Shown here one piece after another: positions 1 through 64,000 of a DNA stretch of 64,000 nucleotides (its first letter is position 1; every line of letters starts with the position of its first letter). The notes beneath the pieces were generated by a model. That model was not told the origin of the DNA and made no database searches. It worked only from the letters and a program-made list of their open reading frames with translations. The DNA lies in contig NZ_CP022436.1 in NCBI RefSeq assembly GCF_002224285.1, positions 1,550,001 to 1,614,000 of the forward strand. Reading direction: 5' to 3'. Source of the stretch: Arthrobacter sp. YN (GTDB lineage: Bacteria; Actinomycetota; Actinomycetes; Actinomycetales; Micrococcaceae). A program made the position numbers and the translations under genes.

Positions 1-402
1 ACCCAGCGGATCTCCCAGGCCGTGGCGCTTGCTGCCGCCGTCAACTACCTCACCGAGACCGGCATCGACCGCATTCATGCATGGGAAACGACGCTTGGTC
101 AGCGCCTCGTCAAAGGGCTCGAGAGCATCGACGGCATCCGTGTGGTGGGTCCCGCCTCCGGGTCCGAGCGGATCGGCCTGGCAGCGTTCGACGTCGCTGG
201 TGTCCACGCCCACGACGTCGGGCAGTTCCTTGATGATCGCGGCATCGCCGTTCGAGTCGGTCACCACTGCGCCCAGCCGTTGCACCGCCGCCTGGGCCTG
301 ACGGCCACTACCCGGGCGAGCACCTACCTTTACAACACCACGGACGACGTCGATGCTTTCCTCGACGCTGTTTCCGGGGTCCGGGCATACTTCCAGGCCT
401 GA
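1..402 (+). CDS. sufS: Cysteine desulfurase SufS, C-terminal part
   Basis: The frame is open from base 1 (Thr-Gln-Arg-Ile-Ser) to a TGA at 400-402, so this is the last 133 residues of a PLP enzyme that begins outside the window. The family takes sulfur from cysteine as a persulfide and passes it to SufU for Fe-S cluster assembly in the cytosol. The segment RVGHHCAQPLHRRLG carries the conserved persulfide cysteine of group II desulfurases, and the small C-terminal domain (STYLYNTTDDVDAF) is typical. sufU follows 68 bp downstream on the same strand, the usual actinobacterial order. The PLP lysine lies upstream and cannot be checked here. Confidence 0.93.
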   Translation, partial: TQRISQAVALAAAVNYLTETGIDRIHAWETTLGQRLVKGLESIDGIRVVGPASGSERIGLAAFDVAGVHAHDVGQFLDDRGIAVRVGHHCAQPLHRRLGLTATTRASTYLYNTTDDVDAFLDAVSGVRAYFQA

Positions 403-470
403 CCTTCGGCCGCCGTGAAAAGCCAGGCAGCCTCAAACCAACGATTTCCTCAGAACAGGCAACAACCACC

Positions 471-922
471 ATGAGTCTTGACCAGCTGTACCAGCAGATC
501 ATCCTGGACCACTCCAAGCAGCGGCATGGTAGCGGCCTGGCTGAAACGCCAGCCCCCGAAGGGGCGGCCACCGGCCAATCACACCAGCTGAACCCGGTGT
601 GCGGGATGAAGTCACGCTGCGGTTGGCCGTTGCTGACGGAACCGTCCAGCAGATCAGCTGGGACGGCGCGGGCTGCTCCATTTCCATGGCCTCGGCCTCG
701 GTGCTCAGTGAACTGGGTGAGGGCATGTCCGTGGAGGAATTGCACTCAGTGATCGATAACTTCCGTGAGGTCCTGCGGTCGCGTGGCAAAATCCAGGCGG
801 ACCCGGAGATCCTGGGCGACGCTGCCGCTTTCGAGGGCGTTGCCCGTTATGCGGCCCGCGTGAAATGCGCCATGATCTCCTGGGTTGCTGCCGAGGACGC
901 GCTCAACCAGGCCACCGCCTGA
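471..922 (+). pseudogene. sufU: Fe-S scaffold/sulfur-transfer protein SufU, frameshifted
   Basis: The ATG at 471 begins MSLDQLYQQIILDHSK, the normal SufU N-terminus, in one frame up to NPVCG. From there the protein continues as DEVTLRLAVADG in another frame and ends at 922 with ARVKCAMISWVAAEDAL. SufU accepts persulfide sulfur from SufS at a zinc-bound cysteine site. The break falls in the NPVCGD motif, which holds the first zinc-ligand cysteine. The DNA reads tgcGGGatgaa around 600-609; one extra G restores a continuous 150-residue protein, the usual family length. GAGCSISMASASV and the late Cys are intact. The defect is one base in a G run, so a sequencing error is as likely as a real mutation. 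Confidence 0.85.
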
Positions 923-974
923 CCTTCCAGCAGCCCGCAAGACCGGAGCACCGCAGCAGCCCAGCACCCGCGCG

Positions 975-2293
975 TCAGGCGCGGGCAAAGACGTCAGGCA
1001 CGCCATCGCCGTCGTCGTCCCGTTCTTCATCCGCCTGCACCTGGCGGTACCGCCGGTTCCGGGCCCTGAGTACGACGGCGGCCAGCAGCGCCGAGATCAG
1101 GGAACCTGCCAGGATGGCCACCTTGGCGTGGTCATTATGGGCTGAACCGGTGCCGAAACTCAGCTCGCCGATGAGCAACGAGACCGTGAAGCCGATGCCG
1201 GCCAGAAGCGCCAGTCCGAAGAGGTCGATCCAGGCGATGCTGGAATCGAGGCTTGCGCGGGTGGTCTTGGTGACCAGGTACGTGGTGCCGAAAACACCCA
1301 CTGCCTTGCCCACTACCAACGCTGCCACAATGCCAACGGCCACGGGGTCCGTGAGCGCTGCCCCCATGCCATCGAATCCGCCCAAGGCCACGCCTGCGGA
1401 GAAGAAGGCGAAGACGGGCACTGCGAAGCCTGCCGAGAACGGGCGCAGCCGGTGCTCGAAGTGCTCAGCCAGTCCTTCGGCCGGTTCTCCCTTCTTGCCG
1501 CTGGCCAGGACCGGAACGGCGAAGCCCAACAGCACCCCGGCCACGGTGGCGTGGATTCCGGAAGCGTGGACGAAGCCCCAGGTGGCCAAGGCAAGGGGAC
1601 GAGCAGGTACCAGCTGCGGATCCGCTTTTGGACCAGGAACGTGAAGAGGGCCAGCGGCACCAAGGCGGCCAACAGCATGAGCGGCTGGAGTCCGGTGGAA
1701 TAGAAGAAGGCGATGATGCCGATGGCGATGAGGTCGTCCACCACGGCGAGGGTCAGCAGGAACGTCCGGAGCGCTGACGGCAGGTGGGTGTTGATGACGG
1801 CCAGCACGGCCAGGGCGAAGGCGATGTCCGTCGCGGTAGGAATGGCCCAGCCCTTGAGCGTCTCAGGGGACCCGAGGTTGAACAGGACAAAGATGACGGC
1901 CGGAACCACGACGCCGCCGATCGCCGCGGCGACGGGAACAACTGCTTTAGCGGGTTTACGGAGTTCGCCGGCCACGAACTCGCGTTTGAGCTCAAGGCCT
2001 GCCAAGAAGAAGAACACCGCCAGGAGGCCGTCCGAGGCCCAATGGCCGAGGCTCAACTCAAGATGCCAGGGTTCGAAGCCAATCTTGACGTCGCGGAATG
2101 CGAAATAGCCGTCCGCAGCGGGTGAGTTGGCCCAGATGAGGGCCACCACCGTGGCTGTCAGGAGGAGGGCGCCGCCCACTGTTTCCGTGCGAAGGATCGC
2201 GAGGATCCTGCGGTACTCGGGGTAGCTGGAGCGCGAGAAAACTGCGTTTGAACTGCCGGGTTGCTGAGGGGCTGCAGGGGGCTTCCGGGCCAC
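975..2293 (-). pseudogene. nhaA: Na+/H+ antiporter NhaA, frameshifted
   Basis: The start ATG at 2293 opens [13 protein letters not shown] and runs through NhaA hallmarks: [17 protein letters not shown], the [13 protein letters not shown] stretch with the conserved Asp, and [17 protein letters not shown] with the transport Asp pair. After RSWYLLVPL this frame loses homology. The normal continuation [20 protein letters not shown] lies one frame over and runs to the stop at 975. The break sits at a run of four G (plus strand 1595-1598); one added base gives a 439-residue, 11-12 helix protein of normal length with a charged tail. NhaA exchanges sodium for protons across the cell membrane. The neighbours are unrelated. 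Whether it is a real pseudogene or a homopolymer error is open. Confidence 0.85.
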
Positions 2294-2378
2294 GGGGGCT
2301 CCTTACTTGAAGAATCAATCGGTCTATGGGGAGCACAAAGACTCCGCCGACCAGACTTCCCGGCACACCAATAACCAT

Positions 2379-2452
2379 CTTACCCAACTGAGTAACAGCA
2401 AATGTTCCAATGAGGGCTCAGTGGAGCGTTTGCTGTCACCCAGTTGGGTAAG
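2379..2452 (-). terminator. Long nested hairpin after the SCO4848 gene
   Basis: The perfect 12-base arms CTTACCCAACTG (2379-2390) and CAGTTGGGTAAG (2441-2452) enclose a second pair, ACAGCAAA (2395-2402) and TTTGCTGT (2429-2436), and an imperfect third pair, CCAATGAG and CTCAGTGG, around a two-base centre. The whole 74 bases can fold into one interrupted rod. It lies just past the minus-strand gene ending at 2460 and before nhaA. A transcription terminator is the simplest reading. There is no clear T run, so a small palindromic repeat element is also possible. Confidence 0.5.
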
Positions 2453-2459
2453 GCGAGGG

Positions 2460-2681
2460 CTAGGCGACGAGACCCGCGATCCCAATGGCCGCCGTCGCGA
2501 GTCCCAGCACCATGGAGATGGTGACCAGCACAACGTGGACCGTGAGGAACTTGGTCGCCTTGCCTGCGGCATCGCGGGCGCGGGGGTCCTTCATGACGCG
2601 CTTGAGGAACTGCGGCCACACCACCAGGGACCAGACCCCGGCAACGATCAGGACAACCGCAAGGATCGCGGGGATCTCCAC
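2460..2681 (-). CDS. SCO4848-family small membrane protein
   Basis: 73 residues from a GTG at 2681. Two hydrophobic helices (about residues 3-22, IPAILAVVLIVAGVWSLVVW, and 47-70) flank a short basic, charged loop PQFLKRVMKDPRARDAAGKA. Length and layout fit the SCO4848 family of actinobacterial inner-membrane proteins, whose function is not known. The start lies one base beyond the TAG of the DUF2505 gene upstream, so the two are almost certainly co-transcribed and translationally linked. No catalytic or binding residues can be named. Confidence 0.75.
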   Translation of the reverse strand: MEIPAILAVVLIVAGVWSLVVWPQFLKRVMKDPRARDAAGKATKFLTVHVVLVTISMVLGLATAAIGIAGLVA

Positions 2682-2682
2682 G

Positions 2683-3180
2683 CTAGTGGCTTTCGAGCCA
2701 GGCCTGGGCCTGCTGTGACTGGATGTTCAGGGCCTTGCCCACCATCGGCTCAGCGGCGTCGGCGATCTTGCCACCGAGGAACGGCACCGAAGAAGACACG
2801 TTGCCTTCGAGCTCGATCCGGGTGTTGCTGCCATCAGCCACGAGGCGCTGAACGGCCGTGACGTCCAGGGGAGCACCCGAGATCTTGAGCGCGATGTTGC
2901 TGGCGCGCGAACCATCGGCGGCTGGAGCCTCCCACTGCTCGGTCTGGGTGACCTTCAGGGTTTCGCCAACGAACTTGCGGGCAATGTCCGGCAGGCGGGT
3001 GGTCGGCAGGGTGCGGACGGTGGTGGTGCTGAAGGCACCGGCGGGGTCGCCGTCGATCGTGAACGATTCCAGGGAACCGCCCACCAGTTCGCTCGTGTGA
3101 CGCAGGAAATCTTCGTTGACAAATACGGCAGCAACGCGGTCAACGCTGTGCGGCAGGGTGGTGGATGCGCTCAGGGCCAT
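2683..3180 (-). CDS. DUF2505 family protein
   Basis: 165 residues from the ATG at 3180, preceded by a good GGAGG ribosome site. It begins MALSASTTLPHSVDRVAAVF and shows the DUF2505 pattern: a START/SRPBCC-like fold with alternating strands (SFTIDGDPAGAF, TTVRTLPTTRLPDIARKF) and a C-terminal amphipathic helix ending QAQAWLESH. There is no signal peptide or membrane helix, so it is probably cytosolic. The family is common in Actinobacteria and has no assigned reaction; a lipid-binding role is only an inference from the fold. It is followed directly by the small SCO4848-type membrane gene, a pairing that suggests a shared membrane-related role. Confidence 0.8.
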   Translation of the reverse strand: MALSASTTLPHSVDRVAAVFVNEDFLRHTSELVGGSLESFTIDGDPAGAFSTTTVRTLPTTRLPDIARKFVGETLKVTQTEQWEAPAADGSRASNIALKISGAPLDVTAVQRLVADGSNTRIELEGNVSSSVPFLGGKIADAAEPMVGKALNIQSQQAQAWLESH

Positions 3181-3227
3181 GGGTCCTCCGTGAATGGTGG
3201 TGGTGAAGCTTTTTAGCTCCCAACATC

Positions 3228-4769
3228 CTACGGGGTCTCGCTGGCCACCCCTGAACCGGCGGTCTTGGGCGAGCTTTCCTGGAGGGTGGTGGCCGCTGCC
3301 GAGATGTTGCGGGCCATGGACGGGAAGATCAAGCCGTGGAACGGGTAGACACCCAGCCAGTAGAGCCGTCCGGCCAGGCCGCGCGGGAAGAAAATGGCGC
3401 GCTGTTTGTACAGGCTGCCGTTACCGTCGGGTTCAACCGCCAGCTCCAGCCATGCCCCTCCCGGTGCCCGCATCTCGGCCCGCAGGCGCAGCAGGTGCCC
3501 GCGATCAATGGCTTCCACCCGCCACCAGTCCACTACCTCGCCGGTGTTCAGCGTCTTGGGGTGCCGGCGTCCCCGCAGCAATCCGGCGCCGCCCTGGAGC
3601 TTGTCCAGCCACCCACGGATCCGCCAGGCCAAAGGCAGCGAGTACCAGCCGTTCTTGCCGCCGATGCCCTCGATGATGGTCCAGACATGCTCTGGCTTCG
3701 CTTCGCTGTGGAAGGTCCGTTCGTCCAGGAACACTTTGTAACCGGCCCAGTCGGGGTCGCTCGGAAGCGGATCGGCGTCGATGCCGGCGTTGGCCCAGGT
3801 GGTCTCCACCTGCCCGTCACGTTCCTTGCCGAGCGCCAAGGCGACGGCGCGGCGGTAGGGCGTCAGGCCGCCGTCGGGCTGCGGGAAGTAACGGTCGACG
3901 TCGTGCTCCCGCGAGACCGCGTCATGCTGCAGCGACTGCACCAACGGCAGGGACATGGACAATGGAATGGGGGTCACCAAGGCGACCCACAAACCGGCAA
4001 GCTTCGGTGCAGGCACGGGGAGCGCAATGACCAACCGCCGGGGGAGCCCACGCTCCACGGCGTACTCGTTCATCATCTCCTTGTACTTCAGGACGTCCCG
4101 GGAGCCGATATCGAAAGACCGGTTCACGTTCTCCGGGAGCGCCGCGGCAGCCACGAGGTAATGCAGGACGTCACGGACCGCGATGGCCTCAACCCGGTTG
4201 CCAACCCAACTTGGCGCGGGCATCACGGGAAGGGTTTCGGCGAGGTGCCGGATCATCTCGAACGACGCCGACCCGGAACCAATCACCACACCGGCCTGGA
4301 ACACGATCGCGTCCACCGGCGAATCGAGGAACACCTTTCCCACGGTCTCGCGGGAACGCATGTGGACGGAAAGTTCCTCGTTCTCCGGGTGCAGTCCGCC
4401 GAGGTAGACGATTCTGTCCACGCCGGCCTCGGCTGCGGCTTCTGCCACGAGCCGGGCCATGGCTTCTTCCTTGGCCTCGAATCCGCTGCCGGACGCCATG
4501 GAATGGACCAGGTAATACAGGACGTCCACGCCGGCCATGGCTTCGGTGAGGCCGTCGGCGTCGGACAGGCTGTTCTCGATGATCTCCACGCGGTCATGCC
4601 AGGGAACATCGGCGATCTTCTGTGGCGTGCGGACAAGGACCTTGACCCTATGGCCGGCCTCGAGGAGCCGGGGGACCAGGCGGCCGCCGATGTACCCGGT
4701 GGCGCCGGTCACCAGTACGGTCTTGGTGTCCTGCGGGGTGTTGGAATGGGTGGCTTCCGAAGGCTGCAA
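3228..4769 (-). CDS. NAD(P)-binding SDR protein with C-terminal DUF2867 domain
   Basis: 513 residues. The start is a TTG at 4769 preceded by GGAG at 5-base spacing; no better start is seen. Residues about 17-45 hold the Rossmann fingerprint VLVTGATGYIGGRLVPRLLEAG of atypical (NmrA/complex-I-type) short-chain dehydrogenases, followed by an epimerase-like half to about residue 300. The C-terminal 190 residues (from about FLDERTFHSEAKPEHVWTII to FPSMARNISAA) match the DUF2867 domain, a SRPBCC-like module often fused to such SDRs. The typical Tyr-x-x-x-Lys pair of classical SDRs is not obvious, so it may bind NAD(P)H in a sensory or structural way. Substrate unknown. It stands alone, divergent from mfd. 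Confidence 0.82.
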   Translation of the reverse strand: MQPSEATHSNTPQDTKTVLVTGATGYIGGRLVPRLLEAGHRVKVLVRTPQKIADVPWHDRVEIIENSLSDADGLTEAMAGVDVLYYLVHSMASGSGFEAKEEAMARLVAEAAAEAGVDRIVYLGGLHPENEELSVHMRSRETVGKVFLDSPVDAIVFQAGVVIGSGSASFEMIRHLAETLPVMPAPSWVGNRVEAIAVRDVLHYLVAAAALPENVNRSFDIGSRDVLKYKEMMNEYAVERGLPRRLVIALPVPAPKLAGLWVALVTPIPLSMSLPLVQSLQHDAVSREHDVDRYFPQPDGGLTPYRRAVALALGKERDGQVETTWANAGIDADPLPSDPDWAGYKVFLDERTFHSEAKPEHVWTIIEGIGGKNGWYSLPLAWRIRGWLDKLQGGAGLLRGRRHPKTLNTGEVVDWWRVEAIDRGHLLRLRAEMRAPGGAWLELAVEPDGNGSLYKQRAIFFPRGLAGRLYWLGVYPFHGLIFPSMARNISAAATTLQESSPKTAGSGVASETP

Positions 4770-4878
4770 AGGAACTCCTGGGGCTGGGGGTAGAGGTAGG
4801 CTGGAATGACCCGGCGTTCATCTGAATTTCCGGGCATTTGTGTTGCCTGCCCTTGGACCCACCCTAGGAGTTTCTGTC

Positions 4879-7800
4879 ATGAGCCTCAACGGTCTGCGCC
4901 GCGCACTGGCGGAGGACAAGACTTTCGCGCGCGTCCGAACGGAAGCTCAGCGGCCCTTCAGCGACCGCAACACTGACTACCAGATCAGCGCGCCCACGGG
5001 CATGCGGGCGGTGCTGCTCGCGGAAATGGCCGACGCGCTTGCTGATGCTGGTGCTGATACCGATTCCGCCGGCACGCCCGTGGTCCTCGCCATCACCGCT
5101 ACTGGCCGCGAGGCCGAAGACCTCACTGCCGCTCTGGCCTCCTATCTTCCCGCCGAGTCCGTGGCAGCCTTCCCCAGCTGGGAAACCCTCCCGCACGAGC
5201 GGCTGTCGCCGCGCTCGGACACCGTAGGCCGCCGTCTATCCGTCCTGCGCCGCCTGACCCACCCGGAAACCTCGACGGCGGCCCCCTTGCGCGTAGTGGT
5301 GGCTCCTGTCCGCGCCGTGGTACAGCCCCTTGTGGCCGGGCTGGGAGACCTGGTTCCGGTGACGCTGCAGGTGGGACAGGAACGCTCGTTCACTGAGGTG
5401 GTCCGTGCGTTGTCCGATGCCGCGTATGCCCGCGTGGACATGGTGACGCACCGTGGCGAATTCGCCGTCCGTGGTGGCATCCTTGACGTCTTCCCGCCCA
5501 CCGAGGACCACCCCATCCGCGTCGAATTCTTCGGCGATGAAGTGGACCAGATGCGCTGGTTCGCCGTAGCCGACCAGCGCTCGCTGTCCGCCCCCGGCAT
5601 CCACCACCCCACGGCGCTTCATGCCCCGCCGTGCCGCGAAATCCTGATCACGCCCTCCGTGATGTCCCGTGCGTCGAAGCTGAAGGCGGACATGCCGGCA
5701 GCTGCGGACATGCTGGAAAAGATCGCCGGCGGCATCGCCGTCGAAGGCATGGAATCGCTGGCACCGGTGCTGGTGGACGCCATGGTCCCGTTCGTGGATC
5801 AGCTCCCGGCAGGGTCCCTGTCCGTCGTCATCGAACCGGAGAAGGTGCGCACCCGCGCCCATGATCTCGCGGCCACCAACGAGGAATTCCTGGAAGCCGC
5901 CTGGTCAACAGCGTCCGACGGCGGTGCGGCGCCCCTTGACCTGTCGTCCCAGGCCTCCACAGACCTGCATGCCGCCAGTTTCCGGTCCCTCACCGACACT
6001 CGCTCGGCTGCCCTTGCACACGACGTCTCCTGGTGGTCCATCACCTCACTGGCCACTGACGAGGACCTGGTCCTGGACATCGACGTCCTGAACATGCGTG
6101 CCCGTGAACCTCGGGGCTACCAAGGTGAAGTGGCGGAGATGCTGGAGTTCATCGGCTCCCGCGTCCGCGAGCAATGGCGGGTGGTGGTGGTGACCGATGG
6201 TCCCGGGCCTGCCCAACGCCTGGCAGAGCTGTTCCACGATGCCGACATTCCGTGTTCCCGCGTTGAGTCACTGGAGAAGGATCCGCAGCCAGGCATCATC
6301 GAGGTGACCACCGCCGCCGTCGGACGTGGTTTTGTCCTGGACGGCCTCAAACTGGGCCTGTTGACCGAAGCCGACCTGCTGGGTCGCGCGACGGCCAGTT
6401 CCACCAAGGACATGCGGCGTATGCCGTCCAAGCGCCGCAACGCCGTGGATCCGTTGCAACTGCACGCCGGCGATTTTGTGGTGCACGAGCAGCACGGCAT
6501 CGGCCGGTTCGTGGAGCTCATCCAGCGCAAGGTGGCCGGCACGTCGTCGTCCGATGCCGGGCTGCGCGAGTACCTCGTGCTGGAGTACGCGCCCTCCAAA
6601 CGCGGCGCCCCAGGCGACCGGCTCTTTGTGCCCACCGACCAGCTGGACCAGGTGACCCGCTACGTCGGCGGAGACACCCCTTCGTTGAGCAAAATGGGCG
6701 GTGCCGACTGGGCCAGTACCAAGTCCAAGGCCCGCAAGGCCGTCAAGGAAATCGCCGGTGAGCTGATCCGGCTGTACTCCGCCCGCATGGCATCCCGCGG
6801 ACACGCCTTCGCCCCCGATACCCCGTGGCAGCGCGAACTCGAGGAGGCTTTCCCCTATGTGGAGACGCCCGACCAGTTGACCACCATCAACGAGGTCAAG
6901 GCGGACATGGAACGGGAGATTCCCATGGACCGGCTGGTGTCCGGTGATGTGGGCTACGGCAAGACTGAAATCGCGGTCCGTGCAGCCTTCAAGGCCGTCC
7001 AGGACGGCAAGCAAGTAGCTGTGCTGGTGCCCACCACTCTGTTGGCGCAGCAACACTACGAAACCTTCACGGAGCGCTTCTCCGGGTTCCCGTTGCGCGT
7101 GAAGCCGCTGTCCCGTTTCCAGAGCACCAAAGAAGCCAAGGAAACGGCCGAGGGCGTCAAGAGCGGCGCCGTGGACGTCGTGATCGGTACGCACCGGCTG
7201 CTGTCCAAGGACTTCGAGTTCAAGGACCTGGGCCTGGTGATCGTGGACGAAGAGCAGCGCTTCGGGGTGGAGCACAAGGAAGCGCTCAAGAAGATGCGCA
7301 CCAACGTTGATGTACTGGCGATGAGCGCGACGCCGATTCCCCGAACCCTTGAAATGTCCCTCACCGGTATCCGGGAAACATCCACCCTGGCCACGCCGCC
7401 TGAGGAACGCCACCCCGTGCTGACCTACGTGGGGCCGTACACGAACAAGCAGACCTCCGCAGCGATCCGTCGCGAACTCATGCGCGAGGGACAGGTGTTC
7501 TTTGTCCACAACCGGGTTTCCTCGATCGAGCGCATCGCAGCACAAATCCGCGAACTGGTTCCGGAAGCCCGCGTGGAAGTCGCCCACGGGCAGATGTCCG
7601 AAAGCCGCCTCGAGAAGATCATCGTGGACTTCTGGGAGAAGCGTTTCGACGTCCTGGTCTGCACCACCATCATTGAGACGGGCCTGGATATTTCCAACGC
7701 CAACACCCTGATTGTGGATGGCGCGGACAAGTACGGCCTCTCGCAACTCCACCAGCTCCGTGGGCGTGTTGGCCGTGGCCGTGAACGCGCCTACGCCTAC

Positions 7801-8517
7801 TTCCTGTACCCCTCCGAGAAGCCATTGGGCGAGGTAGCGCTGGAACGCCTCAAAGCCGTGGCCGCGCACAACGAACTCGGTGCCGGGATGCAGTTGGCCA
7901 TGAAGGACCTTGAAATCCGTGGCGCGGGAAACCTCTTGGGCGGTGAGCAGTCCGGTCACATCCAAGGCGTCGGCTTTGACCTTTACATTCGCCTGGTGGG
8001 CGAGGCTGTGGCCGAGTACCGCGGCGAGGCCGAGGAAAAGGCGGCGGAGATGAAGATCGAACTGCCCGTCAATGCCCACCTTCCGCACGACTACGTGCCA
8101 GGGGAAAGGTTGCGCCTGGAGGCTTACCGTAAGCTGGCCGCGGCCATCACGTACGAAGCGATCGACGAAGTCCTCGCCGAACTGGTGGACCGTTACGGCG
8201 AGCCACCTCTGCCTGCGCAGAACCTCATTGCCGTGGCGCGCTTCAGGGTGGGAGCCCGCGAAGCCGGCCTGTCCGACGTCGCGCTCCAAGGCAACTTCAT
8301 CCGCTTCTCGCCGGCGCAACTGCCCGAATCCAAAACCATGCGCCTGAACCGCATGTACCCGGGTGCACAGGTGAAGCCGGCCTTGGACGCTGTGCTGATT
8401 CCCAAACCCAAGACGGCCCGCATCGGTGGCCGCGACCTGCAGGATGCAGAGATCCTCGAGTGGGCCAATGGCGTGATTTCCGCGATTTTCGCCGATGTAC
8501 CTGTGAAGGCTGGCTAA
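4879..8517 (+). CDS. mfd: Transcription-repair coupling factor Mfd
   Basis: 1212 residues from the ATG at 4879, with TAGGAG 9 bases upstream; the frame is open further upstream to 4840 without a better start. Mfd removes stalled RNA polymerase from DNA lesions and recruits UvrA. The N-terminal UvrB-like part carries THRGEFAVRGGILDVFP. The RNA polymerase-interacting (CarD-like) domain follows at about residue 530 (GDFVVHEQHGIGRFVE). The translocase has Walker A GDVGYGKTEIAVRAAF at about 690 and the DEEQ box (VIVDEEQRFGVEHKE) at about 790. Helicase motif VI is LHQLRGRVGRGRERAYAY, and a TRCF C-terminal domain closes it. All motifs and the length are normal. Confidence 0.97.
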   Translation: MSLNGLRRALAEDKTFARVRTEAQRPFSDRNTDYQISAPTGMRAVLLAEMADALADAGADTDSAGTPVVLAITATGREAEDLTAALASYLPAESVAAFPSWETLPHERLSPRSDTVGRRLSVLRRLTHPETSTAAPLRVVVAPVRAVVQPLVAGLGDLVPVTLQVGQERSFTEVVRALSDAAYARVDMVTHRGEFAVRGGILDVFPPTEDHPIRVEFFGDEVDQMRWFAVADQRSLSAPGIHHPTALHAPPCREILITPSVMSRASKLKADMPAAADMLEKIAGGIAVEGMESLAPVLVDAMVPFVDQLPAGSLSVVIEPEKVRTRAHDLAATNEEFLEAAWSTASDGGAAPLDLSSQASTDLHAASFRSLTDTRSAALAHDVSWWSITSLATDEDLVLDIDVLNMRAREPRGYQGEVAEMLEFIGSRVREQWRVVVVTDGPGPAQRLAELFHDADIPCSRVESLEKDPQPGIIEVTTAAVGRGFVLDGLKLGLLTEADLLGRATASSTKDMRRMPSKRRNAVDPLQLHAGDFVVHEQHGIGRFVELIQRKVAGTSSSDAGLREYLVLEYAPSKRGAPGDRLFVPTDQLDQVTRYVGGDTPSLSKMGGADWASTKSKARKAVKEIAGELIRLYSARMASRGHAFAPDTPWQRELEEAFPYVETPDQLTTINEVKADMEREIPMDRLVSGDVGYGKTEIAVRAAFKAVQDGKQVAVLVPTTLLAQQHYETFTERFSGFPLRVKPLSRFQSTKEAKETAEGVKSGAVDVVIGTHRLLSKDFEFKDLGLVIVDEEQRFGVEHKEALKKMRTNVDVLAMSATPIPRTLEMSLTGIRETSTLATPPEERHPVLTYVGPYTNKQTSAAIRRELMREGQVFFVHNRVSSIERIAAQIRELVPEARVEVAHGQMSESRLEKIIVDFWEKRFDVLVCTTIIETGLDISNANTLIVDGADKYGLSQLHQLRGRVGRGRERAYAYFLYPSEKPLGEVALERLKAVAAHNELGAGMQLAMKDLEIRGAGNLLGGEQSGHIQGVGFDLYIRLVGEAVAEYRGEAEEKAAEMKIELPVNAHLPHDYVPGERLRLEAYRKLAAAITYEAIDEVLAELVDRYGEPPLPAQNLIAVARFRVGAREAGLSDVALQGNFIRFSPAQLPESKTMRLNRMYPGAQVKPALDAVLIPKPKTARIGGRDLQDAEILEWANGVISAIFADVPVKAG

Positions 8518-8521
8518 CTGA

Positions 8522-9331
8522 ATGATGGGAGGACATCACGCCGCGTCGGGAGCCGCGGCGTGGATCGCTATTGCCTCAACCGGTCCGTATGCCCTGGGTT
8601 GGTACCCGTTGGATTCCACGGGGATCCTGATCGGCGCCATGGCGACGGCGGGAACTGCTTTGGTGGTCGACTGGGACCACCGCCACAGCACCATCGCCAA
8701 TTCCCTGCCGCCGTTGTCCAACATGATTGCGGTGGGAATTGAGAAGGCCAGCGGCGGGCACCGCCAAGGGACGCATTCCCTGTTGGGGGCCTCGGCCTTT
8801 GTTGTGCTGGCAGCAATGGCCGCACAGTTCCAGATGGTGACGCCCATGGGGAAGTTGTCTGTGGGCGCGGGGCTGCTGTGCATGTTCATGATCAACCTGG
8901 CAGCCAAGGCGTTGAACCTGTTTCCGAAGTCAGGCTGGATTACCAACTGGCTGTTCGCATTGGTCATGGCCGGCCTGGTGACCTGGTTTGCGCCGGATCA
9001 GTGGGGTTGGTTGCCGCTGTCCATGCTCACCGGCGTGGTGGTGCACATTGTGGGGGACATGATCACGGTTGGGGGAGTGCCGCTGTTGTGGCCGATTGTC
9101 ATCAAGCCGCCTAAATTCCTGCGCAAATCGTTGATCAGCGGAATTTGGCGGTCCAACGGGGCCTTCTCCATTCCACTGCTGGGGCGGGCTGGTTCCCGGC
9201 GTGAGTGGCTGGTCCTGATTCCCGTCAGCGGCTATGCCATGGTGGGCATGGGAGCCGCGGCATGGACACTGGCGCAACAGCACTGGCCCGGCGTTTTGGC
9301 GGCATTGGGCGGTGTGGTGCAGTTACCGTGA
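8522..9331 (+). CDS. DUF457/YdjM-type membrane protein, putative metal-dependent hydrolase
   Basis: 269 residues starting at 8522 (or the in-frame ATG at 8525), 4 bases after the mfd stop, so likely co-transcribed with mfd. It begins with the family signature MMGGHHAASGAAAW, has a DWDHRHSTIAN acidic/His cluster near residue 58 and GGHRQGTHSL near 83, then about six membrane helices. These Asp and His residues are the ones conserved in the DUF457 (YdjM) family, annotated as membrane-bound metal-dependent hydrolases and linked to the SOS response in E. coli. Its place behind a repair gene fits, but I see no LexA box in front. The reaction is unknown. Confidence 0.8.
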   Translation: MMGGHHAASGAAAWIAIASTGPYALGWYPLDSTGILIGAMATAGTALVVDWDHRHSTIANSLPPLSNMIAVGIEKASGGHRQGTHSLLGASAFVVLAAMAAQFQMVTPMGKLSVGAGLLCMFMINLAAKALNLFPKSGWITNWLFALVMAGLVTWFAPDQWGWLPLSMLTGVVVHIVGDMITVGGVPLLWPIVIKPPKFLRKSLISGIWRSNGAFSIPLLGRAGSRREWLVLIPVSGYAMVGMGAAAWTLAQQHWPGVLAALGGVVQLP

Positions 9332-9405
9332 CGGCCTGACGGGCTCGCCGCTGAGGGGCTCGCTCCTGGCTGCATCGCCAGCGGGCGTCCAATTGGCTTA
9401 AAAGA

Positions 9406-9435
9406 AAGCGGCCCAGGCATGAACCTGGGCCGCTT
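9406..9435. terminator. Bidirectional terminator
   Basis: A perfect 12-base stem (AAGCGGCCCAGG, 9406-9417, and its complement at 9424-9435) with a 6-base loop CATGAA. A-rich sequence on the left and CTTCTTC on the right serve as tails for either strand. It lies between the plus-strand DUF457 gene and the minus-strand small membrane gene, so it can end both transcripts. Confidence 0.8.
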
Positions 9436-9454
9436 CTTCGCTGTATCTAAGGGT

Positions 9455-9682
9455 TTAGCTTTCGCCTGCGGAATCAGAACGGCCAAGAATGGTCTGCGGG
9501 ATCCAGAAAGCCAGCGCGAAGAGGCCCAGGCAAACGGCCATCGGCCACGGGTTGTCCAAGCTCAGGAAGGACAGCGAGTAGATGGAGCCCAGGAAGAGCA
9601 CGATCATGACCACGAACAGCACAATGCTTGTGCCCAGGTTGTTCTCACGTTCAATGGGGGCGCTTGTTGCGTTCTTGGACAT
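9455..9682 (-). CDS. Small two-helix membrane protein
   Basis: 75 residues from the ATG at 9682, with a strong GGAGGA ribosome site 4 bases upstream. A polar N-terminus (MSKNATSAPIERENNLG) is followed by two hydrophobic helices at about 18-40 and 46-64 and a short polar tail RSDSAGES. I do not recognise a characterised family; short proteins of this layout are common in Arthrobacter relatives and are annotated as hypothetical. It lies downstream of deoC on the same strand with a gap of 54 bases and may share its transcript. The strong ribosome site and the terminator behind it support a real gene. Confidence 0.75.
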   Translation of the reverse strand: MSKNATSAPIERENNLGTSIVLFVVMIVLFLGSIYSLSFLSLDNPWPMAVCLGLFALAFWIPQTILGRSDSAGES

Positions 9683-9736
9683 TCGTTCCTCCTCGGCCCC
9701 GCGGGGCTCAAAAATTCTCTGGCAGTTGCGGAAGCC

Positions 9737-10429
9737 TCAGTAGGCGGATGAACCTTGTTCACCCTTGACGATGGCAATTCCGGAACTTGCTCCGATACGT
9801 GTTGCACCAGCAGCAATCATAGCCTGTGCATCGGCCAGGGAGCGCACTCCACCGGAGGCTTTGACCCCGAGGTCCGGTCCAACGGTCTTGCGCATCAAGG
9901 CGACGTCCTCGGCAGTTGCGCCTCCGCCATTGAAGCCGGTGGAGGTCTTCACGAAGTCCGCACCTGCTTCCACGGCCGCTTCGCAGGCGATGACCTTCTG
10001 CTCGTCGGTCAGCATGGACGTCTCGATGATGACCTTCAGGATGGCCTCACCGGCGTGGACCGTCTCGGCTACAGCCTTGATGTCGTCCACCAGTGCACCC
10101 TTGTCGTTGGCCCGGGCAGAGGCCATGTTGATCACCATGTCGATCTCGTCCGCACCATCGAGCACTGCTCCACGGGCTTCAAAAGACTTGACGTCGCTGG
10201 GCGTGGCGCCCAGCGGGAATCCGATGACCGAACACGTCAGCACACCGGAACCTTTGAGGGCCTTGGTGACGGTCTTGACCCAGACCGGGTTCACGCAGAC
10301 GGACTTGAACCGGTATTCGATGGCCTCGGCGCAGACCTTGAGGACGTCTGTTTCACTGGCCTCCGGCTTCAGCAATGTGTGGTCGATGTAGGAGGCGATG
10401 TTCGCCGGGGCGACGGCTTGGTTGCTCAT
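9737..10429 (-). CDS. deoC: Deoxyribose-phosphate aldolase
   Basis: 230 residues; I choose the ATG at 10429 ([20 protein letters not shown]) because GGAAGGA stands 5 bases upstream, although the frame is open further back. The enzyme splits 2-deoxyribose-5-phosphate to glyceraldehyde-3-phosphate and acetaldehyde in nucleoside salvage. The class I aldolase residues are visible: [10 protein letters not shown] at the N-terminus, the Schiff-base lysine in FVKTSTGF at about 160, and the late [12 protein letters not shown] lysine. A purine nucleoside phosphorylase that could feed this pathway is encoded at 44.4-45.2 kb, not next to it. Confidence 0.95.
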
Positions 10430-10565
10430 GGGATCCTTCCGTGCAGGGCGTGGCCGGCCCGGTGGCCGCAGGGTTGTCACTGCCCGTCAAAGGACCATCT
10501 TGCCACATGGGTTGCCTGCCGCAGGGAGGGCCTGGGTGCCGTGGAAGGCGGGCACACAGGACGGG

Positions 10566-11486
10566 CTAAGCCGCCATCGGGACCTGCTGATCAGAGCTGC
10601 CCCGTGTGCCCAACAGCATGCCGGAAGCGCACAACATCGCAGAAGACTCAGCGGAGAGGAGCAGACCCAGGCGGAGGCCGTCGCACGAAGCGGCGTCGCC
10701 GATCGCCCAAATGCCCGGGACGGAAGTCGCGAGGTCGCGCCCCACGGAAATGCCGCCGTCGGACGCCACCGCCAAGCCGGCGCTCTCGGCGAGGTCGTTA
10801 CGGGCCGTGCGTTCCTCGGCAATGACCACGAGGTCGCCCTTCATGCTGCTGCCGTCCTCGAACAGGATGCCAGTGGCCGGCAGGTTGGAGCCCGGCGCGG
10901 CTGCGGCAGTGGAAGCAACAGGAGTTGTGGAAGCGACAGGAGTGGGTTCGGCAATCACCGCAGCGGGGCGAAGGGTGGTCCGGACGGGACGGACTCCACG
11001 GGCACGGAGGACGGCCTCTGCCTGGCCCGCGGCAGGCCCACTGCCCACCAGGATTCCGAGGGGACGGCGGCCCACCATCCTCGTGACCTCCTTGACGGCT
11101 TCACCGATGGTGGCGGCGTCGTCGATGGTGGAGTAGCTCAGGCCGGATTCGGCTCCGGCTACGGGCGGGAGGGAAGGGGCAGAACCGGTGGCGATGACCA
11201 GTTGGTCGTAGGAGAATTCCAGGCCATCCACTGTGGTGACCATTTTGGCGTCGGAGTCGATGAAGCTGGCAGGCTGCCCGAAGCGGACCGAAACCTGGGG
11301 GAGCTCGGCGAGTTCCAGCAAAGCGTCCGGGCACTCATCGCGGTTACTGAGGACGGTGATGGTTCCATCGAACGCGCGTTGCCGGGAGTCTGACCTTCCC
11401 GCAAGCCGCCGCACCAAAGCCTGGGCGGCGGGACCTGCGCCTGCGATCACGATGTGGACGGAGGGTGCGGACGGGGTGGAGGACAT
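10566..11486 (-). CDS. Short FAD/NAD(P)-dependent oxidoreductase, NirB N-domain-like
   Basis: 306 residues from the ATG at 11486. The first dinucleotide fold is HIVIAGAGPAAQALVRRLAG, the FAD-contacting segment is YDQLVIATGSAP, the second fold is LGILVGSGPAAGQAEAVLRA, and a C-terminal FAD motif reads GIWAIGDAASCDG. The order matches the FAD domain of nitrite reductase NirB and related reductases, but the protein is about 100 residues shorter than usual. A low-complexity Pro/Thr/Ala stretch (EPTPVASTTPVASTAAAA) sits after the second fold, where the NAD-binding half should continue. Electron acceptor and substrate unknown. It may be a reduced paralog. No neighbour shares its strand closely enough to form an operon. 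Confidence 0.7.
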   Translation of the reverse strand: MSSTPSAPSVHIVIAGAGPAAQALVRRLAGRSDSRQRAFDGTITVLSNRDECPDALLELAELPQVSVRFGQPASFIDSDAKMVTTVDGLEFSYDQLVIATGSAPSLPPVAGAESGLSYSTIDDAATIGEAVKEVTRMVGRRPLGILVGSGPAAGQAEAVLRARGVRPVRTTLRPAAVIAEPTPVASTTPVASTAAAAPGSNLPATGILFEDGSSMKGDLVVIAEERTARNDLAESAGLAVASDGGISVGRDLATSVPGIWAIGDAASCDGLRLGLLLSAESSAMLCASGMLLGTRGSSDQQVPMAA

Positions 11487-11642
11487 GTTTGGCCCTTTCG
11501 CTCAGATGACCTGCTGTTGATCATCAGCGTAGGCGGCCGGTTTTTCGCGGGTGTTTCCCCGCTGTTGCCATCTTTGGCGCATCTGAAGCGTGGTGTTTAC
11601 CGGCCGGTAATAACGTACGTCACACTGGGTCTGCCGCCGGCG

Positions 11643-12998
11643 TCAGTATCGGCGCAGGAACTCGCGGAAACCGTTCCCCGTGAAGCCTGCCACCGCGCCT
11701 GCGCGGTCCACGAGTCCGTGGGCGCCCACGGGTTCAACGGAAGCCAGAAGGCCGCCGGCATCGGCCAGGCTCATGGTCAGATCGGTAACCAGTCCACCCA
11801 CTTCCAGCCTGGCTCGCCGCGAATCCGCCCAGGCATCCGGTCCCGGGTCATCGCGTAACGTGCGGGTCACCACAAGACTCTGCCAGCCGCCGTCGACCCT
11901 TATGCGGGCACGGTAGGTGACGTCGTCGCCGTGGGTCTCTACGCGCCCGCCCGCCAGGAAGACCCGCCCGAACCGGGAGTGTTCCAGATAGCCACTGAGC
12001 TGCGGCGCTTCGTCCCCGGGATCGGAGGGAAGGACCACCGTGGCTTTGAACGTCACGGGCGATCCGTCCAGTTCGCCCCGGAGCGTGTCGTTGATGCGGA
12101 CACCCGGCGCAGGTTCTGTCATCGCCGTGCAGTTGGCATCCTTGGCCAAGCCGGCGTCAGTCATCGAATCGAGGTAGGCTCGGGCGTCCCTGTAGCCCAT
12201 GCCGATCAGCGTATCGGCGTCGATCCTGCCCAGGTAGAACTCCGGATCCAGAGGAAGGGGATGCCGGGGACGGACTACGTGCAGCACAAAATCGCGACCA
12301 GCGGCGTCGGCAGCATCGAAATCAGCCAGGAGGGCGCCCATGGCACTCATCTCGATCATGTGCACGTACTGTTCCAGCGGTCCGTCGCCCCAGTAGGGCG
12401 TATTTCCGATGCACCAGACCAGCCACACTTCGTCGGCCCCACGCCGCAGCGCTTCGGCCACGTTGGCGTCCCTGATCCAGACGGCGTCGGTCCAGACCTT
12501 TCCGTCCCGGCGCAGGGGCGTCAGGAAGATCGGAAGTGACATGCCGGCAGCCATGAGCCCGGCATCAATGTCCGTGGCGTCGATGGCGTGGCAGCGCTTC
12601 CCGGTGAACTCCACCACGTTGAAGGAACCCTCGACGGCGTCCGGTTCCGCTGCGCGGGCCCGGATGGTGGCGTCGTTGATGCCCAAGGCGGGGAAGACCT
12701 TGCCGAGGATCCCGTCCGCGTCGCCAACGGCGGGCAACGACCACGGACCCTTGAGATAGTCGCCCACGGGCAGTGCTGAGCCGAAGTCCTTGACGTCGAC
12801 GCCCGACCACCGGGCACACATTTCCTCCGGCGAGACGCCGGAGAGAATCATGCCGGCCGTGAGGATCCCGCCGGAGGTGCCGTCAACGTGCTGGAATTCC
12901 AGGCCTTCCTCGGTGAGCGCCTTCACCACTCCGGCCTGCCAAGCCACCCGCATGCCGCCACCGGCGAGGACCAGGGAACGCTTTGCCGTGTGTTTCAT
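11643..12998 (-). CDS. Patatin-like phospholipase with C-terminal beta domain
   Basis: 451 residues; the ATG at 12998 overlaps the stop of the gene before it (ATGA), which fixes the start. The patatin core occupies about residues 1-290: oxyanion loop LAGGGMRVAWQAG, nucleophile serine in DGTSGGILTAG (GTSGG in place of the usual GxSxG spacing), and the dyad aspartate in WTDAVWI, where the family normally has Asp-Gly. The remaining 160 residues (from about RINDTLRGELDGSPV) are a separate strand-rich domain I cannot name. The family hydrolyses acyl esters of lipids. As the last gene of a seven-gene coupled operon it probably acts on the same lipid or steroid-like substrate as its partners. Confidence 0.78.
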   Translation of the reverse strand: MKHTAKRSLVLAGGGMRVAWQAGVVKALTEEGLEFQHVDGTSGGILTAGMILSGVSPEEMCARWSGVDVKDFGSALPVGDYLKGPWSLPAVGDADGILGKVFPALGINDATIRARAAEPDAVEGSFNVVEFTGKRCHAIDATDIDAGLMAAGMSLPIFLTPLRRDGKVWTDAVWIRDANVAEALRRGADEVWLVWCIGNTPYWGDGPLEQYVHMIEMSAMGALLADFDAADAAGRDFVLHVVRPRHPLPLDPEFYLGRIDADTLIGMGYRDARAYLDSMTDAGLAKDANCTAMTEPAPGVRINDTLRGELDGSPVTFKATVVLPSDPGDEAPQLSGYLEHSRFGRVFLAGGRVETHGDDVTYRARIRVDGGWQSLVVTRTLRDDPGPDAWADSRRARLEVGGLVTDLTMSLADAGGLLASVEPVGAHGLVDRAGAVAGFTGNGFREFLRRY

Positions 12999-13471
12999 CC
13001 TGCCAGCCCGCTGTTGGCAGGTGCGGCGCTGAGACGGCGCCAATAGATGAAGAGGACAATGCCGGTTGCGAGGTCAAAGAAGGCCACCAACAGAGCAACG
13101 GGCGCGAAGACACCATTGAGGACGCCGATGCCCACGGCCCCGAACGCGCCGGTTTTCTGGAGCCCGGACCACAGCACCACTTCCGGGGAGGGAACAGCGT
13201 TGAGCAGGGTGTGGAGGAGCAGTCCGCCGACCACCACCATGAACATTCCCACAGTGCCGAAGAGTTGGCGGGTTTCAGGGGTGGAGTCCGCGCCGATGAG
13301 TTGCAGGACTTGCCCGCCAAACGGGACTTGCACGGCTCCGGTCAGGACGGTAATGACGGCGATGACCGCGAGCACGGCGCGGAGGGGATCGGCCACGGCC
13401 CAGGCAACGGTGCCGGGCGGGTGTGTTTTTCGGGGGTGGCGCCCCGAGTGTGCCGGCTGGTGCGCGGTCAC
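12995..13471 (-). CDS. Four-helix membrane protein of the GMC-patatin operon
   Basis: 158 residues from a GTG at 13471 that overlaps the stop of the preceding gene (GTGA); its own TGA overlaps the patatin ATG. After a polar, His-rich N-terminus (about 25 residues) come four hydrophobic segments: LRAVLAVIAVITVLTGAVQV, LFGTVGMFMVVVGGLLLHTLL, AVGIGVLNGVFAPVALLVAFF and an ending IVLFIYWRRL. I recognise no family. Its place between a second small membrane protein and soluble lipid-active enzymes suggests a membrane anchor or transport subunit. The open frame extends upstream to 13975, but that part overlaps the neighbour and is not coding here. Confidence 0.72.
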   Translation of the reverse strand: MTAHQPAHSGRHPRKTHPPGTVAWAVADPLRAVLAVIAVITVLTGAVQVPFGGQVLQLIGADSTPETRQLFGTVGMFMVVVGGLLLHTLLNAVPSPEVVLWSGLQKTGAFGAVGIGVLNGVFAPVALLVAFFDLATGIVLFIYWRRLSAAPANSGLAG

Positions 13472-13950
13472 GCGTAGGACTCCAGCAGCCGGCCGCGGTC
13501 CACCAACAGCCAGACCATGGCGGCCCAGGTCAGGGTGGAGACGTAGAAACGGATGTCGTTGAGCATCATCCAGCGTTTGAGCAGCGACCGGAGCTCGGCA
13601 TCGTCCGCGAAGTCGCCGCCACGGATCCGGACGTTGATGGGGATGATGATCCCTTGGCCCACCCAGGTCAGGACGATGATTCCCAGCAGGCAAATGATGG
13701 CGGGGATGACCCGGACGGTTCCCCATTCGGACCACACGAGAATGCCGCCGGAGATGAACATGACGGGCACCACGATGGTGAAAAACTTGGTGGCAGCCCG
13801 GGTGGGGATGCCGAAGTGCATGTCCACGTTGTCCCGGGCCAACGATTCCCAGGTGGGGTAGAGGAAGAACTTGAGGACCCACATGGTGCCCACATACATG
13901 GTGGCTCCGAAGAGGAAGTAGAGGGCGTTGAGCAGGAGCAGCCAGTTCAC
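13468..13950 (-). CDS. Four-helix membrane protein of the GMC-patatin operon
   Basis: 160 residues from a GTG at 13950, again as GTGA with the stop of the gene before. It starts in a helix (NWLLLLNALYFLFGATMYVG) and has further helices at about 60-80 (FTIVVPVMFISGGILVW), 85-110 (PAIICLLGIIVLTWVGQGIII) and 135-155. A loop with NVDMHFGIPTRAATKFF lies between helices 1 and 2. The layout recalls DUF1772-type four-helix proteins, but this is only a shape resemblance. The coupled translation with both neighbours argues for a stoichiometric complex. No catalytic residues can be assigned. Confidence 0.72.
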   Translation of the reverse strand: MNWLLLLNALYFLFGATMYVGTMWVLKFFLYPTWESLARDNVDMHFGIPTRAATKFFTIVVPVMFISGGILVWSEWGTVRVIPAIICLLGIIVLTWVGQGIIIPINVRIRGGDFADDAELRSLLKRWMMLNDIRFYVSTLTWAAMVWLLVDRGRLLESYA

Positions 13951-14930
13951 TGGGCACCACCACGGGGGCCGGCACTTGGTGCGGCAGCGCCCGGGATCCG
14001 GCTCCGGTCCGGTGGTGCCAGCCATTCCTGCCCTTGGCCCAGGTCCACCACGCTGTCCATCATGTCCCCGCCGCGAAGGGCCACGGCCTCCAACTGGGTG
14101 GGAGCAGTGAGGAACCACGCTTCGTAGTGGTCATCCAGGACCCCGTGGGCTTGGGGCAGCCAGGCGGTGAACACCGGTTTGCTCTCTACTTGCAGGTCCT
14201 TTAGAGGTTCGACGCCGGGCGCGTCACCGAGGATAAGACGGGCCTTGGCCTGGGCGCCGAGGGCGATGTCCCCGGTGGCTTCGAAGTAGATGTCCGATTT
14301 CCAGAGCATGTTCCGGAACACGCAGTAGTTGGACGCGGCAAGTTTGAGGGGAAGCTGGGTTGCCCCTGGTGCCGCCGGCCGTTCAATTTCGATGTAGCAA
14401 CCCAACTGGCCGTCCTTGTCGTATTGGGCTGACACGGTGGTGTCCGTAACCACGAAGTCCAGGTTGGCCTGGTGTTTGGGCATGCCCCAGATTCCTTTGC
14501 CCCCTTTGACGGAGACTTCGGAACTGACGGGCAGGTCCACCACGAACTGGCCGAGCTTGAACGTTTTTTGGAAAAGCAGCGGAAGGATGGGCGGGGCAGG
14601 CCTGCTGCCATGCGTGATGGCGATGGCCAGGGAGTACTCGATGTACTTGCCGATGTCCGTGGATTTGTAGTTGACCACTGTCACCACCAGCAGCCCTTTG
14701 CCGCCGAGGGTGAACGGCCGCATTTCCGAACCGGGGAGTGCAGCGGCGGCTGCGCGCTTATTGATGGGGAAGGCCGCCATCAGCACCGGCGAGTCATCGG
14801 AATTGACCGGCATGACGTATTTGATCCCGTCCGCGAACGCATGCTGCCCGCGAAGCCGTTCCTGCCTCCGCGGAACAGGTGACGGGAGGAGCTTGAGCAA
14901 GGGTACGGCCAGTTCGGTGAGGTTTTTCAT
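13947..14930 (-). CDS. Acetoacetate decarboxylase-like protein
   Basis: 327 residues; the ATG at 14930 overlaps the hydrolase stop (ATGA). The central region reads like the acetoacetate decarboxylase (ADC) family: LVVTVVNYKSTDIGKYIEYS, then GIWGMPKHQANLDF, where the lysine after MP corresponds to the Schiff-base lysine of ADC. In true ADC the next residue is a second lysine that lowers the pKa; here it is His, so decarboxylation is not assured and other imine chemistry is possible. The C-terminal third carries ADC-like strands and a proline-rich end. There is no signal peptide. Context: third enzyme after the GMC oxidoreductase, which suggests it works on a keto product made upstream. Confidence 0.75.
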   Translation of the reverse strand: MKNLTELAVPLLKLLPSPVPRRQERLRGQHAFADGIKYVMPVNSDDSPVLMAAFPINKRAAAAALPGSEMRPFTLGGKGLLVVTVVNYKSTDIGKYIEYSLAIAITHGSRPAPPILPLLFQKTFKLGQFVVDLPVSSEVSVKGGKGIWGMPKHQANLDFVVTDTTVSAQYDKDGQLGCYIEIERPAAPGATQLPLKLAASNYCVFRNMLWKSDIYFEATGDIALGAQAKARLILGDAPGVEPLKDLQVESKPVFTAWLPQAHGVLDDHYEAWFLTAPTQLEAVALRGGDMMDSVVDLGQGQEWLAPPDRSRIPGAAAPSAGPRGGAQ

Positions 14931-15982
14931 GGCTTCGACTCCGGGGTTCGGTTCAGTTCGTCGACGATGATGGGGAAGGTGTCCTGCCAGGCGTGCTCGC
15001 CGAAGAAGACGTCCAAGTGGCCGTAGCCGGGGATGAGGTGGAGTGAATCCTTCCCGGGGCGGTGCTTCTGGAAGAATTCGTAGGTGCGTTGCTGGCTTTC
15101 GGGCAGGAAGCACAGGTTGTCCAGACCAGCGATGAACGCGAACCTCGCATCGGTCTGCGGGGCTTCGGCCACCAGGTTGTCCGGCAATTCCGGATGCTCG
15201 CCGGCGGCCACCATGTGCCCGGCTTTGATGCTGCGGCCCATTTCCTCGAAGAACGTCACGGGCACCTCGGCGAACTCGCCGGTGAGCCATTGGTGGGTGG
15301 CGTCGTCGAGGTTCTCATGGGACCAGAGCGCGGGGCGGCCGCTGCCGTAGGTGAAGCTGACCATCTTGCAGACGGTGTTGTCGCATTCATGGTGGGTGGC
15401 TTTGACCAGGCCCCGGATGGCCCGGGTGAAGTAGCCCTGGGACTTGTACCCCCACGCCGGCGACAGGTACGGCGTGAAGGCTTTGACCACGGGCGTGAGG
15501 TAGTTGATTTTCAGCCGCGAGAACGCCGGCACGACGGGGTGCAGGGACACTGCGTTGGACACGATGGTGTCCACCTGCGGCAGCAGCCCCGCCACGGCCG
15601 ACATCGTGAACGACGTAGAGCCCTGGCAATGGATCACGGCTTTCATGGTCTCCGCGCCGGTAGCATTCAGGACGTGCTCGACGGCGGACGGATGGTCATA
15701 CACGGCGGCGTCGGCAAGCGTCCAGGACAGGGGATCAAGGTCGATCGATGCCCGCCAGTTCAGCATCCAAACATCCCAGCCGTCTTCGAGGAGGACATCG
15801 ACGATGGTGGTGCGGACCGGCGGCCTGAACAGCTCGGCCCGCACTCCGGAACCGTGAACCAGAATTACCGGCCCTTTGACCGCTTCAAGGGGTGAAGTGA
15901 CGTGGACCAGGCTCAAGGGCGTGTTGTCCCGGGCACGGAGAGGAATGACCTCGGTCCTGTGCTCGGCACGGGTGATGGTCAT
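14927..15982 (-). CDS. Alpha/beta-fold hydrolase
   Basis: 351 residues from the ATG at 15982, overlapping the stop of the phosphoesterase gene (ATGA). It starts MTITRAEHRTEVIPLRARD. The oxyanion segment is GPVILVHGSGVRAELF, the nucleophile serine sits in AVIHCQGSTSFTMS at about residue 122, and the catalytic His is in IPGYGHLDVFFG near 325. The sequence resembles the hydrolase half that follows GMC oxidoreductases in some cholesterol-oxidase-like proteins, which agrees with the GMC gene two positions upstream. Probable role: ester or lactone hydrolysis of an oxidised lipid or steroid. Cytosolic; no signal peptide. Confidence 0.82.
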   Translation of the reverse strand: MTITRAEHRTEVIPLRARDNTPLSLVHVTSPLEAVKGPVILVHGSGVRAELFRPPVRTTIVDVLLEDGWDVWMLNWRASIDLDPLSWTLADAAVYDHPSAVEHVLNATGAETMKAVIHCQGSTSFTMSAVAGLLPQVDTIVSNAVSLHPVVPAFSRLKINYLTPVVKAFTPYLSPAWGYKSQGYFTRAIRGLVKATHHECDNTVCKMVSFTYGSGRPALWSHENLDDATHQWLTGEFAEVPVTFFEEMGRSIKAGHMVAAGEHPELPDNLVAEAPQTDARFAFIAGLDNLCFLPESQQRTYEFFQKHRPGKDSLHLIPGYGHLDVFFGEHAWQDTFPIIVDELNRTPESKP

Positions 15983-18027
15983 GGGGTGCTTCCCTTCCGT
16001 GCGATGGTGATGGGTTCTTCAAGCAGCCGCACGGCAGGCAAACCGGTCACCGGAACCAGCCGCGCGCCGTCGTCGTTCGCTGCCAGGTGCCAATCACGGC
16101 AGACGGTGTCCACCATCAGCGGGTAGACAGTGAGGTTGGCGTCGGACGAGAGGTGGATGCGGAGGAAGCCTTTATGGTCCTCGATCGCCTGGCCGGACAT
16201 TTTCCACGAGGCCACCTCGCCGCTGGGCGTCGCCAGGATGTACAGGGCGAAGGCCTCGCTGCCCAGTGCCCACCCGCCCAGATGTACCAAGGCAAGCACC
16301 AGGAGCAGGATCACGACGTCCGGCCAGCTCGCCGGCCAAGGAACCAGGATCACGACGGCGGTAGTCACCGCGAGTGCGGACAGTTGGTACAACGCGCCGC
16401 GGGCGAAAACGACGATGCCCTCCTGGCCCACGCCCAACGAACGCGCGAGCAATGAGGCAACCGCCAGGAGGAGCGGCCCTGCAAGGATCAGGACAATGAC
16501 AAGTACCGGGGTGTCTCCGCGGGTCAGGCTGCGCAGGCTGTCCACGAATCCTTCCCCGCGAAAGGCGCTGAAGACCGTCCACAGCGTCAGGGCGGCCACC
16601 ACATGCATGATGCCCAGCGATAGTCCGAAACCGGGGTTGCGGATGGGGAGCCAGAACTGTGAGAAGGGGTTGGCCAGTTGCGGGCCGAGCAGGCGGGAGT
16701 CCCCTTGGCCGGGGAATGTGGTGGGCGTGCGGGCGAAGATGCGGCCTGTGCCTGTCTGTTGTGTGGCTGTTTGTTGTGTGCCCGACTGCTGTGTGTGCCG
16801 CACGCTGGATGATTCACCGGGAGCGGCCGAGTCGGCAGGCAGGGTGAGATGTTGCGGCAGCCCGTGGGTATCCGAGAGGTACGCGCCGCCCAGCCCGCAG
16901 GTGATCATCTGGGTCCTGCCCGGATCCGTGGTCTGGTGCTGGTTGGGGGAGTGATTTTGGGAAGGGGCGTCCTCATAGCGGGAGTAGTGGTGGAGATCTC
17001 CGGTGAGCCAGAGCCTGACGCTGGCACCCGTGGCGTCGAACAGGCCCGTGTCAGGGTTGAAGCGGCGGCGCAGGTAGTCCTGCTCGAAGAAGTTCACCTG
17101 CCGGAATTCACCCCACCCAGGTTGAGTGGCGTCAACCCAGAACGGTGCGGCGACGCAGAGGATGATCGCATCGCCGGGCTGCAGTTGCAGAGTAACGTTC
17201 CGGTAGAAATAGTCCAGTTGAGGTTCGTCGATGTACTGCCCCAATTGGCTGTCCAGGCCCAGCAGCCACCAGCCGGGGGTGCCGTTCCGGCCCGGTCCGG
17301 GAGGGGTTCCGGTCAGCCGGACGGCAAAGTAGCTCCGGTTTTGGATGGTCCGCCAGCTTCCGATGCTCCGTTGCCTGGTGAACACCCGGATGAATGAGGT
17401 GAGGCCGTCGTACCAATCGTGGTTGCCGGGAAGCGCCAGCATGACCGGAGGCGCGTTGTGGGGTCCGCCGGGCGCGGCGTCGGCGCTTCCCGGGGCGCTG
17501 AGCGGGCCTCGCAACGCAGGTGGGAATGCCGTCCGGTATGGGCCCGCCATGCGGTTCTCGTATGCGGCTGGGGACGCCACCGGGTAGACCTCGTCCCCGC
17601 CAAGGACCAGCACCCTGCCGCGGGGAAGTTCATGCCCGTCCACCGTCAGCGTATCCTGGGCCAGCAAGGACGCCACTGTGTAGGTGGCGTCGAAGCCATC
17701 GCCGAGGTCGGCCGTGAAGTCGAGCCACATCTCCGTTGCCGCCGGAGTCACTGCGCGCTCATCCTCGAGATCGGCAGGCGAGGGAAGCCCACGGCTGCTG
17801 GCAACGGGTTGCGCCGGTTGGCCCGGGACGGGAAGTTTGTCCAAGCGCAGGGGGTCCGCCGGAAAGCTGCCCTCAAGCTCGCGCTTATCGCCAAAATCGG
17901 CAAAGACCGTGGCCGCCGCGACCTTCAACGCGGTTCTGGCCAAGGACATGGGCGAGAGCCAACGAACCGCCGTCTGGGGTGTGAAGCCCAGCGCGGCATG
18001 GTGTTTCGCGAGCTCCCGGCTTTTCAT
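15979..18027 (-). CDS. Membrane-anchored metallophosphoesterase
   Basis: 682 residues from the ATG at 18027 (ATGA with the GMC gene stop). Calcineurin-like motifs in order: a degenerate first motif FTADLGDGFDAT, then VLGGDEVYPVAS, ALPGNHDWYDG at about residue 200, and LTGDLHHYSRY at about 345. The last replaces the usual GHxH, so metal coordination may differ from standard family members. From about residue 460 there are four or five membrane helices (GIMHVVAALTLWTVFSAF, PVLVIVLILAGPLLLAVASLL, ALAVTTAVVILVPW, PDVVILLLVLALVHLGGWAL), then a soluble tail. A Gln/Thr-rich linker (TQQSGTQQTATQQTG) separates the two halves. Substrate unknown; a lipid phosphate fits the operon. Confidence 0.8.
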   Translation of the reverse strand: MKSRELAKHHAALGFTPQTAVRWLSPMSLARTALKVAAATVFADFGDKRELEGSFPADPLRLDKLPVPGQPAQPVASSRGLPSPADLEDERAVTPAATEMWLDFTADLGDGFDATYTVASLLAQDTLTVDGHELPRGRVLVLGGDEVYPVASPAAYENRMAGPYRTAFPPALRGPLSAPGSADAAPGGPHNAPPVMLALPGNHDWYDGLTSFIRVFTRQRSIGSWRTIQNRSYFAVRLTGTPPGPGRNGTPGWWLLGLDSQLGQYIDEPQLDYFYRNVTLQLQPGDAIILCVAAPFWVDATQPGWGEFRQVNFFEQDYLRRRFNPDTGLFDATGASVRLWLTGDLHHYSRYEDAPSQNHSPNQHQTTDPGRTQMITCGLGGAYLSDTHGLPQHLTLPADSAAPGESSSVRHTQQSGTQQTATQQTGTGRIFARTPTTFPGQGDSRLLGPQLANPFSQFWLPIRNPGFGLSLGIMHVVAALTLWTVFSAFRGEGFVDSLRSLTRGDTPVLVIVLILAGPLLLAVASLLARSLGVGQEGIVVFARGALYQLSALAVTTAVVILVPWPASWPDVVILLLVLALVHLGGWALGSEAFALYILATPSGEVASWKMSGQAIEDHKGFLRIHLSSDANLTVYPLMVDTVCRDWHLAANDDGARLVPVTGLPAVRLLEEPITIARKGSTP

Positions 18028-20723
18028 TGCTTTGACGTGAACGGGAACGGGACACGTCTGAGGCCCTGCCCGTAGACCTGCCAGAGTTCGCCGGCGAACA
18101 GCTTCCCGAAGGTCACCAAGCCTGCGGCCGGGGCCGGTCCTTCGGCCCGGAACGTGGTGAGTTGCCTGGCGAAGTCGAGAGGCCGGATGTAGAGGATGCC
18201 GGCGCCAACGACGCCTGCTTGGGCAGCGCCGCTTGCAGCAGGCTGTTCGGTATCCGGCGGCACAACATCCGGCGGCACATGGCCACGGAGGATGGTGGCG
18301 TACAGGGTGGTGGTGTCCGCCCAGAGGTCGGAACCAGCCTCGTTATGGATCAGTTTGTGCCCGGTGAAAGTGAACGGCGTGCCGCCCGGGTCCCGCAGCC
18401 ACAACCGGTAGAGCATGCGCCTGGCTGGTGCGCCGTCGTCGGACGCGTCCTGCACAAACAGATTGAACCAGCCCCGCTCTACCGGCATCCGGCCACCAAA
18501 GTAGTCCGCCAGGACGTAGCCCTCAGCTTTAGCCGGGTGGTTCGGATCGGTCGCGAACGCCTCCATGTCCTGGGCGATAATGGTCAGCTCGAACATGATC
18601 TTCCGGCTGCGGTCCCGGCCCAGGCTCCGCCCCTTTTCCGGATCGGTGATGCCGGGACTGAACCAACCGTGCATCTGCTCGGTGAACCGCACGGACGTGG
18701 TCTCCTGATCAGGAGCGTCGGGAGCGCCAGGCCTGCCGAGCCCGCGGCTGCGCACCTGAGGCATCTCAGACACTGCGCTCGCAGGCTGTTCCTCTGGTGC
18801 CGCCTTGCCCTTGGTAGCGTCCGGCGCCAACGCGCGCGGAGCGGATGCACCGACATCGACGACGGCGCCGGCTGCCTCCCGCTCAACGGCCACCTTTTCA
18901 CTGGGCCCGCCGGAGCCCTCCGCATCTTCCGGACGGATACCCCGGTGACGCGCCTTGTCCGCGTTCTCGATGATGTGGGCGCAGGTACGTTCTGCGAACG
19001 CCGCGATGGTCAGGGATGGGTTGGCGCCCACCGGACCAGGCATCGCGGCTCCATCAACCACGAATAATCCCGGGTATCCGAACACCTCGCCATACGAATC
19101 GCAGACTGCTTCCCCCGGATGACGGCCGGAGGGGGCTCCTCCAATGGGGTGAACCGTAATGACGCGCTTGGCCCACCACAGGGGGTTGTCAATGAAGTCC
19201 CCGTCCAGGTCCTTGGAAATCGCCTCCATGGTTTCGCGGACGCGGCCGAAGTACTCCTTGGACGTCGCCATGGTCCAGGCGATGGCCAGCCTCCCGTCGC
19301 GAAGGGTCATGACGCCGTCGGGAATGTCCCTTCCCATTCCCAGCAGGGGCACCGAACTGGACGACAATCGGCCGTCGCCCAATGCTGCGGCGAGGTCGGC
19401 GGATACGTTGGAACGGCCGGCGTCGAACAGCCTGTCCTTGAGCAGCTGCCCGGCCACTTTCACGGTCCGCTTCATGGTGGTGCGCAGCTGGGCTGTTTCC
19501 ATGAGCCAGTTCATGAAAGCCGGATACCCGGCATCCTCCACGTAGTAGCCGCGACCATCGCCGTCGTCGTCGTTCGAATCCGGGACCCTGATGGCTGTGG
19601 TGATCACGGGGCCGCGACTGCCGGTCAACGTGCGGACACCCGGGCGTGAGCCGTTGGCCGGGGGAGTCTTGGCGCCCATGATGAACGTCAAAAGGTCGCC
19701 GTTGCCGCTGAAACGGGTGCCCAGGGCGTCGCTGAGCGCCGGAAGTGAGCCACGGTTGCGGAGCAGGAGGAAGTTGGTGCCGAACGTGCCGGCACCCAGG
19801 ATGAGCCGGCGGCAATGGATGATGCGCTCTGTCAGAAGTTCGGCGTGGCGATCCGGGTGGTGCACCACGTAGCGGACTTCATAGCCACCGCCCTGCGTCC
19901 CAGAGTCCAGGGGCCGGATACCGCGGACGTCGTGGAACGTTCGGACGTCGGCACCCCTGAAGGCCGCTGCTGAGACGTAGTTGTGGTCCAGCGTGTTCTT
20001 GGCGCCGGCGTTGCATCCGATGTCGCATTCACCGCTGAGCGTGCAGGTGGTCCGCACCGTGGCGGGACCGTGGATGCTGCCGTAGCCGGGCAGGGGCAAA
20101 GCGTGATTGGTCAGCGGCTCCGTGTCAGGCGCCGCTGAGAACGTGACCGCAATGGGGGGTCGGGTGATGGACAGTCCCAGATTCGCGGCGGACTTCTCCA
20201 TGGCAAGGGTCTTCGCGGTGTCCTTGTAGGGGTACGGGACAGGCTGCAGCATGGCTTCGGCGGCATCGTAATAAGGATCAAGGTCAGCCCGGGTGAAGGG
20301 CCAGTTCTCGTAACCACCGCCGGGGATGGGGGACTCGTTCACGAACCACTTTTCGTCCTTGCGCAGGAGGACATTGGCATAGATGAGTGAGCCGCCGCCC
20401 AACCCGCTGGACACCAGTCCCTCCGTGCCGCGGAACGTCCAGGCATCAAAGAGTCCGTACAAGCCGCGGTCCGGATCCCAGAAGTTGCGGCCCATCTCCG
20501 ACGGCGAGCGCGCGAAGCTGCCCGGCGGGTACGGTTTGCCCCGCTCCATGAGCACAACGGACTGTCCGGCCTCGGCCAGTCGAAGCGCCGCAACGGAACC
20601 TCCAAAGCCGGAGCCCACCACCACGGCGTCGACTTTTTCGATGCCACTGCCACGGTGGCGTGGCGGATCAGACGCGGGCTCAGACCCCGCATCCCCACTG
20701 TTCCCGGTCCCCAGACGACCCAT
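18024..20723 (-). CDS. GMC oxidoreductase, cholesterol-oxidase-like, with C-terminal extension
   Basis: 899 residues from the ATG at 20723, with GAGGA 6 bases before it. FAD binding: VDAVVVGSGFGGSVAALRLAEAG at about 28-50, then GLGGGSLIYANVLLR. The GMC C-terminal signature is at about 535-600: TVHPIGGAPSGRHPGEAV, VFGYPGLFVVDGAAMP and GANPSLTIAAFAER. Known cholesterol oxidases of this class end near here. This protein adds about 300 residues: a low-complexity Ala/Glu linker, then a compact domain (FTEQMHGWFSPGI to GQGLRRVPFPF) that also occurs in long bacterial members. It is the first gene of a coupled seven-gene operon. The reaction is probably oxidation of a hydroxyl on a hydrophobic substrate; the sterol itself is not proven. 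Confidence 0.85.
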   Translation of the reverse strand: MGRLGTGNSGDAGSEPASDPPRHRGSGIEKVDAVVVGSGFGGSVAALRLAEAGQSVVLMERGKPYPPGSFARSPSEMGRNFWDPDRGLYGLFDAWTFRGTEGLVSSGLGGGSLIYANVLLRKDEKWFVNESPIPGGGYENWPFTRADLDPYYDAAEAMLQPVPYPYKDTAKTLAMEKSAANLGLSITRPPIAVTFSAAPDTEPLTNHALPLPGYGSIHGPATVRTTCTLSGECDIGCNAGAKNTLDHNYVSAAAFRGADVRTFHDVRGIRPLDSGTQGGGYEVRYVVHHPDRHAELLTERIIHCRRLILGAGTFGTNFLLLRNRGSLPALSDALGTRFSGNGDLLTFIMGAKTPPANGSRPGVRTLTGSRGPVITTAIRVPDSNDDDGDGRGYYVEDAGYPAFMNWLMETAQLRTTMKRTVKVAGQLLKDRLFDAGRSNVSADLAAALGDGRLSSSSVPLLGMGRDIPDGVMTLRDGRLAIAWTMATSKEYFGRVRETMEAISKDLDGDFIDNPLWWAKRVITVHPIGGAPSGRHPGEAVCDSYGEVFGYPGLFVVDGAAMPGPVGANPSLTIAAFAERTCAHIIENADKARHRGIRPEDAEGSGGPSEKVAVEREAAGAVVDVGASAPRALAPDATKGKAAPEEQPASAVSEMPQVRSRGLGRPGAPDAPDQETTSVRFTEQMHGWFSPGITDPEKGRSLGRDRSRKIMFELTIIAQDMEAFATDPNHPAKAEGYVLADYFGGRMPVERGWFNLFVQDASDDGAPARRMLYRLWLRDPGGTPFTFTGHKLIHNEAGSDLWADTTTLYATILRGHVPPDVVPPDTEQPAASGAAQAGVVGAGILYIRPLDFARQLTTFRAEGPAPAAGLVTFGKLFAGELWQVYGQGLRRVPFPFTSKQ

Positions 20724-20871
20724 GGCCGTTCCTCTCAGAGGAGAGCTGACTACATAGCTGCAGCTGACGGCGCCGGGTGTGGCCGGGCGATGCCTCCGCG
20801 GACTATGGGGCTTATGTTCCCACCGGGCAGGGGATCTGTAAATGAGGTGGAGTACTTGGGTTCAGAGTGCG

Positions 20872-21303
20872 CTAAACAATGCGGGTGTAGATCATGTCGA
20901 AGTCGTGCTCCAGCGGCCCGCCCGGGTAGGTGCCGCGCTCCAGGCGGGCGGTGATGGTGTTGCTGTCTTCGGTGAAGCGGCCAACGAAGCGCTGGGGCCA
21001 GTCCGGGCCGTCCCGGAAGAGAATCCATACGTTGTCCTTGAGCGTCATGTCGTAGATCCTTGCGACCCCGCGGGAATCGAAATAGTGCTGCTGGAAGGCT
21101 CCGTCCGAGCCCGTGGCACCAATGACGCTGACCGCATTGGGGTACTCCGGCCGCTGGACCGTGGATCGTTGGATGAGGAAGCCTCCACCCTCCAGCCATT
21201 CGAAAGTCGTCCGGCCGGAGACCTCCTGGCCAGGGACAGACGTTTCCCACGCGCCGACGAGGATGTTCAGTTGCTCCAACGTGGGTTTCGGATCCCGTGC
21301 CAT
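20872..21303 (-). CDS. DUF1579-like small protein
   Basis: 143 residues from the ATG at 21303; AAAAGAGG lies just upstream. It starts MARDPKPTLEQLNILVGAW and continues as a lipocalin-like series of strands (TTFEWLEGGGFLIQRS, FQQHYFDSRGVARIYDM, NTITARLERGTYPGG). This pattern is typical of small DUF1579/THAP4-like beta-barrel proteins whose ligands are largely unknown. The open frame runs far upstream (to 22056), but that part is antisense to the next gene and has no homology. It lies upstream of the GMC operon on the same strand with a 148-base gap, which I take as the operon promoter region. Confidence 0.72.
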   Translation of the reverse strand: MARDPKPTLEQLNILVGAWETSVPGQEVSGRTTFEWLEGGGFLIQRSTVQRPEYPNAVSVIGATGSDGAFQQHYFDSRGVARIYDMTLKDNVWILFRDGPDWPQRFVGRFTEDSNTITARLERGTYPGGPLEHDFDMIYTRIV

Positions 21304-21483
21304 GGCTGCCTCTTTTCGCGTCGTCGCGCTGGTGCACAGGTTCAGCGTAGGACTCGTCCGTTCCGCCGTACAGATGCGCCGCCGGATGCGCCGCATAGAC
21401 CGCCCGAATGCCATGCAGGTGGTGCTGTGATGGCCGGGCCGGCCCCTCTGGCCGCACCGGGCGTGCGGTGGCAGGATGGGCGC

Positions 21484-22080
21484 ATGAGCCGTGTCACGTG
21501 TGATTTGACTGTTTCCCTTGACGGATTTGTTGCCGGGCCCAACCAGTCCCTGGACAAGCCGCTGGGGGAGCGCGGCGAGAGCCTGCACCGTTGGCAGTTC
21601 GAGGAGCGGGAGGCCAGCGCAGCTGAGATCGCGGGCATCCTCGAAGCTGGTGCTTACATCATGGGCCGGAACATGTTCGCCGGTCCCGGATCGGGCCCGT
21701 GGGATCAGGAATGGCGCGGCTGGTGGGGTGAGGAACCGCCGTATCATGCACCTGTTTTCGTCCTGACCCATCACCAGCGCGAGCCGCTGGCGATGGAAGG
21801 TGGCACCACTTTTCACTTCGTCACTGACGGCATCGAATCGGCCTTGGCCCAGGCCCGGGAAGCCGCCGGGGACAGGGATGTGGCGATTGCGGGGGGAGCG
21901 CAAACCGCTCGTCAGTATCTCTCCGCAGGACTCATGGACGAACTGCGGCTTCACATCTCGCCGGTGATCCTGGGTGATGGCGAACGGCTGCTCGACGGCG
22001 TTGGGGACGTGACGCTTGAACCGATCGAAGCGCGCGGGACCGGACTCGTCACCCACGTGCGGTATCGGGTGCAGCGCTGA
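21484..22080 (+). CDS. Dihydrofolate reductase family protein (RibD C-terminal fold)
   Basis: 198 residues from the ATG at 21484. It has the family pattern: MSRVTCDLTVSLDGFVAGPN at the N-terminus, a phosphate-binding YIMGRNMFAG, APVFVLTHHQREPL, VAIAGGAQTARQYLSAGL and ELRLHISPVILGDGERL. These are the motifs of the bacterial YwjB/YyaP-like branch of the DHFR/RibD superfamily, which binds NADPH; substrates are mostly unknown, so no dihydrofolate reductase activity should be assumed. Single gene, no signal peptide. Confidence 0.88.
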   Translation: MSRVTCDLTVSLDGFVAGPNQSLDKPLGERGESLHRWQFEEREASAAEIAGILEAGAYIMGRNMFAGPGSGPWDQEWRGWWGEEPPYHAPVFVLTHHQREPLAMEGGTTFHFVTDGIESALAQAREAAGDRDVAIAGGAQTARQYLSAGLMDELRLHISPVILGDGERLLDGVGDVTLEPIEARGTGLVTHVRYRVQR

Positions 22081-22104
22081 TCCGGGTCCGGCGCCATCGG
22101 GGTA

Positions 22105-22536
22105 TCAGTGCTGGCGGGTGACCCTGTGCGTCTCACGGAACTCCGCGGGTACCGTGATGGCGCCCTTCGGGACGGCGACGGTAATGCCCTTCTTCGTCAC
22201 ACTGGTGACGTTCTGACCCCATTGCTTCGCGTACTCGACGATGGGTCGCGCCGCAGCCCTGTTGCGGACGATGGAGACGAGCACGATCGTGAGGAACCCG
22301 AGGGTCAGCAGCCCAGGCACCATGATGGCGACCACCGGGCTGATGAGGCCGTTCAGGAACAGGGCCGGACCGAGGAACCACAGCGCAACCGAGGAGAACA
22401 TGAACGCGAGAACCAATTTCTCGGAGCGTGCGTGGACGGCCTGCGCGCGTGCCAGCTCATCCGGGTAGCGTTCCTTGACTATGCGTGTGACATCGGCGCT
22501 GAGCGCATCAGCGACGTCCTTGCTCCGGGCGGTCAT
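22105..22536 (-). CDS. Hypothetical two-helix membrane protein
   Basis: 143 residues from the ATG at 22536. The N-terminal 40 residues are soluble and charged (DVTRIVKERYPDELARAQAV). Two helices follow at about 42-62 (LVLAFMFSSVALWFLGPALFL) and 66-90 (VVAIMVPGLLTLGFLTIVLVSIV), then a soluble tail with KKGITVAVPKGAITVPAEF. I recognise no family and assign no function. Convergent with the DHFR-family gene, with only 24 bases between the stops. Confidence 0.6.
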   Translation of the reverse strand: MTARSKDVADALSADVTRIVKERYPDELARAQAVHARSEKLVLAFMFSSVALWFLGPALFLNGLISPVVAIMVPGLLTLGFLTIVLVSIVRNRAAARPIVEYAKQWGQNVTSVTKKGITVAVPKGAITVPAEFRETHRVTRQH

Positions 22537-22766
22537 GGCTCTCCAATGCGCGAATACACAGTCCGGCCACCGCGGTAGTGAACCCTGCAGCCGAAAACGG
22601 TGGTTTGTTGAGTTCCTGCCAAGTACCAGTTCGCTTGACCTTCCCTAAAATACCTGTCTTTCGCCACGACGCGTGAACGGCGGCCACCTACGCTCCGCCG
22701 GCTTCCTGCGCCGTAGGAGTCTGGTGGATTGATAACAATGTCCGTCATCCGCTGTACACTCGAGTA

Positions 22767-22782
22767 TCGAACATATATTCGA
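22767..22782. promoter_or_regulatory. LexA box in front of umuD
   Basis: TCGAACATATATTCGA matches the Gram-positive SOS box CGAAC-N4-GTTCG at all but one position and lies 13 bases before the umuD GTG. The reverse complement is identical to the core of the box in front of umuC at 31.9 kb, so both polymerase-V-type genes are probably repressed by LexA. Confidence 0.8.
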
Positions 22783-22795
22783 ATAAAGGTGTGTT

Positions 22796-23227
22796 GTGGG
22801 CGTGATAGTCGGCCCCCGCGTGATAGATGCGGGCTTTTCCCTGATGTCGGTTTTGCTGGCACCTCTCCCGGTGGCGGCCGGGTATCCGTCGCCGGCGCAG
22901 GACTATTTTGATGGCCGGATCGATCTCAACGAGCACCTTATCAAGGACGTCACCAGCACTTTTGTGGTCAGGGTGACGGGGCAGTCCATGGAAGGTGCCG
23001 GGATCAGTGATGGTGACGAGCTGATCGTCAACCGTGCGCTGGAGCCCAGGGATGGGTCCGTCGTCGTGGCTGTCCTCGATGGTGAACTGACCATCAAAAG
23101 GCTCCGCGTCACGCCTTCGGGAGTGATCCTCCAAGCAGACAATCCCAAGTATCCGGACATCCGCGTGCCGGCCCTTTCCGAACTCACCATCTGGGGAGTT
23201 GCCACCACGTGCCTGCACCACATCTGA
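22796..23227 (+). CDS. umuD: UmuD-like mutagenesis protein
   Basis: 143 residues from a GTG at 22796 just behind a LexA box. The self-cleavage site is AAGYPSPAQDYF at about 27-38, the catalytic serine is in VTGQSMEGAGI at about 62 and the lysine in GELTIKRLRV at about 100, all as in UmuD/LexA S24 peptidases. After RecA-stimulated self-cleavage such proteins join UmuC in translesion synthesis. umuC is not next to it but 8.7 kb away at 31964, with an arsenic cluster in between. The short N-terminal leader before the cleavage site is normal. Confidence 0.93.
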   Translation: MGVIVGPRVIDAGFSLMSVLLAPLPVAAGYPSPAQDYFDGRIDLNEHLIKDVTSTFVVRVTGQSMEGAGISDGDELIVNRALEPRDGSVVVAVLDGELTIKRLRVTPSGVILQADNPKYPDIRVPALSELTIWGVATTCLHHI

Positions 23228-23640
23228 GTCCGGCCCATACGCAAGGTCCCATTCCCAGCGGGCTGTGGGAACGGATGGGCGCTGAGTTCGGCCTGCCAAG
23301 CCTGGAAAGGGTCCGGAGCCGGCTTGCGCAGATATATGAGGATCCGGAACCGGTGATGCAACAAGTGGTGCGGGTGTTTTCCGCGGATGGCACGTACTGC
23401 CCGGGCTTCCAGTTCCGGGAAGACCTGTCCTTTCACCCCGCGGTGATGGGGTTGTTTGTCCGGGCCATGGCCCTGAGGATTCCGCATAACTACTTTGCCG
23501 CGTGGATGGTCACCGGTTGCCCGGCGCTTCGCGGCGCCAGGCCGGTGGACCTGTTGGATCGGCTGGGGTCCGCAGTTCTCATCGCTGCCTTGGAGCGCTC
23601 TTTCGAGCCCGGCGCAGGAGGTGGGCGCCGTTCAGCGTGA
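23209..23640 (+). CDS. Hypothetical protein, possibly antitoxin C-domain-like
   Basis: 143 residues if the GTG at 23209 is used; it overlaps umuD by 19 bases and would be translationally coupled. An in-frame ATG at 23275 gives 121 residues. It is soluble. Its C-terminal part, NYFAAWMVTGCPALRGARPVDLLDRLG, recalls the toxin-binding segment of Xre/MbcA/ParS (DUF2384) antitoxins, in which a short helical pair is followed by G-R-P-x-D-L-L. No RES-type toxin is seen next to it, so this is weak. By position it should be SOS-induced with umuD. Confidence 0.55.
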   Translation: MPAPHLSPAHTQGPIPSGLWERMGAEFGLPSLERVRSRLAQIYEDPEPVMQQVVRVFSADGTYCPGFQFREDLSFHPAVMGLFVRAMALRIPHNYFAAWMVTGCPALRGARPVDLLDRLGSAVLIAALERSFEPGAGGGRRSA

Positions 23641-23716
23641 TGGGCGCTTCCGGGTCCATCAACCGGTCAAGTGCTGGGGACCGGTTTCGGGGCGCTTGGG
23701 ATGGCGCCTTTACGGG

Positions 23717-24133
23717 TTAGGTTGTCGTGAGGTCGCTGTAGAGGGTTTGGACGCGGGTTTTGATGTCGTCGCGGACCAGGCGCATGCGATCCATGCCTTC
23801 GATGCCACGTTCTGAGGGTTCGTCGGTTTCCCAGATTTCGAAGCGTTTCCCGGTCGGTGGGTCGAGTTTGGCTTCGGTTCCGAGAACGATGACGGCGTCC
23901 ACGGTGTTGAGGACTTCGTCGGTGACCGGTTTGGGATACTCGCCGGTGACGTCGATGCCCAGTTCGGCCAGGGATTCCACGGACTGGGCGTTCAAAGCCG
24001 CGCCGGGCTTTGTTCCGGCTGAGTAGACGGCGACGTCATCCCCGGCCAGTTCTCGCATGAGAGCTGCGGCGAGCTGGGATTTGCCGCCGTTCTTGCTGCA
24101 GACGAACAGGACGGCGGGATGTTCTGAGGTCAT
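23717..24133 (-). CDS. arsC: ArsC-type low-molecular-weight phosphatase, mycothiol-dependent class
   Basis: 138 residues from the ATG at 24133, which overlaps the stop of the gene before (TAATG). The P-loop reads LFVCSKNGGKSQLAAAL: cysteine followed by five residues and lysine, where the phosphatase family has arginine. A C-x-x-N-G-G-K loop is known from actinobacterial arsenate reductases that use mycothiol and mycoredoxin. The general-acid region is LGTEAKLDPP. The enzyme would reduce arsenate to arsenite through a mycothiol adduct. It is the last gene of the minus-strand ars operon. Confidence 0.83.
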   Translation of the reverse strand: MTSEHPAVLFVCSKNGGKSQLAAALMRELAGDDVAVYSAGTKPGAALNAQSVESLAELGIDVTGEYPKPVTDEVLNTVDAVIVLGTEAKLDPPTGKRFEIWETDEPSERGIEGMDRMRLVRDDIKTRVQTLYSDLTTT

Positions 24134-24789
24134 TAGAGTGCGGCTTCTTTCGTCAGGGAGGCGACCAGGTTCTTAACACGGTCGTGGATTTCATCGCGGA
24201 TGGTCCGGACGGTGTCGAGGGGCTGGTCAGCGGGGTCGGTGAGTTCCCAGTCTTCGTAGCGTTTGCCGGGGTAGATCGGGCAGGAGTCGCCGCAGCCCAT
24301 GGTGATGACCACGTCGGAGGCTCGGACGACGTCGTCGGTGAGCGGTTTGGGGTATTCCTTGCCCAGATCCAAGCCCATCTCGTTCATAACTGTCACCACG
24401 TTGGCGTCGAGTTCTGATGCGGGCAGGGACCCGGCGGAGCGGACGCGGATTTTGCCTTTGGCTTCGACCGTGAGCAGGGCCGCGGCCATTTGGGAGCGGC
24501 CGGCGTTCTGTACGCAGACGAACAACACCTCCGGGATCTCCGAGGCGAGGGAGCCCTTTGACTTGGCCAGGGCGTGGAGCCTGTCGTTGGCGAAGTGCTC
24601 GGTGGTCGCGGGCAGGTAGGCGCTGACCTTCGCGGTTCGGGCCAGTGCGGTGTAGGACTCGAAGACGTAGCGCTCGACGGTTTCTGCGGCGAAGATCCCT
24701 GCGTAACGTCCGGCGAGCCGGTCACTGATGCGGTGGAGTACTTCGGTGTTGTCCTGCAGGCCCAGCGTGGTTTCCTGGTGGTCGGTCAT
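24133..24789 (-). CDS. arsC: Arsenate reductase with N-terminal helical domain
   Basis: 218 residues; the ATG at 24789 gives the sensible start MTDHQETTLGLQ, although the frame is open to 24999. Residues about 14-75 form a helical bundle (HRISDRLAGRYAGIFAAETVE) found in front of many actinobacterial ArsC proteins. Then comes a phosphatase-like domain with P-loop [17 protein letters not shown] and the acid loop [18 protein letters not shown], whose cysteine fits the redox relay of thioredoxin-coupled ArsC. It reduces arsenate to arsenite. It lies between arsO-like and the other arsC in one operon; a thioredoxin reductase gene in the same operon could support turnover. Confidence 0.9.
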   Translation of the reverse strand: MTDHQETTLGLQDNTEVLHRISDRLAGRYAGIFAAETVERYVFESYTALARTAKVSAYLPATTEHFANDRLHALAKSKGSLASEIPEVLFVCVQNAGRSQMAAALLTVEAKGKIRVRSAGSLPASELDANVVTVMNEMGLDLGKEYPKPLTDDVVRASDVVITMGCGDSCPIYPGKRYEDWELTDPADQPLDTVRTIRDEIHDRVKNLVASLTKEAAL

Positions 24790-24823
24790 GACAGTGCTCC
24801 AATGGGGGGTTTGGTGACTGGCT

Positions 24824-26209
24824 TTAGTTGGTGGTGCCGGATCGGCCGTGTGCGAGCCCGGTCGGGAAGCCGACGAATGCCGGTTCTGGCGTGGAGCAGC
24901 AGCCTGACTCGGGCTCCTGCGACGCGGTGGTGACAGGGGCGGGAACGTCGCAGCTGGTACCGGCGTCCGCGGAGCAGACCCCCGTTTCGGGCAGTTCAAG
25001 GTGGACGGTGTCCGCTGATTCCTGGTCGCCGGCGAGGGCTGCGGCGACGGAACGGACTTGCTCGTAGCCGGTGGCGAGGAGGAAGGTCGGTGCCCGGCCG
25101 TAGGACTTCATCCCGACGATGTAGAAGTCTTTTTCGGGGTGGGCCAGAACCTTCGCGCCGTGCGCCGGGACCGTGCCGCAGGAGTGGAATTCAGGGTCGA
25201 TCAGCGGGCCGAGCTCGGTGGGGGATTCAACGGCGGGGTCCAGGTCCAGGCGTAGTTCCCGCAGGATCTCCAGGTCCGGGCGGAAGCCGGTGCAGGGGAC
25301 GATGACGTCGGCGTCGATGGTGCGTCCATCGACGGCTTCGACGCTCACGTGCGAGTCGAGGTTTTTCAGGGCTGCGATGCCGAACCCGGTGTGCAGTTCG
25401 ATGGTGCCGGCTTCGACCAGGCGGCGGAGGCGGGAGCCGAGCTGGCCGCGTGCAGGGAGCCCGTCGGCGTCACCGCCGCCGTAGACCTTCTCGGCGGAGT
25501 TGCCGCGGACGGCCCACAGGATGCGGGTATCGGGTTCGTCCTTGGCGAGGTCTGCGAGGTTGATCAGGGTGTTCGCTGCCGAGTGGCCGGCCCCGACGAC
25601 GAGGGCGCGGCGGCCGGCGAAAGCGGCGCGGTCGCGGCCAATAACGTCGGGCAGGGGCGAGGAGATCCGGTCAGCTGCCGTGCTCTCGCCGATGGCGGGC
25701 AGGCCGGAGGTGCCGAGCGGGTTGCGGGTGGACCAGGTGCCGGAGGCGTCGATGACGGCAGCGACGGTGTGGTCCCGTGTTTCTCCGCCGTCGTGCTCAA
25801 CCCGGACAACGAAGGGGGTGGTGTCACGGTCCCGGACGTGGGTTTTGTCCATGCCCTGCCGGGTCACGGCGATCACACGGGAGCCAGTCTGGAGCCGGGA
25901 AGCGATCTGGGGTGTACCCGCCAACGGGGTGAGGTAGTTGTCGATGAGTTCGCCGCCGTAGGGCAGTGCGGTGGGGCGGGGTGATTCCCAGCTGGTGGGT
26001 TCGAGCAGGCGGACGGCGGCGTCGTCGAGGTTGAACCGCCAGGGGGAAAACAGCCGGATGTGCCGCCATTGTTCGATGGCGGCACCGGCGGTGGAGCCGG
26101 CTTCGAAGATGACCGGTTCGAGTCCGCGTTCGAGCAGGTGGGCCGCGGTGGCGAGTCCTACCGGGCCTGCGCCGATCACTGCTATGGGAAGGTTCGTCTC
26201 TGAATCCAT
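24824..26209 (-). CDS. ArsO-like flavin monooxygenase/oxidoreductase
   Basis: 461 residues from the ATG at 26209, with AGAGGA 5 bases upstream; a second ATG six codons earlier has no site. FAD fold: IAVIGAGPVGLATAAHLLE. Second fold: RRALVVGAGHSAANTLINL. Segments EQWRHIRLFSPW, IDASGTW and IVPCTGFRPD are typical of class B flavin monooxygenase-like proteins carried in ars operons and called ArsO. The C-terminus ends in a cysteine-rich tail (GVCSADAGTSC, then ESGCCSTPE) that could bind arsenite or another metalloid. Its exact chemistry is not established. Confidence 0.8.
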   Translation of the reverse strand: MDSETNLPIAVIGAGPVGLATAAHLLERGLEPVIFEAGSTAGAAIEQWRHIRLFSPWRFNLDDAAVRLLEPTSWESPRPTALPYGGELIDNYLTPLAGTPQIASRLQTGSRVIAVTRQGMDKTHVRDRDTTPFVVRVEHDGGETRDHTVAAVIDASGTWSTRNPLGTSGLPAIGESTAADRISSPLPDVIGRDRAAFAGRRALVVGAGHSAANTLINLADLAKDEPDTRILWAVRGNSAEKVYGGGDADGLPARGQLGSRLRRLVEAGTIELHTGFGIAALKNLDSHVSVEAVDGRTIDADVIVPCTGFRPDLEILRELRLDLDPAVESPTELGPLIDPEFHSCGTVPAHGAKVLAHPEKDFYIVGMKSYGRAPTFLLATGYEQVRSVAAALAGDQESADTVHLELPETGVCSADAGTSCDVPAPVTTASQEPESGCCSTPEPAFVGFPTGLAHGRSGTTN

Positions 26210-26251
26210 GCTGTCCTCTTGTTTCATCCGTTAGTGAGGCGTTTCGAGTGG

Positions 26252-27241
26252 TTAGGCGTGGGTTGGTTCTTCGACCAGGGCCGTGGCGATGCTGTCCGCA
26301 TCATCCAGGGCGGCAAGGAACCGTTCGGCATCCAGCGCGGCCGCGCAACCGGTTCCGGCTGCGGTGATGGCTTGGCGGTAGCGGTGGTCCACGGCGTCCC
26401 CGCAGGCGAAAACGCCGGAGAGGTTGGTGACTGTGGTAGGTGAGTCGACCTTGATGTAGCCCTCATCGTCCAGATCGACCTGCCCTTGAACCAGCTCGGT
26501 GCGGGGCAGGTGGCCGATGGCCACGAAGATCCCGGTGGCGTCCTGTTCACGGGTTTCACCGGTGCGGGTGTCCGTGAGGGTCACGCCGGTGACTTTGCTG
26601 TCGCCGTGGATCGTGGTGATGGCCGAGTTCCAGGCGAAGTTGATCTTGGGGTTGTCCTTGGCGCGCTGGGCCATGATCCGGGAGGCGCGGAGTTGGTCCT
26701 TGCGTACCACGACGGTGACGGTCCTGGCGAAGCGGGTCAGGAAGGTCGCTTCCTCCATGGCGGAGTCTCCACCACCAACCACAATGATGTCCTGTTCACG
26801 GAAGAAGAAGCCGTCACAGGTGGCACACCAGGAGACGCCGTGCCCGCTGAGTTTCTTCTCTTCCGGAAGCCCGAGCTCCTTATAGGCGGAACCGGTAGCG
26901 AGGATGACGGCCGGGGCCTCGTGAGTCTCGCCGCCTCCAGTGACCACACGCTTGAGGTGACCCTTCAGATCAACTTCAGTGACGTCGTCGAACACTATCC
27001 GGGCGCCGAACTTTTCCGCCTGTTCCTGGAGCCCATCCATGAGTTCAGGACCTTGGATGCCGCCGGGGAAGCCGGGGAAGTTCTCGACTTCAGTGGTGTT
27101 CATCAGCGCGCCGCCGGCGGTGACCGACCCGGCCAGGACCAGCGGGTTCAGGCCTGCGCGGGCGGCGTAGATCGCCGCGGTGTAGCCGGCGGGGCCGGAG
27201 CCGATGATGATCAGTTGCTCGGTCTTGACGTCGGTGCTCAC
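26252..27241 (-). CDS. trxB: Thioredoxin reductase
   Basis: 329 residues from the ATG-type start at 27241. FAD site: [19 protein letters not shown]. Redox-active pair CATC in [13 protein letters not shown] at about 135-140. NADPH fold: [21 protein letters not shown]-terminal FAD motif: [24 protein letters not shown]. All are canonical for TrxB, which keeps thioredoxin reduced with NADPH. It is embedded in the ars operon between an arsC and arsO-like, 31 and 42 bases from its neighbours, so it is probably dedicated to recycling the arsenate reductases. A housekeeping copy would be expected elsewhere. Confidence 0.95.
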
Positions 27242-27272
27242 GTGAGACTCTCCTGGTGCTCGAAAATGTGGG

Positions 27273-27695
27273 TTACTTGGCGGCCGGGACGAGGGAGGCG
27301 ATCAAGCCCTCGATGCGGGTCTTGATTTCATCGCGGATCGGGCGGACGGCGTCCACGCCTTGGCCGGCGGGGTCTTCCAGGACCCAGTCTTCGTAGCGCT
27401 TGCCGGGGAAGTATGGGCATTCGTCGCCGCATCCCATGGTGATGACAACGTCGGATTCCTTGACGGCCTCGGTGGTGAGGACCTTGGGGATTTCAGCGGA
27501 CATGTCGATGCCCAGTTCGGCCATGGCTTCGACGGCGGCCGGGTTGACCTTGTCGGCGGGCTGGGAGCCGGCGGAGCGGACTTCGATCTCACCCTTGCCA
27601 AGGGTTGTCAGGAACGCTGCGGCCATTTGGGAACGTCCGGCGTTGTGGACGCAGACGAAGAGGACGGAGGGCTTCTTGATGGTTTCGTAGCTCAC
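27273..27695 (-). CDS. arsC: Arsenate reductase ArsC, thioredoxin-type
   Basis: 140 residues; I choose the GTG at 27695 ([15 protein letters not shown]) because AGGAGA stands 7 bases upstream, although the frame is open to 27779. The P-loop is [17 protein letters not shown]. The acid/redox loop is [23 protein letters not shown], with the two extra cysteines used for disulfide relay. It is the first gene of the operon arsC-trxB-arsO-arsC-arsC, read leftwards from a promoter near 27.8 kb that overlaps an ArsR-like operator. Closely related to the C-terminal domain of the arsC ending at 24133. Confidence 0.92.
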
Positions 27696-27802
27696 GGGTT
27701 TCTCTCCTGGAATGGTTGTTGAACGGGTGGCTGGGTTTGAAGCGGTGCGCCCGAGCGCGAAGCTCTTCGTAGCGAACATTGATGATGGTCGATATAGCGA
27801 GT

Positions 27803-27834
27803 ATCGGACGATAGATTGATGAATGTCAATATTG
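27803..27834 (-). promoter_or_regulatory. ArsR operator over the arsC-trxB operon promoter
   Basis: The 16-mer ATTGATGAATGTCAAT (27815-27830) is a palindrome with ATTGA and TCAAT arms and recurs exactly at 29329-29344. Read on the minus strand, the promoter TTGACA, 18 bases, GATACT overlaps it and points at the arsC starting at 27695. An ArsR dimer here would cover the -35 hexamer. Confidence 0.72.
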
Positions 27835-27851
27835 CAATTGCTGCCAGATGG

Positions 27852-28526
27852 TCAGGCGGCGGTGATGCGTGGCGCGAGGTCGTTGATGCGGCGGGTGATG
27901 TCATCGAAGGCGTGGTCAAAGGCAGCCGCCGTGTCCAGGCGGAGGGGATCCGGCACGGACCAATGGATTCCGCCCAGCCCGGTCAGTTCTTCGTGGGCGT
28001 TGTCGCAGACGGTCACCACCAGGTCGGCCTCCTCCGCAACCTCTTCCAGGGTGCGCGGTGCGATGTCGGGCAGGTCCAGCCCATGACGTCGGGCGGTCTC
28101 GATGGCTCCGCGGGCGATGCGGTTTGCGGGGCGCGTTCCGGCCGAGGCTGAGGGGATGCCGCTGACCTGCCGCCAGAGGGCGGTGGCCAGCTGGGAGCGG
28201 GCACTGTTGCGCGTGCAGACGAACAGGACACGGCTTGCTGTATGTGCCGCCCCGGGTACGAGCCCACTGAGGGCGCCCGTGGCGAGGCGGAGGTAGCTGC
28301 GGCGCTTGTCGGCTTCGGAGCGGTGGCGGGTTGCCAGCCCGGCGTCCTCCAGCGTGCGGAGGTGGTGGGAGAGCAGGTTGGCGGGCATGCCCAGTTCGGC
28401 CTGCAGTTCCGATGGCGAGAAGTCGCCCAGGGTCAGCAGGTCCATGATGCGCAGGCGTGCCGGATCGGCAAGGGCTGCGTGCCTGGCTACCCGGGCCTGG
28501 AATGTGTCGACTGCTTCAATATTCAT
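27852..28526 (-). CDS. ArsR-type repressor fused to ArsC-like phosphatase domain
   Basis: 224 residues from the ATG at 28526 (MNIEAVDTFQARVAR). Residues 1-90 are an ArsR/SmtB winged helix: LADPARLRIMDLL, the recognition region MPANLLSHHLRTLEDAGL, and the wing RHRSEADKRRSYLRL. The usual metal-site C-x-C in helix 3 is missing (DFSPSELQAEL has no cysteine). Residues about 110-220 are a low-molecular-weight phosphatase domain with an intact loop, LFVCTRNSARSQLATAL. The domain may have become the sensor. Divergent from the aquaporin gene 27 bases away, so it probably regulates both sides. Such fusions are known in Actinobacteria, but their signal is unclear. Confidence 0.85.
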   Translation of the reverse strand: MNIEAVDTFQARVARHAALADPARLRIMDLLTLGDFSPSELQAELGMPANLLSHHLRTLEDAGLATRHRSEADKRRSYLRLATGALSGLVPGAAHTASRVLFVCTRNSARSQLATALWRQVSGIPSASAGTRPANRIARGAIETARRHGLDLPDIAPRTLEEVAEEADLVVTVCDNAHEELTGLGGIHWSVPDPLRLDTAAAFDHAFDDITRRINDLAPRITAA

Positions 28527-28535
28527 TGATTCAAT
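28516..28535. promoter_or_regulatory. Possible operator between the ArsR-ArsC fusion and the aquaporin
   Basis: The 27-base divergent gap and the first codon of the fusion gene carry overlapping inverted repeats: TCAAT-ATTC-ATTGA (28516-28529) and ATTGA-T-TCAAT (28525-28535). They use the same half-sites as the two perfect ars operators but with a different spacing. Binding here would repress both divergent genes. Confidence 0.45.
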
Positions 28536-28553
28536 TTTGACTGAGGTAATTCC

Positions 28554-29312
28554 ATGCGTCAAGCTGTTGGCATGACTTCACTCCAGCCGCCCCTGTGGCG
28601 CCGTGCCATCGCTGAATTCCTCGGCGCCGGCCTGCTCGTTGCCATCGTCGTTGGTTCCGGAATCGCCGCAGCCCAGCTCTCACCCAATGACGTAGGCCTG
28701 CAGTTGCTGCAAAACAGCACGGCCACGGTGCTTGGCCTGACGGTGTTGATCCTGGTGTTCGGGCCGGTCAGTGGCGCCCACTTCAACCCGGTTGTCTCCA
28801 TGGCCGACTGGTTCCTCGGACGGCGCGGCGGATCCGGCCTGTCCTTGCCGGACCTCGGCCTCTACGTCCTGGCCCAGATCGCCGGTGCCATCGGTGGCAG
28901 TGTCTTGGCGAACGCGATGTTTGAGGTGGGTACGTCCATCTCGACCAAAGAGCGGGCAACGGCGGGTCATCTGCTGGCCGAAGTGGTCGCGACCGCCGGT
29001 CTGGTCCTGCTGATCTTCTCCCTTGCAGCCACCAAACGCGGCGCTTTGGCCGCCCCGGCTGTAGGTGCCTACATCGGCGCTGCGTACTGGTTTACGTCCT
29101 CCACGTCGTTCGCGAACCCGGCCGTGACCATCGGCCGTATCTTCAGCGACACTTTCGCTGGCATTGCACCGGGTTCCGTCCCACCATTCCTCGCCGTCCA
29201 GGTCCTCGGTGCGGCTGTTGGCGTTGGAATCCTGCTCCTGCTCTTCCCGCATGCCGGCCGGGCCGCCGCCGACGTCGTCATCCCTCACTCCGTCGAAGCG
29301 GCCAAGCAGTAG
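28554..29312 (+). CDS. Aquaporin/MIP channel, AqpS-like
   Basis: 252 residues; the ATG at 28554 has GAGGT 8 bases upstream, so it is preferred over the ATG at 28572. Six membrane helices and both pore boxes of the MIP family are present: GAHFNPVVS at about 80 (NPV in place of NPA) and SFANPAVTIGR at about 186. Channels of this kind in ars operons (AqpS of Sinorhizobium) let arsenite leave the cell down its gradient after ArsC has made it. No ArsB or Acr3 pump is encoded in this window, which makes this the only visible arsenite exit. Divergent from the ArsR-ArsC fusion. Confidence 0.87.
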   Translation: MRQAVGMTSLQPPLWRRAIAEFLGAGLLVAIVVGSGIAAAQLSPNDVGLQLLQNSTATVLGLTVLILVFGPVSGAHFNPVVSMADWFLGRRGGSGLSLPDLGLYVLAQIAGAIGGSVLANAMFEVGTSISTKERATAGHLLAEVVATAGLVLLIFSLAATKRGALAAPAVGAYIGAAYWFTSSTSFANPAVTIGRIFSDTFAGIAPGSVPPFLAVQVLGAAVGVGILLLLFPHAGRAAADVVIPHSVEAAKQ

Positions 29313-29328
29313 TCCCGCCGGCCTAAAC

Positions 29329-29357
29329 ATTGATGAATGTCAATGTTGCGGCATAAT
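29329..29357 (+). promoter_or_regulatory. arsR promoter and operator, probably leaderless
   Basis: ATTGATGAATGTCAAT (29329-29344) is identical to the operator near 27.8 kb. It contains a -35-like TTGATG; CATAAT at 29352-29357 is the -10. Initiation 6-7 bases later coincides with the arsR ATG at 29364, so the transcript may have no leader. Confidence 0.68.
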
Positions 29358-29363
29358 AGGTAG

Positions 29364-29711
29364 ATGACCTCGCTGCCCTTGCTCGAACCGGACACGCAGA
29401 CCATCTGCTGCCCGCCAGCTACCCCTGCCCTTGGCGCTGAGGAGGCACAGCGCCGGGCCGTCGTGTTCAAAGCGCTGGCGGATCCCAACCGGCTGCGCCT
29501 GCTCTCCATCGTCAAGGCCGCCGACGGCGGTGAGTCCTGCGTCTGCGACCTCACCGAACCGCTGGATCTGGGCCAACCCACCGTCTCCCACCATTTGAAG
29601 ATCCTGGTCGAGGCCGGTCTGTTGCATCGCGAAAAGCGCGGCACCTGGGCGTACTACTCGCTGGTCCCCGGAGCCCTGGATGACGTCGCCGGAGTCCTCA
29701 CTGCCCTATGA
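29364..29711 (+). CDS. arsR: ArsR family arsenite-responsive repressor
   Basis: 115 residues from the ATG at 29364. The winged helix reads FKALADPNRLRLLSIV, then LGQPTVSHHLKILVEAGLL and KRGTWAYYSLV. The protein has an N-terminal Cys15-Cys16 pair (QTICCPP) and ESCVCDL in helix 3. The combination of an N-terminal Cys pair and a later Cys is the known As(III) site of Corynebacterium glutamicum-type ArsR. It would leave its operator when arsenite binds. It overlaps the following acetyltransferase by 4 bases (ATGA), and an operator overlaps its own promoter, so it is autoregulated. Confidence 0.92.
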   Translation: MTSLPLLEPDTQTICCPPATPALGAEEAQRRAVVFKALADPNRLRLLSIVKAADGGESCVCDLTEPLDLGQPTVSHHLKILVEAGLLHREKRGTWAYYSLVPGALDDVAGVLTAL

Positions 29712-30220
29712 GCCGTGATTTTGATGTCCGGCCCATGCAGGAAGGCGACTGGCCCGCTGTGCGGCGCATCTTCCAGCAAGGTATCGAGACGGGGCACGCC
29801 ACCTTTGAGGAAAACGCTCCTGATTGGGAATCCTTCAACACCTCCAGGTTGAAAGCGCACCGGATCGTCGCCGAAGCGCCCGGACGGGGCGTTCTGGGAT
29901 GGGCTGCCGTCTCCGCCGTCTCGTCCCGGCCTGCCTACGTGGGCGTGGTCGAACACTCCATTTATGTGGCGGCCGAAGCCCGCGGCCTCGGTCTGGGCAA
30001 AGCCATTTTGCAGGCACTCATCGACTCCACCGAGCGCGACGGGGTGTGGACTATCCAATCCAGCGTCTTCCCGGAAAACCAGTCCAGCCTCCGGATCCAC
30101 GAATCCGCCGGTTTCCGGGTCATCGGACATAGGAGCCGCATCGCCCGTATGACCTACGGTCCCGCCGCCGGCCAGTGGCGCGACACACTCCTGCTCGAAC
30201 GCCGCTCGCCCGCAGTGTAG
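29708..30220 (+). CDS. arsN: GNAT acetyltransferase, ArsN/phosphinothricin-type
   Basis: 170 residues from the ATG at 29708, coupled to arsR. It is a GNAT fold: DFDVRPMQEGDWPAVRRIFQ at the N-terminus, VEHSIYVAAEARGLGLGKAIL with the acetyl-CoA loop at about 80-100, and SSLRIHESAGFRVIGHRSRI. GHATFEENAP at about 30-40 and this overall layout match phosphinothricin N-acetyltransferases. Members in ars operons (ArsN1) acetylate arsinothricin, an organoarsenical antibiotic and glutamate analogue. The family assignment is good; the arsinothricin substrate is inferred from context. Confidence 0.82.
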   Translation: MSRDFDVRPMQEGDWPAVRRIFQQGIETGHATFEENAPDWESFNTSRLKAHRIVAEAPGRGVLGWAAVSAVSSRPAYVGVVEHSIYVAAEARGLGLGKAILQALIDSTERDGVWTIQSSVFPENQSSLRIHESAGFRVIGHRSRIARMTYGPAAGQWRDTLLLERRSPAV

Positions 30221-30442
30221 CTATGTGATTGATGCCGCTCTCCGGCCGAATATTGGTAACGTGCGCAATCAAACCTGAACGAATAGCCCCGGTCCCGCAT
30301 CTAGCCGCCAGAGACGTCCGCTATATGGAAGTGCCTCAAATTGTTGGGCCCTCCTACGAGGAACATCAGCTGTCCCGTGATATTCACACTGTTAGGCTCT
30401 GGAACAAAATGGGCCCTTTCAAGGGCAGGAATTAGGGGGATC

Positions 30443-31660
30443 ATGGGCAATTTTCGTGGGTTTGCAATGAAATTGGCGGCTCTTGCCGCGTTGCTGGTGG
30501 CCTCGTCAATAACCTGGGTGGCTCCGGCCACTGCAGCGGTCCCGCAGGTCGCTTCCGATGAGTGGGCGCCGCGCATGAATGGGACGGCTTATGTGGGCTC
30601 TGAATTGGCCATATCGCAGGTTCAGCACTTCAACCCGTGCCCGACCGAGGAGGCCCCCAACGGGTTCGTCTTGGAATGGCTCAGCAATGGGGTTCCCCTC
30701 CCTGCCGAACGGCAGCAGGGGCATAGTCTGAAACTCATCCCTGAGGACCGAGGGAACCGCATATCGTTCAACGCCCGGGGCACGTGCCCCGAAGCAAAGG
30801 CCTATCGCAGCGCCGAGACACCTCCTGTTGCTGCTTCCAACAGGGCCACGGGCTGGACTGGCCGCGGAAATTTCGAGCTTCTGGGCCGCACTCACAACGG
30901 TGACCTCGTTCTCTACCCGCGAACCTACGAGCCCGTGTGGAGCGTCTTTTGTGGACAGGGCATTCAATGCATGTCCTACAAGGGGTCCTGGGACGAACCC
31001 AGGCTGGTCGGGTCGGGCTGGAACATCTTCGACATCGTTTTCTCCCCGGGTGACTTCGACGGCGATGGGTTCAACGACGTCCTGGGAAGAGACGGTGCGG
31101 GGAACCTGCGCCACTACCCCGGTGACGGCGAAGGAGGCTGGCTGGCACCCCGTCCGGTCGGCTCCGGCTGGCAGATCTTCGATTCCATCGTCGGAGCCGG
31201 CGACTTCAGTGGTGACGGCAATAACGACGTTCTGGCCCGCGACCGTGCAGGCAAGCTGTTCCTCTACCCTGGTGACGGCCACGGTGGCTGGCTCCCACCA
31301 TCCCAGGTCGGCTCGGGGTGGCAGATCTTCAACAAAATTGTCGCGCCCGGAAACACCAACGGCGACGGGGGCGTGGACATCTTCGCCCGCGATAACAGAG
31401 GTGTCCTTCACCAATACCCAACGGACGGCCACGGCGGCTGGAAAGCACCGACCGTGGTCGGCCCTGGCTGGGAGGGCATGACCGAAATCAACGGAGCCGG
31501 CAGATTTTCCAGGATCAATTCTCCTTCCCAAGAATCCAATGACGTCACCGCCGTTGACCAAGAAGGCAACCTCGTCCTCTACCCCGGTTGGGGGCAGAGC
31601 GGGCTCTACAACGCGGGCCAAATCGGTTCAGGCTGGAACACCTTCAAAAACCTCATCTGA
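30443..31660 (+). CDS. Secreted FG-GAP/VCBS repeat protein
   Basis: 405 residues if the ATG at 30443 is used (MGNFRGFAMKLA); the ATG at 30467 is the alternative. A signal peptide ends at about TWVAPATAA, so it is exported. Residues about 40-130 form an N-terminal domain with a pair of cysteines. The rest is four or five repeats of about 50 residues built on VGSGWxIFDxIVxxGDFxGDG, then NDxxxRDxxGxLxxYPGDGxGGW, an FG-GAP/tachylectin-like propeller with calcium-type DxDGDG loops. In related bacteria such repeats are C-terminal modules of cell-wall enzymes; here no enzyme domain is attached. The 222 bases before it hold no gene I can support. Confidence 0.8.
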   Translation: MGNFRGFAMKLAALAALLVASSITWVAPATAAVPQVASDEWAPRMNGTAYVGSELAISQVQHFNPCPTEEAPNGFVLEWLSNGVPLPAERQQGHSLKLIPEDRGNRISFNARGTCPEAKAYRSAETPPVAASNRATGWTGRGNFELLGRTHNGDLVLYPRTYEPVWSVFCGQGIQCMSYKGSWDEPRLVGSGWNIFDIVFSPGDFDGDGFNDVLGRDGAGNLRHYPGDGEGGWLAPRPVGSGWQIFDSIVGAGDFSGDGNNDVLARDRAGKLFLYPGDGHGGWLPPSQVGSGWQIFNKIVAPGNTNGDGGVDIFARDNRGVLHQYPTDGHGGWKAPTVVGPGWEGMTEINGAGRFSRINSPSQESNDVTAVDQEGNLVLYPGWGQSGLYNAGQIGSGWNTFKNLI

Positions 31661-31884
31661 TCCTGAGACGCAAAATTAGATAGCGAACAATTCAGGGCTC
31701 TTCTGCACCAGCATTGCGGGCAAACATGGCCGCCTCTTGGGCCTCTCCGCCGCCAAACGTAAACATTGGGTGACAGTGACGCCTGCCCGACCCACTCAAC
31801 AACCGGCGGACCCCCGGGTTCCTCCGTTGGATGCAATTGGTCAGAGAAGCCTTCTTGTCGGTGCGTGGCAGTACAGTAAAGGTA

Positions 31885-31902
31885 TTCGAATATATGTTCG
31901 AA
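31885..31902. promoter_or_regulatory. LexA box in front of umuC
   Basis: TTCGAATATATGTTCGAA fits the Gram-positive SOS box with one mismatch to CGAAC-N4-GTTCG. It lies 61 bases before the umuC ATG. Its core is the exact reverse complement of the umuD box. Nothing else can be supported in the 303 bases from 31661 to 31963. Confidence 0.78.
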
Positions 31903-31963
31903 TACACGGCGTGTCCTGCCAAGGAACATCGGCGCGCGTGCTACGGCCGAACGGAGGAGAGCG

Positions 31964-33262
31964 ATGTCCAAGCCAGCACTCATGCATCAGATGCAGGAGA
32001 TCGCCCACGTGGATATCAACTGCTTCTATGCGTCGGCGGAGCGTGCGTTCAACCCCTCACTGGAGGGCAAGCCGCTGATTGTGCTGTCCAACAACGACGG
32101 CTGCGCAGTGACCCGGTCTCCGGAAGCCAAGAAGCTGGGGATCGGGCTGGGGGAGCCATGGTTCAAACTTGCTCCGCGGGCCAAGGAATGGGGACTCATT
32201 GCCCTCTCCAGCAACTACGAACTCTATGGGGACATCAGTTCCCGTGTCATGGAACTCCTGGCCCGCTACTCGGCGTGGCAGGAGGTCTACTCCATTGATG
32301 AGGCGTTTCTCGGGGTGAAAGGCCAACCGGAAGACCTGCTGGAGCTGGGACGCACCATCAAAGCGGCATGCCAACGGCACGTGGGGGTTCCGGTCTGCGT
32401 GGGCATCGCCAGAACCAAGACCCTCGCCAAGCTGGCCAACAAATGGGCCAAACACAATCCGGGCTTCAACGGAGTGTGCCGCTGGGATTCGATCCCCGAA
32501 GCCCAACGCGAAGCCCTGATGGCACGGCTCTCCGTGATTGAGATCTGGGGTGTTGCCACCAGGCTGACCAAACGCCTGAATGCCATGGGGATCTTCTCCA
32601 TCCTGGACCTGGTCCGGGCTGACCCCGTGGCTTTGCGGGACAAGTTCTCCATCGTCATGATGCGCACGGTGCTGGAACTGCAGGGCACCCCGTGCATCCC
32701 GATGGAGGAGGAAAGGATCGGGAGGGACCAGTTGATCTTCTCCCGCTCCTTTTCCACACCGATTACGACGGCGGCGCAGCTGCGGCAGGTGCTCAGCATC
32801 TACGGCCAGATGGCCAGTGCCAGGCTGGCCAAACACGACCTCCAAGCGAAGCTGTTGACGGCCTTTGCTGCCACATCTGTCTACAACCCCAACGACAAGT
32901 CGTTTCCCACCGTTAACGTCAAACTGCCCATGCCCACCTCGGATCCCGTCCTGCTGACCAAGGCAGCGCATGCGTTGGTTCCAAGGATCCAGGAAGGCGT
33001 GAGGTACGCCAAGGCCGGGATCATGGTCACTGACCTCCGCCCCAGCGGCAACCAGAAGCCTTTGGAGATCTTCGAGAACCGGCACGAAGAGCGTGGCATC
33101 GGACCCCTGCTGGAGCAAGTGAGCAAGCGGTACGGCCGCGGCTCCATCGGTTTGGGGCACGCTGGAATCAAGGGAGGACCGGACTGGTCCATGAAACGGG
33201 ACATGCTCAGCCCCCGGTACACCACCAACTGGGATGAACTTCCCTTGGTGAAGGCGGCCTGA
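31964..33262 (+). CDS. umuC: Y-family DNA polymerase UmuC
   Basis: 432 residues from the ATG at 31964, with GAGGAGA 4 bases upstream. Polymerase motifs: AHVDINCFYASAERAFNPSL with the first metal Asp, LIVLSNNDGCAVTRSPEAK, and YSIDEAFLGVKG with the catalytic Asp-Glu. The helix-hairpin region is LSVIEIWGVATRLTKRLNAMG and the little-finger and C-terminal UmuC domains follow to the end. It makes error-prone translesion copies with UmuD'. It has its own LexA box, and its partner gene umuD lies 8.7 kb upstream across the ars cluster. Confidence 0.95.
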   Translation: MSKPALMHQMQEIAHVDINCFYASAERAFNPSLEGKPLIVLSNNDGCAVTRSPEAKKLGIGLGEPWFKLAPRAKEWGLIALSSNYELYGDISSRVMELLARYSAWQEVYSIDEAFLGVKGQPEDLLELGRTIKAACQRHVGVPVCVGIARTKTLAKLANKWAKHNPGFNGVCRWDSIPEAQREALMARLSVIEIWGVATRLTKRLNAMGIFSILDLVRADPVALRDKFSIVMMRTVLELQGTPCIPMEEERIGRDQLIFSRSFSTPITTAAQLRQVLSIYGQMASARLAKHDLQAKLLTAFAATSVYNPNDKSFPTVNVKLPMPTSDPVLLTKAAHALVPRIQEGVRYAKAGIMVTDLRPSGNQKPLEIFENRHEERGIGPLLEQVSKRYGRGSIGLGHAGIKGGPDWSMKRDMLSPRYTTNWDELPLVKAA

Positions 33263-33296
33263 CGTGGGAGGAAACCACCTCGTAGAGGCCGGGAGG

Positions 33297-34454
33297 CTAC
33301 GCCCGCAGCCGGTAACCGCGCTTCACTACGGTCTCCACGAGTTTGCCATCCGGCAGGGAGGAACGCAGGCGGCTGACCGTCATGTCCAGGGCGTGCACAG
33401 AGCCCCGCAGGTCCAACAGGTCCGAGAGCGCTTCCCGGGACAGTACTGCTCCGCCCGCGCCGAGCAGCGCCCGCAGGAGCAGCAGGGGAGCCGGCGCCAG
33501 GTCCACCACCTCACCGTTGATCCGCAGGCAGCGCCCGCGCAGTTCGATCGTGGCGCTCTTGGTCTCCAACCGGCGTACATGGTTGAGGGACAAGTGTTCG
33601 GTCACCAACCGGATCAGTGCGCCCATGCGGTAACGGTCCGGGATCAGTGGCGTCAGCCCGGCGTCGACCAGTGGTTGTGCGGTGACCGGCCCAACAGCGG
33701 CAACTGTGACGGGCCCCTTAAGGGCTTCGATGAGCTGGCGGTAGAGGCCCATTTCGTGAGCTGTGCTCCACATGGCGTCCACGGCTGGAGCGCTGGTGAA
33801 CGTCAGCACGTCCAGGTTGCCGCCCACCACCGCCTCGATCAGGCGCGGCAGCTTGTCTTCGCCGTCGGGCTTCACCCAGCGGTAAGGGGTCACCGTCAGG
33901 ACTGTGGCGCCGGACATGCGGAGCCGTTCCAGCTGGCGGACATCGGTGTATCCATGCAGCTGCACGGCCACGGTTTTGCCGCGCACGCCCTCGGTCAGCA
34001 GCATATCCACCAGCGTGGCCGTGGTTTCGTCACTGCTGATTCCGACGTCGGCAAGACCGGCAGCGCGCACGGCACCGCGGGCCTTGGGGCCCCGGACGAA
34101 CATGCGGCAGGCGGACAGAGATTCCAGGAGTTGCTCGCCGATGCCGAAGGAATCGGCGGCCTCGCACCAGCGGCGCATGCCATAGGCGGTGGTGGCGATG
34201 CAGATGTCCGGCTTGGCAGCAATGATGGTGCGGGTGTCCTCGACGAGGACCATGTCTTCCTGCACAGGGGCGATCTTCAGGGCAGGGGCGTGCAACACGC
34301 TCGCACCGCGGCGCTCCAGCGCCTCAATGAGGTCACGGGAGCGGCGGTGCGAGGTGACGCCGATTCGGAACCCGTCCAGCGGTGCATCGACGGCTTCGGA
34401 AACCTCCGGAGCGGCAGTAGCGTCGTGGACTTCGATGGCGCGTGCAACAGTCAT
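33297..34454 (-). CDS. hemD: Uroporphyrinogen-III synthase fused to a winged-helix domain
   Basis: 385 residues from the ATG at 34454. Residues about 28-275 are HemD: FRIGVTSHRRSRDLIEALERRG, CIATTAYGMRRWCEA, GPVTVAAVGPVTAQPLVDAG. HemD closes hydroxymethylbilane into uroporphyrinogen III. The last 95 residues are an OmpR/PhoB-type winged helix (INGEVVDLAPAPLLLLRALL, SREALSDLLDLRGSVHALDMTVSRLRSSL, VKRGYRLRA). This fusion is widespread in Actinobacteria near nitrite-reductase genes, and the DNA-binding part may let the protein regulate them. It stands 12 bases after cobA in the nirB-cobA-hemD operon. Confidence 0.92.
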   Translation of the reverse strand: MTVARAIEVHDATAAPEVSEAVDAPLDGFRIGVTSHRRSRDLIEALERRGASVLHAPALKIAPVQEDMVLVEDTRTIIAAKPDICIATTAYGMRRWCEAADSFGIGEQLLESLSACRMFVRGPKARGAVRAAGLADVGISSDETTATLVDMLLTEGVRGKTVAVQLHGYTDVRQLERLRMSGATVLTVTPYRWVKPDGEDKLPRLIEAVVGGNLDVLTFTSAPAVDAMWSTAHEMGLYRQLIEALKGPVTVAAVGPVTAQPLVDAGLTPLIPDRYRMGALIRLVTEHLSLNHVRRLETKSATIELRGRCLRINGEVVDLAPAPLLLLRALLGAGGAVLSREALSDLLDLRGSVHALDMTVSRLRSSLPDGKLVETVVKRGYRLRA

Positions 34455-34466
34455 GTGTTTTTACCT

Positions 34467-35501
34467 TCAGGCTTCAAGGAGCGAAGCCGCCAGGCGGCTC
34501 AGTTCAGCGGATGCTTCTGCATGATTGCGGTTGGCTTCAGCCACCCGGACCACCTCGCCGATGACCAGCACGGCCGGGTTGCTGCAGCCTGTGGCAGCCG
34601 TTTCGATCGTCCCCAGATCAGCGATGGTGGTGCGCTGCCCCGGGCGGTAGCCACGTTCCACCACAGCGATGGGCATGTCCGCGTCCATGCCTGCCCGGCG
34701 CAGCCCTGCTGCAAGCTGGGGAAGGGTACCAATGCCCATGAGGACCACAATCGTGCCGCCAAGGCCGGCCAGGTGGGTGTGTTCCTTCTCGGTCAAGGGG
34801 GCATGGCCGGACACCACGGTGAACATGTGGCTGACTTCGCGGTGCGTGACCGGGATCCCGGCTGCGGCAGGGACGGAGATGGCGCTGGTGACACCGGAAA
34901 TCACCCGTACCGGAACGCCCGCCGCAACACAGGCGGCCACTTCCTCGCCGCCGCGGCCGAACACATATGGATCGCCGCCCTTGAGCCGAACCACATTCTT
35001 GCCCAGCTGCGCAGCTTCCACCATGAGCTTCTCGATGTCACGCTGCGTCACCTTGTGCAGGCCCGGCTGCTTGCCAACATCCACCAGTTCGGCCGAGGTC
35101 AGGTCGGCCAGCTCCTGGTACGGCGCCAGACGGTCGTAGAACACCACATCGGCATCGCGCAGGGCGTCCACGGCGCCAACCGTGAGCAGGTCCAAGGCTC
35201 CCGGGCCTCCGCCCACCAAGGTCACATGTCCGTCGGCGCCCGGCGCAGGCTCAAACGCGACAGGTATGCCGGCGTCGCGGCAGCGTTCCACCAGCGGCAG
35301 CCAACCTGCTTCGCCGTCGTCCACTACCGCCACCAGGAACGGGCGCTCCGGAAGTTGACCGTCGCCCGGTACACCTTCCGGCGTGCTCAGCCGGTACACG
35401 TTGGCACCGGCGGTCTGATAGCGGCGGACGGCCTGGCGGGCAGACTTTTCCGATCCCGTGACAAGGACATCACGGCCGGAGAGATCAATGGTGAGCTGCA
35501 T
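34467..35501 (-). CDS. cobA: Uroporphyrinogen-III C-methyltransferase
   Basis: 344 residues from the ATG at 35501. Residues about 95-335 are the SUMT methyltransferase: VTLVGGGPGALDLLTVGAV, VFYDRLAPYQEL, VVRLKGGDPYVFGRGGEEVAA, AISVPAAAGIPVTHRE and VVLMGIGTLPQL. It adds two SAM methyls to make precorrin-2, on the way to siroheme for NirB. The first 90 residues are a shrunken Rossmann-like piece (DVLVTGSEKSARQAVRRYQ) that resembles the dehydrogenase half of CysG but lacks a convincing full domain, so a separate oxidase/ferrochelatase may be needed. It lies 9 bases after nirB. Confidence 0.93.
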   Translation of the reverse strand: MQLTIDLSGRDVLVTGSEKSARQAVRRYQTAGANVYRLSTPEGVPGDGQLPERPFLVAVVDDGEAGWLPLVERCRDAGIPVAFEPAPGADGHVTLVGGGPGALDLLTVGAVDALRDADVVFYDRLAPYQELADLTSAELVDVGKQPGLHKVTQRDIEKLMVEAAQLGKNVVRLKGGDPYVFGRGGEEVAACVAAGVPVRVISGVTSAISVPAAAGIPVTHREVSHMFTVVSGHAPLTEKEHTHLAGLGGTIVVLMGIGTLPQLAAGLRRAGMDADMPIAVVERGYRPGQRTTIADLGTIETAATGCSNPAVLVIGEVVRVAEANRNHAEASAELSRLAASLLEA

Positions 35502-35510
35502 GGTGAACCC

Positions 35511-38140
35511 CTAGTTTCCTGCGCCGACGGTTTCGCTGCGGACCGGGATGGTGGAAGCGATGAGCACGCCGCCCTTTTCCTCGTTGGTGGCCGGACGGAT
35601 CTGGCCGCGCTCCGGGACGAAGGAGATGGACTCGTCCTTCTGGTCGGGGGCATTGACGAAGGAACGGAAACGGCGGAGGCGCTCCGGGTCCTTCAAGGTC
35701 TCGGCCCACTCGTCCTCGTAGGTGTCGATGTGCTTGGCCATGGCGGCTTCAAGCTCTTCGGCGATGCCCAGGGAGTCGTTGACCACTACTTCCTCGACGT
35801 GCTTGATGCCGCCGTCGAGCTCTTCCTGCCAGCGCGCGGTGCGCTGGAGACGGTCAGCGGTGCGGATGTAGTACATGAGGTAGCGGTCGATGTACTTGAG
35901 CAGGGTTTCGTCGTCCAGGTCCTTGGCCAGCAGCTGGGCATGGGCCGGAGTGGCACCACCGTTGCCACCGACATACAGGTTCCAGCCATCGGCCGTGGCG
36001 ATGACGCCCACGTCCTTGCCACGGGCTTCGGCACACTCTCGGGCGCAACCGGAAACGCCCATCTTCAGCTTGTGCGGGCTGCGGAGGCCGCGGTAGCGAA
36101 GCTCCAAAGCGATGGCCATGGCCACCGAATCCTGGACACCGAAACGGCACCATGTGGATCCAACGCAGGACTTCACTGTGCGGAGGCTCTTGCCGTAGGC
36201 CTGGCCGGATTCGAAACCGGCGTCCACCAGTTCCTTCCAAATGTCCGGGAGCTGCTCCAGGCGGGCACCGAACATATCAATGCGCTGGCCGCCGGTGATC
36301 TTGGTGTAGAGGTTGTACTTCCCGGCAACTGCGGCGATGACGCCGAGGCCCTTGGGCGTGATCTCACCACCGGCGATACGGGGGACCACCGAATACGTGC
36401 CGTCCTTCTGCATGTTCGCCAAGGCGCGGTCGTTGGTGTCCTGAAGGGAGCCGCGGCCGTCGTCCAGGACGTAGGCCGAGTGCTGGCTGGCCAGGATGGA
36501 GGCGATGGTCGGCTTGCAGATGTCGCAGCCCGCACCGGTGCCGTACTTGGCCATGATCTCTTCGAAGGAGGACAGTTCCAGGACGCGGATTGCGTCGAAC
36601 AGTTCCTGGCGGGAGAGACTGATGTGCTCGCACAGCGCCTTGGAGACCTCGATGCCGGACTTCGTCAGTTCGCCCTCGAGGAGCTTCTTCAGCATGGGGA
36701 CACAAGAACCACACTGCGTGCCGGCTCGGGTGCAGCCCTTGAGCTCGCCGAGTTCCTGGACGGGAGTGCTGCCTTCGCAGGCTCCGCATCCGTTGATGGT
36801 GTCGCGGATGGTTCCGGCCGCAACGTTGTTGCAGGAGCACAGGATGGCGTCGTCCGGCAGTTCGGTCTCGGGAGCTTCGCCGCCACCGGCGGCGCTCAAG
36901 TACGCGCCGGGTTCTGCCGCGAGTTCGCGTCCCAGCAGTGGGCGGAGGCTCATGTAGGGGGAAGCGTCGCCCACAAAGATGCCGCCCAGGAGGGTCTTGG
37001 CATCGTCGGTGGTGACGATCTTCTGATAGACGCCGCGTGCGGGGTCGGCGTAGACGATTTCCAGGGAGTGTTCTGTCCGGGCAAAGGCGTCGCCGAAGCT
37101 GGCAACGTCCACGCCGGACAACTTGAGCTTGGTGGCAGTGTCGAAGCCCGGGAACGTCGCTTCGCCACCATGCAGGCGGTCCGCAACAATCTCGGCCATG
37201 GTGTTGGCCGGTGCTACCAAGCCAAGGCACATGCCTTCAAAGTTGGCCACTTCGCCGATGGCCCAGATGCCGTCCACTTCAGTGGCGCAGAAGTCGTTGA
37301 TGACCACGCCGCCGCGCTGGCCCAGGCTGAAGAGCTGTTCCTCGCCTTCTGCGGCGCGGAAGAGATCATCACGGGGCTTGACGCCGATGGCTACAATCAC
37401 GAGGTCGGCGTCAACAGTGCGGCCGTCAGCCATGAGGACACCGGTGACGTTGCCGTCGTCGTCCGTCACCACTTCCGACGGGAAGACGCCACCGTGGACT
37501 TCGAAGCCCTTTGCTTCGATCAGGCGGCCCAGCGACTGGCCGGCTCCCTCGTCCAACTGGGTGTTCATCAACCACGGCGCGCCATTGATGACGATCGGAG
37601 TGGCGCCCAGCTGCTCCGTACCGGCAGCGGACTCAAGTCCCAGCAGGCCACCACCAATGGTGACGGCGTTGACCTTGCGGCCCAGCTTTTCGCGCAGCCC
37701 GGCGATGGCCTTGTTAATCGCCCACACGTCGTCGAGCGTGCGGTAAACGTGGGTGTGTTCAGCACCGGGAATAGGGAGACGGGCAGCGTCCGAGCCCGAA
37801 GCCACCACCAGGTGGTCGTATTCGTACTTGTTTCCTGCGGCGGTGAGGACGCTCTTGGCCACCGGGTCGATCTTGACAGCGCGCTCGCCAGTCTTCAGGG
37901 TCAACGCCTCGTGGTCCCACATGGACGCTTCCCCAAGGTGAGGTCAACGTCGGTTTCCGTGAGGGCTTTGCTCAACGCTACGCGGTCGTAGGGGAGGTGC
38001 GCCTCTTCGGTCAGCACCGTAACCTGCCAACCTTCAAGACCGCGATTGACCATGGCATCAGCGAAACGGTGGGCAGCGGGACCGCCGCCGACGACGACGA
38101 CGCGGCGCGGGTTCTCTGTACTTGAAGTGTGTCCGGTCAC
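35511..38140 (-). pseudogene. nirB: Assimilatory nitrite reductase large subunit NirB, frameshifted
   Basis: The likely start is the GTG at 38140 (GAAAGG 8 bases upstream); the first 70 codons hold RRVVVVGGGPAAHRFADAM and run to DVDLTLG. The protein then continues one frame over as EASMWDHEALTLKTGERAV to the stop at 35511. The break is at a run of four C on the plus strand (37931-37934); one more base restores 876 residues, the normal NirB size. The rest is complete: FAD/NAD domains, [2Fe-2S] cysteines (CSCNNV, CTRAGTQCGSC), and the siroheme/[4Fe-4S] ligands CVGSTWC and GCAREC. It reduces nitrite to ammonium with NAD(P)H. Error or true mutation is undecided. Confidence 0.87.
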
Positions 38141-38422
38141 TGGTGGGCCTTTCGCAGATGTTGCAGACGGATCTGTCGCAACTTGTGCTTCCAGCCTAGG
38201 GACGGGCAGTTTCGCTTCAGTTTCCCTTTTGTTTCGTGATCTTAACTTCTGCATCACAAACGCATTTCGCGGGGTGTGAGGTCTCTTTTACGCGTTGGAC
38301 ACAAACCCGGACACCTGATGAAACACCCGGGTCCTAGCGTGGAAGAGTGGCCGCAAGCGTGGCCCGGTCCGGGGAGTGACGGTGAGAAAAGCCACCACCC
38401 GGACACAGTGAGAGGGGCTGAA

Positions 38423-38785
38423 ATGACCGTAATTCTGGACCGTGCCGAGGACCTGACCACCACCGGCGAGTGGCACATCGTTTGCCCGGTGGATGAGCTC
38501 GAAGTGGCCTGGGGCGAAGCGGCACTGATCGCCGGCCGCCAGGTTGCCCTGTTCCGCACAACGCCCACCGACGTATTCGCTGTGGCACAGCAGGACCCGG
38601 CAACGCTGGCCAACGTCATGGCCCGCGGCATCATTGGATCCCGCGGAAGCCGGCCAACCATCGCATCGCCGCTGCACAAAGAGGTCTACGACCTCGAAAC
38701 CGGGGAGTGCTTCACCAACCCCGAACTCAAGCTCGATGTGTTCGCCACCCGTTTGGTGGACGGCTACATCGAGGTTGAACTCTAA
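38423..38785 (+). CDS. nirD: Nitrite reductase small subunit NirD
   Basis: 120 residues from the ATG at 38423 (MTVILDRAEDL), with an AGAGGGG site; the frame is open upstream to 38276 without homology. It has the Rieske-like fold of NirD without Rieske ligands: GEWHIVCPVDELEVAWGEAALI, QVALFRTTPTDVFAVAQQDP, GSRGSRPTIASPLHKEVYDLETG. It is the partner of NirB. Unusually it is transcribed divergently from nirB, with 282 bases between the starts, so the shared intergenic region must carry two promoters. Confidence 0.9.
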   Translation: MTVILDRAEDLTTTGEWHIVCPVDELEVAWGEAALIAGRQVALFRTTPTDVFAVAQQDPATLANVMARGIIGSRGSRPTIASPLHKEVYDLETGECFTNPELKLDVFATRLVDGYIEVEL

Positions 38786-38795
38786 GCCGAGCCTG

Positions 38796-40541
38796 CTATA
38801 GGCCCAATGCTTCGCGGACATCCCGGAGGACATCGTCAAGGGATGTCCGCGCTGCTTGGCGTGCAGCGGGCAGTTCCGCCGCGGAGTCCACGGCCTGTAT
38901 GACTTCCAGGTAGCACTTGAGTTTGGGTTCCGTGCCGCTTGGCCGGATGATGACCCGGCTTTGGTCCCGGGTGAGGTACAGCAGACCGTCTGTGGGCGGC
39001 AAGGCTTCGCTTCCTTCGGCGAGGTCAGTGAAGACCTCGACGGCGGAGCCACCGAACGCTTCCGGCGGGTTGACCCGCAAGCGGTTCATCATGGCATCGA
39101 GAAGTCCCAGGTCGGCGACCCGGATGCTCAGCTGGTCGCTGGCGTGCAGTCCGTGGACCAGATAGAGGTCATCAAGGGTGTCGAAGATCGTCTTGCCCTC
39201 GGCCTTGGCAGCGGCGGCACATTCCGCGATCAGGACTGCAGCTGAAATGCCGTCCTTATCGCGCACCAGATCCGGTGCCACACAGTAGCCCAGTGCTTCC
39301 TCATATCCGTAGCTGAGGCCGGGAACCCGTGAAATCCATTTGAAGCCCGTCAGCGTTTCCTCGTGGGCGTATCCTGCGGCCGCGGCGATCCGCGACAGCA
39401 GCCGCGATGAAACGATCGAGTTGGCAAAGACACCGTCCCGGGGCTCTTCGCCTTCATTGACGGCCATGCGGGCCACAATGTGGGCACCCAGCAACGCACC
39501 CACTTCATCGCCCCGAAGCATCCGCCAGGATCCCGTCGAGGGGTCCAAAGCGGCGACCGCAGCCCGGTCGGCGTCGGGGTCGTTGGCCAAGACGATGTCT
39601 GCGCCCGCGTCTGCCGCGGCCGCGAGCGCCAGGTCCAGCGCGCCGGGTTCCTCCGGGTTGGGGAACGCGACTGTGGGGAAGTCCGGGTCCGGCTCGGCCT
39701 GTTCGGCCACAAGGGTGACGTCCGTGAAACCCGCTGTCTTCAGGACGGAGACAGCTGTTTCGCCGCCCACACCGTGCATGGGCGTCAGGACGATCTTGAG
39801 GTCCCTGGCGGGGAAGTGTTCACGATCCACCAGGCCGGCCATCGCGGATTCATAGTCGGCGGCGATGGCCGTCGGCAGCACTGTCCAACCACTGTCTGCC
39901 AGTTCAATGGAGTCCAAAGCACCCACGGCTTCGATCCTGGCGGCGATCTCTGCGTCGTACGGCGCGACGATCTGCGATCCGCGCCCGCTCTCCGAGACTG
40001 CGTGTCGCCCCAGGTAGACCTTGTAGCCGTTGTCCTGCGGCGGGTTGTGGCTGGCTGTCACCATCACACCGCCGTCGCAGTCAAGGTTCCGGACCGCGTA
40101 GGCGAGCAACGGCGTCGGAAGTGCTGCCGGCATCAGGAACGTCTCGATGCCTGCCGCCGTGAAGATCGCCGCAGTCTCTTCCGCAAAAATGTCCGAGTTG
40201 TAGCGGGCATCGAAGCCGACGACGGCGCGAGGCCGGGTACCCGGCGCAGCGGCAGCTACCGTTTCGGTGAAGAAGGCCGCCAAGCCGGCGGCGGCCCGGC
40301 GGACAACCACGCGGTTCATGCGGTTTGGCCCCGGGCCGAGCGCTGCGCGGAGGCCGGCTGTGCCGAATTGCAGGGTGCCGCTAAAGCTGTCGCCCAGTTC
40401 CTGGGCTGCTCCCGCATCACCGCCGCTGGCGAGGTCGGCCAGCTCCTCCAGGGCAGCGGTCGTCGCCGGGTCTGGATCCTGTGAGGCCCACTCGCGGGCG
40501 TCGGTGAGCAGTTGTTCAAATGCGGCATCGCTGGATGTCAT
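38796..40541 (-). CDS. Phosphohexose mutase (phosphoglucomutase/phosphomannomutase)
   Basis: 581 residues from the ATG at 40541. The phosphoserine loop VMVTASHNPPQDNGYKVYL lies at about 160-180, the metal loop is NDPDADRAAVAAL at about 300, the sugar loop is GFKWISRVPG, and the C-terminal phosphate site is RPSGTEPKLKCYLEV. All four domains are present. The length fits the longer phosphoglucomutase/deoxyribomutase-like branch (PGM2 type), which interconverts hexose or pentose 1- and 6- (or 5-) phosphates. Substrate choice cannot be read from the sequence. Convergent with nirD. Confidence 0.92.
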   Translation of the reverse strand: MTSSDAAFEQLLTDAREWASQDPDPATTAALEELADLASGGDAGAAQELGDSFSGTLQFGTAGLRAALGPGPNRMNRVVVRRAAAGLAAFFTETVAAAAPGTRPRAVVGFDARYNSDIFAEETAAIFTAAGIETFLMPAALPTPLLAYAVRNLDCDGGVMVTASHNPPQDNGYKVYLGRHAVSESGRGSQIVAPYDAEIAARIEAVGALDSIELADSGWTVLPTAIAADYESAMAGLVDREHFPARDLKIVLTPMHGVGGETAVSVLKTAGFTDVTLVAEQAEPDPDFPTVAFPNPEEPGALDLALAAAADAGADIVLANDPDADRAAVAALDPSTGSWRMLRGDEVGALLGAHIVARMAVNEGEEPRDGVFANSIVSSRLLSRIAAAAGYAHEETLTGFKWISRVPGLSYGYEEALGYCVAPDLVRDKDGISAAVLIAECAAAAKAEGKTIFDTLDDLYLVHGLHASDQLSIRVADLGLLDAMMNRLRVNPPEAFGGSAVEVFTDLAEGSEALPPTDGLLYLTRDQSRVIIRPSGTEPKLKCYLEVIQAVDSAAELPAARQAARTSLDDVLRDVREALGL

Positions 40542-40643
40542 AGGGTCAAAACTATCCTCAATGAGCCGCGAAGGGGCAACGGGGTGTGGGATCCGGCCCT
40601 GAGGGGCGGTTGTAATAGGTGGGATCCCGCCCCTCGGCGGGCC

Positions 40644-42269
40644 TTAAATCGAGCGGGAAGTGATGGTGAAGTCCGTGTCGCCCTCCGTGCTGAACGCCGA
40701 GGAACCTGTGTTGTCCCAGTCCGGGAAGAAGGTGTCTGAAATGACCGCCTCTCCAGAGCCAATGAAGACCTCCACCGAGGAAGCATCCAGGAGAATCGTG
40801 AGCCGGACGGTGCGATCGTTCCCGGAGGGCCGCAGCTTAACCTGATGGAACGGGCTGAACTTCTCCGAGAAGTTGCTGGTTCCGGCCTGTGACCGGTCCA
40901 CCCTAACGGTGCGTGATTCCCGGCTGTAGGAGATGCGGAGGCCGGCCTTGCCGTCGGAAGATCGGCGGAGGATCAGGCCGGCCTCGCTCGCCGAGGCGAG
41001 GTCCATCTCCAGTTCAATCAACTGCGTCCGGGCTGCGAAGTCCGGACCCAGATCCTGGAGTGAGGACCCGACGGTGAGGTTTTTGCTCTTCGCTTCACCG
41101 GAGCGTTCCAGTGTTTCCTTTGCGGCAGCGGCGATGGCCGATTGCAACTCAAACCGCTTCCCCCCGCGAACCAGGGTGAGTTCACGGGGAACGGCCATGG
41201 AACCGCGCCACGGCGTGGTGGGCACATCCTGGGCGTAGTCCCAGTTGCCCATCCAGCCCAGGAGCACGGGCTTGTCCCCGGGCGCACCGGAAATGGAGTT
41301 TGCTGCGTAGTAGTCCGCGCCGTGGTCCAGCCACTGCGATTCCTCGAGCGGCACATCAGCGGCAGCCGCGTTTTCGGCAGTGAACCGGGTTCCGTCGAAC
41401 TCACCTACGAAATACTGCATCCCTGAGCCGCCTGCGATGCCCCCGGGGTTGATGCTCAGGAGCATGACCCACTTCCTGGCTGTGGAGCCCTCCACGTCCA
41501 TCTGCACGAGCTCAGGTACTTCCCAGAGCCCACCTTGGGCGCCGACTCCGGAGAAGTCACTCAGGAATTCCCAGCGGAGGAGGTCGGTGGACTTGAACAT
41601 CTTCACTACCTGGGCGTCGGCCACCACGGTGGTCATCACCCAGTAGCGGCCGGGCTCGTACCAAGTGATTTTGGGATCGCGGAAGTTGTTGTTGGTGGGG
41701 GCAAGGTTCAGCACTGGGTTGCCCTGGTACTTCTGCCAGGTGGCGCCGCTGTCCAGGCTGAACGCGATCGATTGCGCCTGCGCGCCCTGGGGGAGGGCGC
41801 CGTTCTTGCCATAGGCGCTGGTGTACAGGGCCACCATGGGCGGGTTTTCTGCCGAGCCAAGGCCGGACGCATTGTTCGTATCCATCACGATGCAGCCCGA
41901 GAAGATCTCTTCTTCGGGGCTCGCCTCCATGGCTACGGGCTGCTCTTCCCAGTGCACCAAATCCGTGCTGGTGGAGTGGCCCCAGGACATGTTGCCCCAC
42001 GAATTTCCGTGCGGGTTGTACTGGTAGAAAGCATGGTAAGTGCCGTCGTGGTAGACGAGGCCATTGGGGTCGTTGAGCCAGTTCTTACCAGCCGTCAGAT
42101 GTGCGACGGGCCGCCACGGATCCGAAGGGGACGGGCGGTGCCCGCCCGGGGTGGGGGCCGCCGTCGGGCCTTCCGATTGCGTGCAGGAAGCGGCAGAGAA
42201 GGCGACCACGACGGCGGCACTTGCGGCCAGCAATTGGCGGCGGGACAGGTGGGGGCTGGGGTAAGTCAT
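40644..42269 (-). CDS. GH32 fructan hydrolase (levanase/inulinase-type), exported
   Basis: 541 residues from the ATG at 42269 (MTYPSPHLSRRQLL); the frame is open to 42326 but AGGA supports this start. The leader SRRQLLAASAAVVVAFSAASC has a Tat-like Arg pair and a lipobox cysteine, so the protein is probably a lipoprotein outside the membrane. GH32 motifs: nucleophile in KNWLNDPNGLVYHDG, NFRDPKITWYEPG, and the acid/base glutamate in LWEVPELVQMD (the common form is ECPD). A C-terminal GH32 beta-sandwich follows to the end. It releases fructose from levan, inulin or sucrose. The GH68 levansucrase gene is directly upstream on the same strand. Confidence 0.9.
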   Translation of the reverse strand: MTYPSPHLSRRQLLAASAAVVVAFSAASCTQSEGPTAAPTPGGHRPSPSDPWRPVAHLTAGKNWLNDPNGLVYHDGTYHAFYQYNPHGNSWGNMSWGHSTSTDLVHWEEQPVAMEASPEEEIFSGCIVMDTNNASGLGSAENPPMVALYTSAYGKNGALPQGAQAQSIAFSLDSGATWQKYQGNPVLNLAPTNNNFRDPKITWYEPGRYWVMTTVVADAQVVKMFKSTDLLRWEFLSDFSGVGAQGGLWEVPELVQMDVEGSTARKWVMLLSINPGGIAGGSGMQYFVGEFDGTRFTAENAAAADVPLEESQWLDHGADYYAANSISGAPGDKPVLLGWMGNWDYAQDVPTTPWRGSMAVPRELTLVRGGKRFELQSAIAAAAKETLERSGEAKSKNLTVGSSLQDLGPDFAARTQLIELEMDLASASEAGLILRRSSDGKAGLRISYSRESRTVRVDRSQAGTSNFSEKFSPFHQVKLRPSGNDRTVRLTILLDASSVEVFIGSGEAVISDTFFPDWDNTGSSAFSTEGDTDFTITSRSI

Positions 42270-42322
42270 GGGGAGAAATCCTGAGGGTTGGGGTGGCAAG
42301 GGTGCCGGCTCTTCTGGAGCCG

Positions 42323-42354
42323 ACACCCCTGCCGTGGCCTAAGGGCCGGGGTGT
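42323..42354 (-). terminator. Hairpin between levansucrase and GH32 genes
   Basis: ACACCCC (42323-42329) pairs with GGGGTGT (42348-42354), and inside it GGCC-TAAG-GGCC forms a second stem. It follows the levansucrase stop by few bases and precedes the GH32 start, so it may reduce read-through between the two genes rather than end all transcription. Confidence 0.5.
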
Positions 42355-42360
42355 TGCGGC

Positions 42361-43959
42361 CTACTTGTAGTGGCCTTCGCCGCCAACGCGGACGTTGGTG
42401 GGCAGGTAGCCGAATGGGCCGAGGCCGTTCTTGCCGAAGCTGCGGTCAACCTGCGTCACGCCGGCCTTGAAGTTCATCTTCACGGTGGGTGACAGGGAAC
42501 CGCCGCGGACGCCGTCCACGTTGTCGATGAAGGACTGGACGAGTCCGCCGGGCTGCACGTAGTGCGAGTACGCCTGGAACTGACGGCCGTTCTGGCGCGG
42601 GTCCGGACCTTCCGGAGCGTTGGCCTGCATGTTCAGGTCCGTAGGGGAGCCAAGGGCCAAGCCGCTGTTGTTGACCGGCTGGTAGTCGGAGCGGACACCG
42701 TTGCCGACGAAACCATAGACGCCGTCGGGGCCGCGCATGCCGTCTGCGTACGTGAACTGGTGGCTGATGGTGAACAGGTAGTACTTGTTCTTGCCGTTCT
42801 CGTTCTGGATGAAGATCTGCGGACGCTCAGTCTGGTCGTTGACGCAGTTGGCGGACAGGATCGGCGGGAGGAAGCTCCACTTGGTCAGGTCCTTGTTGTC
42901 TGCGACTGCCAGGCCTACGTTCGCGGTCTGGTACCAAGCGCCTGTGCTGTTGACCTGGGCCAAAGTCTCGGCGTTGGGGTCGCCGGGGGCGTAGCCAAGG
43001 TCTTCCTGCTTGCACTTGTAGGAGCCGCGGGTGCCGCCGGTGTTTCCTTCGAAGACCATGAAGGTTTTGCCGGGGTGTGCCGGGTCGGCGAAGGTGTACG
43101 GGTCACGGAACGCGAAGCCGGGGTTCTGCGCCTTGTTCTGGTAGAGCTTTCCGTCCGGTTCCAGGAGTTTGGTGTGCTGGAAACCGTCGAAGGTCACGCC
43201 GTTCTGGTTGGCGTGGATGTTACCCAAGGCCTTGGCGATCGCGGCATCGGGAGCGATCCCGCCACCCCCTGCGTTCCGCTCGGCCACATCGTAGAACGTG
43301 GTGGCCGTGTAGAAGACGTTGATCTTGTTGCCCTGCATGAGGCGGGTGGAACCGGACCACTCCGTGTTGCCGATGGAGGTGTTGTCCAGGAACAGGTGTC
43401 CGCCGTAGTTCCACTTGTCCTTGGCAGGATCGGCGTTGGTCTTACGGAAGAAGTAGCCGATTCTGGCATTCCAGTGGCGCTGGTCGAAGCCGTAGCCCTC
43501 ATGCCGGTCAGCCACCAAGGAGAAGATGACGTCCCAGCCCTTGTAGCTGATCTGGTTGGCATTCTCGTCGGTGAGGGACCAGGTGTCCCACACCCAGACG
43601 TCGTCGTTCATGGCCGGGAAGTCCTTCGGGATTTCCGGCATCGTGACGTTGGGGCTCATCGAGTTCTGGCCGGGCGCAACGTTGGGATTGCTCTGGGCCA
43701 TGATCTGTTTGGCGTCGGCCCGCGTCCACTTGGACGTGAAGTCCGCCGCGGGATCGTACGCCTGCTGCGTGTGGTTGGTCGGCAACGGGAAACCGGGTGT
43801 GGGTGCCGGCATGGTGCTCGACGGCGGATCAGCCGGCAGGTTCGCCTGCGCCGCAGGCGTCACCAGCAGGATGCTGCCGGCCACGCTGGCTGCGGCTGCG
43901 AGGGCTACTGCCTGTCGCAGCCGGCGGCGCGGCCGTTGAGGGTTTGAGTGCGTGTTCAT
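42361..43959 (-). CDS. Levansucrase (GH68), secreted
   Basis: 532 residues from the ATG at 43959; the open frame continues to 44169 but MNTHSNPQRPRRRL is the sensible start and gives a signal peptide ending at VTPAAQA. GH68 motifs: nucleophile aspartate in VWVWDTWSLTDEN, transition-state stabiliser in FAFRDPYTFADP, and acid/base glutamate in NDQTERPQIFIQN. The subtype resembles the Gram-negative/actinobacterial group rather than SacB of Bacillus. It splits sucrose and builds levan outside the cell. With the GH32 gene behind it, the pair can build and recover levan. A LacI/catabolite-type operator lies about 270 bases before its start. Confidence 0.93.
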   Translation of the reverse strand: MNTHSNPQRPRRRLRQAVALAAAASVAGSILLVTPAAQANLPADPPSSTMPAPTPGFPLPTNHTQQAYDPAADFTSKWTRADAKQIMAQSNPNVAPGQNSMSPNVTMPEIPKDFPAMNDDVWVWDTWSLTDENANQISYKGWDVIFSLVADRHEGYGFDQRHWNARIGYFFRKTNADPAKDKWNYGGHLFLDNTSIGNTEWSGSTRLMQGNKINVFYTATTFYDVAERNAGGGGIAPDAAIAKALGNIHANQNGVTFDGFQHTKLLEPDGKLYQNKAQNPGFAFRDPYTFADPAHPGKTFMVFEGNTGGTRGSYKCKQEDLGYAPGDPNAETLAQVNSTGAWYQTANVGLAVADNKDLTKWSFLPPILSANCVNDQTERPQIFIQNENGKNKYYLFTISHQFTYADGMRGPDGVYGFVGNGVRSDYQPVNNSGLALGSPTDLNMQANAPEGPDPRQNGRQFQAYSHYVQPGGLVQSFIDNVDGVRGGSLSPTVKMNFKAGVTQVDRSFGKNGLGPFGYLPTNVRVGGEGHYK

Positions 43960-44229
43960 GCTTACTCTTCTCGCGGAGTGTTGGACTTCGTGGAGTGGGG
44001 CGCATGCCCTGACCCCCGGTTGGGGGTTCTCTACAACTGGGGCGTCCATCGATCCGCTGGAGGCGTCACCGAGGGACGCCATCGTTTCGAGGTGCGGGGG
44101 AGCCTCGTGGGCCTCCACCGCGGTGGTCCCGGCACGTCGACTTACCGGAACACGTTCCACGCTAGACACGTGTTAGGTCGGACATCAAACGGTGTTTAGC
44201 GGGCCATTCGAGCTACCGGCGAGTATTTG

Positions 44230-44243
44230 CGCAAGCGTTTACA
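44230..44243. promoter_or_regulatory. LacI/CcpA-type operator upstream of levansucrase
   Basis: CGCAAGCGTTTACA fits the LacI-family consensus TGNAANCGNTTNCA with one mismatch. It lies in the 461-base gap between levansucrase and the purine phosphorylase gene. I find no other gene in that gap; it also holds AT-rich stretches near 44295-44320 and 44355-44375 that may be promoters. Confidence 0.6.
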
Positions 44244-44376
44244 TTGCCAACGGGCGCGCGTGCCACATCCTGGGGTACGGGGGCAAATGTTGCGCCATAA
44301 AACAGATTTATCCTGAGAATTTGCTGTGCGTTTACTTCCCGCTCGAGATTGTTAGCGCACACTTTTAAGCAGCAAA

Positions 44377-44405
44377 GCGGGGCCACCATGGGATGGTGGC
44401 CCCGC
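44377..44405 (-). terminator. Terminator of the purine nucleoside phosphorylase gene
   Basis: A perfect 12-base stem (GCGGGGCCACCA, 44377-44388, with its complement at 44394-44405) and a 5-base loop TGGGA. On the minus strand it follows the stop at 44421 and leads into GCTTTGCTGCTT, a weak T-rich tail. Confidence 0.8.
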
Positions 44406-44420
44406 TCGTCCGTAACGCGC

Positions 44421-45239
44421 CTAGAGCTTGGCGATGATGTCCGCCAGGAGCTTGGAGATCCGCTTGCCAGCTGCCTGCCCGGCTTCCAGAACTTCGGCGT
44501 GGCTCAAGGGAACCGGGCTGATGCCGGCTGCGAGGTTGGTGACCAGGGAGATACCGAAAACTTCCATTCCTGCATGGCGGCCGGCGATTGCTTCCAGCGC
44601 CGTGGACATGCCCACCAGGTCTGCGCCGATCCGCTTGGCGTACTGGACCTCTGCCGGTGTTTCGTAGTGCGGTCCGGTGAATTGTGCGTAGACGCCTTCC
44701 TGCAGGGAGGAGTCCACTTCACGGGCGAGGTCGCGGATGCGCGAGGAGTAGAGATCGGTGAGGTCAACAAATGTGGCGCCCTCAAGCGGTGAGGTTGCGG
44801 TGAGGTTGATGTGGTCGCTGATGAGGACGGGGGTGCCCGGGGTCCAGTCCTCGTTGAGCCCGCCGCAACCGTTGGTCAGCACCAAAGTCTTGCAGCCGGC
44901 GGCGGCTGCGGTGCGTACGCCGTGGACTACGGACCGTACGCCGCGGCCTTCGTAGTAATGGGTCCGCGCCCCAATGACGAGCGCGCGCTTGCCCTCCTTG
45001 GTGAGGACGGAGCGGATGGTGCCTACATGGCCCACTACCGCTGGTTTGTGGAAACCGGGGACCTCCGAAGCGTTCAGGGTGGCGGTAGTTTCGCCGATGA
45101 GGTCGGCGGCCTCCGCCCAGCCGGATCCGAGCACCAGGGCTACGTCATGGGACTCGACGCCGGTCTCCGCGGCGATGAAGTCTGCGGCGGCCTTCGCGGC
45201 CTCAAAGGGGTCTGTGTTCATCAGCTCAGTGTTACTCAC
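44421..45239 (-). CDS. Purine-nucleoside phosphorylase
   Basis: 272 residues from a GTG at 45239 (an ATG six codons later is the alternative). It belongs to the trimeric PNP/MTAP class: VALVLGSGWAEAADL, phosphate-binding IGARTHYYEGRG, VLTNGCGGLNEDWTPG, LISDHINLTATSPL, FTGPHYETPAEVQY and DLVGMSTALEAIAG. It cleaves purine (deoxy)nucleosides with phosphate to the base and (deoxy)ribose-1-phosphate; a mutase then gives the substrate of DeoC. A phosphosugar mutase is encoded at 38.8 kb and deoC at 9.7 kb. Confidence 0.93.
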   Translation of the reverse strand: MSNTELMNTDPFEAAKAAADFIAAETGVESHDVALVLGSGWAEAADLIGETTATLNASEVPGFHKPAVVGHVGTIRSVLTKEGKRALVIGARTHYYEGRGVRSVVHGVRTAAAAGCKTLVLTNGCGGLNEDWTPGTPVLISDHINLTATSPLEGATFVDLTDLYSSRIRDLAREVDSSLQEGVYAQFTGPHYETPAEVQYAKRIGADLVGMSTALEAIAGRHAGMEVFGISLVTNLAAGISPVPLSHAEVLEAGQAAGKRISKLLADIIAKL

Positions 45240-45343
45240 TGGTACAAGCTACCTTGCGGCTGCAGGACTTTGGTAGGGACCCGCGCGCTGGTGAGGGTGG
45301 GCTGAGTGGCAGCCGACGCGGCAATGAGCGAGAATTGAGGATT

Positions 45344-46753
45344 GTGACCAGCCAAGTTGACTTCAGTGCCCCCCGTATCGCGATCCTGGGAGGTGGTCCC
45401 GGCGGATATGAAGCTGCCATGGTGGCCGCCTCACTCGGCGCCCACGTCACCATTGTTGAGCGGGCAGGCCTTGGCGGCTCTGCCGTGCTGACCGACGTCG
45501 TGCCTTCCAAGACCCTCATTGCCACCGCCGATCTCATGACCCGCGTCGGTGAGGCGGACGAGCTGGGAGTGAAGTTCGACGGCGACGGCACGGCCTCGAA
45601 GCCCCGCGCCGACCTCAAGCACATCAACGACCGCGTGCTCAACCTGGCCCGCGGACAGTCCGAGGACATCCGCGCCGGCCTGGAGCGCCTGGGCGTGGAG
45701 ATCGTCATTGGGTCCGGCAAGCTCCTGGACAACAACACCATCGAGGTCCTGACCCTCGAAGGCACCCGCACCATTGATGCCGACGCCATCCTTCTGGCCG
45801 TCGGCGCCCACCCACGCGAACTCCCCACTGCCAAGCCCGACGGCGAACGCATCCTCAACTGGGCCCAGATCTACAACCTGGACGAGCTCCCGGAAGAACT
45901 GATCGTCGTGGGATCCGGTGTTACCGGCGCCGAGTTCGCCTCCGCCTACAACGGCCTGGGCTCCAAGGTCACCCTGATTTCCAGCCGCGACCAAGTCCTC
46001 CCCGGCGAGGACACCGATGCCGCCAAGCTGCTGGAAGGCGTCTTCGAACGTCGCGGCGTCAACGTTTTGTCCAAGTCACGCGCAAATGCGGTGGAGCGAA
46101 CGGACGACGGCGTCAAGGTCACCTTGGGTGACGGATCGATCGTCACGGGTACCCACTGCCTGGTGTGTGTTGGTTCCATCCCGAACACAGCCGGCGTCGG
46201 CCTTGAAGAAGCCGGTGTGACCCTCACGGAGTCCGGCCACATCAAGGTGGACGGTGTTTCCCGCACCACCGCCCCCAACATCTATGCTGCCGGTGACTGC
46301 ACGGGCGTGTTCGCACTCGCCTCCGTGGCAGCCATGCAGGGCCGCATCGCGATTGCCCACTTCATGGGCGACGGCGTGAAGCCGCTCAAGCTCAACCAGG
46401 TGGCGTCCAACATCTTTACTTCCCCGGAAATTGCTTCAGTGGGTGTGTCCGAGGCCGACCTCGCGTCCGGGAAGTACCAGGGCGATGTTGTGATGCTGTC
46501 CTTGCTCAGCAATGCCCGCGCCAAGATGCGCAACACGAAGGACGGCTTCGTCAAGATCATTGCCCGCAAGGGTTCAGGCACCGTGATCGGTGGGGTTGTG
46601 GTGGGCCCGAATGCTTCGGAGCTCATTTTCCCGATCTCCGTGGCTGTGACCCAGAAGCTCCACGTGGACGACGTCGCCAGCGCGTTCACGGTGTACCCGT
46701 CCCTCACGGGATCCATATCCGAAGCTGCACGGCGCCTGCACGTGCACATGTAG
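45344..46753 (+). CDS. lpdA: NAD(P)H-quinone dehydrogenase of the LpdA type
   Basis: 469 residues from the GTG at 45344 (TTGAGG just before it); the frame is open to 45254. FAD fold: RIAILGGGPGGYEAAMVAASLG. Where a dihydrolipoamide dehydrogenase has its redox pair C-x4-C, this protein has LGGSAVLTDVVPSKTLI, with no cysteine. NAD fold: LIVVGSGVTGAEFASAYNGLG. The dimerisation domain is present, but the usual catalytic His-Glu end is replaced. This matches the mycobacterial LpdA (Rv3303c) group, which reduces quinones and is not part of the pyruvate dehydrogenase complex. Divergent from the purine phosphorylase. Confidence 0.9.
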   Translation: MTSQVDFSAPRIAILGGGPGGYEAAMVAASLGAHVTIVERAGLGGSAVLTDVVPSKTLIATADLMTRVGEADELGVKFDGDGTASKPRADLKHINDRVLNLARGQSEDIRAGLERLGVEIVIGSGKLLDNNTIEVLTLEGTRTIDADAILLAVGAHPRELPTAKPDGERILNWAQIYNLDELPEELIVVGSGVTGAEFASAYNGLGSKVTLISSRDQVLPGEDTDAAKLLEGVFERRGVNVLSKSRANAVERTDDGVKVTLGDGSIVTGTHCLVCVGSIPNTAGVGLEEAGVTLTESGHIKVDGVSRTTAPNIYAAGDCTGVFALASVAAMQGRIAIAHFMGDGVKPLKLNQVASNIFTSPEIASVGVSEADLASGKYQGDVVMLSLLSNARAKMRNTKDGFVKIIARKGSGTVIGGVVVGPNASELIFPISVAVTQKLHVDDVASAFTVYPSLTGSISEAARRLHVHM

Positions 46754-46773
46754 CTCCGTAGTCAGAGCCCGCG

Positions 46774-46847
46774 CGCCCGTTTCGGGGCTTCGCTGCGCAC
46801 CATGCCGTTCGCGCGGCACCCTGCGCAGCGAGCCATCGAAACGGGCG
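46774..46847. terminator. Nested inverted repeat between lpdA and the MBL gene
   Basis: CGCCCGTTTCG (46774-46784) pairs with its complement at 46837-46847, TCGCTGCGCA (46790-46799) with TGCGCAGCGA (46822-46831), and TGCCG (46803-46807) with CGGCA (46814-46818). Together they form a 74-base rod with small internal loops between two convergent genes, ending in a short T stretch. It can end transcription from both sides. Confidence 0.7.
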
Positions 46848-46856
46848 TTTCTGCTC

Positions 46857-47588
46857 CTAGTGGCGGAGTGCCTGCACAGCTTGAGCCAGCGGCATGCGCA
46901 GCGCGGGGCCGTGTCCCGGCAGGATCACGTTGGCTTGTACGCTCTCCAGCTGCCGGGCAGAGGCCAACGCCCCAGACGGGTCGGAGTGGTACATCCTGTG
47001 CAGCATTTGGGGTCCGGATGCCGGGCTGATCGGGTGGCCCGTGACAAAGGTGTCACCCACGGCAATCGCCTGGGCACCCGGCAGCAGCAATGCGACGTTG
47101 CCAGGGGTGTGCCCGGGGAGCGGGATGGCCTGGGGGTGGCCCGGCAGGCTGTGGAGTCGGTCCGTGGTCCAAGCCTCCGCGCGCATGGCCGGCTCCGCTT
47201 GAAGGGCCTTGGCTTCGATGACGTGGAGCATCCACCGGAAAACGCGGGGACGCCATGCGCGGAGCAAAACCTGCCCGAACGTGACCTGATGCTTCTCCCT
47301 GCCCTGAACGTGGGGGAGCTCCTCGGGGGAGCAGAGGATGGGCGTGCCGAAGGTCCGTGAGAAGTACGCCGCAGATCCGGTGTGGTCCACGTGCCCGTGC
47401 GTGATGAGCATGGCTTTGGCGTCGGCGGGCTCCAGGCCCAGCTCCCGGATCGATTCCATGACGAGGTCGCGGTCGGCAGGGTAGCCGCCGTCGATCATCA
47501 TGAAGCCTGAGGAGTCACGGACGAGGAGCCAGTTGGACGCAGGTCCCTCAACAAAATGGACGCCGGGCGCGGGTTCGGATACCTTCAC
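46857..47588 (-). CDS. MBL-fold metallo-hydrolase
   Basis: 243 residues from the ATG at 47588. The metal-binding motif is AMLITHGHVDHTGSAAYF at about residue 60, followed by LPGHTPGNVALLL (third His) and GDTFVTGHP, and a last His in VILPGHGPALRM. This is a complete set for a binuclear zinc site of the glyoxalase II/beta-lactamase fold. There is no signal peptide. The substrate cannot be derived from the sequence. It lies after a hairpin that separates it from the nitrate genes on the same strand. Confidence 0.9.
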   Translation of the reverse strand: MKVSEPAPGVHFVEGPASNWLLVRDSSGFMMIDGGYPADRDLVMESIRELGLEPADAKAMLITHGHVDHTGSAAYFSRTFGTPILCSPEELPHVQGREKHQVTFGQVLLRAWRPRVFRWMLHVIEAKALQAEPAMRAEAWTTDRLHSLPGHPQAIPLPGHTPGNVALLLPGAQAIAVGDTFVTGHPISPASGPQMLHRMYHSDPSGALASARQLESVQANVILPGHGPALRMPLAQAVQALRH

Positions 47589-47629
47589 ACCGGAATTCTA
47601 GGTTGTTCCTTGCTCTGGTGACGCGAGAA

Positions 47630-47686
47630 CGCTGGAATGCTGCGGGATCGCCGATCCGGACCCGGCGATTTCGCAGCGTTCCAGCG
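47630..47686 (-). terminator. Nested hairpin after the nasB-like gene
   Basis: CGCTGGAATGCTGCG (47630-47644) pairs with CGCAGCGTTCCAGCG (47672-47686) with one wobble position, and inside ATCGCCG (47647-47653) pairs with CGGCGAT (47663-47669). It begins 39 bases past the stop of the nitrate operon and probably ends it. Confidence 0.7.
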
Positions 47687-47724
47687 GGATCGCAACCGGC
47701 TCCAGCTGCGGTGCTTCCGCGGTC

Positions 47725-49287
47725 TCAGGCGGCAGCCGCTTGGAAGTGTTTTTCGATGATCCCCTTGATGTCCCCATGGCAGCCCCCGCAGCCCGTTCCG
47801 GCGCGGGTGGCCTTTGAAACCTCGCCCACGGTGCTGCAGCCGTCCAGGACCGAATCCTCGATACTGGCCGCGCTGACCCCTGCGCAACGGCACACGGTCC
47901 GCTGCGGATCGTTGCTGGTGGCGCCGGCATCGATCTGGTCGGGTCCATCCAGACGGAGCAGGAGTGAGCGGTCTGCTGGTAATTCGGAGGAGCGCTCGAA
48001 GAGCACCACCAGCTCAGCAGCCGTCCGGGGCATGCCCACGGCAACGAGGCCTTCCAGCACCCCGCCGCGGGTGGTCATCTTCACGTAGCGGCCGTGTTCG
48101 GGATCGGCCCACTGGGAGATCTGGCGGCGGGCACGTCCCGAGGCAGCACCCGCTTCCAGCAACTCTTCATCCCACGGATCGGCCTGGTTGTCGCCCGCCA
48201 CGGCCAGGTTGATGCCCCGTGCCTTCAGGACCACCACTCCGGGCTTCTCCATGGGCAGCGCTTCCACAGCATCCGCGGCGGCCTGGCCATCCCGGGCAAG
48301 GACCACGAGGTATTCGGCCAACCACTCGGCCTGCCGCCACCCTGGGCCCACCAGGCCAGAGGGGCCGGTGGCTGTGCGGCACTCTACACATGAACCGTCC
48401 GGGCAGCGCACTTCAGCACAGTCACCGATCGCGAACATATGGGGCTCATGATAGGTCCGGAGGTGGTGGTCCACCAGGATACCGGCGCTGGTAGGAAGTC
48501 CACAGCCCTCGGCCAGTTCGATCCGGGGACGGACACCGCACGACAAGACCAACAGGTCGCCGTCGATCGCTGAGCCGTCATCCAGCAGCAGCGCCGAGAA
48601 GCTGCCGTCAGGACCGGACGTTTCAATACCTGTGGAACGGGCATTGCCGGCCATCCGGACGCCGCCCGCCCGCAGGCTGTTGGTGAGGACGGAGCCACTG
48701 CCGCGGTCGATGCTGCGTCCCAGGGGGAACGGTCCGTTGTGGACCACCGTGGTTTGGGCGCCCTCTTCCGAGGCCGCCAGTGCGGTTTCCAAACCCAGCA
48801 CCCCGCCACCCAGGACCACCACGCGCTTGCCGTCGGCAACGGCTGCGCGAAGCACGGCAGCATCCCGCAGATCACGCAAAGCTGTAACTCCGGCCGGCAG
48901 TACGGGCCGGGAGGGATCGGGGTTGAGCCCGGTGAGGTTGGGAATGACCGGACGCGAACCAGTGGCAAAGACCAGGCGGTCGTAGTGTTCAGCGGTGCCG
49001 TCGGAGAGGACTACCTGCTGGCGGGCGCGGTCGATCCTTTTGACCTTGGTGCCCAGGCGGACGTCAACGCCGTCGGACTCCAACTCGGACGCATCGGCCA
49101 TCGCCAACGCCTCGGCCGTGGTGCGCCCCACGCCAAGCTCAGCAACCATGACCCTGTTGTACGCAGCCTCTGTTTCCTGACCCACCACCAGCAGTTGTAC
49201 CAGCCCAGTGCGGACGGCCGGGAGCAGTTCGTCAATAAGCCGTGCTGCCACTGGTCCGAATCCAACTACAACAATGCGCTCGCTCAT
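47725..49287 (-). CDS. FAD/[2Fe-2S] electron-transfer subunit of assimilatory nitrate reductase
   Basis: 520 residues; the ATG at 49287 has GGAGG 5 bases upstream and overlaps the nitrate reductase stop (ATGA), so the further open frame is not used. FAD fold: RIVVVGFGPVAARLIDELL. NAD fold: KRVVVLGGGVLGLETALAASEEG. FAD motif: HMFAIGDCAEVRCPDGSC. At the C-terminus a BFD-type [2Fe-2S] site reads TVCRCAGVSAASI and GTGCGGCHGDI. It corresponds to the NasB/NirB-like NADH-oxidising partner that feeds electrons to the Mo subunit upstream. Related to, but distinct from, NirB at 35.5 kb, since the siroheme part is absent. Confidence 0.88.
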   Translation of the reverse strand: MSERIVVVGFGPVAARLIDELLPAVRTGLVQLLVVGQETEAAYNRVMVAELGVGRTTAEALAMADASELESDGVDVRLGTKVKRIDRARQQVVLSDGTAEHYDRLVFATGSRPVIPNLTGLNPDPSRPVLPAGVTALRDLRDAAVLRAAVADGKRVVVLGGGVLGLETALAASEEGAQTTVVHNGPFPLGRSIDRGSGSVLTNSLRAGGVRMAGNARSTGIETSGPDGSFSALLLDDGSAIDGDLLVLSCGVRPRIELAEGCGLPTSAGILVDHHLRTYHEPHMFAIGDCAEVRCPDGSCVECRTATGPSGLVGPGWRQAEWLAEYLVVLARDGQAAADAVEALPMEKPGVVVLKARGINLAVAGDNQADPWDEELLEAGAASGRARRQISQWADPEHGRYVKMTTRGGVLEGLVAVGMPRTAAELVVLFERSSELPADRSLLLRLDGPDQIDAGATSNDPQRTVCRCAGVSAASIEDSVLDGCSTVGEVSKATRAGTGCGGCHGDIKGIIEKHFQAAAA

Positions 49288-51491
49288 GATGCCTCCTTGA
49301 CGTGCAGTGGCAGCCGCGTCCCGGCAGGAACTGCGTACGAGTCCAGTTCCTGGGTGGAGACTGCCCGCCGGACCCATACCCGGCTGGTCTTGAATTCCGG
49401 CATGCCGGAGATGGGATCTGTTGCCGCTTCGGTGAGGCGGTTGGCGTTTTCCTGGCCGGGGAAGTGGAACGGCAGGAAGACAGTGTCGGGTCGGACGGTG
49501 GTGCTGAGTTCAGCGCGGCAAAGTACTTCGCCGCGCTCATTCGTGACGGTGGCGTAGTCGCCGTCGGCGATGCCGCGGGCAGCTGCTGTGCCTGGGTGGA
49601 TGAGGAGCCGGGCCTGAGGCTGCGATGCCAGCAGCTCGCTCACCCGGCGGGTCTGGGCGCCGGACTGATAGTGCTCAAGGAGACGGCCCGTAGCGAGCGC
49701 CAGGGAGTTGTCCGCAAACGAACGTACAGCCCGCTTGGAAGGAGTGACCGGAACCATGACGGCCCGGCCATCGGCGTGGGCAAATCCGTCGGCGAAAAGT
49801 CGCGGGGTCCCAGTGCTGCCCGCAGGGTAGGGCCAGTAGGCAGCTTCGCCCCGGTCCAGCATGGCGTAGTCGATGCCCGAGTAGTCGGCCAGACCGCCGG
49901 CGGAGGCGAGGCGCAGTTCTTCGAAAACGGTCTCGGGATCATCGCTGAATGTTGAAGGAGCCTCAAGGAGCTCGGCCAGGCGCGCCATGAGCCACAACTC
50001 GCTGCGAACACCCGGGGGAGGAGTCAGTGCCCGGCGACGTCGGATCACGCGACCTTCGAGGTTGGTCAGCGTGCCCTCTTCCTCGGCCCACTGCGTCACA
50101 GGCAAAACTAAATCCGCTTCAGCAGCTGTCTCAGACATGAAGAAGTCGCAGACCACCAGGAAGTCCAGGCTGCGAAGTCCTCGGATCACTGCGTTCGTGT
50201 CCGGCGCCGAGACCACTACGTTGGCACCATGCACGAAAAGGCACCTGACGCCGTCGGGCTGTCCCAGCGACTTAAGAAGTTCGACGGCGGGCAGGCCGGG
50301 ACCGGGGATGAGCGACTCGTCGACGCCCCATACTCCGGCGACGTGGGCGCGCGCGGCGGGATCGGTGATCTTGCGGTAGCCCGGGAGCTGGTCGGCCTTC
50401 TGTCCGTGTTCGCGGCCACCCTGGCCGTTGCCTTGGCCGGTGAGCGTGCCGTATCCGCTGCGCGCAGAGCCCGGCAGGCCCAACAGGAGGCTGAGGTTGA
50501 TCGCCGCCGTGGCGGTATCCGTGCCGTCCACGTGCTGTTCCACACCGCGTCCGCTGAGGATGTAGCTGCCGCCGTCGCGGGCTCCTTGCGCCAAACGGCG
50601 GGCGGTTTCACGGATCAGGGTGGCTGGGACGCCGGTGATGGACTGGACGCGTTCCGGCCAGAACGCCGAAAGGCTCCGCACCACGGCCGCGTAGCCGCTG
50701 GTGTTGGCCTCGATGTACGCGGCGTCGGCCAGGCCTTCGTGAACCACCACGTGGCTGATGCCCAAGAGGAGAGCCAAATCGGTACCTGGCGTCGGCTGCA
50801 AGTGGAGACCGCCGCCGTCGGACGTGAACGCAGCAGTAGCCGAGCGGCGGGGATCCACCACGATCAGGCCACCGGCGTCCCGTGCGCCCTGCAGGTGCTG
50901 GACGAACGGAGGCATGGTCTCGGCAACGTTGGAACCGAGCATGAGGATTACGGACGCGGTGTCGAGGTCCGTGACAGGGAAGGGCAGTCCGCGGTCCACA
51001 CCGAAGGCGCGGTTGCCTGCCGCAGCAGCGGAGGACATGCAGAACCGACCGTTGTAATCGATCCGTGAGGTACGCAGCGCCAGCCGGGCGAACTTGCCCA
51101 GCAGGTAGGCCTTCTCGTTGGTGAGGCCGCCGCCGCCGAAGACTCCTACGGCGTCATTCCCGTACTGCTGCTGGGTGTCCTTCACAGCTGCGGTGATGAG
51201 CATGAGGGCCTGGTCCCAGGAGATCGGCTGGTGGATGCCGTCCGATCCTTTGAGCATGGGTTCGGTGACGCGCCCGCTGTGACGCAACAACGACGCCGAT
51301 GTCCAGCCTTTGCGGCACAGCCCGCCCCGGTTGGTGGGGAAGTCGCGCCCGGATACTTCCAGGGGAGCGGCCGGGGCTGCCTCCGGTGTGGCCGCTGCCG
51401 CTGCTCCCGGCACTGCCGAAGCAGCCGGGGTCAGCGTCATGGCGCACTGGAGCGCGCAGTAGGGGCAGTGGGTATCGGCGCCGTTGGGCAT
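49284..51491 (-). CDS. nasC: Assimilatory nitrate reductase catalytic subunit
   Basis: 735 residues from the ATG at 51491, adjoining the transporter stop. N-terminal [4Fe-4S] ligands: THCPYCALQCAM and later GLCRKGW. Molybdopterin regions: RIDYNGRFCMSSAAAAGNRAFG, VILMLGSNVAETMP, IVVDPRRSATAAF, LTGQGNGQGGREHGQKADQLPGY, and a C-terminal dinucleotide-binding domain (FHFPGQENANRLTEAATDPISGMPEFK). These match the cytosolic Nas/NarB class that reduces nitrate to nitrite. An Ala/Pro-rich insert of about 20 residues sits after the first Cys cluster. Operon order: narK, nasC, nasB-like. Confidence 0.93.
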   Translation of the reverse strand: MPNGADTHCPYCALQCAMTLTPAASAVPGAAAAATPEAAPAAPLEVSGRDFPTNRGGLCRKGWTSASLLRHSGRVTEPMLKGSDGIHQPISWDQALMLITAAVKDTQQQYGNDAVGVFGGGGLTNEKAYLLGKFARLALRTSRIDYNGRFCMSSAAAAGNRAFGVDRGLPFPVTDLDTASVILMLGSNVAETMPPFVQHLQGARDAGGLIVVDPRRSATAAFTSDGGGLHLQPTPGTDLALLLGISHVVVHEGLADAAYIEANTSGYAAVVRSLSAFWPERVQSITGVPATLIRETARRLAQGARDGGSYILSGRGVEQHVDGTDTATAAINLSLLLGLPGSARSGYGTLTGQGNGQGGREHGQKADQLPGYRKITDPAARAHVAGVWGVDESLIPGPGLPAVELLKSLGQPDGVRCLFVHGANVVVSAPDTNAVIRGLRSLDFLVVCDFFMSETAAEADLVLPVTQWAEEEGTLTNLEGRVIRRRRALTPPPGVRSELWLMARLAELLEAPSTFSDDPETVFEELRLASAGGLADYSGIDYAMLDRGEAAYWPYPAGSTGTPRLFADGFAHADGRAVMVPVTPSKRAVRSFADNSLALATGRLLEHYQSGAQTRRVSELLASQPQARLLIHPGTAAARGIADGDYATVTNERGEVLCRAELSTTVRPDTVFLPFHFPGQENANRLTEAATDPISGMPEFKTSRVWVRRAVSTQELDSYAVPAGTRLPLHVKEAS

Positions 51492-52904
51492 CTAGATGTG
51501 TCCGATCGTGTTGCGCTTCTGGGCAGGGCGGATATAGAAGACCCAGCAGACGATGAGCATCAGGACATAGGCTCCAACGAATCCGTAGAACGCCGGGGTG
51601 TAGGACCCGCTGGCCGTGTTGGAAGCGTTGAGAACCTGGGGGATCACGAAGCCGCCGTAGGCACCGATCGCGGAGATCAGGCCGAGCGAAGAGGATGCGA
51701 GTCGTGCCGTGGTGGTGCTGGGAGCTCCTGCGCGGGCGGCCCGGCTGGACGTTGCGAAGATGATAGGGATCATGCGGTACGTGGCGCCGTTTCCGAAGCC
51801 GCTGGCCAGGAAGAGGAGCAGGAAGAGCGTCAGGAAGAGCCAGAAGTTCTTCAGCGGCAGCGTCCAGATCATGGTGAGGGTAATGAGGGCCATGGAAGCG
51901 AACGAGGCAATGGTCATGCGTGCCCCACCCATGCGGTCGGCCATGCGTCCACCGTAGGGGCGGGCCAAGGAACCAACCAGTGGGCCGAGGAAGGCCAGGG
52001 ACAAGGCCACAGCGCCGACGTGGATGGAGGAGAAGTCCGGGAAGTAGTCCTTGATCAGCTTGGGGAAGACGCCCGCGAAGCCGATGAACGAGCCGAACGT
52101 CCCGATGTACAGGAACGCCATGATCCACAGATGGGGTTCCTTGAGGGCGGCAAGTGAACCGGCTACGTCACCCTTGGCGCTGGTGAGGTTGTCCATGTAC
52201 TTGTAAGCGCCGAAGGCAGCGATGAGGATCAACGGAATCCAGATGATGCCCGCCACCGGCAGGTTGACGGTTCCGGCGGCCAACAGGGTAATGGCGATCG
52301 GCACAACAAGCTGGGCGACGGCGGCACCCATGTTTCCACCCGCGGCGTTCAGGCCCAGCGCCCAACCCTTTTCGCGGGCGGGGTAGAAGAAGGTGATGTT
52401 GGCCATCGAGCTGGCGAAGTTGCCGCCACCAAAGCCGGCGAGGCCAGCCATGAGGAGCATGACGCCGAAGGGCGTTTCCGGGTTGGAGACGCAGATAGCC
52501 AGGCCTGTGGTGGGGATCAGCAGGAGCAGCGCCGAGACGATGGTCCAGTTCCGGCCACCGAACTTGGGAACCATGAAGGTGTAGGGAATGCGGAGCGTGG
52601 CGCCTACAAGGCTGGGGATGGAGATGAGCCAGAAAATCTGGTTGGTATCAAAGGCAAAACCGGCCGCGGGGAGCTGGACCACCACGATGGACCAGAGCTG
52701 CCAGACGACGAAACCGAGGAATTCGGCGAAGATGGACCAGTAGAGATTGCGCTTGGCGATGGACCGGCCTTCGGCTTCCCACTGGCCCTTGTCCTCAGCA
52801 TCCCAGTTGGCAATCCAACGGCCGGGGCGGTGTTCAAGGGCGGGCGCGGCGGTGGCAGTGGACTGGACAGGGGCCAGTTCTTCTGCGGAGCGGTCAACAG
52901 TCAC
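51492..52904 (-). CDS. narK: Nitrate/nitrite MFS transporter
   Basis: 470 residues; the GTG at 52904 has GGAGG 7 bases upstream and is preferred over the open frame to 52994. About 12 membrane helices. The two nitrate signatures are visible: GLAGFGGGNFASSMANITFFYP at about 150-170 and the second Gly-rich helix FLASGFGNGATYRMIPIIF near 365-385. It imports nitrate (or exports nitrite) for the reductases encoded directly downstream. The N-terminal 50 residues are polar and longer than in E. coli NarK. Confidence 0.93.
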   Translation of the reverse strand: MTVDRSAEELAPVQSTATAAPALEHRPGRWIANWDAEDKGQWEAEGRSIAKRNLYWSIFAEFLGFVVWQLWSIVVVQLPAAGFAFDTNQIFWLISIPSLVGATLRIPYTFMVPKFGGRNWTIVSALLLLIPTTGLAICVSNPETPFGVMLLMAGLAGFGGGNFASSMANITFFYPAREKGWALGLNAAGGNMGAAVAQLVVPIAITLLAAGTVNLPVAGIIWIPLILIAAFGAYKYMDNLTSAKGDVAGSLAALKEPHLWIMAFLYIGTFGSFIGFAGVFPKLIKDYFPDFSSIHVGAVALSLAFLGPLVGSLARPYGGRMADRMGGARMTIASFASMALITLTMIWTLPLKNFWLFLTLFLLLFLASGFGNGATYRMIPIIFATSSRAARAGAPSTTTARLASSSLGLISAIGAYGGFVIPQVLNASNTASGSYTPAFYGFVGAYVLMLIVCWVFYIRPAQKRNTIGHI

Positions 52905-53085
52905 GGAGTGCCTCCTTGGTGGGGGACGTTGTTCTTCCAAGGTAGGTTTCGCGCATTTCGTGGACGGGCGCCGTTTGTAAACGTGCTGTGACATTTCCCT
53001 ATCGGCGGGGTCACCGGCGCGTGAGGCGATGGTGAGGTAGTGTGGCGCGGACCACAGAGTGGGATTTTCCTGTGCGTCCGCATGT

Positions 53086-53112
53086 TGGACTTAGTTGTCC
53101 AGTCAATGGACA
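53086..53112. promoter_or_regulatory. Candidate operator upstream of the MHS transporter
   Basis: TGTCCA-GTCAA-TGGACA (53096-53112) is a perfect inverted repeat, and a further half-site TTGGAC precedes it at 53086, giving three half-sites of one kind. Its place 86 bases before the transporter ATG and the spacing fit a GntR/FadR-like regulator. No regulator gene is adjacent. Confidence 0.5.
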
Positions 53113-53197
53113 GTGGGAACTATTATTGAACTCTCGAATATTCCTTCGCCGGGAACCTCTCGGGGCTTCGGCCGGCGTGAAAGAAAGCTGCAAATAC

Positions 53198-54607
53198 ATG
53201 TCTTCCACCGCACCATCCAAGGAAGGCGAGTCCACTAAGCCAGTGAACTCGCGGGGCAAGGTGATCTTCGCGAGCCTGATCGGCACGACGATCGAGTTCT
53301 ACGACTTCTACGCCTATGCCACCGCGTCGGTACTCGTCTTCCCGAAGCTCTTCTTCCCGGACGCCACTGACATCAATGCGCTGCTCAGTGCGTTCGCCAT
53401 TTTTGGCGTTGCCTTCTTCGCGCGGCCTATCGGTGCCGTGGTCTTCGGCCACTTTGGTGACAAGATCGGCCGCAAGGGTACCCTGGTGGCGTCGTTGCTG
53501 ACCATGGGTATTGCCACGTTCCTCATCGGTCTCCTGCCCACGGCCTCCATGCCGGGTTGGGCCATCCTTGCCCCGATCATGCTGGTCATCCTGCGGTTCT
53601 TCCAAGGCCTGGCCCTGGGCGGCGAATGGTCCGGCGCAGCATTGCTGGCCACGGAGAACGCGCCGGAGGGAAAGCGTGCCATTTACGGAACGTTCCCGCA
53701 GCTGGGCGCCCCCATCGGCTTCATCATCGCCAACGTCATCTTCATCTGGATGAACGTTTCCCTGAGTGCCGAAGAATTCCTGGCCTGGGGCTGGAGGGTC
53801 CCGTTCATCCTCAGTGCCGTCCTGGTGGTCGTGGGCCTCTATGTTCGTTTGAAGCTGGTGGAAAGTGCGTCCTTCACCAAGGTGATCCAGCAGGACAAGG
53901 TGCAGAAACTGCCCCTCGCAGCCACCCTCAAGAGCCACTGGCGCCCGGTGGTGGCCGGTACGTTCATCATGTTTGCCACTTACGTGCTCTTCTACATCAT
54001 GACCACGTTCACCCTGTCCTACGGCACCAAGCCCACCCTGGCCGGTGCGCAGGCAGCGGCTGAAAAAGCCGGCAAGCCCATGACGGCCGACCAGATTGCC
54101 GCGTTCGTCCCCGGCCTGGGAATCACCCGTTCCGACTTCCTCTGGATGCTGATCATCGGCGTCGTCTTCTTCGGCATCTTCACCGTTGTCTCCGGGCCAC
54201 TCGCTGAGAAGTGGGGCCGGCGTAAGTTCCTGCTGGGTGTCACCGCCGGCATCTTCGTGTTCGGTGCGCTCTGGTTCACCATGTTCGGTCCCGGCCAGGC
54301 AGCGGCCATGGTTGGCCTCATTGTGGGCTTCACGCTCATGGGCCTGACCTTCGGGCCCATGGCCGCCATCCTTCCTGAGCTGTTCCCGGCCAACGTCCGT
54401 TACACCGGATCCGCTGTGGCGTACAACCTGTCCTCCATGATCGGTGCAGCTCCTGCCTCATTCGTGGCCATCGCGCTCTGGTCTGCAGCGAACGGCAGCA
54501 CGTGGCTGGTGGGCGTCTACATGGCCGCCGCCGCAGTGGTGACCTTCATCGCGCTTTGGCTGACGCGCGAGACCAAGGACATGGACTACGAAAACAACGT
54601 GTCCTAA
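53198..54607 (+). CDS. MFS transporter of the metabolite:H+ symporter (MHS) family
   Basis: 469 residues from the ATG at 53198 (MSSTAPSKEGESTKP); the frame is open back to 53042 without homology. MHS hallmarks: IGTTIEFYDFYAYATASVLVF in helix 1, GHFGDKIGRKGTLVASL, ILRFFQGLALGGEWSGAALL, and WGWRVPFILSAVLVVVGLYVR, with about 12 helices. Family members carry organic acids, betaine or shikimate with protons. The loop before helix 8 is long (PTLAGAQAAAEKAGKPMTAD). The substrate cannot be assigned. Single gene with its own terminator. Confidence 0.9.
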   Translation: MSSTAPSKEGESTKPVNSRGKVIFASLIGTTIEFYDFYAYATASVLVFPKLFFPDATDINALLSAFAIFGVAFFARPIGAVVFGHFGDKIGRKGTLVASLLTMGIATFLIGLLPTASMPGWAILAPIMLVILRFFQGLALGGEWSGAALLATENAPEGKRAIYGTFPQLGAPIGFIIANVIFIWMNVSLSAEEFLAWGWRVPFILSAVLVVVGLYVRLKLVESASFTKVIQQDKVQKLPLAATLKSHWRPVVAGTFIMFATYVLFYIMTTFTLSYGTKPTLAGAQAAAEKAGKPMTADQIAAFVPGLGITRSDFLWMLIIGVVFFGIFTVVSGPLAEKWGRRKFLLGVTAGIFVFGALWFTMFGPGQAAAMVGLIVGFTLMGLTFGPMAAILPELFPANVRYTGSAVAYNLSSMIGAAPASFVAIALWSAANGSTWLVGVYMAAAAVVTFIALWLTRETKDMDYENNVS

Positions 54608-54617
54608 GCAGCCCAAT

Positions 54618-54660
54618 AACGACGGCGGCTCCGCACCATTGGTGCGGAGCCGCCGTCGTT
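54618..54660. terminator. Bidirectional terminator, MHS transporter and accA
   Basis: A perfect 20-base stem (arms 54618-54637 and 54641-54660, starting AACGACGGCGG) with a 3-base loop ATT. The outer ends read AAC and GTT, giving short A/T tails for both convergent genes. Confidence 0.9.
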
Positions 54661-54675
54661 AAGAGGTGCTTTGCG

Positions 54676-56490
54676 TTAGTCCTCGATGGTGGCGATAACT
54701 GCGCCGGCGGCAACAGTCTCGCCGGCCGTGGCAGCGAGGCCACGTACGGTACCGGCCTTGTGGGCGGTGAGGGGCTGCTCCATCTTCATGGCTTCGAGAA
54801 CCACGATCAGGTCGCCCTCAGCCACCACGTCGCCTTCAGCAGCTGCCACCTTGACGATGGTGCCCTGCATGGGTGAGGTCAGGGCGTTGCCACCTGCTGC
54901 GGCAGCCGTGGCGCCAGCTGATCGGGAACGCTTCTTGGACTTGCCGGACTTGGTGCCCGAACCGCCGGAAACTGCCGCGACACCGCCACCCAGACCGGAC
55001 GGAAGGACGACTTCAAGCCGCTTGCCGCCAACCTCGACGACGACGCGCTGGCGCTCACCGGCGTCGGGCGCCTCAGCGCCTGCTGCGTTGGCAGACCATG
55101 CCGGGATGCTGTTGACGAACTCGGTTTCGATCCAGCGTGTGTGGACCTTGAACGGGCCTTCCGCCGGGGCGAAAGCGGGATCGGTGACCACTGCGAGGTC
55201 GAAGGGGATGACGGTGGGGATGCCCTCAACCACCATCTCCTCCAACGCCCGGCGTGAACGCTGGAGCGCTTGTTCGCGGGTGGCGCCGGTGATGATCAGC
55301 TTGGAGAGCATGGAGTCGAAGTTGCCGCTGATGACGTCGCCCTGCTCAACGCCGGAATCGATCCGGACGCCGGGGCCGGTGGGGTTCTTCAGGGTGGTGA
55401 TGGTGCCGGGGGCGGGCATGAAGTTGCGGCCCGGGTCCTCGCCGGTGATGCGGAACTCGAAGGAGTGGCCGCGGACCTCGGGGTCGTCGTAGCCGAGTGC
55501 TTCGCCTCGGGCAATGCGGAACTGCTCGCGGACCAGGTCGATTCCCGTGACTTCCTCGGACACGCAGTGCTCCACCTGGAGGCGGGTGTTGACCTCGAGG
55601 AAGGAAATGGTGCCGTCCTGGCCCACCAGGAATTCACACGTTCCGGCGCCAAGGTAGTTGGCTTCCTTGAGGATGGCCTTGGAGGATTCGTAGAGTCGCT
55701 TGTTCTGCTCTTCGGTCAAGTACGGAGCGGGGGCTTCCTCGACGAGCTTCTGGTTACGGCGCTGCAGTGAGCAGTCGCGGGTGGAGACCACCACGACGTT
55801 GCCAAATGCGTCGGCCAGGCACTGGGTCTCTACGTGCCGCGGAGCATCCAGGAAGCGCTCGATGAAGCACTCGCCGCGGCCGAAAGCTGCAATGGCTTCG
55901 CGGACGGCCGATTCGTAGAGCTCGGGAATCTCGTCCATGGTGCGGGCAACCTTGATGCCGCGTCCGCCGCCGCCGAAGGCAGCCTTGATGGCAACCGGGA
56001 GGCCGAATTCTTCGGCGAACTTCAGGATTTCGTCGGCCGATTCCACCGGGTCAGCCGTGCCGGGGACCAGCGGAGCGCCCACCTTTTCGGCGATGTGACG
56101 GGCCTGGACTTTGTCGCCCAAGGCCGAGATCGCCTCGGGGGAGGGGCCGATCCACGTGATGCCGGCGTCGATGACCTTGGCAGCGAACTCGGCGTTCTCC
56201 GCCAGGAAGCCGTAGCCGGGGTGGATCGCGTCGGCGCCGGACTGCTTGGCGACGTCGATGATCTTGTCCATCACCAAGTACGACTCAGCGGCGGTGTTGC
56301 CGCCCAACGCGTAGGCTTCGTCGGCAAGGCGGACATGGAGGGCATCACGGTCAGGATCGGCGTAGACCGCTACGGAGGCAATGCCTTCGTCCCGGGCGGC
56401 TCGGATGATGCGGACCGCGATTTCGCCGCGGTTGGCAATCAAGACCTTGGTAAGAGGGCTGGAAATGGGCTGCGCCGGGTTAGCTGACAA
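54676..56490 (-). CDS. accA: Acetyl/propionyl-CoA carboxylase alpha chain (biotin carboxylase + BCCP)
   Basis: 604 residues if the TTG at 56490 is used ([21 protein letters not shown]); AGGAG stands 10 bases before it. An ATG at 56547 in the same frame lacks a site. Biotin carboxylase occupies about 1-450: [38 protein letters not shown]-grasp [13 protein letters not shown], and [18 protein letters not shown]. After an Ala/Ser/Lys-rich linker comes the biotin carrier domain with the biotinylated lysine in [11 protein letters not shown] near the end. It carboxylates biotin for the carboxyltransferase subunits of fatty-acid synthesis, which are not in this window. Confidence 0.93.
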
Positions 56491-56607
56491 GTTGTTGACT
56501 CCTTCTGTCCTTGAGGAGCCTAGCGTGATTGTGAGGGTTCCGCCCATATTGATGGGGGATTCCGTGTGTGAGGCGATGTTCCTTTGTAGGGTTGCTACAA
56601 ACGGCTT

Positions 56608-57276
56608 TTACTGCTCGTCGTTGTCCCACAGTTCGGTGATTCCCACGTTCGCGTGGACCAGCAGATCCCGAAGGGTGGAGATGGAAAGCCCGACGACGGC
56701 GTGCGGGTCGCCGTCGACCTTGCGGATGAAGGCTCCGCCCAAGCCGTCAATGGTGAAGGACCCGGCGCAGTGGAGGGGTTCGCCAGTGGCGATGTAGGCG
56801 TCGATGTCGTAGGTGCTCATCTCGGCGAAGTGGACCTCGGCGCTTGCGACGGCACCCACGGTGGCTCCTGTGCCGTCTGTGGTTTCGTCTGTTGCGTCGT
56901 CCTCCACGTCGGCAGCAGTGTCCCGGCAATCAACCAGCCAGTGACCGGTGTGCAGTACTCCCTGCGAGCCACTCATTCGCAGCATCCGTTCCCGCGCGAC
57001 TTCAGCGGTGTAGGGCTTGCCGTGGGACTCGCCGTCGAACTCGAACACCGAATCGCAGCCGATCACCAACGCGCCCTCAGCCTCGGGGAGGGCGGCGACG
57101 GCCTCAGCTTTGGCACGAGCCAGCAGCAGCGCTGTATCGTGTGCGTCCGTTACGCCGTATTTGGCCTGCACCGCGTCCTCGTCAACATCCGAAACCAGGA
57201 CGTCATGCCGGATCCCGGCATCCGTGAGCAGCTTGGTGCGGGCGGGGGACTGGGAGGCGAGAATCAATCGGGTCAC
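56608..57276 (-). CDS. maf: Maf-family nucleotide pyrophosphatase
   Basis: 222 residues from the ATG at 57276. Signature: LILASQSPARTKLLTDAGI at the N-terminus, the catalytic aspartate region LVIGCDSVFEFDGESHGKP, and GGAFIRKVDGDPHAVVGLSI at the end. Family members hydrolyse dTTP, UTP or modified nucleotides. An acidic insert with DDATDETTDGTGATVG at about 122-140 makes it a little longer than usual. It lies 117 bases downstream of the accA start on the same strand. Confidence 0.93.
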   Translation of the reverse strand: MTRLILASQSPARTKLLTDAGIRHDVLVSDVDEDAVQAKYGVTDAHDTALLLARAKAEAVAALPEAEGALVIGCDSVFEFDGESHGKPYTAEVARERMLRMSGSQGVLHTGHWLVDCRDTAADVEDDATDETTDGTGATVGAVASAEVHFAEMSTYDIDAYIATGEPLHCAGSFTIDGLGGAFIRKVDGDPHAVVGLSISTLRDLLVHANVGITELWDNDEQ

Positions 57277-57290
57277 GCCACCCAGCCTAA

Positions 57291-57386
57291 TACGAACCCT
57301 CTCTCACTTCCCGCGTGCTTAAACCGAACCGTCTCTCACCTCCCGCGTGCTTAAACCGAACCGTCTCTCACTTCCCGCGTGCTTAA
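57291..57386. repeat. Three tandem 32-base repeats
   Basis: Copies at 57291-57322, 57323-57354 and 57355-57386 follow the pattern ACCGAACCGTCTCTCACTTC, then CCGCGTGCTTAA, and differ at a few positions (the first starts TACGAACCC, the second has ACCTC). A fourth, partial copy runs into the perfect hairpin that begins at 57389. They lie between maf and the MMPL gene. Confidence 0.9.
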
Positions 57387-57388
57387 AC

Positions 57389-57431
57389 CGAACGCTCGCT
57401 CACTTGCCTCAAGCAAGTGAGCGAGCGTTCG
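57389..57431 (-). terminator. Perfect hairpin after the MMPL gene
   Basis: An 18-base stem (CGAACGCTCGCTCACTTG, 57389-57406, with its complement at 57414-57431) and a 7-base loop CCTCAAG, 28 bases past the MMPL stop. Its left arm is related to the 32-base repeats next to it. Confidence 0.8.
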
Positions 57432-57459
57432 TGAACATCGGCTGGGATGTGGAAGAGCG

Positions 57460-59985
57460 TTAGTGGACCAGTTCCTCGGCGTCGGCCTTCCTGCGGTCGC
57501 TGCGCTCCAGCTTGGCGCCTTCAACATCGACGTCGGGAAGAACACGTTCCAGCCACCTGGGCAGCCACCAGGCCTTCTCGCCCAAAAGGTACATCACAGC
57601 GGGAACGATGGTCATGCGGACCACGAAGGCATCAATCAGTACACCGAACGCCATGGCGAAGCCCAGCGGCCGGACCATCGTGAGGTGGCTGAAGATGAAG
57701 CCGGAGAACACACTGACCATGATGATCGCGGCGGCAGTGACCACGGCGGAGGCATGGCTGAAACCGGAGCGGACCGCGTGTCTGGCGGACTCGCCGTGCA
57801 TAAACGACTCCCGCATACCCGACGTGATAAACACCTGGTAGTCCATGGCGAGTCCGAACAGCACCCCGATCAGGATGATGGGCAGGAAGCTCAGGACGGC
57901 GCCCGGGTTGGCGACGTCGAAGATCCCTCCGAGCCAGCCCCACTGGTAGACGGCAACTACGGCACCGAAGGCAGCGGCCAGCGAGAGCAGGAATCCGCCC
58001 GTGGCCAGCAGCGGCACTACGATCGAGCGGAACACCAGCAGCAGCAAGAGCAAGGAAAGCCCGACGACGATCGCCAAGTACGGCGGCAACGCGGCTCCGA
58101 GCTTGTTGGAAACGTCAATGTTGCCCGCGGTTTGTCCGGTCAGGCCGATTTTTACGTCAAGGTCGTCGCTGATCACTGCACCCTTGGCGCGGAGATCAGA
58201 CACCACTTGCACGGTGCCCGCACTGGCCGGGCCTTCCTTGGGAATGACCTGGAATACTGCGGTACGGCGGTCTTCGCTCAGTGCGATTGGTACAGCCGCG
58301 ATGACGTTTTCTACACTGCGAAGTTCGTCCGCGACATCGAACTGCTTGTTCTTGGCGTCGTTTTCGCTGAGGCCTTCAGGGAATTCGCCGACGACGACGA
58401 TCGGGCCGGTGACGCCTTCGCCGAAGCTGCTGCGGGTGAGGTCATAGGCCTTGAAGGCCTGCGAATCGACCGGCTCGGATCCGCCGTCGGGAAGTGCCAA
58501 CCGAAGCTGAGAAGCCGGCAGTGCCAAAGCGCCCAACAGCACGACGCTGGCTACCAAGGCAACCCACGGATGACGCGTGACCATACCGCCCCAGCCTCCG
58601 CTGCTGCGCTTTTCGTCGCGTTCACGGTCGGCTGCTTCGTGGCCGGGCTCGGCGTTGTGCTTGGCAGCCTTGGCCCAAGCGCGCTTGGAGATGAGTCGGC
58701 GGCCGATCAGGGCCAGCACGGCGGGCGTCAGGGTCAAGGCGACGACGACGGCGACAGCAACGGTCGCTGCGGCCGCAACACCCATCACAGCGAGGAAGGG
58801 CAGCCCCGGGACCACGAGTGCTGCCAAGGCGATGATGACGGTGAGCCCGGCAAACAACACAGCGTTACCTGAAGTACCCGTAGCCAAGGCAGCGGATTCC
58901 TCCGCGTCCATGCCGGCCAGAAGCTGGGTGCGATGACGGTTGACGATAAACAGGGAGTAGTCAATACCAACCGCGAGTCCGAGCATCAGTGCAAGCATCG
59001 GGGAGATGGAGCTCATGTCGATGACGCTGGTCAGTGCGAACGTTCCGCCGACACCTACAGCTACGCCGATCAGGGCCATCAGGAGAGGAAGCCCGGCCGC
59101 GATGAGTGTTCCGAGCATCAGGATCAGGACCATGGCCGCGACTGCGACGCCCACGATTTCAGCAATACCGAAGATCTCCGAGACATCTTCGGTGATTTCC
59201 TTGCTGGCGTAGGCCGTGACGCCGGCGGAAGAAACTCCGTGGACGATCTCCTGGACTTCCTCGCGGACGGCGGGGTCAACAGCGTTAATGGAGGTCTTGA
59301 ACTGGACCTGCGCTACTGCGGCTTTGTTGTCACTGGACACAAAGCGGAGGCCTTCAGATGCTTCGAGCTGTCGCTTGCCCAGAGCCAATGTGGCGGCGCC
59401 GTCGGCAGCTTCCTTGGCTCCGGCGTCGAGCTTTTCCTTACCGGCAGCAAGTTCTGCGCGCTGCGGCGCCAACTGGGCTTCAACCTGTGCGGGTGTCAGG
59501 CCCGAAGCGGCGAGTTGCTGTTCCACCCCGGCGAGTTGGGCCTCGCCCGCTTCCAACTGCGCGCGGGAAGCATCAAGCTGGGCCTGGCCCTCGGCTGCCT
59601 TCGCCTCACCGGCAGCGATCTCAGCCGCGGAGTTATCCAGCTGCTCCTGTGTGGTGAACGGGTTCACCGTTCCCTGCACGTCAGGCATGGCCTCGAGTTT
59701 GGTCAACGCAGCGGCTACTGCGTCCTTTTTGGCTTGGTCGAATCCGCCGTCCCCGGCATCGAAGACCACGCTGGCGGAGCCTCCCGAAGAATCAGGGAGC
59801 GCTTCCTTGAGTTTGTCGGCCATCTGCTGGGTTTCGGTGCCCGGGATGGTGAAGTTGTTGGACATGGTGCCGTGGAAGGCTGCGGCCGAGCCGCCAACCG
59901 CCACCATGACGGCCAGCCAGATGGAGATGACCAGCCAGCGGCGCCGATACGAAAACTTGCCGAGACGGTAGAGGAACGAGGCCAT
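57460..59985 (-). CDS. MMPL/RND-type membrane transporter
   Basis: 841 residues from the ATG at 59985 (MASFLYRLGKFSYRRRW), one base after the TetR stop; the open frame upstream is not used. Two halves each have an N-terminal helix, an outside domain and a five-helix bundle; the signatures are LMLGLAVGIDYSLFIVNRH and ILIGVLFGLAMDYQVFITSGMRE. The first outside domain carries about 90 residues of Ala/Glu/Gln-rich helical repeats (AQLDASRAQLEAGEAQLAG), a coiled coil seen in many Gram-positive MMPL proteins. Family members export lipids or drugs. The TetR gene directly upstream probably represses it. Confidence 0.93.
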   Translation of the reverse strand: MASFLYRLGKFSYRRRWLVISIWLAVMVAVGGSAAAFHGTMSNNFTIPGTETQQMADKLKEALPDSSGGSASVVFDAGDGGFDQAKKDAVAAALTKLEAMPDVQGTVNPFTTQEQLDNSAAEIAAGEAKAAEGQAQLDASRAQLEAGEAQLAGVEQQLAASGLTPAQVEAQLAPQRAELAAGKEKLDAGAKEAADGAATLALGKRQLEASEGLRFVSSDNKAAVAQVQFKTSINAVDPAVREEVQEIVHGVSSAGVTAYASKEITEDVSEIFGIAEIVGVAVAAMVLILMLGTLIAAGLPLLMALIGVAVGVGGTFALTSVIDMSSISPMLALMLGLAVGIDYSLFIVNRHRTQLLAGMDAEESAALATGTSGNAVLFAGLTVIIALAALVVPGLPFLAVMGVAAAATVAVAVVVALTLTPAVLALIGRRLISKRAWAKAAKHNAEPGHEAADRERDEKRSSGGWGGMVTRHPWVALVASVVLLGALALPASQLRLALPDGGSEPVDSQAFKAYDLTRSSFGEGVTGPIVVVGEFPEGLSENDAKNKQFDVADELRSVENVIAAVPIALSEDRRTAVFQVIPKEGPASAGTVQVVSDLRAKGAVISDDLDVKIGLTGQTAGNIDVSNKLGAALPPYLAIVVGLSLLLLLLVFRSIVVPLLATGGFLLSLAAAFGAVVAVYQWGWLGGIFDVANPGAVLSFLPIILIGVLFGLAMDYQVFITSGMRESFMHGESARHAVRSGFSHASAVVTAAAIIMVSVFSGFIFSHLTMVRPLGFAMAFGVLIDAFVVRMTIVPAVMYLLGEKAWWLPRWLERVLPDVDVEGAKLERSDRRKADAEELVH

Positions 59986-59986
59986 G

Positions 59987-60709
59987 TCAGAACCGATCTG
60001 TGGTGGTTGGAACGGAGGGGGAAGCTGCTGAGGCTTGGACGGACGCGTCCGACGGCGGCGCGAAGCCGGCACCGAGGAGACCCATCGCATCGATGAGGTG
60101 CTGGCGAAGTACCGCGAGGGATTCCGCCGAGAGATCAGGGCCGCGATCGGCGAACCAGACGGTCATGGCGGCCTTGCCGCAGGAGATCACTGAGCCCGCC
60201 AAGGCATGGAGGTAGAGCTCACTGATGCCGGCGCCAAGTCTGCTGCGGGCGGCGTCAATGATCTGCTCGGTGCAGTGCTCCCAGGCTTCAAGCTCGGAAC
60301 GGGCCAGTTGGCGGTTGTCCTGGGTCAGGCTGAACAGTTCGGCCATGGGCGCCACGGACATGGGATCAGCCAACGCCATGAGGGCTGCCTGGGCGGATTC
60401 GAGAATTGACTCGTCCGCCGGGCGCAGCCGGAACTGCTCCAAGGCGTGGTCCATGAAGCCGTCGGCAACGGATGCCAAGGCGGCTTCGAGGCTGGGGAAG
60501 TAGTTGAAGAAGGTTCGTCGTGAGACGCCGGCGCTGGCTGCGATGTCTTCCACGGTGAAATTGCCGGACCCTTTGCTACGCAAAAGGCCCAAGGCTGCGG
60601 AAGCGATGGAACTGCGGGTGGCCGCCTTGTTGAGTTCGCGCCTAGAGGGGGCGCTGGGCTCAGAAGGAGACGATTCCGCAGCGGCTTCCTGGCTACTGGT
60701 TTGAGTCAC
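59987..60709 (-). CDS. TetR-family regulator
   Basis: 240 residues from the ATG at 60709. The helix-turn-helix is at about 50-75: FTVEDIAASAGVSRRTFFNYFPSLEAAL. The first 25 residues are Ser/Glu-rich and unordered. The C-terminal ligand domain has no recognisable specificity. It is the first gene of an operon with the MMPL transporter (1-base gap), and a palindrome sits in front of its start, so it probably represses itself and the pump. Confidence 0.92.
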   Translation of the reverse strand: MTQTSSQEAAAESSPSEPSAPSRRELNKAATRSSIASAALGLLRSKGSGNFTVEDIAASAGVSRRTFFNYFPSLEAALASVADGFMDHALEQFRLRPADESILESAQAALMALADPMSVAPMAELFSLTQDNRQLARSELEAWEHCTEQIIDAARSRLGAGISELYLHALAGSVISCGKAAMTVWFADRGPDLSAESLAVLRQHLIDAMGLLGAGFAPPSDASVQASAASPSVPTTTDRF

Positions 60710-60721
60710 ATACTTACACTA

Positions 60722-60737
60722 AGTGCAAGTTTGCACT
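60722..60737. promoter_or_regulatory. Palindromic operator of the TetR-MMPL operon
   Basis: AGTGCAA-GT-TTGCACT is a perfect inverted repeat 13 bases before the TetR ATG, with a further ACACT half-site next to it. Such a site fits autoregulation by the TetR protein. Confidence 0.72.
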
Positions 60738-60773
60738 CTGCGCAATGTGAGCGTGCCCGTGCCCCTGATACTC

Positions 60774-60840
60774 AAAGTCCCGCCCTCGTTCGCTCAGCTC
60801 GCCGCTGGGCGGCGAGGGGACGAAGGAGGGCGGGACCTTT
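60774..60840 (-). terminator. Nested hairpin after the YbjQ gene
   Basis: The left arm AAAGTCCCGCCCTCGTTCG (60774-60792) pairs with 60821-60840 with one bulge and one mismatch, and CTCGCCG (60798-60804) pairs with CGGCGAG (60810-60816). On the minus strand it follows the YbjQ stop at 60853 and ends in a short run of T. Confidence 0.7.
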
Positions 60841-60852
60841 GGGCTGATCCGA

Positions 60853-61356
60853 CTAGAACTGGTGAGGCTGGGCCGGGGGAGTCGGCGGGGTAAATTGCTG
60901 CTGCTGGGCGGGCTGCTGGGGCTGGGTGAACTGCTGCTGCTGGGCTGGCTGCTGCGGCTGTGTCGGCTGAGCGGGCTGTTGTGTGGCCGTCTTGGTCAGA
61001 TAGACCGACTGTCCCGTAGCTCCGGGTTCGCCTTCACCCAACGGCAGGACGTACACGGCGGTGCCGTACGCGCAGACTTCGGTCCAGTTGGTGCCCATTT
61101 CAGAGGTGTCGAACCGCATGGCGACGATGGCATTGGCGCCACGTTGCTGCGCTTCGTTGACCATGCGTGCCATAACTTCCTGGCGGCTTTCATAGAGTGC
61201 CTTGGTCATTTCGGGCAGTTCGCCGCCGCCGAGGGAGCGGAAACCGGCCAGCATTTGCGAGCCGATGTCCCGTGAGCGGACGGTGAGACCCATGACTTCG
61301 CCGAAGACGGCGTCGATCCGGTGGCCCGGGATTTCATTGGAAGTGACGATCAACAT
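60853..61356 (-). CDS. YbjQ family protein with Gln/Pro-rich tail
   Basis: 167 residues from the ATG at 61356. Residues 1-105 are a complete YbjQ (DUF74) unit: MLIVTSNEIPGHRIDAVFGEVMG, EMTKALYESRQEVMARMVNEAQQRGANAIVAMRFD, and GTAVYVLPL. The family forms pentameric beta/alpha rings of unknown use, sometimes called heavy-metal binding. Residues 120-167 are a Gln/Pro-rich tail in which PAQQQQFTQPQ and PAQQQQFTPP repeat. The tail is not part of the family and looks disordered. Confidence 0.85.
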   Translation of the reverse strand: MLIVTSNEIPGHRIDAVFGEVMGLTVRSRDIGSQMLAGFRSLGGGELPEMTKALYESRQEVMARMVNEAQQRGANAIVAMRFDTSEMGTNWTEVCAYGTAVYVLPLGEGEPGATGQSVYLTKTATQQPAQPTQPQQPAQQQQFTQPQQPAQQQQFTPPTPPAQPHQF

Positions 61357-61393
61357 GGTCCGAGCCTATCCAGAGTTGACCCCTTTAACGGGG

Positions 61394-61425
61394 AAATCCC
61401 CCGGGGAGAACTCCCCGGGGGATTT
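61394..61425 (-). terminator. Terminator of the dicarboxylate symporter gene
   Basis: A perfect 15-base stem (AAATCCCCCGGGGAG and its complement) around two A, 23 bases past the stop at 61449, with an A/T-rich base. A short CCGTTTC follows. Confidence 0.8.
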
Positions 61426-61448
61426 GCGCCGTTTCAAAGGGACTGAAA

Positions 61449-62882
61449 TTAGGCCTTCGAGTCGGCCAATTCGCGATGGTCCGCTTCGGCTGCTGCCTTG
61501 TCGGCGGCGTACTCGTCGGCAAAGGCGGCACCGTTGCGGGGTGCGTTGTACAGCGATTCATCCAGGATGCCCTGGCGCTTGGCCACGATGGCCGGGACCA
61601 GTGCCTGGCCCGCCACGTTGACGGCGGTCCGGCCCATGTCCAGGATGGGGTCGATGGCCAGCAGGAGGCCGACGCCGGCCAGCGGCAGTCCCAGCGTGGA
61701 CAGTGTCAGCGTGAGCATGACGACGGCGCCGGTGGTACCGGCGGTAGCGGCCGAACCAAGGACGGAGACCAGAACGATCAGCAGGTACTGGCTGAAGTCA
61801 AGGTTGATGCCGAAGAACTGTGCCACGAAGATGGCTGCGATCGCCGGGTAGATCGCTGCGCAACCGTCCATCTTGGTGGTGGCGCCCAGCGGCACGGCGA
61901 AGGAAGCGTAGCCGGAGGGGACGCCGAGGTTCCGTTCAGTGACGCGCTGCGTGAGCGGCAGCGTGCCAATGGACGAGCGGGAAACGAACGCCAGCTGCAC
62001 GGCCGGCCACACTCCGGAGAAGTACTGCTTGATGGAGAGCCCGTGAATGCGCACCAGGATGGGGTAGAGGACGAAGAGCACCAAGGCCAGGCCGATGTAG
62101 ATGGCCGCAGTGAACTTGCCCAAAGAACCGATAGTGTCCCAGCCGTAGATGGCCACAGCGTTACCGATCAGTCCTACTGTGCCCAGCGGAGCGAGGCGGA
62201 TGATCCACCACAGGACCTTTTGGATGACGGCCAGCGCTGAAGCGTTGAACGTCAGGAAGGCCTCGGCCTGCTTGCCAACCTTGAGGGCAGCAACACCGAT
62301 CGCGATCGCAATGACCAGGATCTGCAGCACGTTGAAGTTGACGGCAGTGCTGACGGTGGTGGCAGCGTTGGCGCTCTCGGTCACAGTGGAGCTGGCGCCG
62401 AGTCCCAGGAAGTTCTTCGGGAAGAGGCCGATCAGGAAGGCCCACCAGTCACCGGTCTTGCCAGCGTACTTGGCTTCTTCTGTAATGCCGGTAGCTGCGC
62501 CCGGCTGCAGGAGTACGCCCAGGCCGATGCCGATCAGAACCGATACCAGAGAGGTGATCGCGAACCAGAGCAGTGTGTTCCATGCCAATCGGGCGGCGTT
62601 GGACACCTGGCGCAGGTTGGCGATGGAGCTCACCACAGCGGTGAAAATCAAAGGTACGACGGCGGTCTGCAGCAAGGAGACGTAGCTGGAGCCGATCGTC
62701 TGGAGAGTAGCCCCCAGGGCATTGGGGGCGGTCTTGGTGCTGCCCGTGTACTTGGCGATGAGGCCAAGGATGAGGCCCACAATGAGGGCTGCGATGATCT
62801 GGACGCCGAAGGAACCGGCCCACTTGGGGAGCCGGAAGCCGCTCTTGCCAGCTGCTGGGGAAGTGTTGGTTGAGGTGCTCAC
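61449..62882 (-). CDS. Dicarboxylate/glutamate:cation symporter (DAACS family)
   Basis: 477 residues from a GTG at 62882. Family hallmarks: an N-terminal helix IIAALIVGLILGLIAKYTG, the serine-rich loop SRSSIGTLPLTQRV in hairpin 1, SYASFAVPLGATTKMDGCAAIYP (usual NMDGT; here KMDGC) and VLVSVLGSAATAGTTGAVVML, with about eight helices. Members import glutamate, aspartate or C4-dicarboxylates with sodium or protons. The KMDGC form is a conservative change in the cation-binding motif. Single gene. Confidence 0.9.
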   Translation of the reverse strand: MSTSTNTSPAAGKSGFRLPKWAGSFGVQIIAALIVGLILGLIAKYTGSTKTAPNALGATLQTIGSSYVSLLQTAVVPLIFTAVVSSIANLRQVSNAARLAWNTLLWFAITSLVSVLIGIGLGVLLQPGAATGITEEAKYAGKTGDWWAFLIGLFPKNFLGLGASSTVTESANAATTVSTAVNFNVLQILVIAIAIGVAALKVGKQAEAFLTFNASALAVIQKVLWWIIRLAPLGTVGLIGNAVAIYGWDTIGSLGKFTAAIYIGLALVLFVLYPILVRIHGLSIKQYFSGVWPAVQLAFVSRSSIGTLPLTQRVTERNLGVPSGYASFAVPLGATTKMDGCAAIYPAIAAIFVAQFFGINLDFSQYLLIVLVSVLGSAATAGTTGAVVMLTLTLSTLGLPLAGVGLLLAIDPILDMGRTAVNVAGQALVPAIVAKRQGILDESLYNAPRNGAAFADEYAADKAAAEADHRELADSKA

Positions 62883-63224
62883 CGGAACACGTTAGGTGCA
62901 GTGTCAATAACATAGCGAACGGACGTTGAGAAATGTTACGTGCGCAAAAGTTATTCCCGCGGTTTTGTGACGTTGATCTCAGCCGAGGGCGTTCGGGCCG
63001 GATTGCAAGGCCGTGGATCCCGTCTTTGCGGTCATGGTCGCTAAAAAGGGACTCGCATGGCGGCGACTGTTGCAGCGGAGCGCGGAACGTCCGCTGGCGT
63101 TACCCCCGCGCGGTTTGTCTGTTTGTTGGATTTATTCGGTGGTGTTGGTAGTTTGTGGGTGTTTGGTTGCCTGGGCTGGTTTTGGTTTGGGTGTTGCGAT
63201 TGTTCTTATTGGGAGGAAAGTTCT
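62883..63224. other. Intergenic region with change of composition
   Basis: 342 bases without a gene I can support. The left part holds the promoter of the minus-strand symporter; the right part, from about 63110, becomes very rich in G and T on the plus strand (for example only 7 of the 60 bases at 63121-63180 are A or C) and leads to the WXG100 gene. I see no clear promoter hexamers. Confidence 0.6.
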
Positions 63225-63506
63225 ATGTCGCGTGTGTTGTCTACTGAGCAAGCCAAGGCTGCTATCGGTCAGGTGCAGTCGATTATTACTGGTGGGTTTA
63301 CGGATCAGATTTCGGCGTTGGATGCCCAGGGTCGGTTGTTGTCGGATCCGAATGTGTGGGATGGGCCGTTGGCTGCTGAGTTCCGTGGTTCGACGTGGCC
63401 GGAGACGAAGGCTGCGTTGGATAAGGCCAAGGAGGAGCTGGAGCAGTTGCGGGGTCAGTTGCAGAAGATTTCGCAGGATATTTTCTCTGCCGGTGGCGGG
63501 GCCTGA
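63225..63506 (+). CDS. WXG100-like (ESAT-6 family) protein
   Basis: 93 residues from the ATG at 63225 with GGGAGGA 7 bases upstream; the frame is open back to 63057 but without a better start. It is a helix-turn-helix hairpin: TEQAKAAIGQVQSIITGGFTDQI, then DPNVWDGPLAAEFRGSTW with the W-x-G turn, then ETKAALDKAKEELEQLRGQLQKISQDIF. This is the pattern of WXG100 proteins secreted by type VII systems. Third codon positions favour G and T, unlike the C-rich genes before it. Probably linked to the larger gene that starts at 63682. Confidence 0.85.
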   Translation: MSRVLSTEQAKAAIGQVQSIITGGFTDQISALDAQGRLLSDPNVWDGPLAAEFRGSTWPETKAALDKAKEELEQLRGQLQKISQDIFSAGGGA

Positions 63507-63681
63507 TTCTTTTTTTGCTGTGAGTGTGAGGGCCGGGTGATCGTGCCGCTTTAGTGCGGTGTGGTTGCCCGGCCGTTCCGCTGTGGTCTGGTGGTGCCGG
63601 TTCGTCCCGCGTGGTTGTGGTGCGGGTTTGTGTGGGTTGTTGGGTTTTGTTCGCGTTCTTGTTCTGTGGGGGGCTGTGGTT

Positions 63682-64000
63682 GTGACCGAGTTCGTTGAGA
63701 TGCCGTTGTTGCCGGATTCCGATGCTGGCCATGGTGGCCGGTTTGTGTATGGGGTTGCCGAGTCGGTGAAGGGTGCTTTTGAGTCCGCAGCGTCGCGGGT
63801 CCAGGAGCATTCGGGTTCGCGGACCCCGTTGGTGACCGGGGCGGGGGAGGATTTCCGGGGACATTTCTCGGAGGTGTTCGCGGCGAACGCGGCTACGGCG
63901 TCCCGGGACGCGGAGTCCCTGGCCGCGGCGTTACGGACGGTGGCCGGGTATGTGGGGACCATGATTTCCGAGGCGCGGGACGAGGATGACCGGCGCCGGG
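63682..64000 (+). CDS. N-terminal part of an unknown, WXG-associated protein
   Basis: An open frame from the GTG at 63682 (MTEFVEMPLLPDSDAGHGGRF by translation) to the window end, at least 106 residues and without a stop. It shows helical, Ala-rich segments (YGVAESVKGAFESAASRVQEH, AANAATASRDAESLAAALRTVAGYVG) that resemble the N-terminal trafficking domain of large type VII-exported or polymorphic-toxin proteins. In Arthrobacter-like bacteria such genes often follow a WXG100 gene. The toxin or other domain would lie outside the window. The start is provisional. Confidence 0.6.
   Translation, partial: MTEFVEMPLLPDSDAGHGGRFVYGVAESVKGAFESAASRVQEHSGSRTPLVTGAGEDFRGHFSEVFAANAATASRDAESLAAALRTVAGYVGTMISEARDEDDRRR

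Follow-up and report, generated by a model that had tools for sequence, protein, structure and literature searches.

The window, a stretch of 64,000 nucleotides from Arthrobacter sp. YN, contains an operon of seven minus-strand genes running from position 20723 to 11643. In gene order, they encode a GMC oxidoreductase (GMC), a probable calcineurin-like metallophosphoesterase (MPE), an alpha/beta-hydrolase-fold enzyme (ABH), an acetoacetate-decarboxylase-family enzyme (ADC), two small hydrophobic proteins (MEM1 and MEM2) and a patatin-like protein (PAT). The successive junctions read ATGA, ATGA, ATGA, GTGA, GTGA and ATGA. The original prediction that all six overlap by exactly 4 bases was confirmed on the minus strand (6/6). 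Among the other codirectional gene pairs of the window, an exact 4-base overlap was possible in only 2 of 31, with 51 of the 54 window genes taken from a rough codon-usage gene call, indicating that the pattern of the operon is far from chance. The same overlap was present in 73/92 junctions across 17 sequences carrying the whole or a partial set, a sample that includes the window and several close relatives. GMC, ABH, ADC and PAT passed their Pfam cut-offs. A plain hydropathy count detected hydrophobic segments in MEM1, MEM2 and the C-terminal half of MPE and none in GMC, ABH, ADC or PAT. A role in anti-phage defence was rejected, as PADLOC models gave no matches for any of the seven proteins at E ≤ 0.001.

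GMC (18024..20723, minus strand, 899 aa) scored 53.6 bits against PF05199 (cut-off, 24.6). Its nearest PDB match was cholesterol oxidase (1b4v, 4u2l and 1coy). It shares the FAD fold with cholesterol oxidase, and its HPLGG and GxNP motifs aligned to 4u2l; the motif residues His525 and Asn568 were invariant in all 14 sequences compared. However, on the curated model for cholesterol oxidase, NF058674 (cut-off, 850), GMC scored only 202 bits, and unlike cholesterol oxidase it bears an extra C-terminal domain. This unnamed domain of about 200 aa falls within GMC residues 675–899 (18027..18701, minus strand), and an iterative profile had hits in 66 of 80 loci. In relatives the domain also occurred within patatins, as a stand-alone protein or beside ABH. 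None of its 54 members matched Pfam at E ≤ 0.01, and the PDB sequence search returned no match at E ≤ 1.

ABH (14927..15982, minus strand) is acid-lipase-like and scored 26.8 bits against PF00561 (cut-off, 25.8). Its profile matched gastric lipase 1hlg over nearly the full length (E = 1.1e-19). The nucleophile elbow and the HLD motif were aligned in this match, and lysosomal acid lipase/cholesteryl ester hydrolase (6v7n) was likewise a nearest solved relative. We compared the columns that we take to hold the Ser-His-Asp triad of acid lipases. In contrast to acid lipases, ABH has Cys119 in place of the aligned serine (68/68) and Asn289 in place of the aligned aspartate (69/69), counted over the relatives covering each column; His322 was kept in 68 of 69 relatives. 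Hence ABH does not carry the acid-lipase triad. A cysteine nucleophile is found in PHA synthase (PhaC). Both enzymes have an alpha/beta fold with this cysteine at the nucleophile elbow, but the profile match was weak (18.6 bits against TIGR01836; cut-off, 365.3), and ABH has Asn where PhaC has Asp.

The two replacements may mean that ABH carries out acyl transfer or biosynthesis instead of hydrolysis. Accordingly, one alternative for the whole operon is lipid synthesis or modification, in which the Cys-type enzyme would be an acyltransferase building an ester or ketone lipid that GMC and ADC tailor. The invariance of Cys and Asn and the weak PHA-synthase matches argue for it, and so does a Rhodococcus plasmid on which ABH and a stand-alone unnamed domain adjoin a polyketide synthase and a thioester reductase. 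On the other hand, the best PDB matches of ABH were hydrolases, and no polyketide synthase, fatty acid synthase or thiolase was noticed beside the operon or in ten loci, where the first 60–70 residues of gene calls were read by eye. We consider this alternative unlikely. In a bolder reading, to which we give somewhat less credence, ABH would be the first known member of a widespread acyltransferase branch (Cys-His-Asn) within the acid-lipase family. It would form a single working unit with a cholesterol-oxidase-like enzyme and a new domain that presents lipids, and the unit would act on a class of lipids so far undescribed in bacteria.

ADC (13947..14930, minus strand, 327 aa) scored 55.5 bits against PF06314 (cut-off, 29.8) and retains the Pro-Lys of the acetoacetate decarboxylase family. 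Lys152, the Schiff-base lysine corresponding to clostridial Lys115, was kept in 11/11 sequences and, with distant relatives included, in all 20 covering rows of 22. Clostridial acetoacetate decarboxylase has Lys-Lys at this place, whereas in ADC the residue after Lys152 is His. PDB sequence searches with ADC gave no match beyond chance; the searches with ADC, MPE and the unnamed domain returned either nothing or one chance hit (E = 1).

MPE (15979..18027, minus strand, 682 aa) had no Pfam hit itself, and its assignment came from its family, in which 10 of 17 members matched PF00149 at E ≤ 0.01 (best, 3.8e-06). The motifs GGDxVY, PGNHDWYD and GDxHxY were conserved. Its hydrophobic segments are located at residues 467–592 in the C-terminal half, and its PDB sequence search yielded no match. 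PAT (11643..12998, minus strand, 451 aa) scored 92.4 bits against PF01734 (cut-off, 27.7), and its Ser-Asp dyad (Ser42 and Asp171) was invariant in 11/11 rows. An iterative profile seeded with its C-terminal part (11646..12128, minus strand) recovered the C-terminal domain of GMC, suggesting that this part is a reduced relative of that domain.

MEM1 (13468..13950, minus strand, 160 aa) and MEM2 (12995..13471, minus strand, 158 aa) both start with GTG and both belong to conserved families. MEM1 is DUF1772/anthrone-oxygenase-like; it scored 24.5 bits against Anthrone_oxy (PF08592), just short of the cut-off of 27.3, and could itself be an enzyme. MEM2 has no Pfam family. The two had been predicted to be four-helix membrane proteins. 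Both are indeed hydrophobic, and MEM2 has about three to four segments (residues 21–145), but MEM1 did not show four at the hydropathy threshold used, its hydrophobic stretch covering residues 52–109. They are not recognizable as duplicates, with insignificant BLAST similarity (E = 0.78).

The seven genes were found together in Paenarthrobacter, Arthrobacter, Streptomyces, Microbacterium, Glutamicibacter, a Solirubrobacteraceae MAG and a Myxococcaceae MAG. The gene order was altered in the two MAGs and otherwise largely kept. The neighbourhood is therefore not strain-specific, and the outcome named as refuting the original prediction, that the genes are seldom together beyond this strain, did not occur. 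Its distribution is patchy, however: among 101 genomes of the genus, this one included, 17 carried ADC. A set that stays together in several lineages of Actinobacteria and in one myxobacterial MAG must serve something specific. No description of a system carrying it was found in the open-licence literature, which agrees with the earlier statement that the families were known singly but no described system with them all; a Rhodococcus phthalate paper had no bearing on the operon.

The set is modular. In Azospirillum, Rhizobium, Leptospira and Bernardetia, GMC, the unnamed domain and ABH are parts of one annotated protein, and these three parts are the core of the operon. ADC, MEM1, MEM2 and PAT travel as a block; each of the 11 loci that carry MEM1 also carries MEM2, ADC, ABH and PAT. 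In a draw of 396 genomes from the phylum, 6 genomes besides this one had strong ADC relatives, one of the six being the record of locus L058, and all of these relatives adjoin GMC or ABH. Clustering of recurrent neighbours returned many shadow ORFs in this GC-rich DNA. Eight candidates were scanned, and the most informative-looking were a LAL regulator and an FAD_binding_4 protein.

The solved structures closest to GMC and ABH, those of cholesterol oxidase and the acid lipases, fit a bulky hydrophobic ester or alcohol. They also suit catabolism of sterols or steryl esters, in which ABH and PAT would split steryl esters and GMC would make the 3-ketone. The genome encodes KstD-like proteins at other sites (best, 409 bits; cut-off, 788), which says little, since the same search was positive in 14/14 control genomes. 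They lie far from the operon, and no steroid cluster was noticed around them when the first residues of the gene calls were read by eye. Searches of this genome found no KshA_C and no squalene-hopene cyclase (positive in 1/14 and 2/14 control genomes, respectively), and sterol-ring degradation and hopanoid use are therefore disfavoured. Together with the low score of GMC on the cholesterol oxidase model and the lack of any need for ADC in such a route, these results make sterol catabolism rather improbable.

We tentatively propose that the operon is a conserved, modular and probably membrane-associated unit that releases a hydrophobic, hydroxylated lipid and then oxidises it. PAT and the Cys-type ABH would cleave or transfer an acyl ester. 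The freed secondary hydroxyl would be converted by GMC to a ketone with FAD and probably O2. Where a beta-keto acid arises, ADC would strip CO2 via its Schiff-base lysine. The unnamed domain may present the lipid, the small membrane proteins may dock enzymes or hand on the substrate, and MPE may take the phosphate off a related lipid. The favoured route would thus be release of a beta-hydroxy acid, oxidation and decarboxylation, all reactions being inferred. This reaction sequence points to a beta-hydroxyacyl ester or similar lipid, and not a sterol ring system, as the likeliest class of substrate. A secondary-alcohol oxidase is likewise paired with an alpha/beta hydrolase in PVA oxidase and oxidised-PVA hydrolase; that system differs in using another oxidase and is not known to include ADC or patatin.

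The membrane pathway for a hydrophobic, hydroxylated, esterified lipid suggested by the original prediction was partly supported, given the conserved unit, three proteins with membrane-type segments and the relatives of GMC and ABH; its sterol version is disfavoured (no KshA_C). The beta-keto-acid route cannot serve as the core reaction at every locus, because 48 of 60 ABH loci had no ADC in the fetched stretch (some contigs end nearby). Against the proposal, the scheme gives no specific role to MPE, MEM1 and MEM2. Breakdown of a carotenoid, polyprenyl or other terpenoid lipid by the same enzymes would account for MPE, which could act on a polyprenyl phosphate, and hydrophobic alcohols fit it. 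However, no carotenoid or prenyl genes were noticed by eye in the gene calls of ten loci, and we regard this explanation as very unlikely. The gene set ties an uncharacterised Cys/Asn acid-lipase relative, an unnamed mobile domain, a phosphoesterase bearing membrane-type segments and two small hydrophobic proteins to enzymes of testable chemistry.

Upstream of GMC lies a conserved promoter-like block (20814..20839, minus strand), and the distance from its 3' end to the GMC start is 91 positions. It was present in 7/7 aligned upstream regions, two of which are otherwise unrelated in upstream sequence. The window copy was the only exact match in the genome. A regulon was rejected, with one exact place and one place with 2 mismatches versus 1 hit of a control pattern. 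A consensus promoter scan detected no sigma-70-type site in either stretch scanned, and a terminator scan gave one weak plus-strand terminator-like site (20794–20810). The leader GAGGAACGGCC (20724..20734, minus strand) directly precedes the GMC start and has a putative ribosome-binding role.

Two congeners retain only ADC and the promoter-like block of the operon, and the leader GAGGAACGGCC also precedes their solo ADC. The seven proteins, for which the original prediction suggested synthesis in fixed ratio, are therefore not an obligate stoichiometric machine. The dN/dS between the two solo ADCs was 0.23. From its retention behind the promoter-like block and this ratio, solo ADC seems to do useful work by itself. 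Operon pairs had lower values (0.05–0.10 in four close pairs and 0.14 in one more distant), and therefore the solo ADCs may be decaying. With these two natural remnants of a single gene, the decarboxylase stands out as the first part to assay.

The seven genes lie on the minus strand (window 20723-11643) in the order GMC oxidoreductase (GMC), phosphoesterase, alpha/beta-hydrolase-fold protein (ABH), acetoacetate-decarboxylase-family protein (ADC), two small hydrophobic proteins (MEM1 and MEM2), and patatin. Gene coordinates were re-read. The placement in the original prediction was correct, and the exact 4-base overlap it claimed for successive junctions was present at all six. Such an overlap was possible at 6/6 operon junctions versus 2/31 other codirectional pairs in the window, counted over 51 of the 54 genes that a rough codon-usage call with approximate starts gave for it. 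Across 17 sequences carrying the full set or part of it, the window included and several being close relatives, the overlap occurred at 73/92 junctions. In hydropathy analysis, only three of the seven proteins had membrane-type segments: MEM1 and MEM2, in agreement with the prediction that the two small proteins are membrane proteins, and the phosphoesterase, within its C-terminal half. The genome, a single 5.06-Mb contig, carries GMC in a single full copy; the closest listed protein was from Paenarthrobacter sp. AMU7 (95% identity). By-eye reading of the gene call also placed an arsenic-resistance-like region at window 23717-29711, with arsenate-reductase-like, ArsR-like, and aquaporin-like proteins.

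A 14-sequence GMC profile was used to choose 80 named loci, the best 80 of 571 relatives and not an unbiased sample, and profiles of the remaining operon genes were searched against their six-frame ORFs. Among these best 80, ABH was within the fetched stretch in 60, the phosphoesterase in 20 (including a weak distant match in locus L059), patatin in 16, ADC in 12, and MEM1 and MEM2 in 11 each. All 11 MEM1 loci also carried MEM2, ADC, ABH, and patatin. The seven genes thus occur together outside the source strain, as the complete set was found in 10 of the 80 loci, L059 excluded. These were five Paenarthrobacter/Arthrobacter loci, Streptomyces torulosus, Microbacterium saccharophilum (patatin split over two frames), Glutamicibacter soli, and a Solirubrobacteraceae and a Myxococcaceae MAG, both with changed gene order; MAG taxonomy in this survey is possibly wrong, and many contigs end close by. 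All seven were also found in genome G254 and on an Arthrobacter plasmid, whose phosphoesterase was split over two matches. The seven-gene loci L058 and L156, from other actinobacterial lineages, had an extra eighth gene with a DUF4345 match between MEM2 and patatin (L058:7438-7878 and L156:8128-8619). The locus of genome G597 and L058 are one record and were counted once.

Within the genus, ADC was found in 17/101 genomes, own genome counted. GMC (E ≤ 1e-60) and patatin (E ≤ 1e-10) were searched in the 16 other positives and in 4 of the 84 negatives; both were found in the same 14/16 positives and in 0/4 negatives. In genome G194, the patatin match was on a different contig. Of 396 genomes drawn from the phylum, 22 matched the ADC profile at 1e-20: 15 were distant relatives (75.8-85 bits) and seven were strong (152-526 bits), own genome among them. 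The other six strong ADC genes all adjoined GMC or ABH. Two of these loci had the full set (one being L058 again), one had ABH, MEM1, MEM2, and patatin with no GMC within the 15 kb read, one had GMC and ABH, and the remaining two were fragmentary, lying at contig ends or having overlapping matches. In the class, GMC was matched at 0.001 in 117/148 genomes, most listed rows being GMC-family proteins of 30-42% identity. Together, the conservation and these frequencies indicate that the operon is real, old, and patchily distributed.

The nearest solved structures to GMC were cholesterol oxidases. Like them, it retains the HPLGG histidine and the GxNP asparagine, both invariant in 14/14 sequences; against the curated cholesterol oxidase model it scored 202 bits, below the cut-off of 850. 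The best matches of a 32-sequence ABH profile were to gastric lipase (1.1e-19 and 3.6e-18), with lysosomal acid lipase next (5.4e-15) and weaker ones to a putative esterase (2.4e-08) and a PHA synthase (6.9e-08). In the alignment with gastric lipase, ABH shares His322 and the following Asp324, whereas Cys119 stands in place of the elbow Ser and Asn289 in place of the Asp. In lipases, the columns aligned to Cys119, Asn289, and His322 form the catalytic triad. Among 71 sequences, with the Cys column uncovered in three and the Asn column in two, Cys was kept in 68/68, Asn in 69/69, His in 68/69, and Asp324 in 69/69. These substitutions point to possible thioester or acyl-transfer chemistry. ADC, with one copy in the genome, exceeds its Pfam cut-off and retains Lys152 (Pro-Lys) in 11/11 rows, and in 20/20 covering rows when distant relatives are included; the open-licence literature gave nothing useful on its active site. 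Patatin Ser42 and Asp171 were invariant in 11/11 rows. The window phosphoesterase had no Pfam match, and 10/17 members of its family had one.

From these families, the kept and swapped residues, and the linkage, we favour a scheme in which patatin and ABH would cleave or transfer an ester, GMC would oxidise the secondary hydroxyl thus freed, and ADC would decarboxylate the resulting beta-keto acid, all at the membrane. All reaction steps and the proposed substrate are putative, and the pathway may run towards breakdown or towards synthesis. Against this scheme, ADC was absent from the fetched stretch in 48 of the 60 ABH loci. Sterol use is disfavoured by the 202/850-bit GMC score and by KshA_C not being found in the genome, and hopanoid use by squalene-hopene cyclase not being found there. 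A search for KstD carries no weight either way, having also matched in 14/14 control genomes. The observation behind the original prediction stands, and its reading as a membrane-bound pathway for a lipid such as a sterol, terpenoid, or carotenoid is partly right, the sterol part being disfavoured. The operon is a conserved variant assembled from known enzyme families, not a new kind of system. It is apparently undescribed: the open-licence literature, which may omit older or subscription work, yielded no description of the set, the enzyme combination, or a fusion of this kind. Three features are worth following up: the Cys/Asn acid-lipase relative, an unnamed GMC domain, and the naturally reduced, ADC-only state.

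The unnamed domain, about 200 residues at the GMC C-terminus, was present in 66 of the best 80 of 571 relatives. No Pfam match at E ≤ 0.01 was found for any of 54 members, nor did the profile of the domain match a PDB chain at E ≤ 1. A profile seeded with the patatin C-terminal part recovered it, indicating from sequence that the two are related. Besides being joined to GMC, the domain was joined to patatin in Streptomyces (L075, L078, and L079) and Cyanosarcina (L072), stood alone in four loci (L074, L068, L069, and L081), and preceded ABH within one ORF in L158. Single annotated proteins of 1120-1169 aa combined GMC, the domain, and ABH in Azospirillum, Rhizobium, Leptospira, and Bernardetia plasmids, and the Myxococcaceae MAG had a MEM2-patatin fusion. 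In two metagenomic proteins (P0285 and P0318), the domain was fused to SRPBCC (Polyketide_cyc2, lipid transport) domains; it may serve in lipid presentation. A Rhodococcus pyridinivorans plasmid carried a stand-alone domain and ABH (L112:11366-13035), flanked by a polyketide synthase with thioester reductase and by a crotonyl-CoA carboxylase/reductase. Actinomadura-like loci whose only set genes were ABH and GMC supplied the representatives (L065:5746-8697 and L066:8058-9995) of two ORF clusters found in 25/80 and 21/80 loci. These were, respectively, a large LuxR-type (LAL) regulator, possibly a control gene of the core, and a FAD_binding_4 protein, possibly its second oxidase.

A 26-base block upstream of GMC (window 20839-20814, minus strand) was kept in 7/7 aligned loci, persisting in L035 and L036 despite differing upstream sequence; the genome contains a single exact match to it. 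A promoter scan scored no sigma-70 consensus there, so we regard the block as a putative promoter or operator. In two congeners (G191 and G211), ADC was the sole set gene remaining, at the operon's chromosomal site and adjoining oxidoreductase and deoC-like genes; permissive tblastn gave no match below E 0.07 for the other six. The 26-base block directly preceded the solo ADC, exact to pattern in locus L154 and one base off in L153, as did the GMC leader GAGGAACGGCCATG. On the 3' side lay sequence resembling the region that follows patatin in the operon (L154, 87% over 47 bases; L153, shorter matches). This is most simply read as deletion of the operon on either side of ADC, one deletion possibly guided by the GCCATG that the GMC and ADC starts have in common. 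Both solo ADCs were intact, with a dN/dS of 0.23 between them; the values were 0.05-0.10 for four close operon pairs and 0.14 for one at greater distance. The solo ADCs are under purifying selection, weaker than in the operon pairs, so ADC seems to have its own use, perhaps fading. A pyridine-nucleotide-disulphide-like oxidoreductase (PF07992) after the operon (window 10566-11486) was retained in both congeners.
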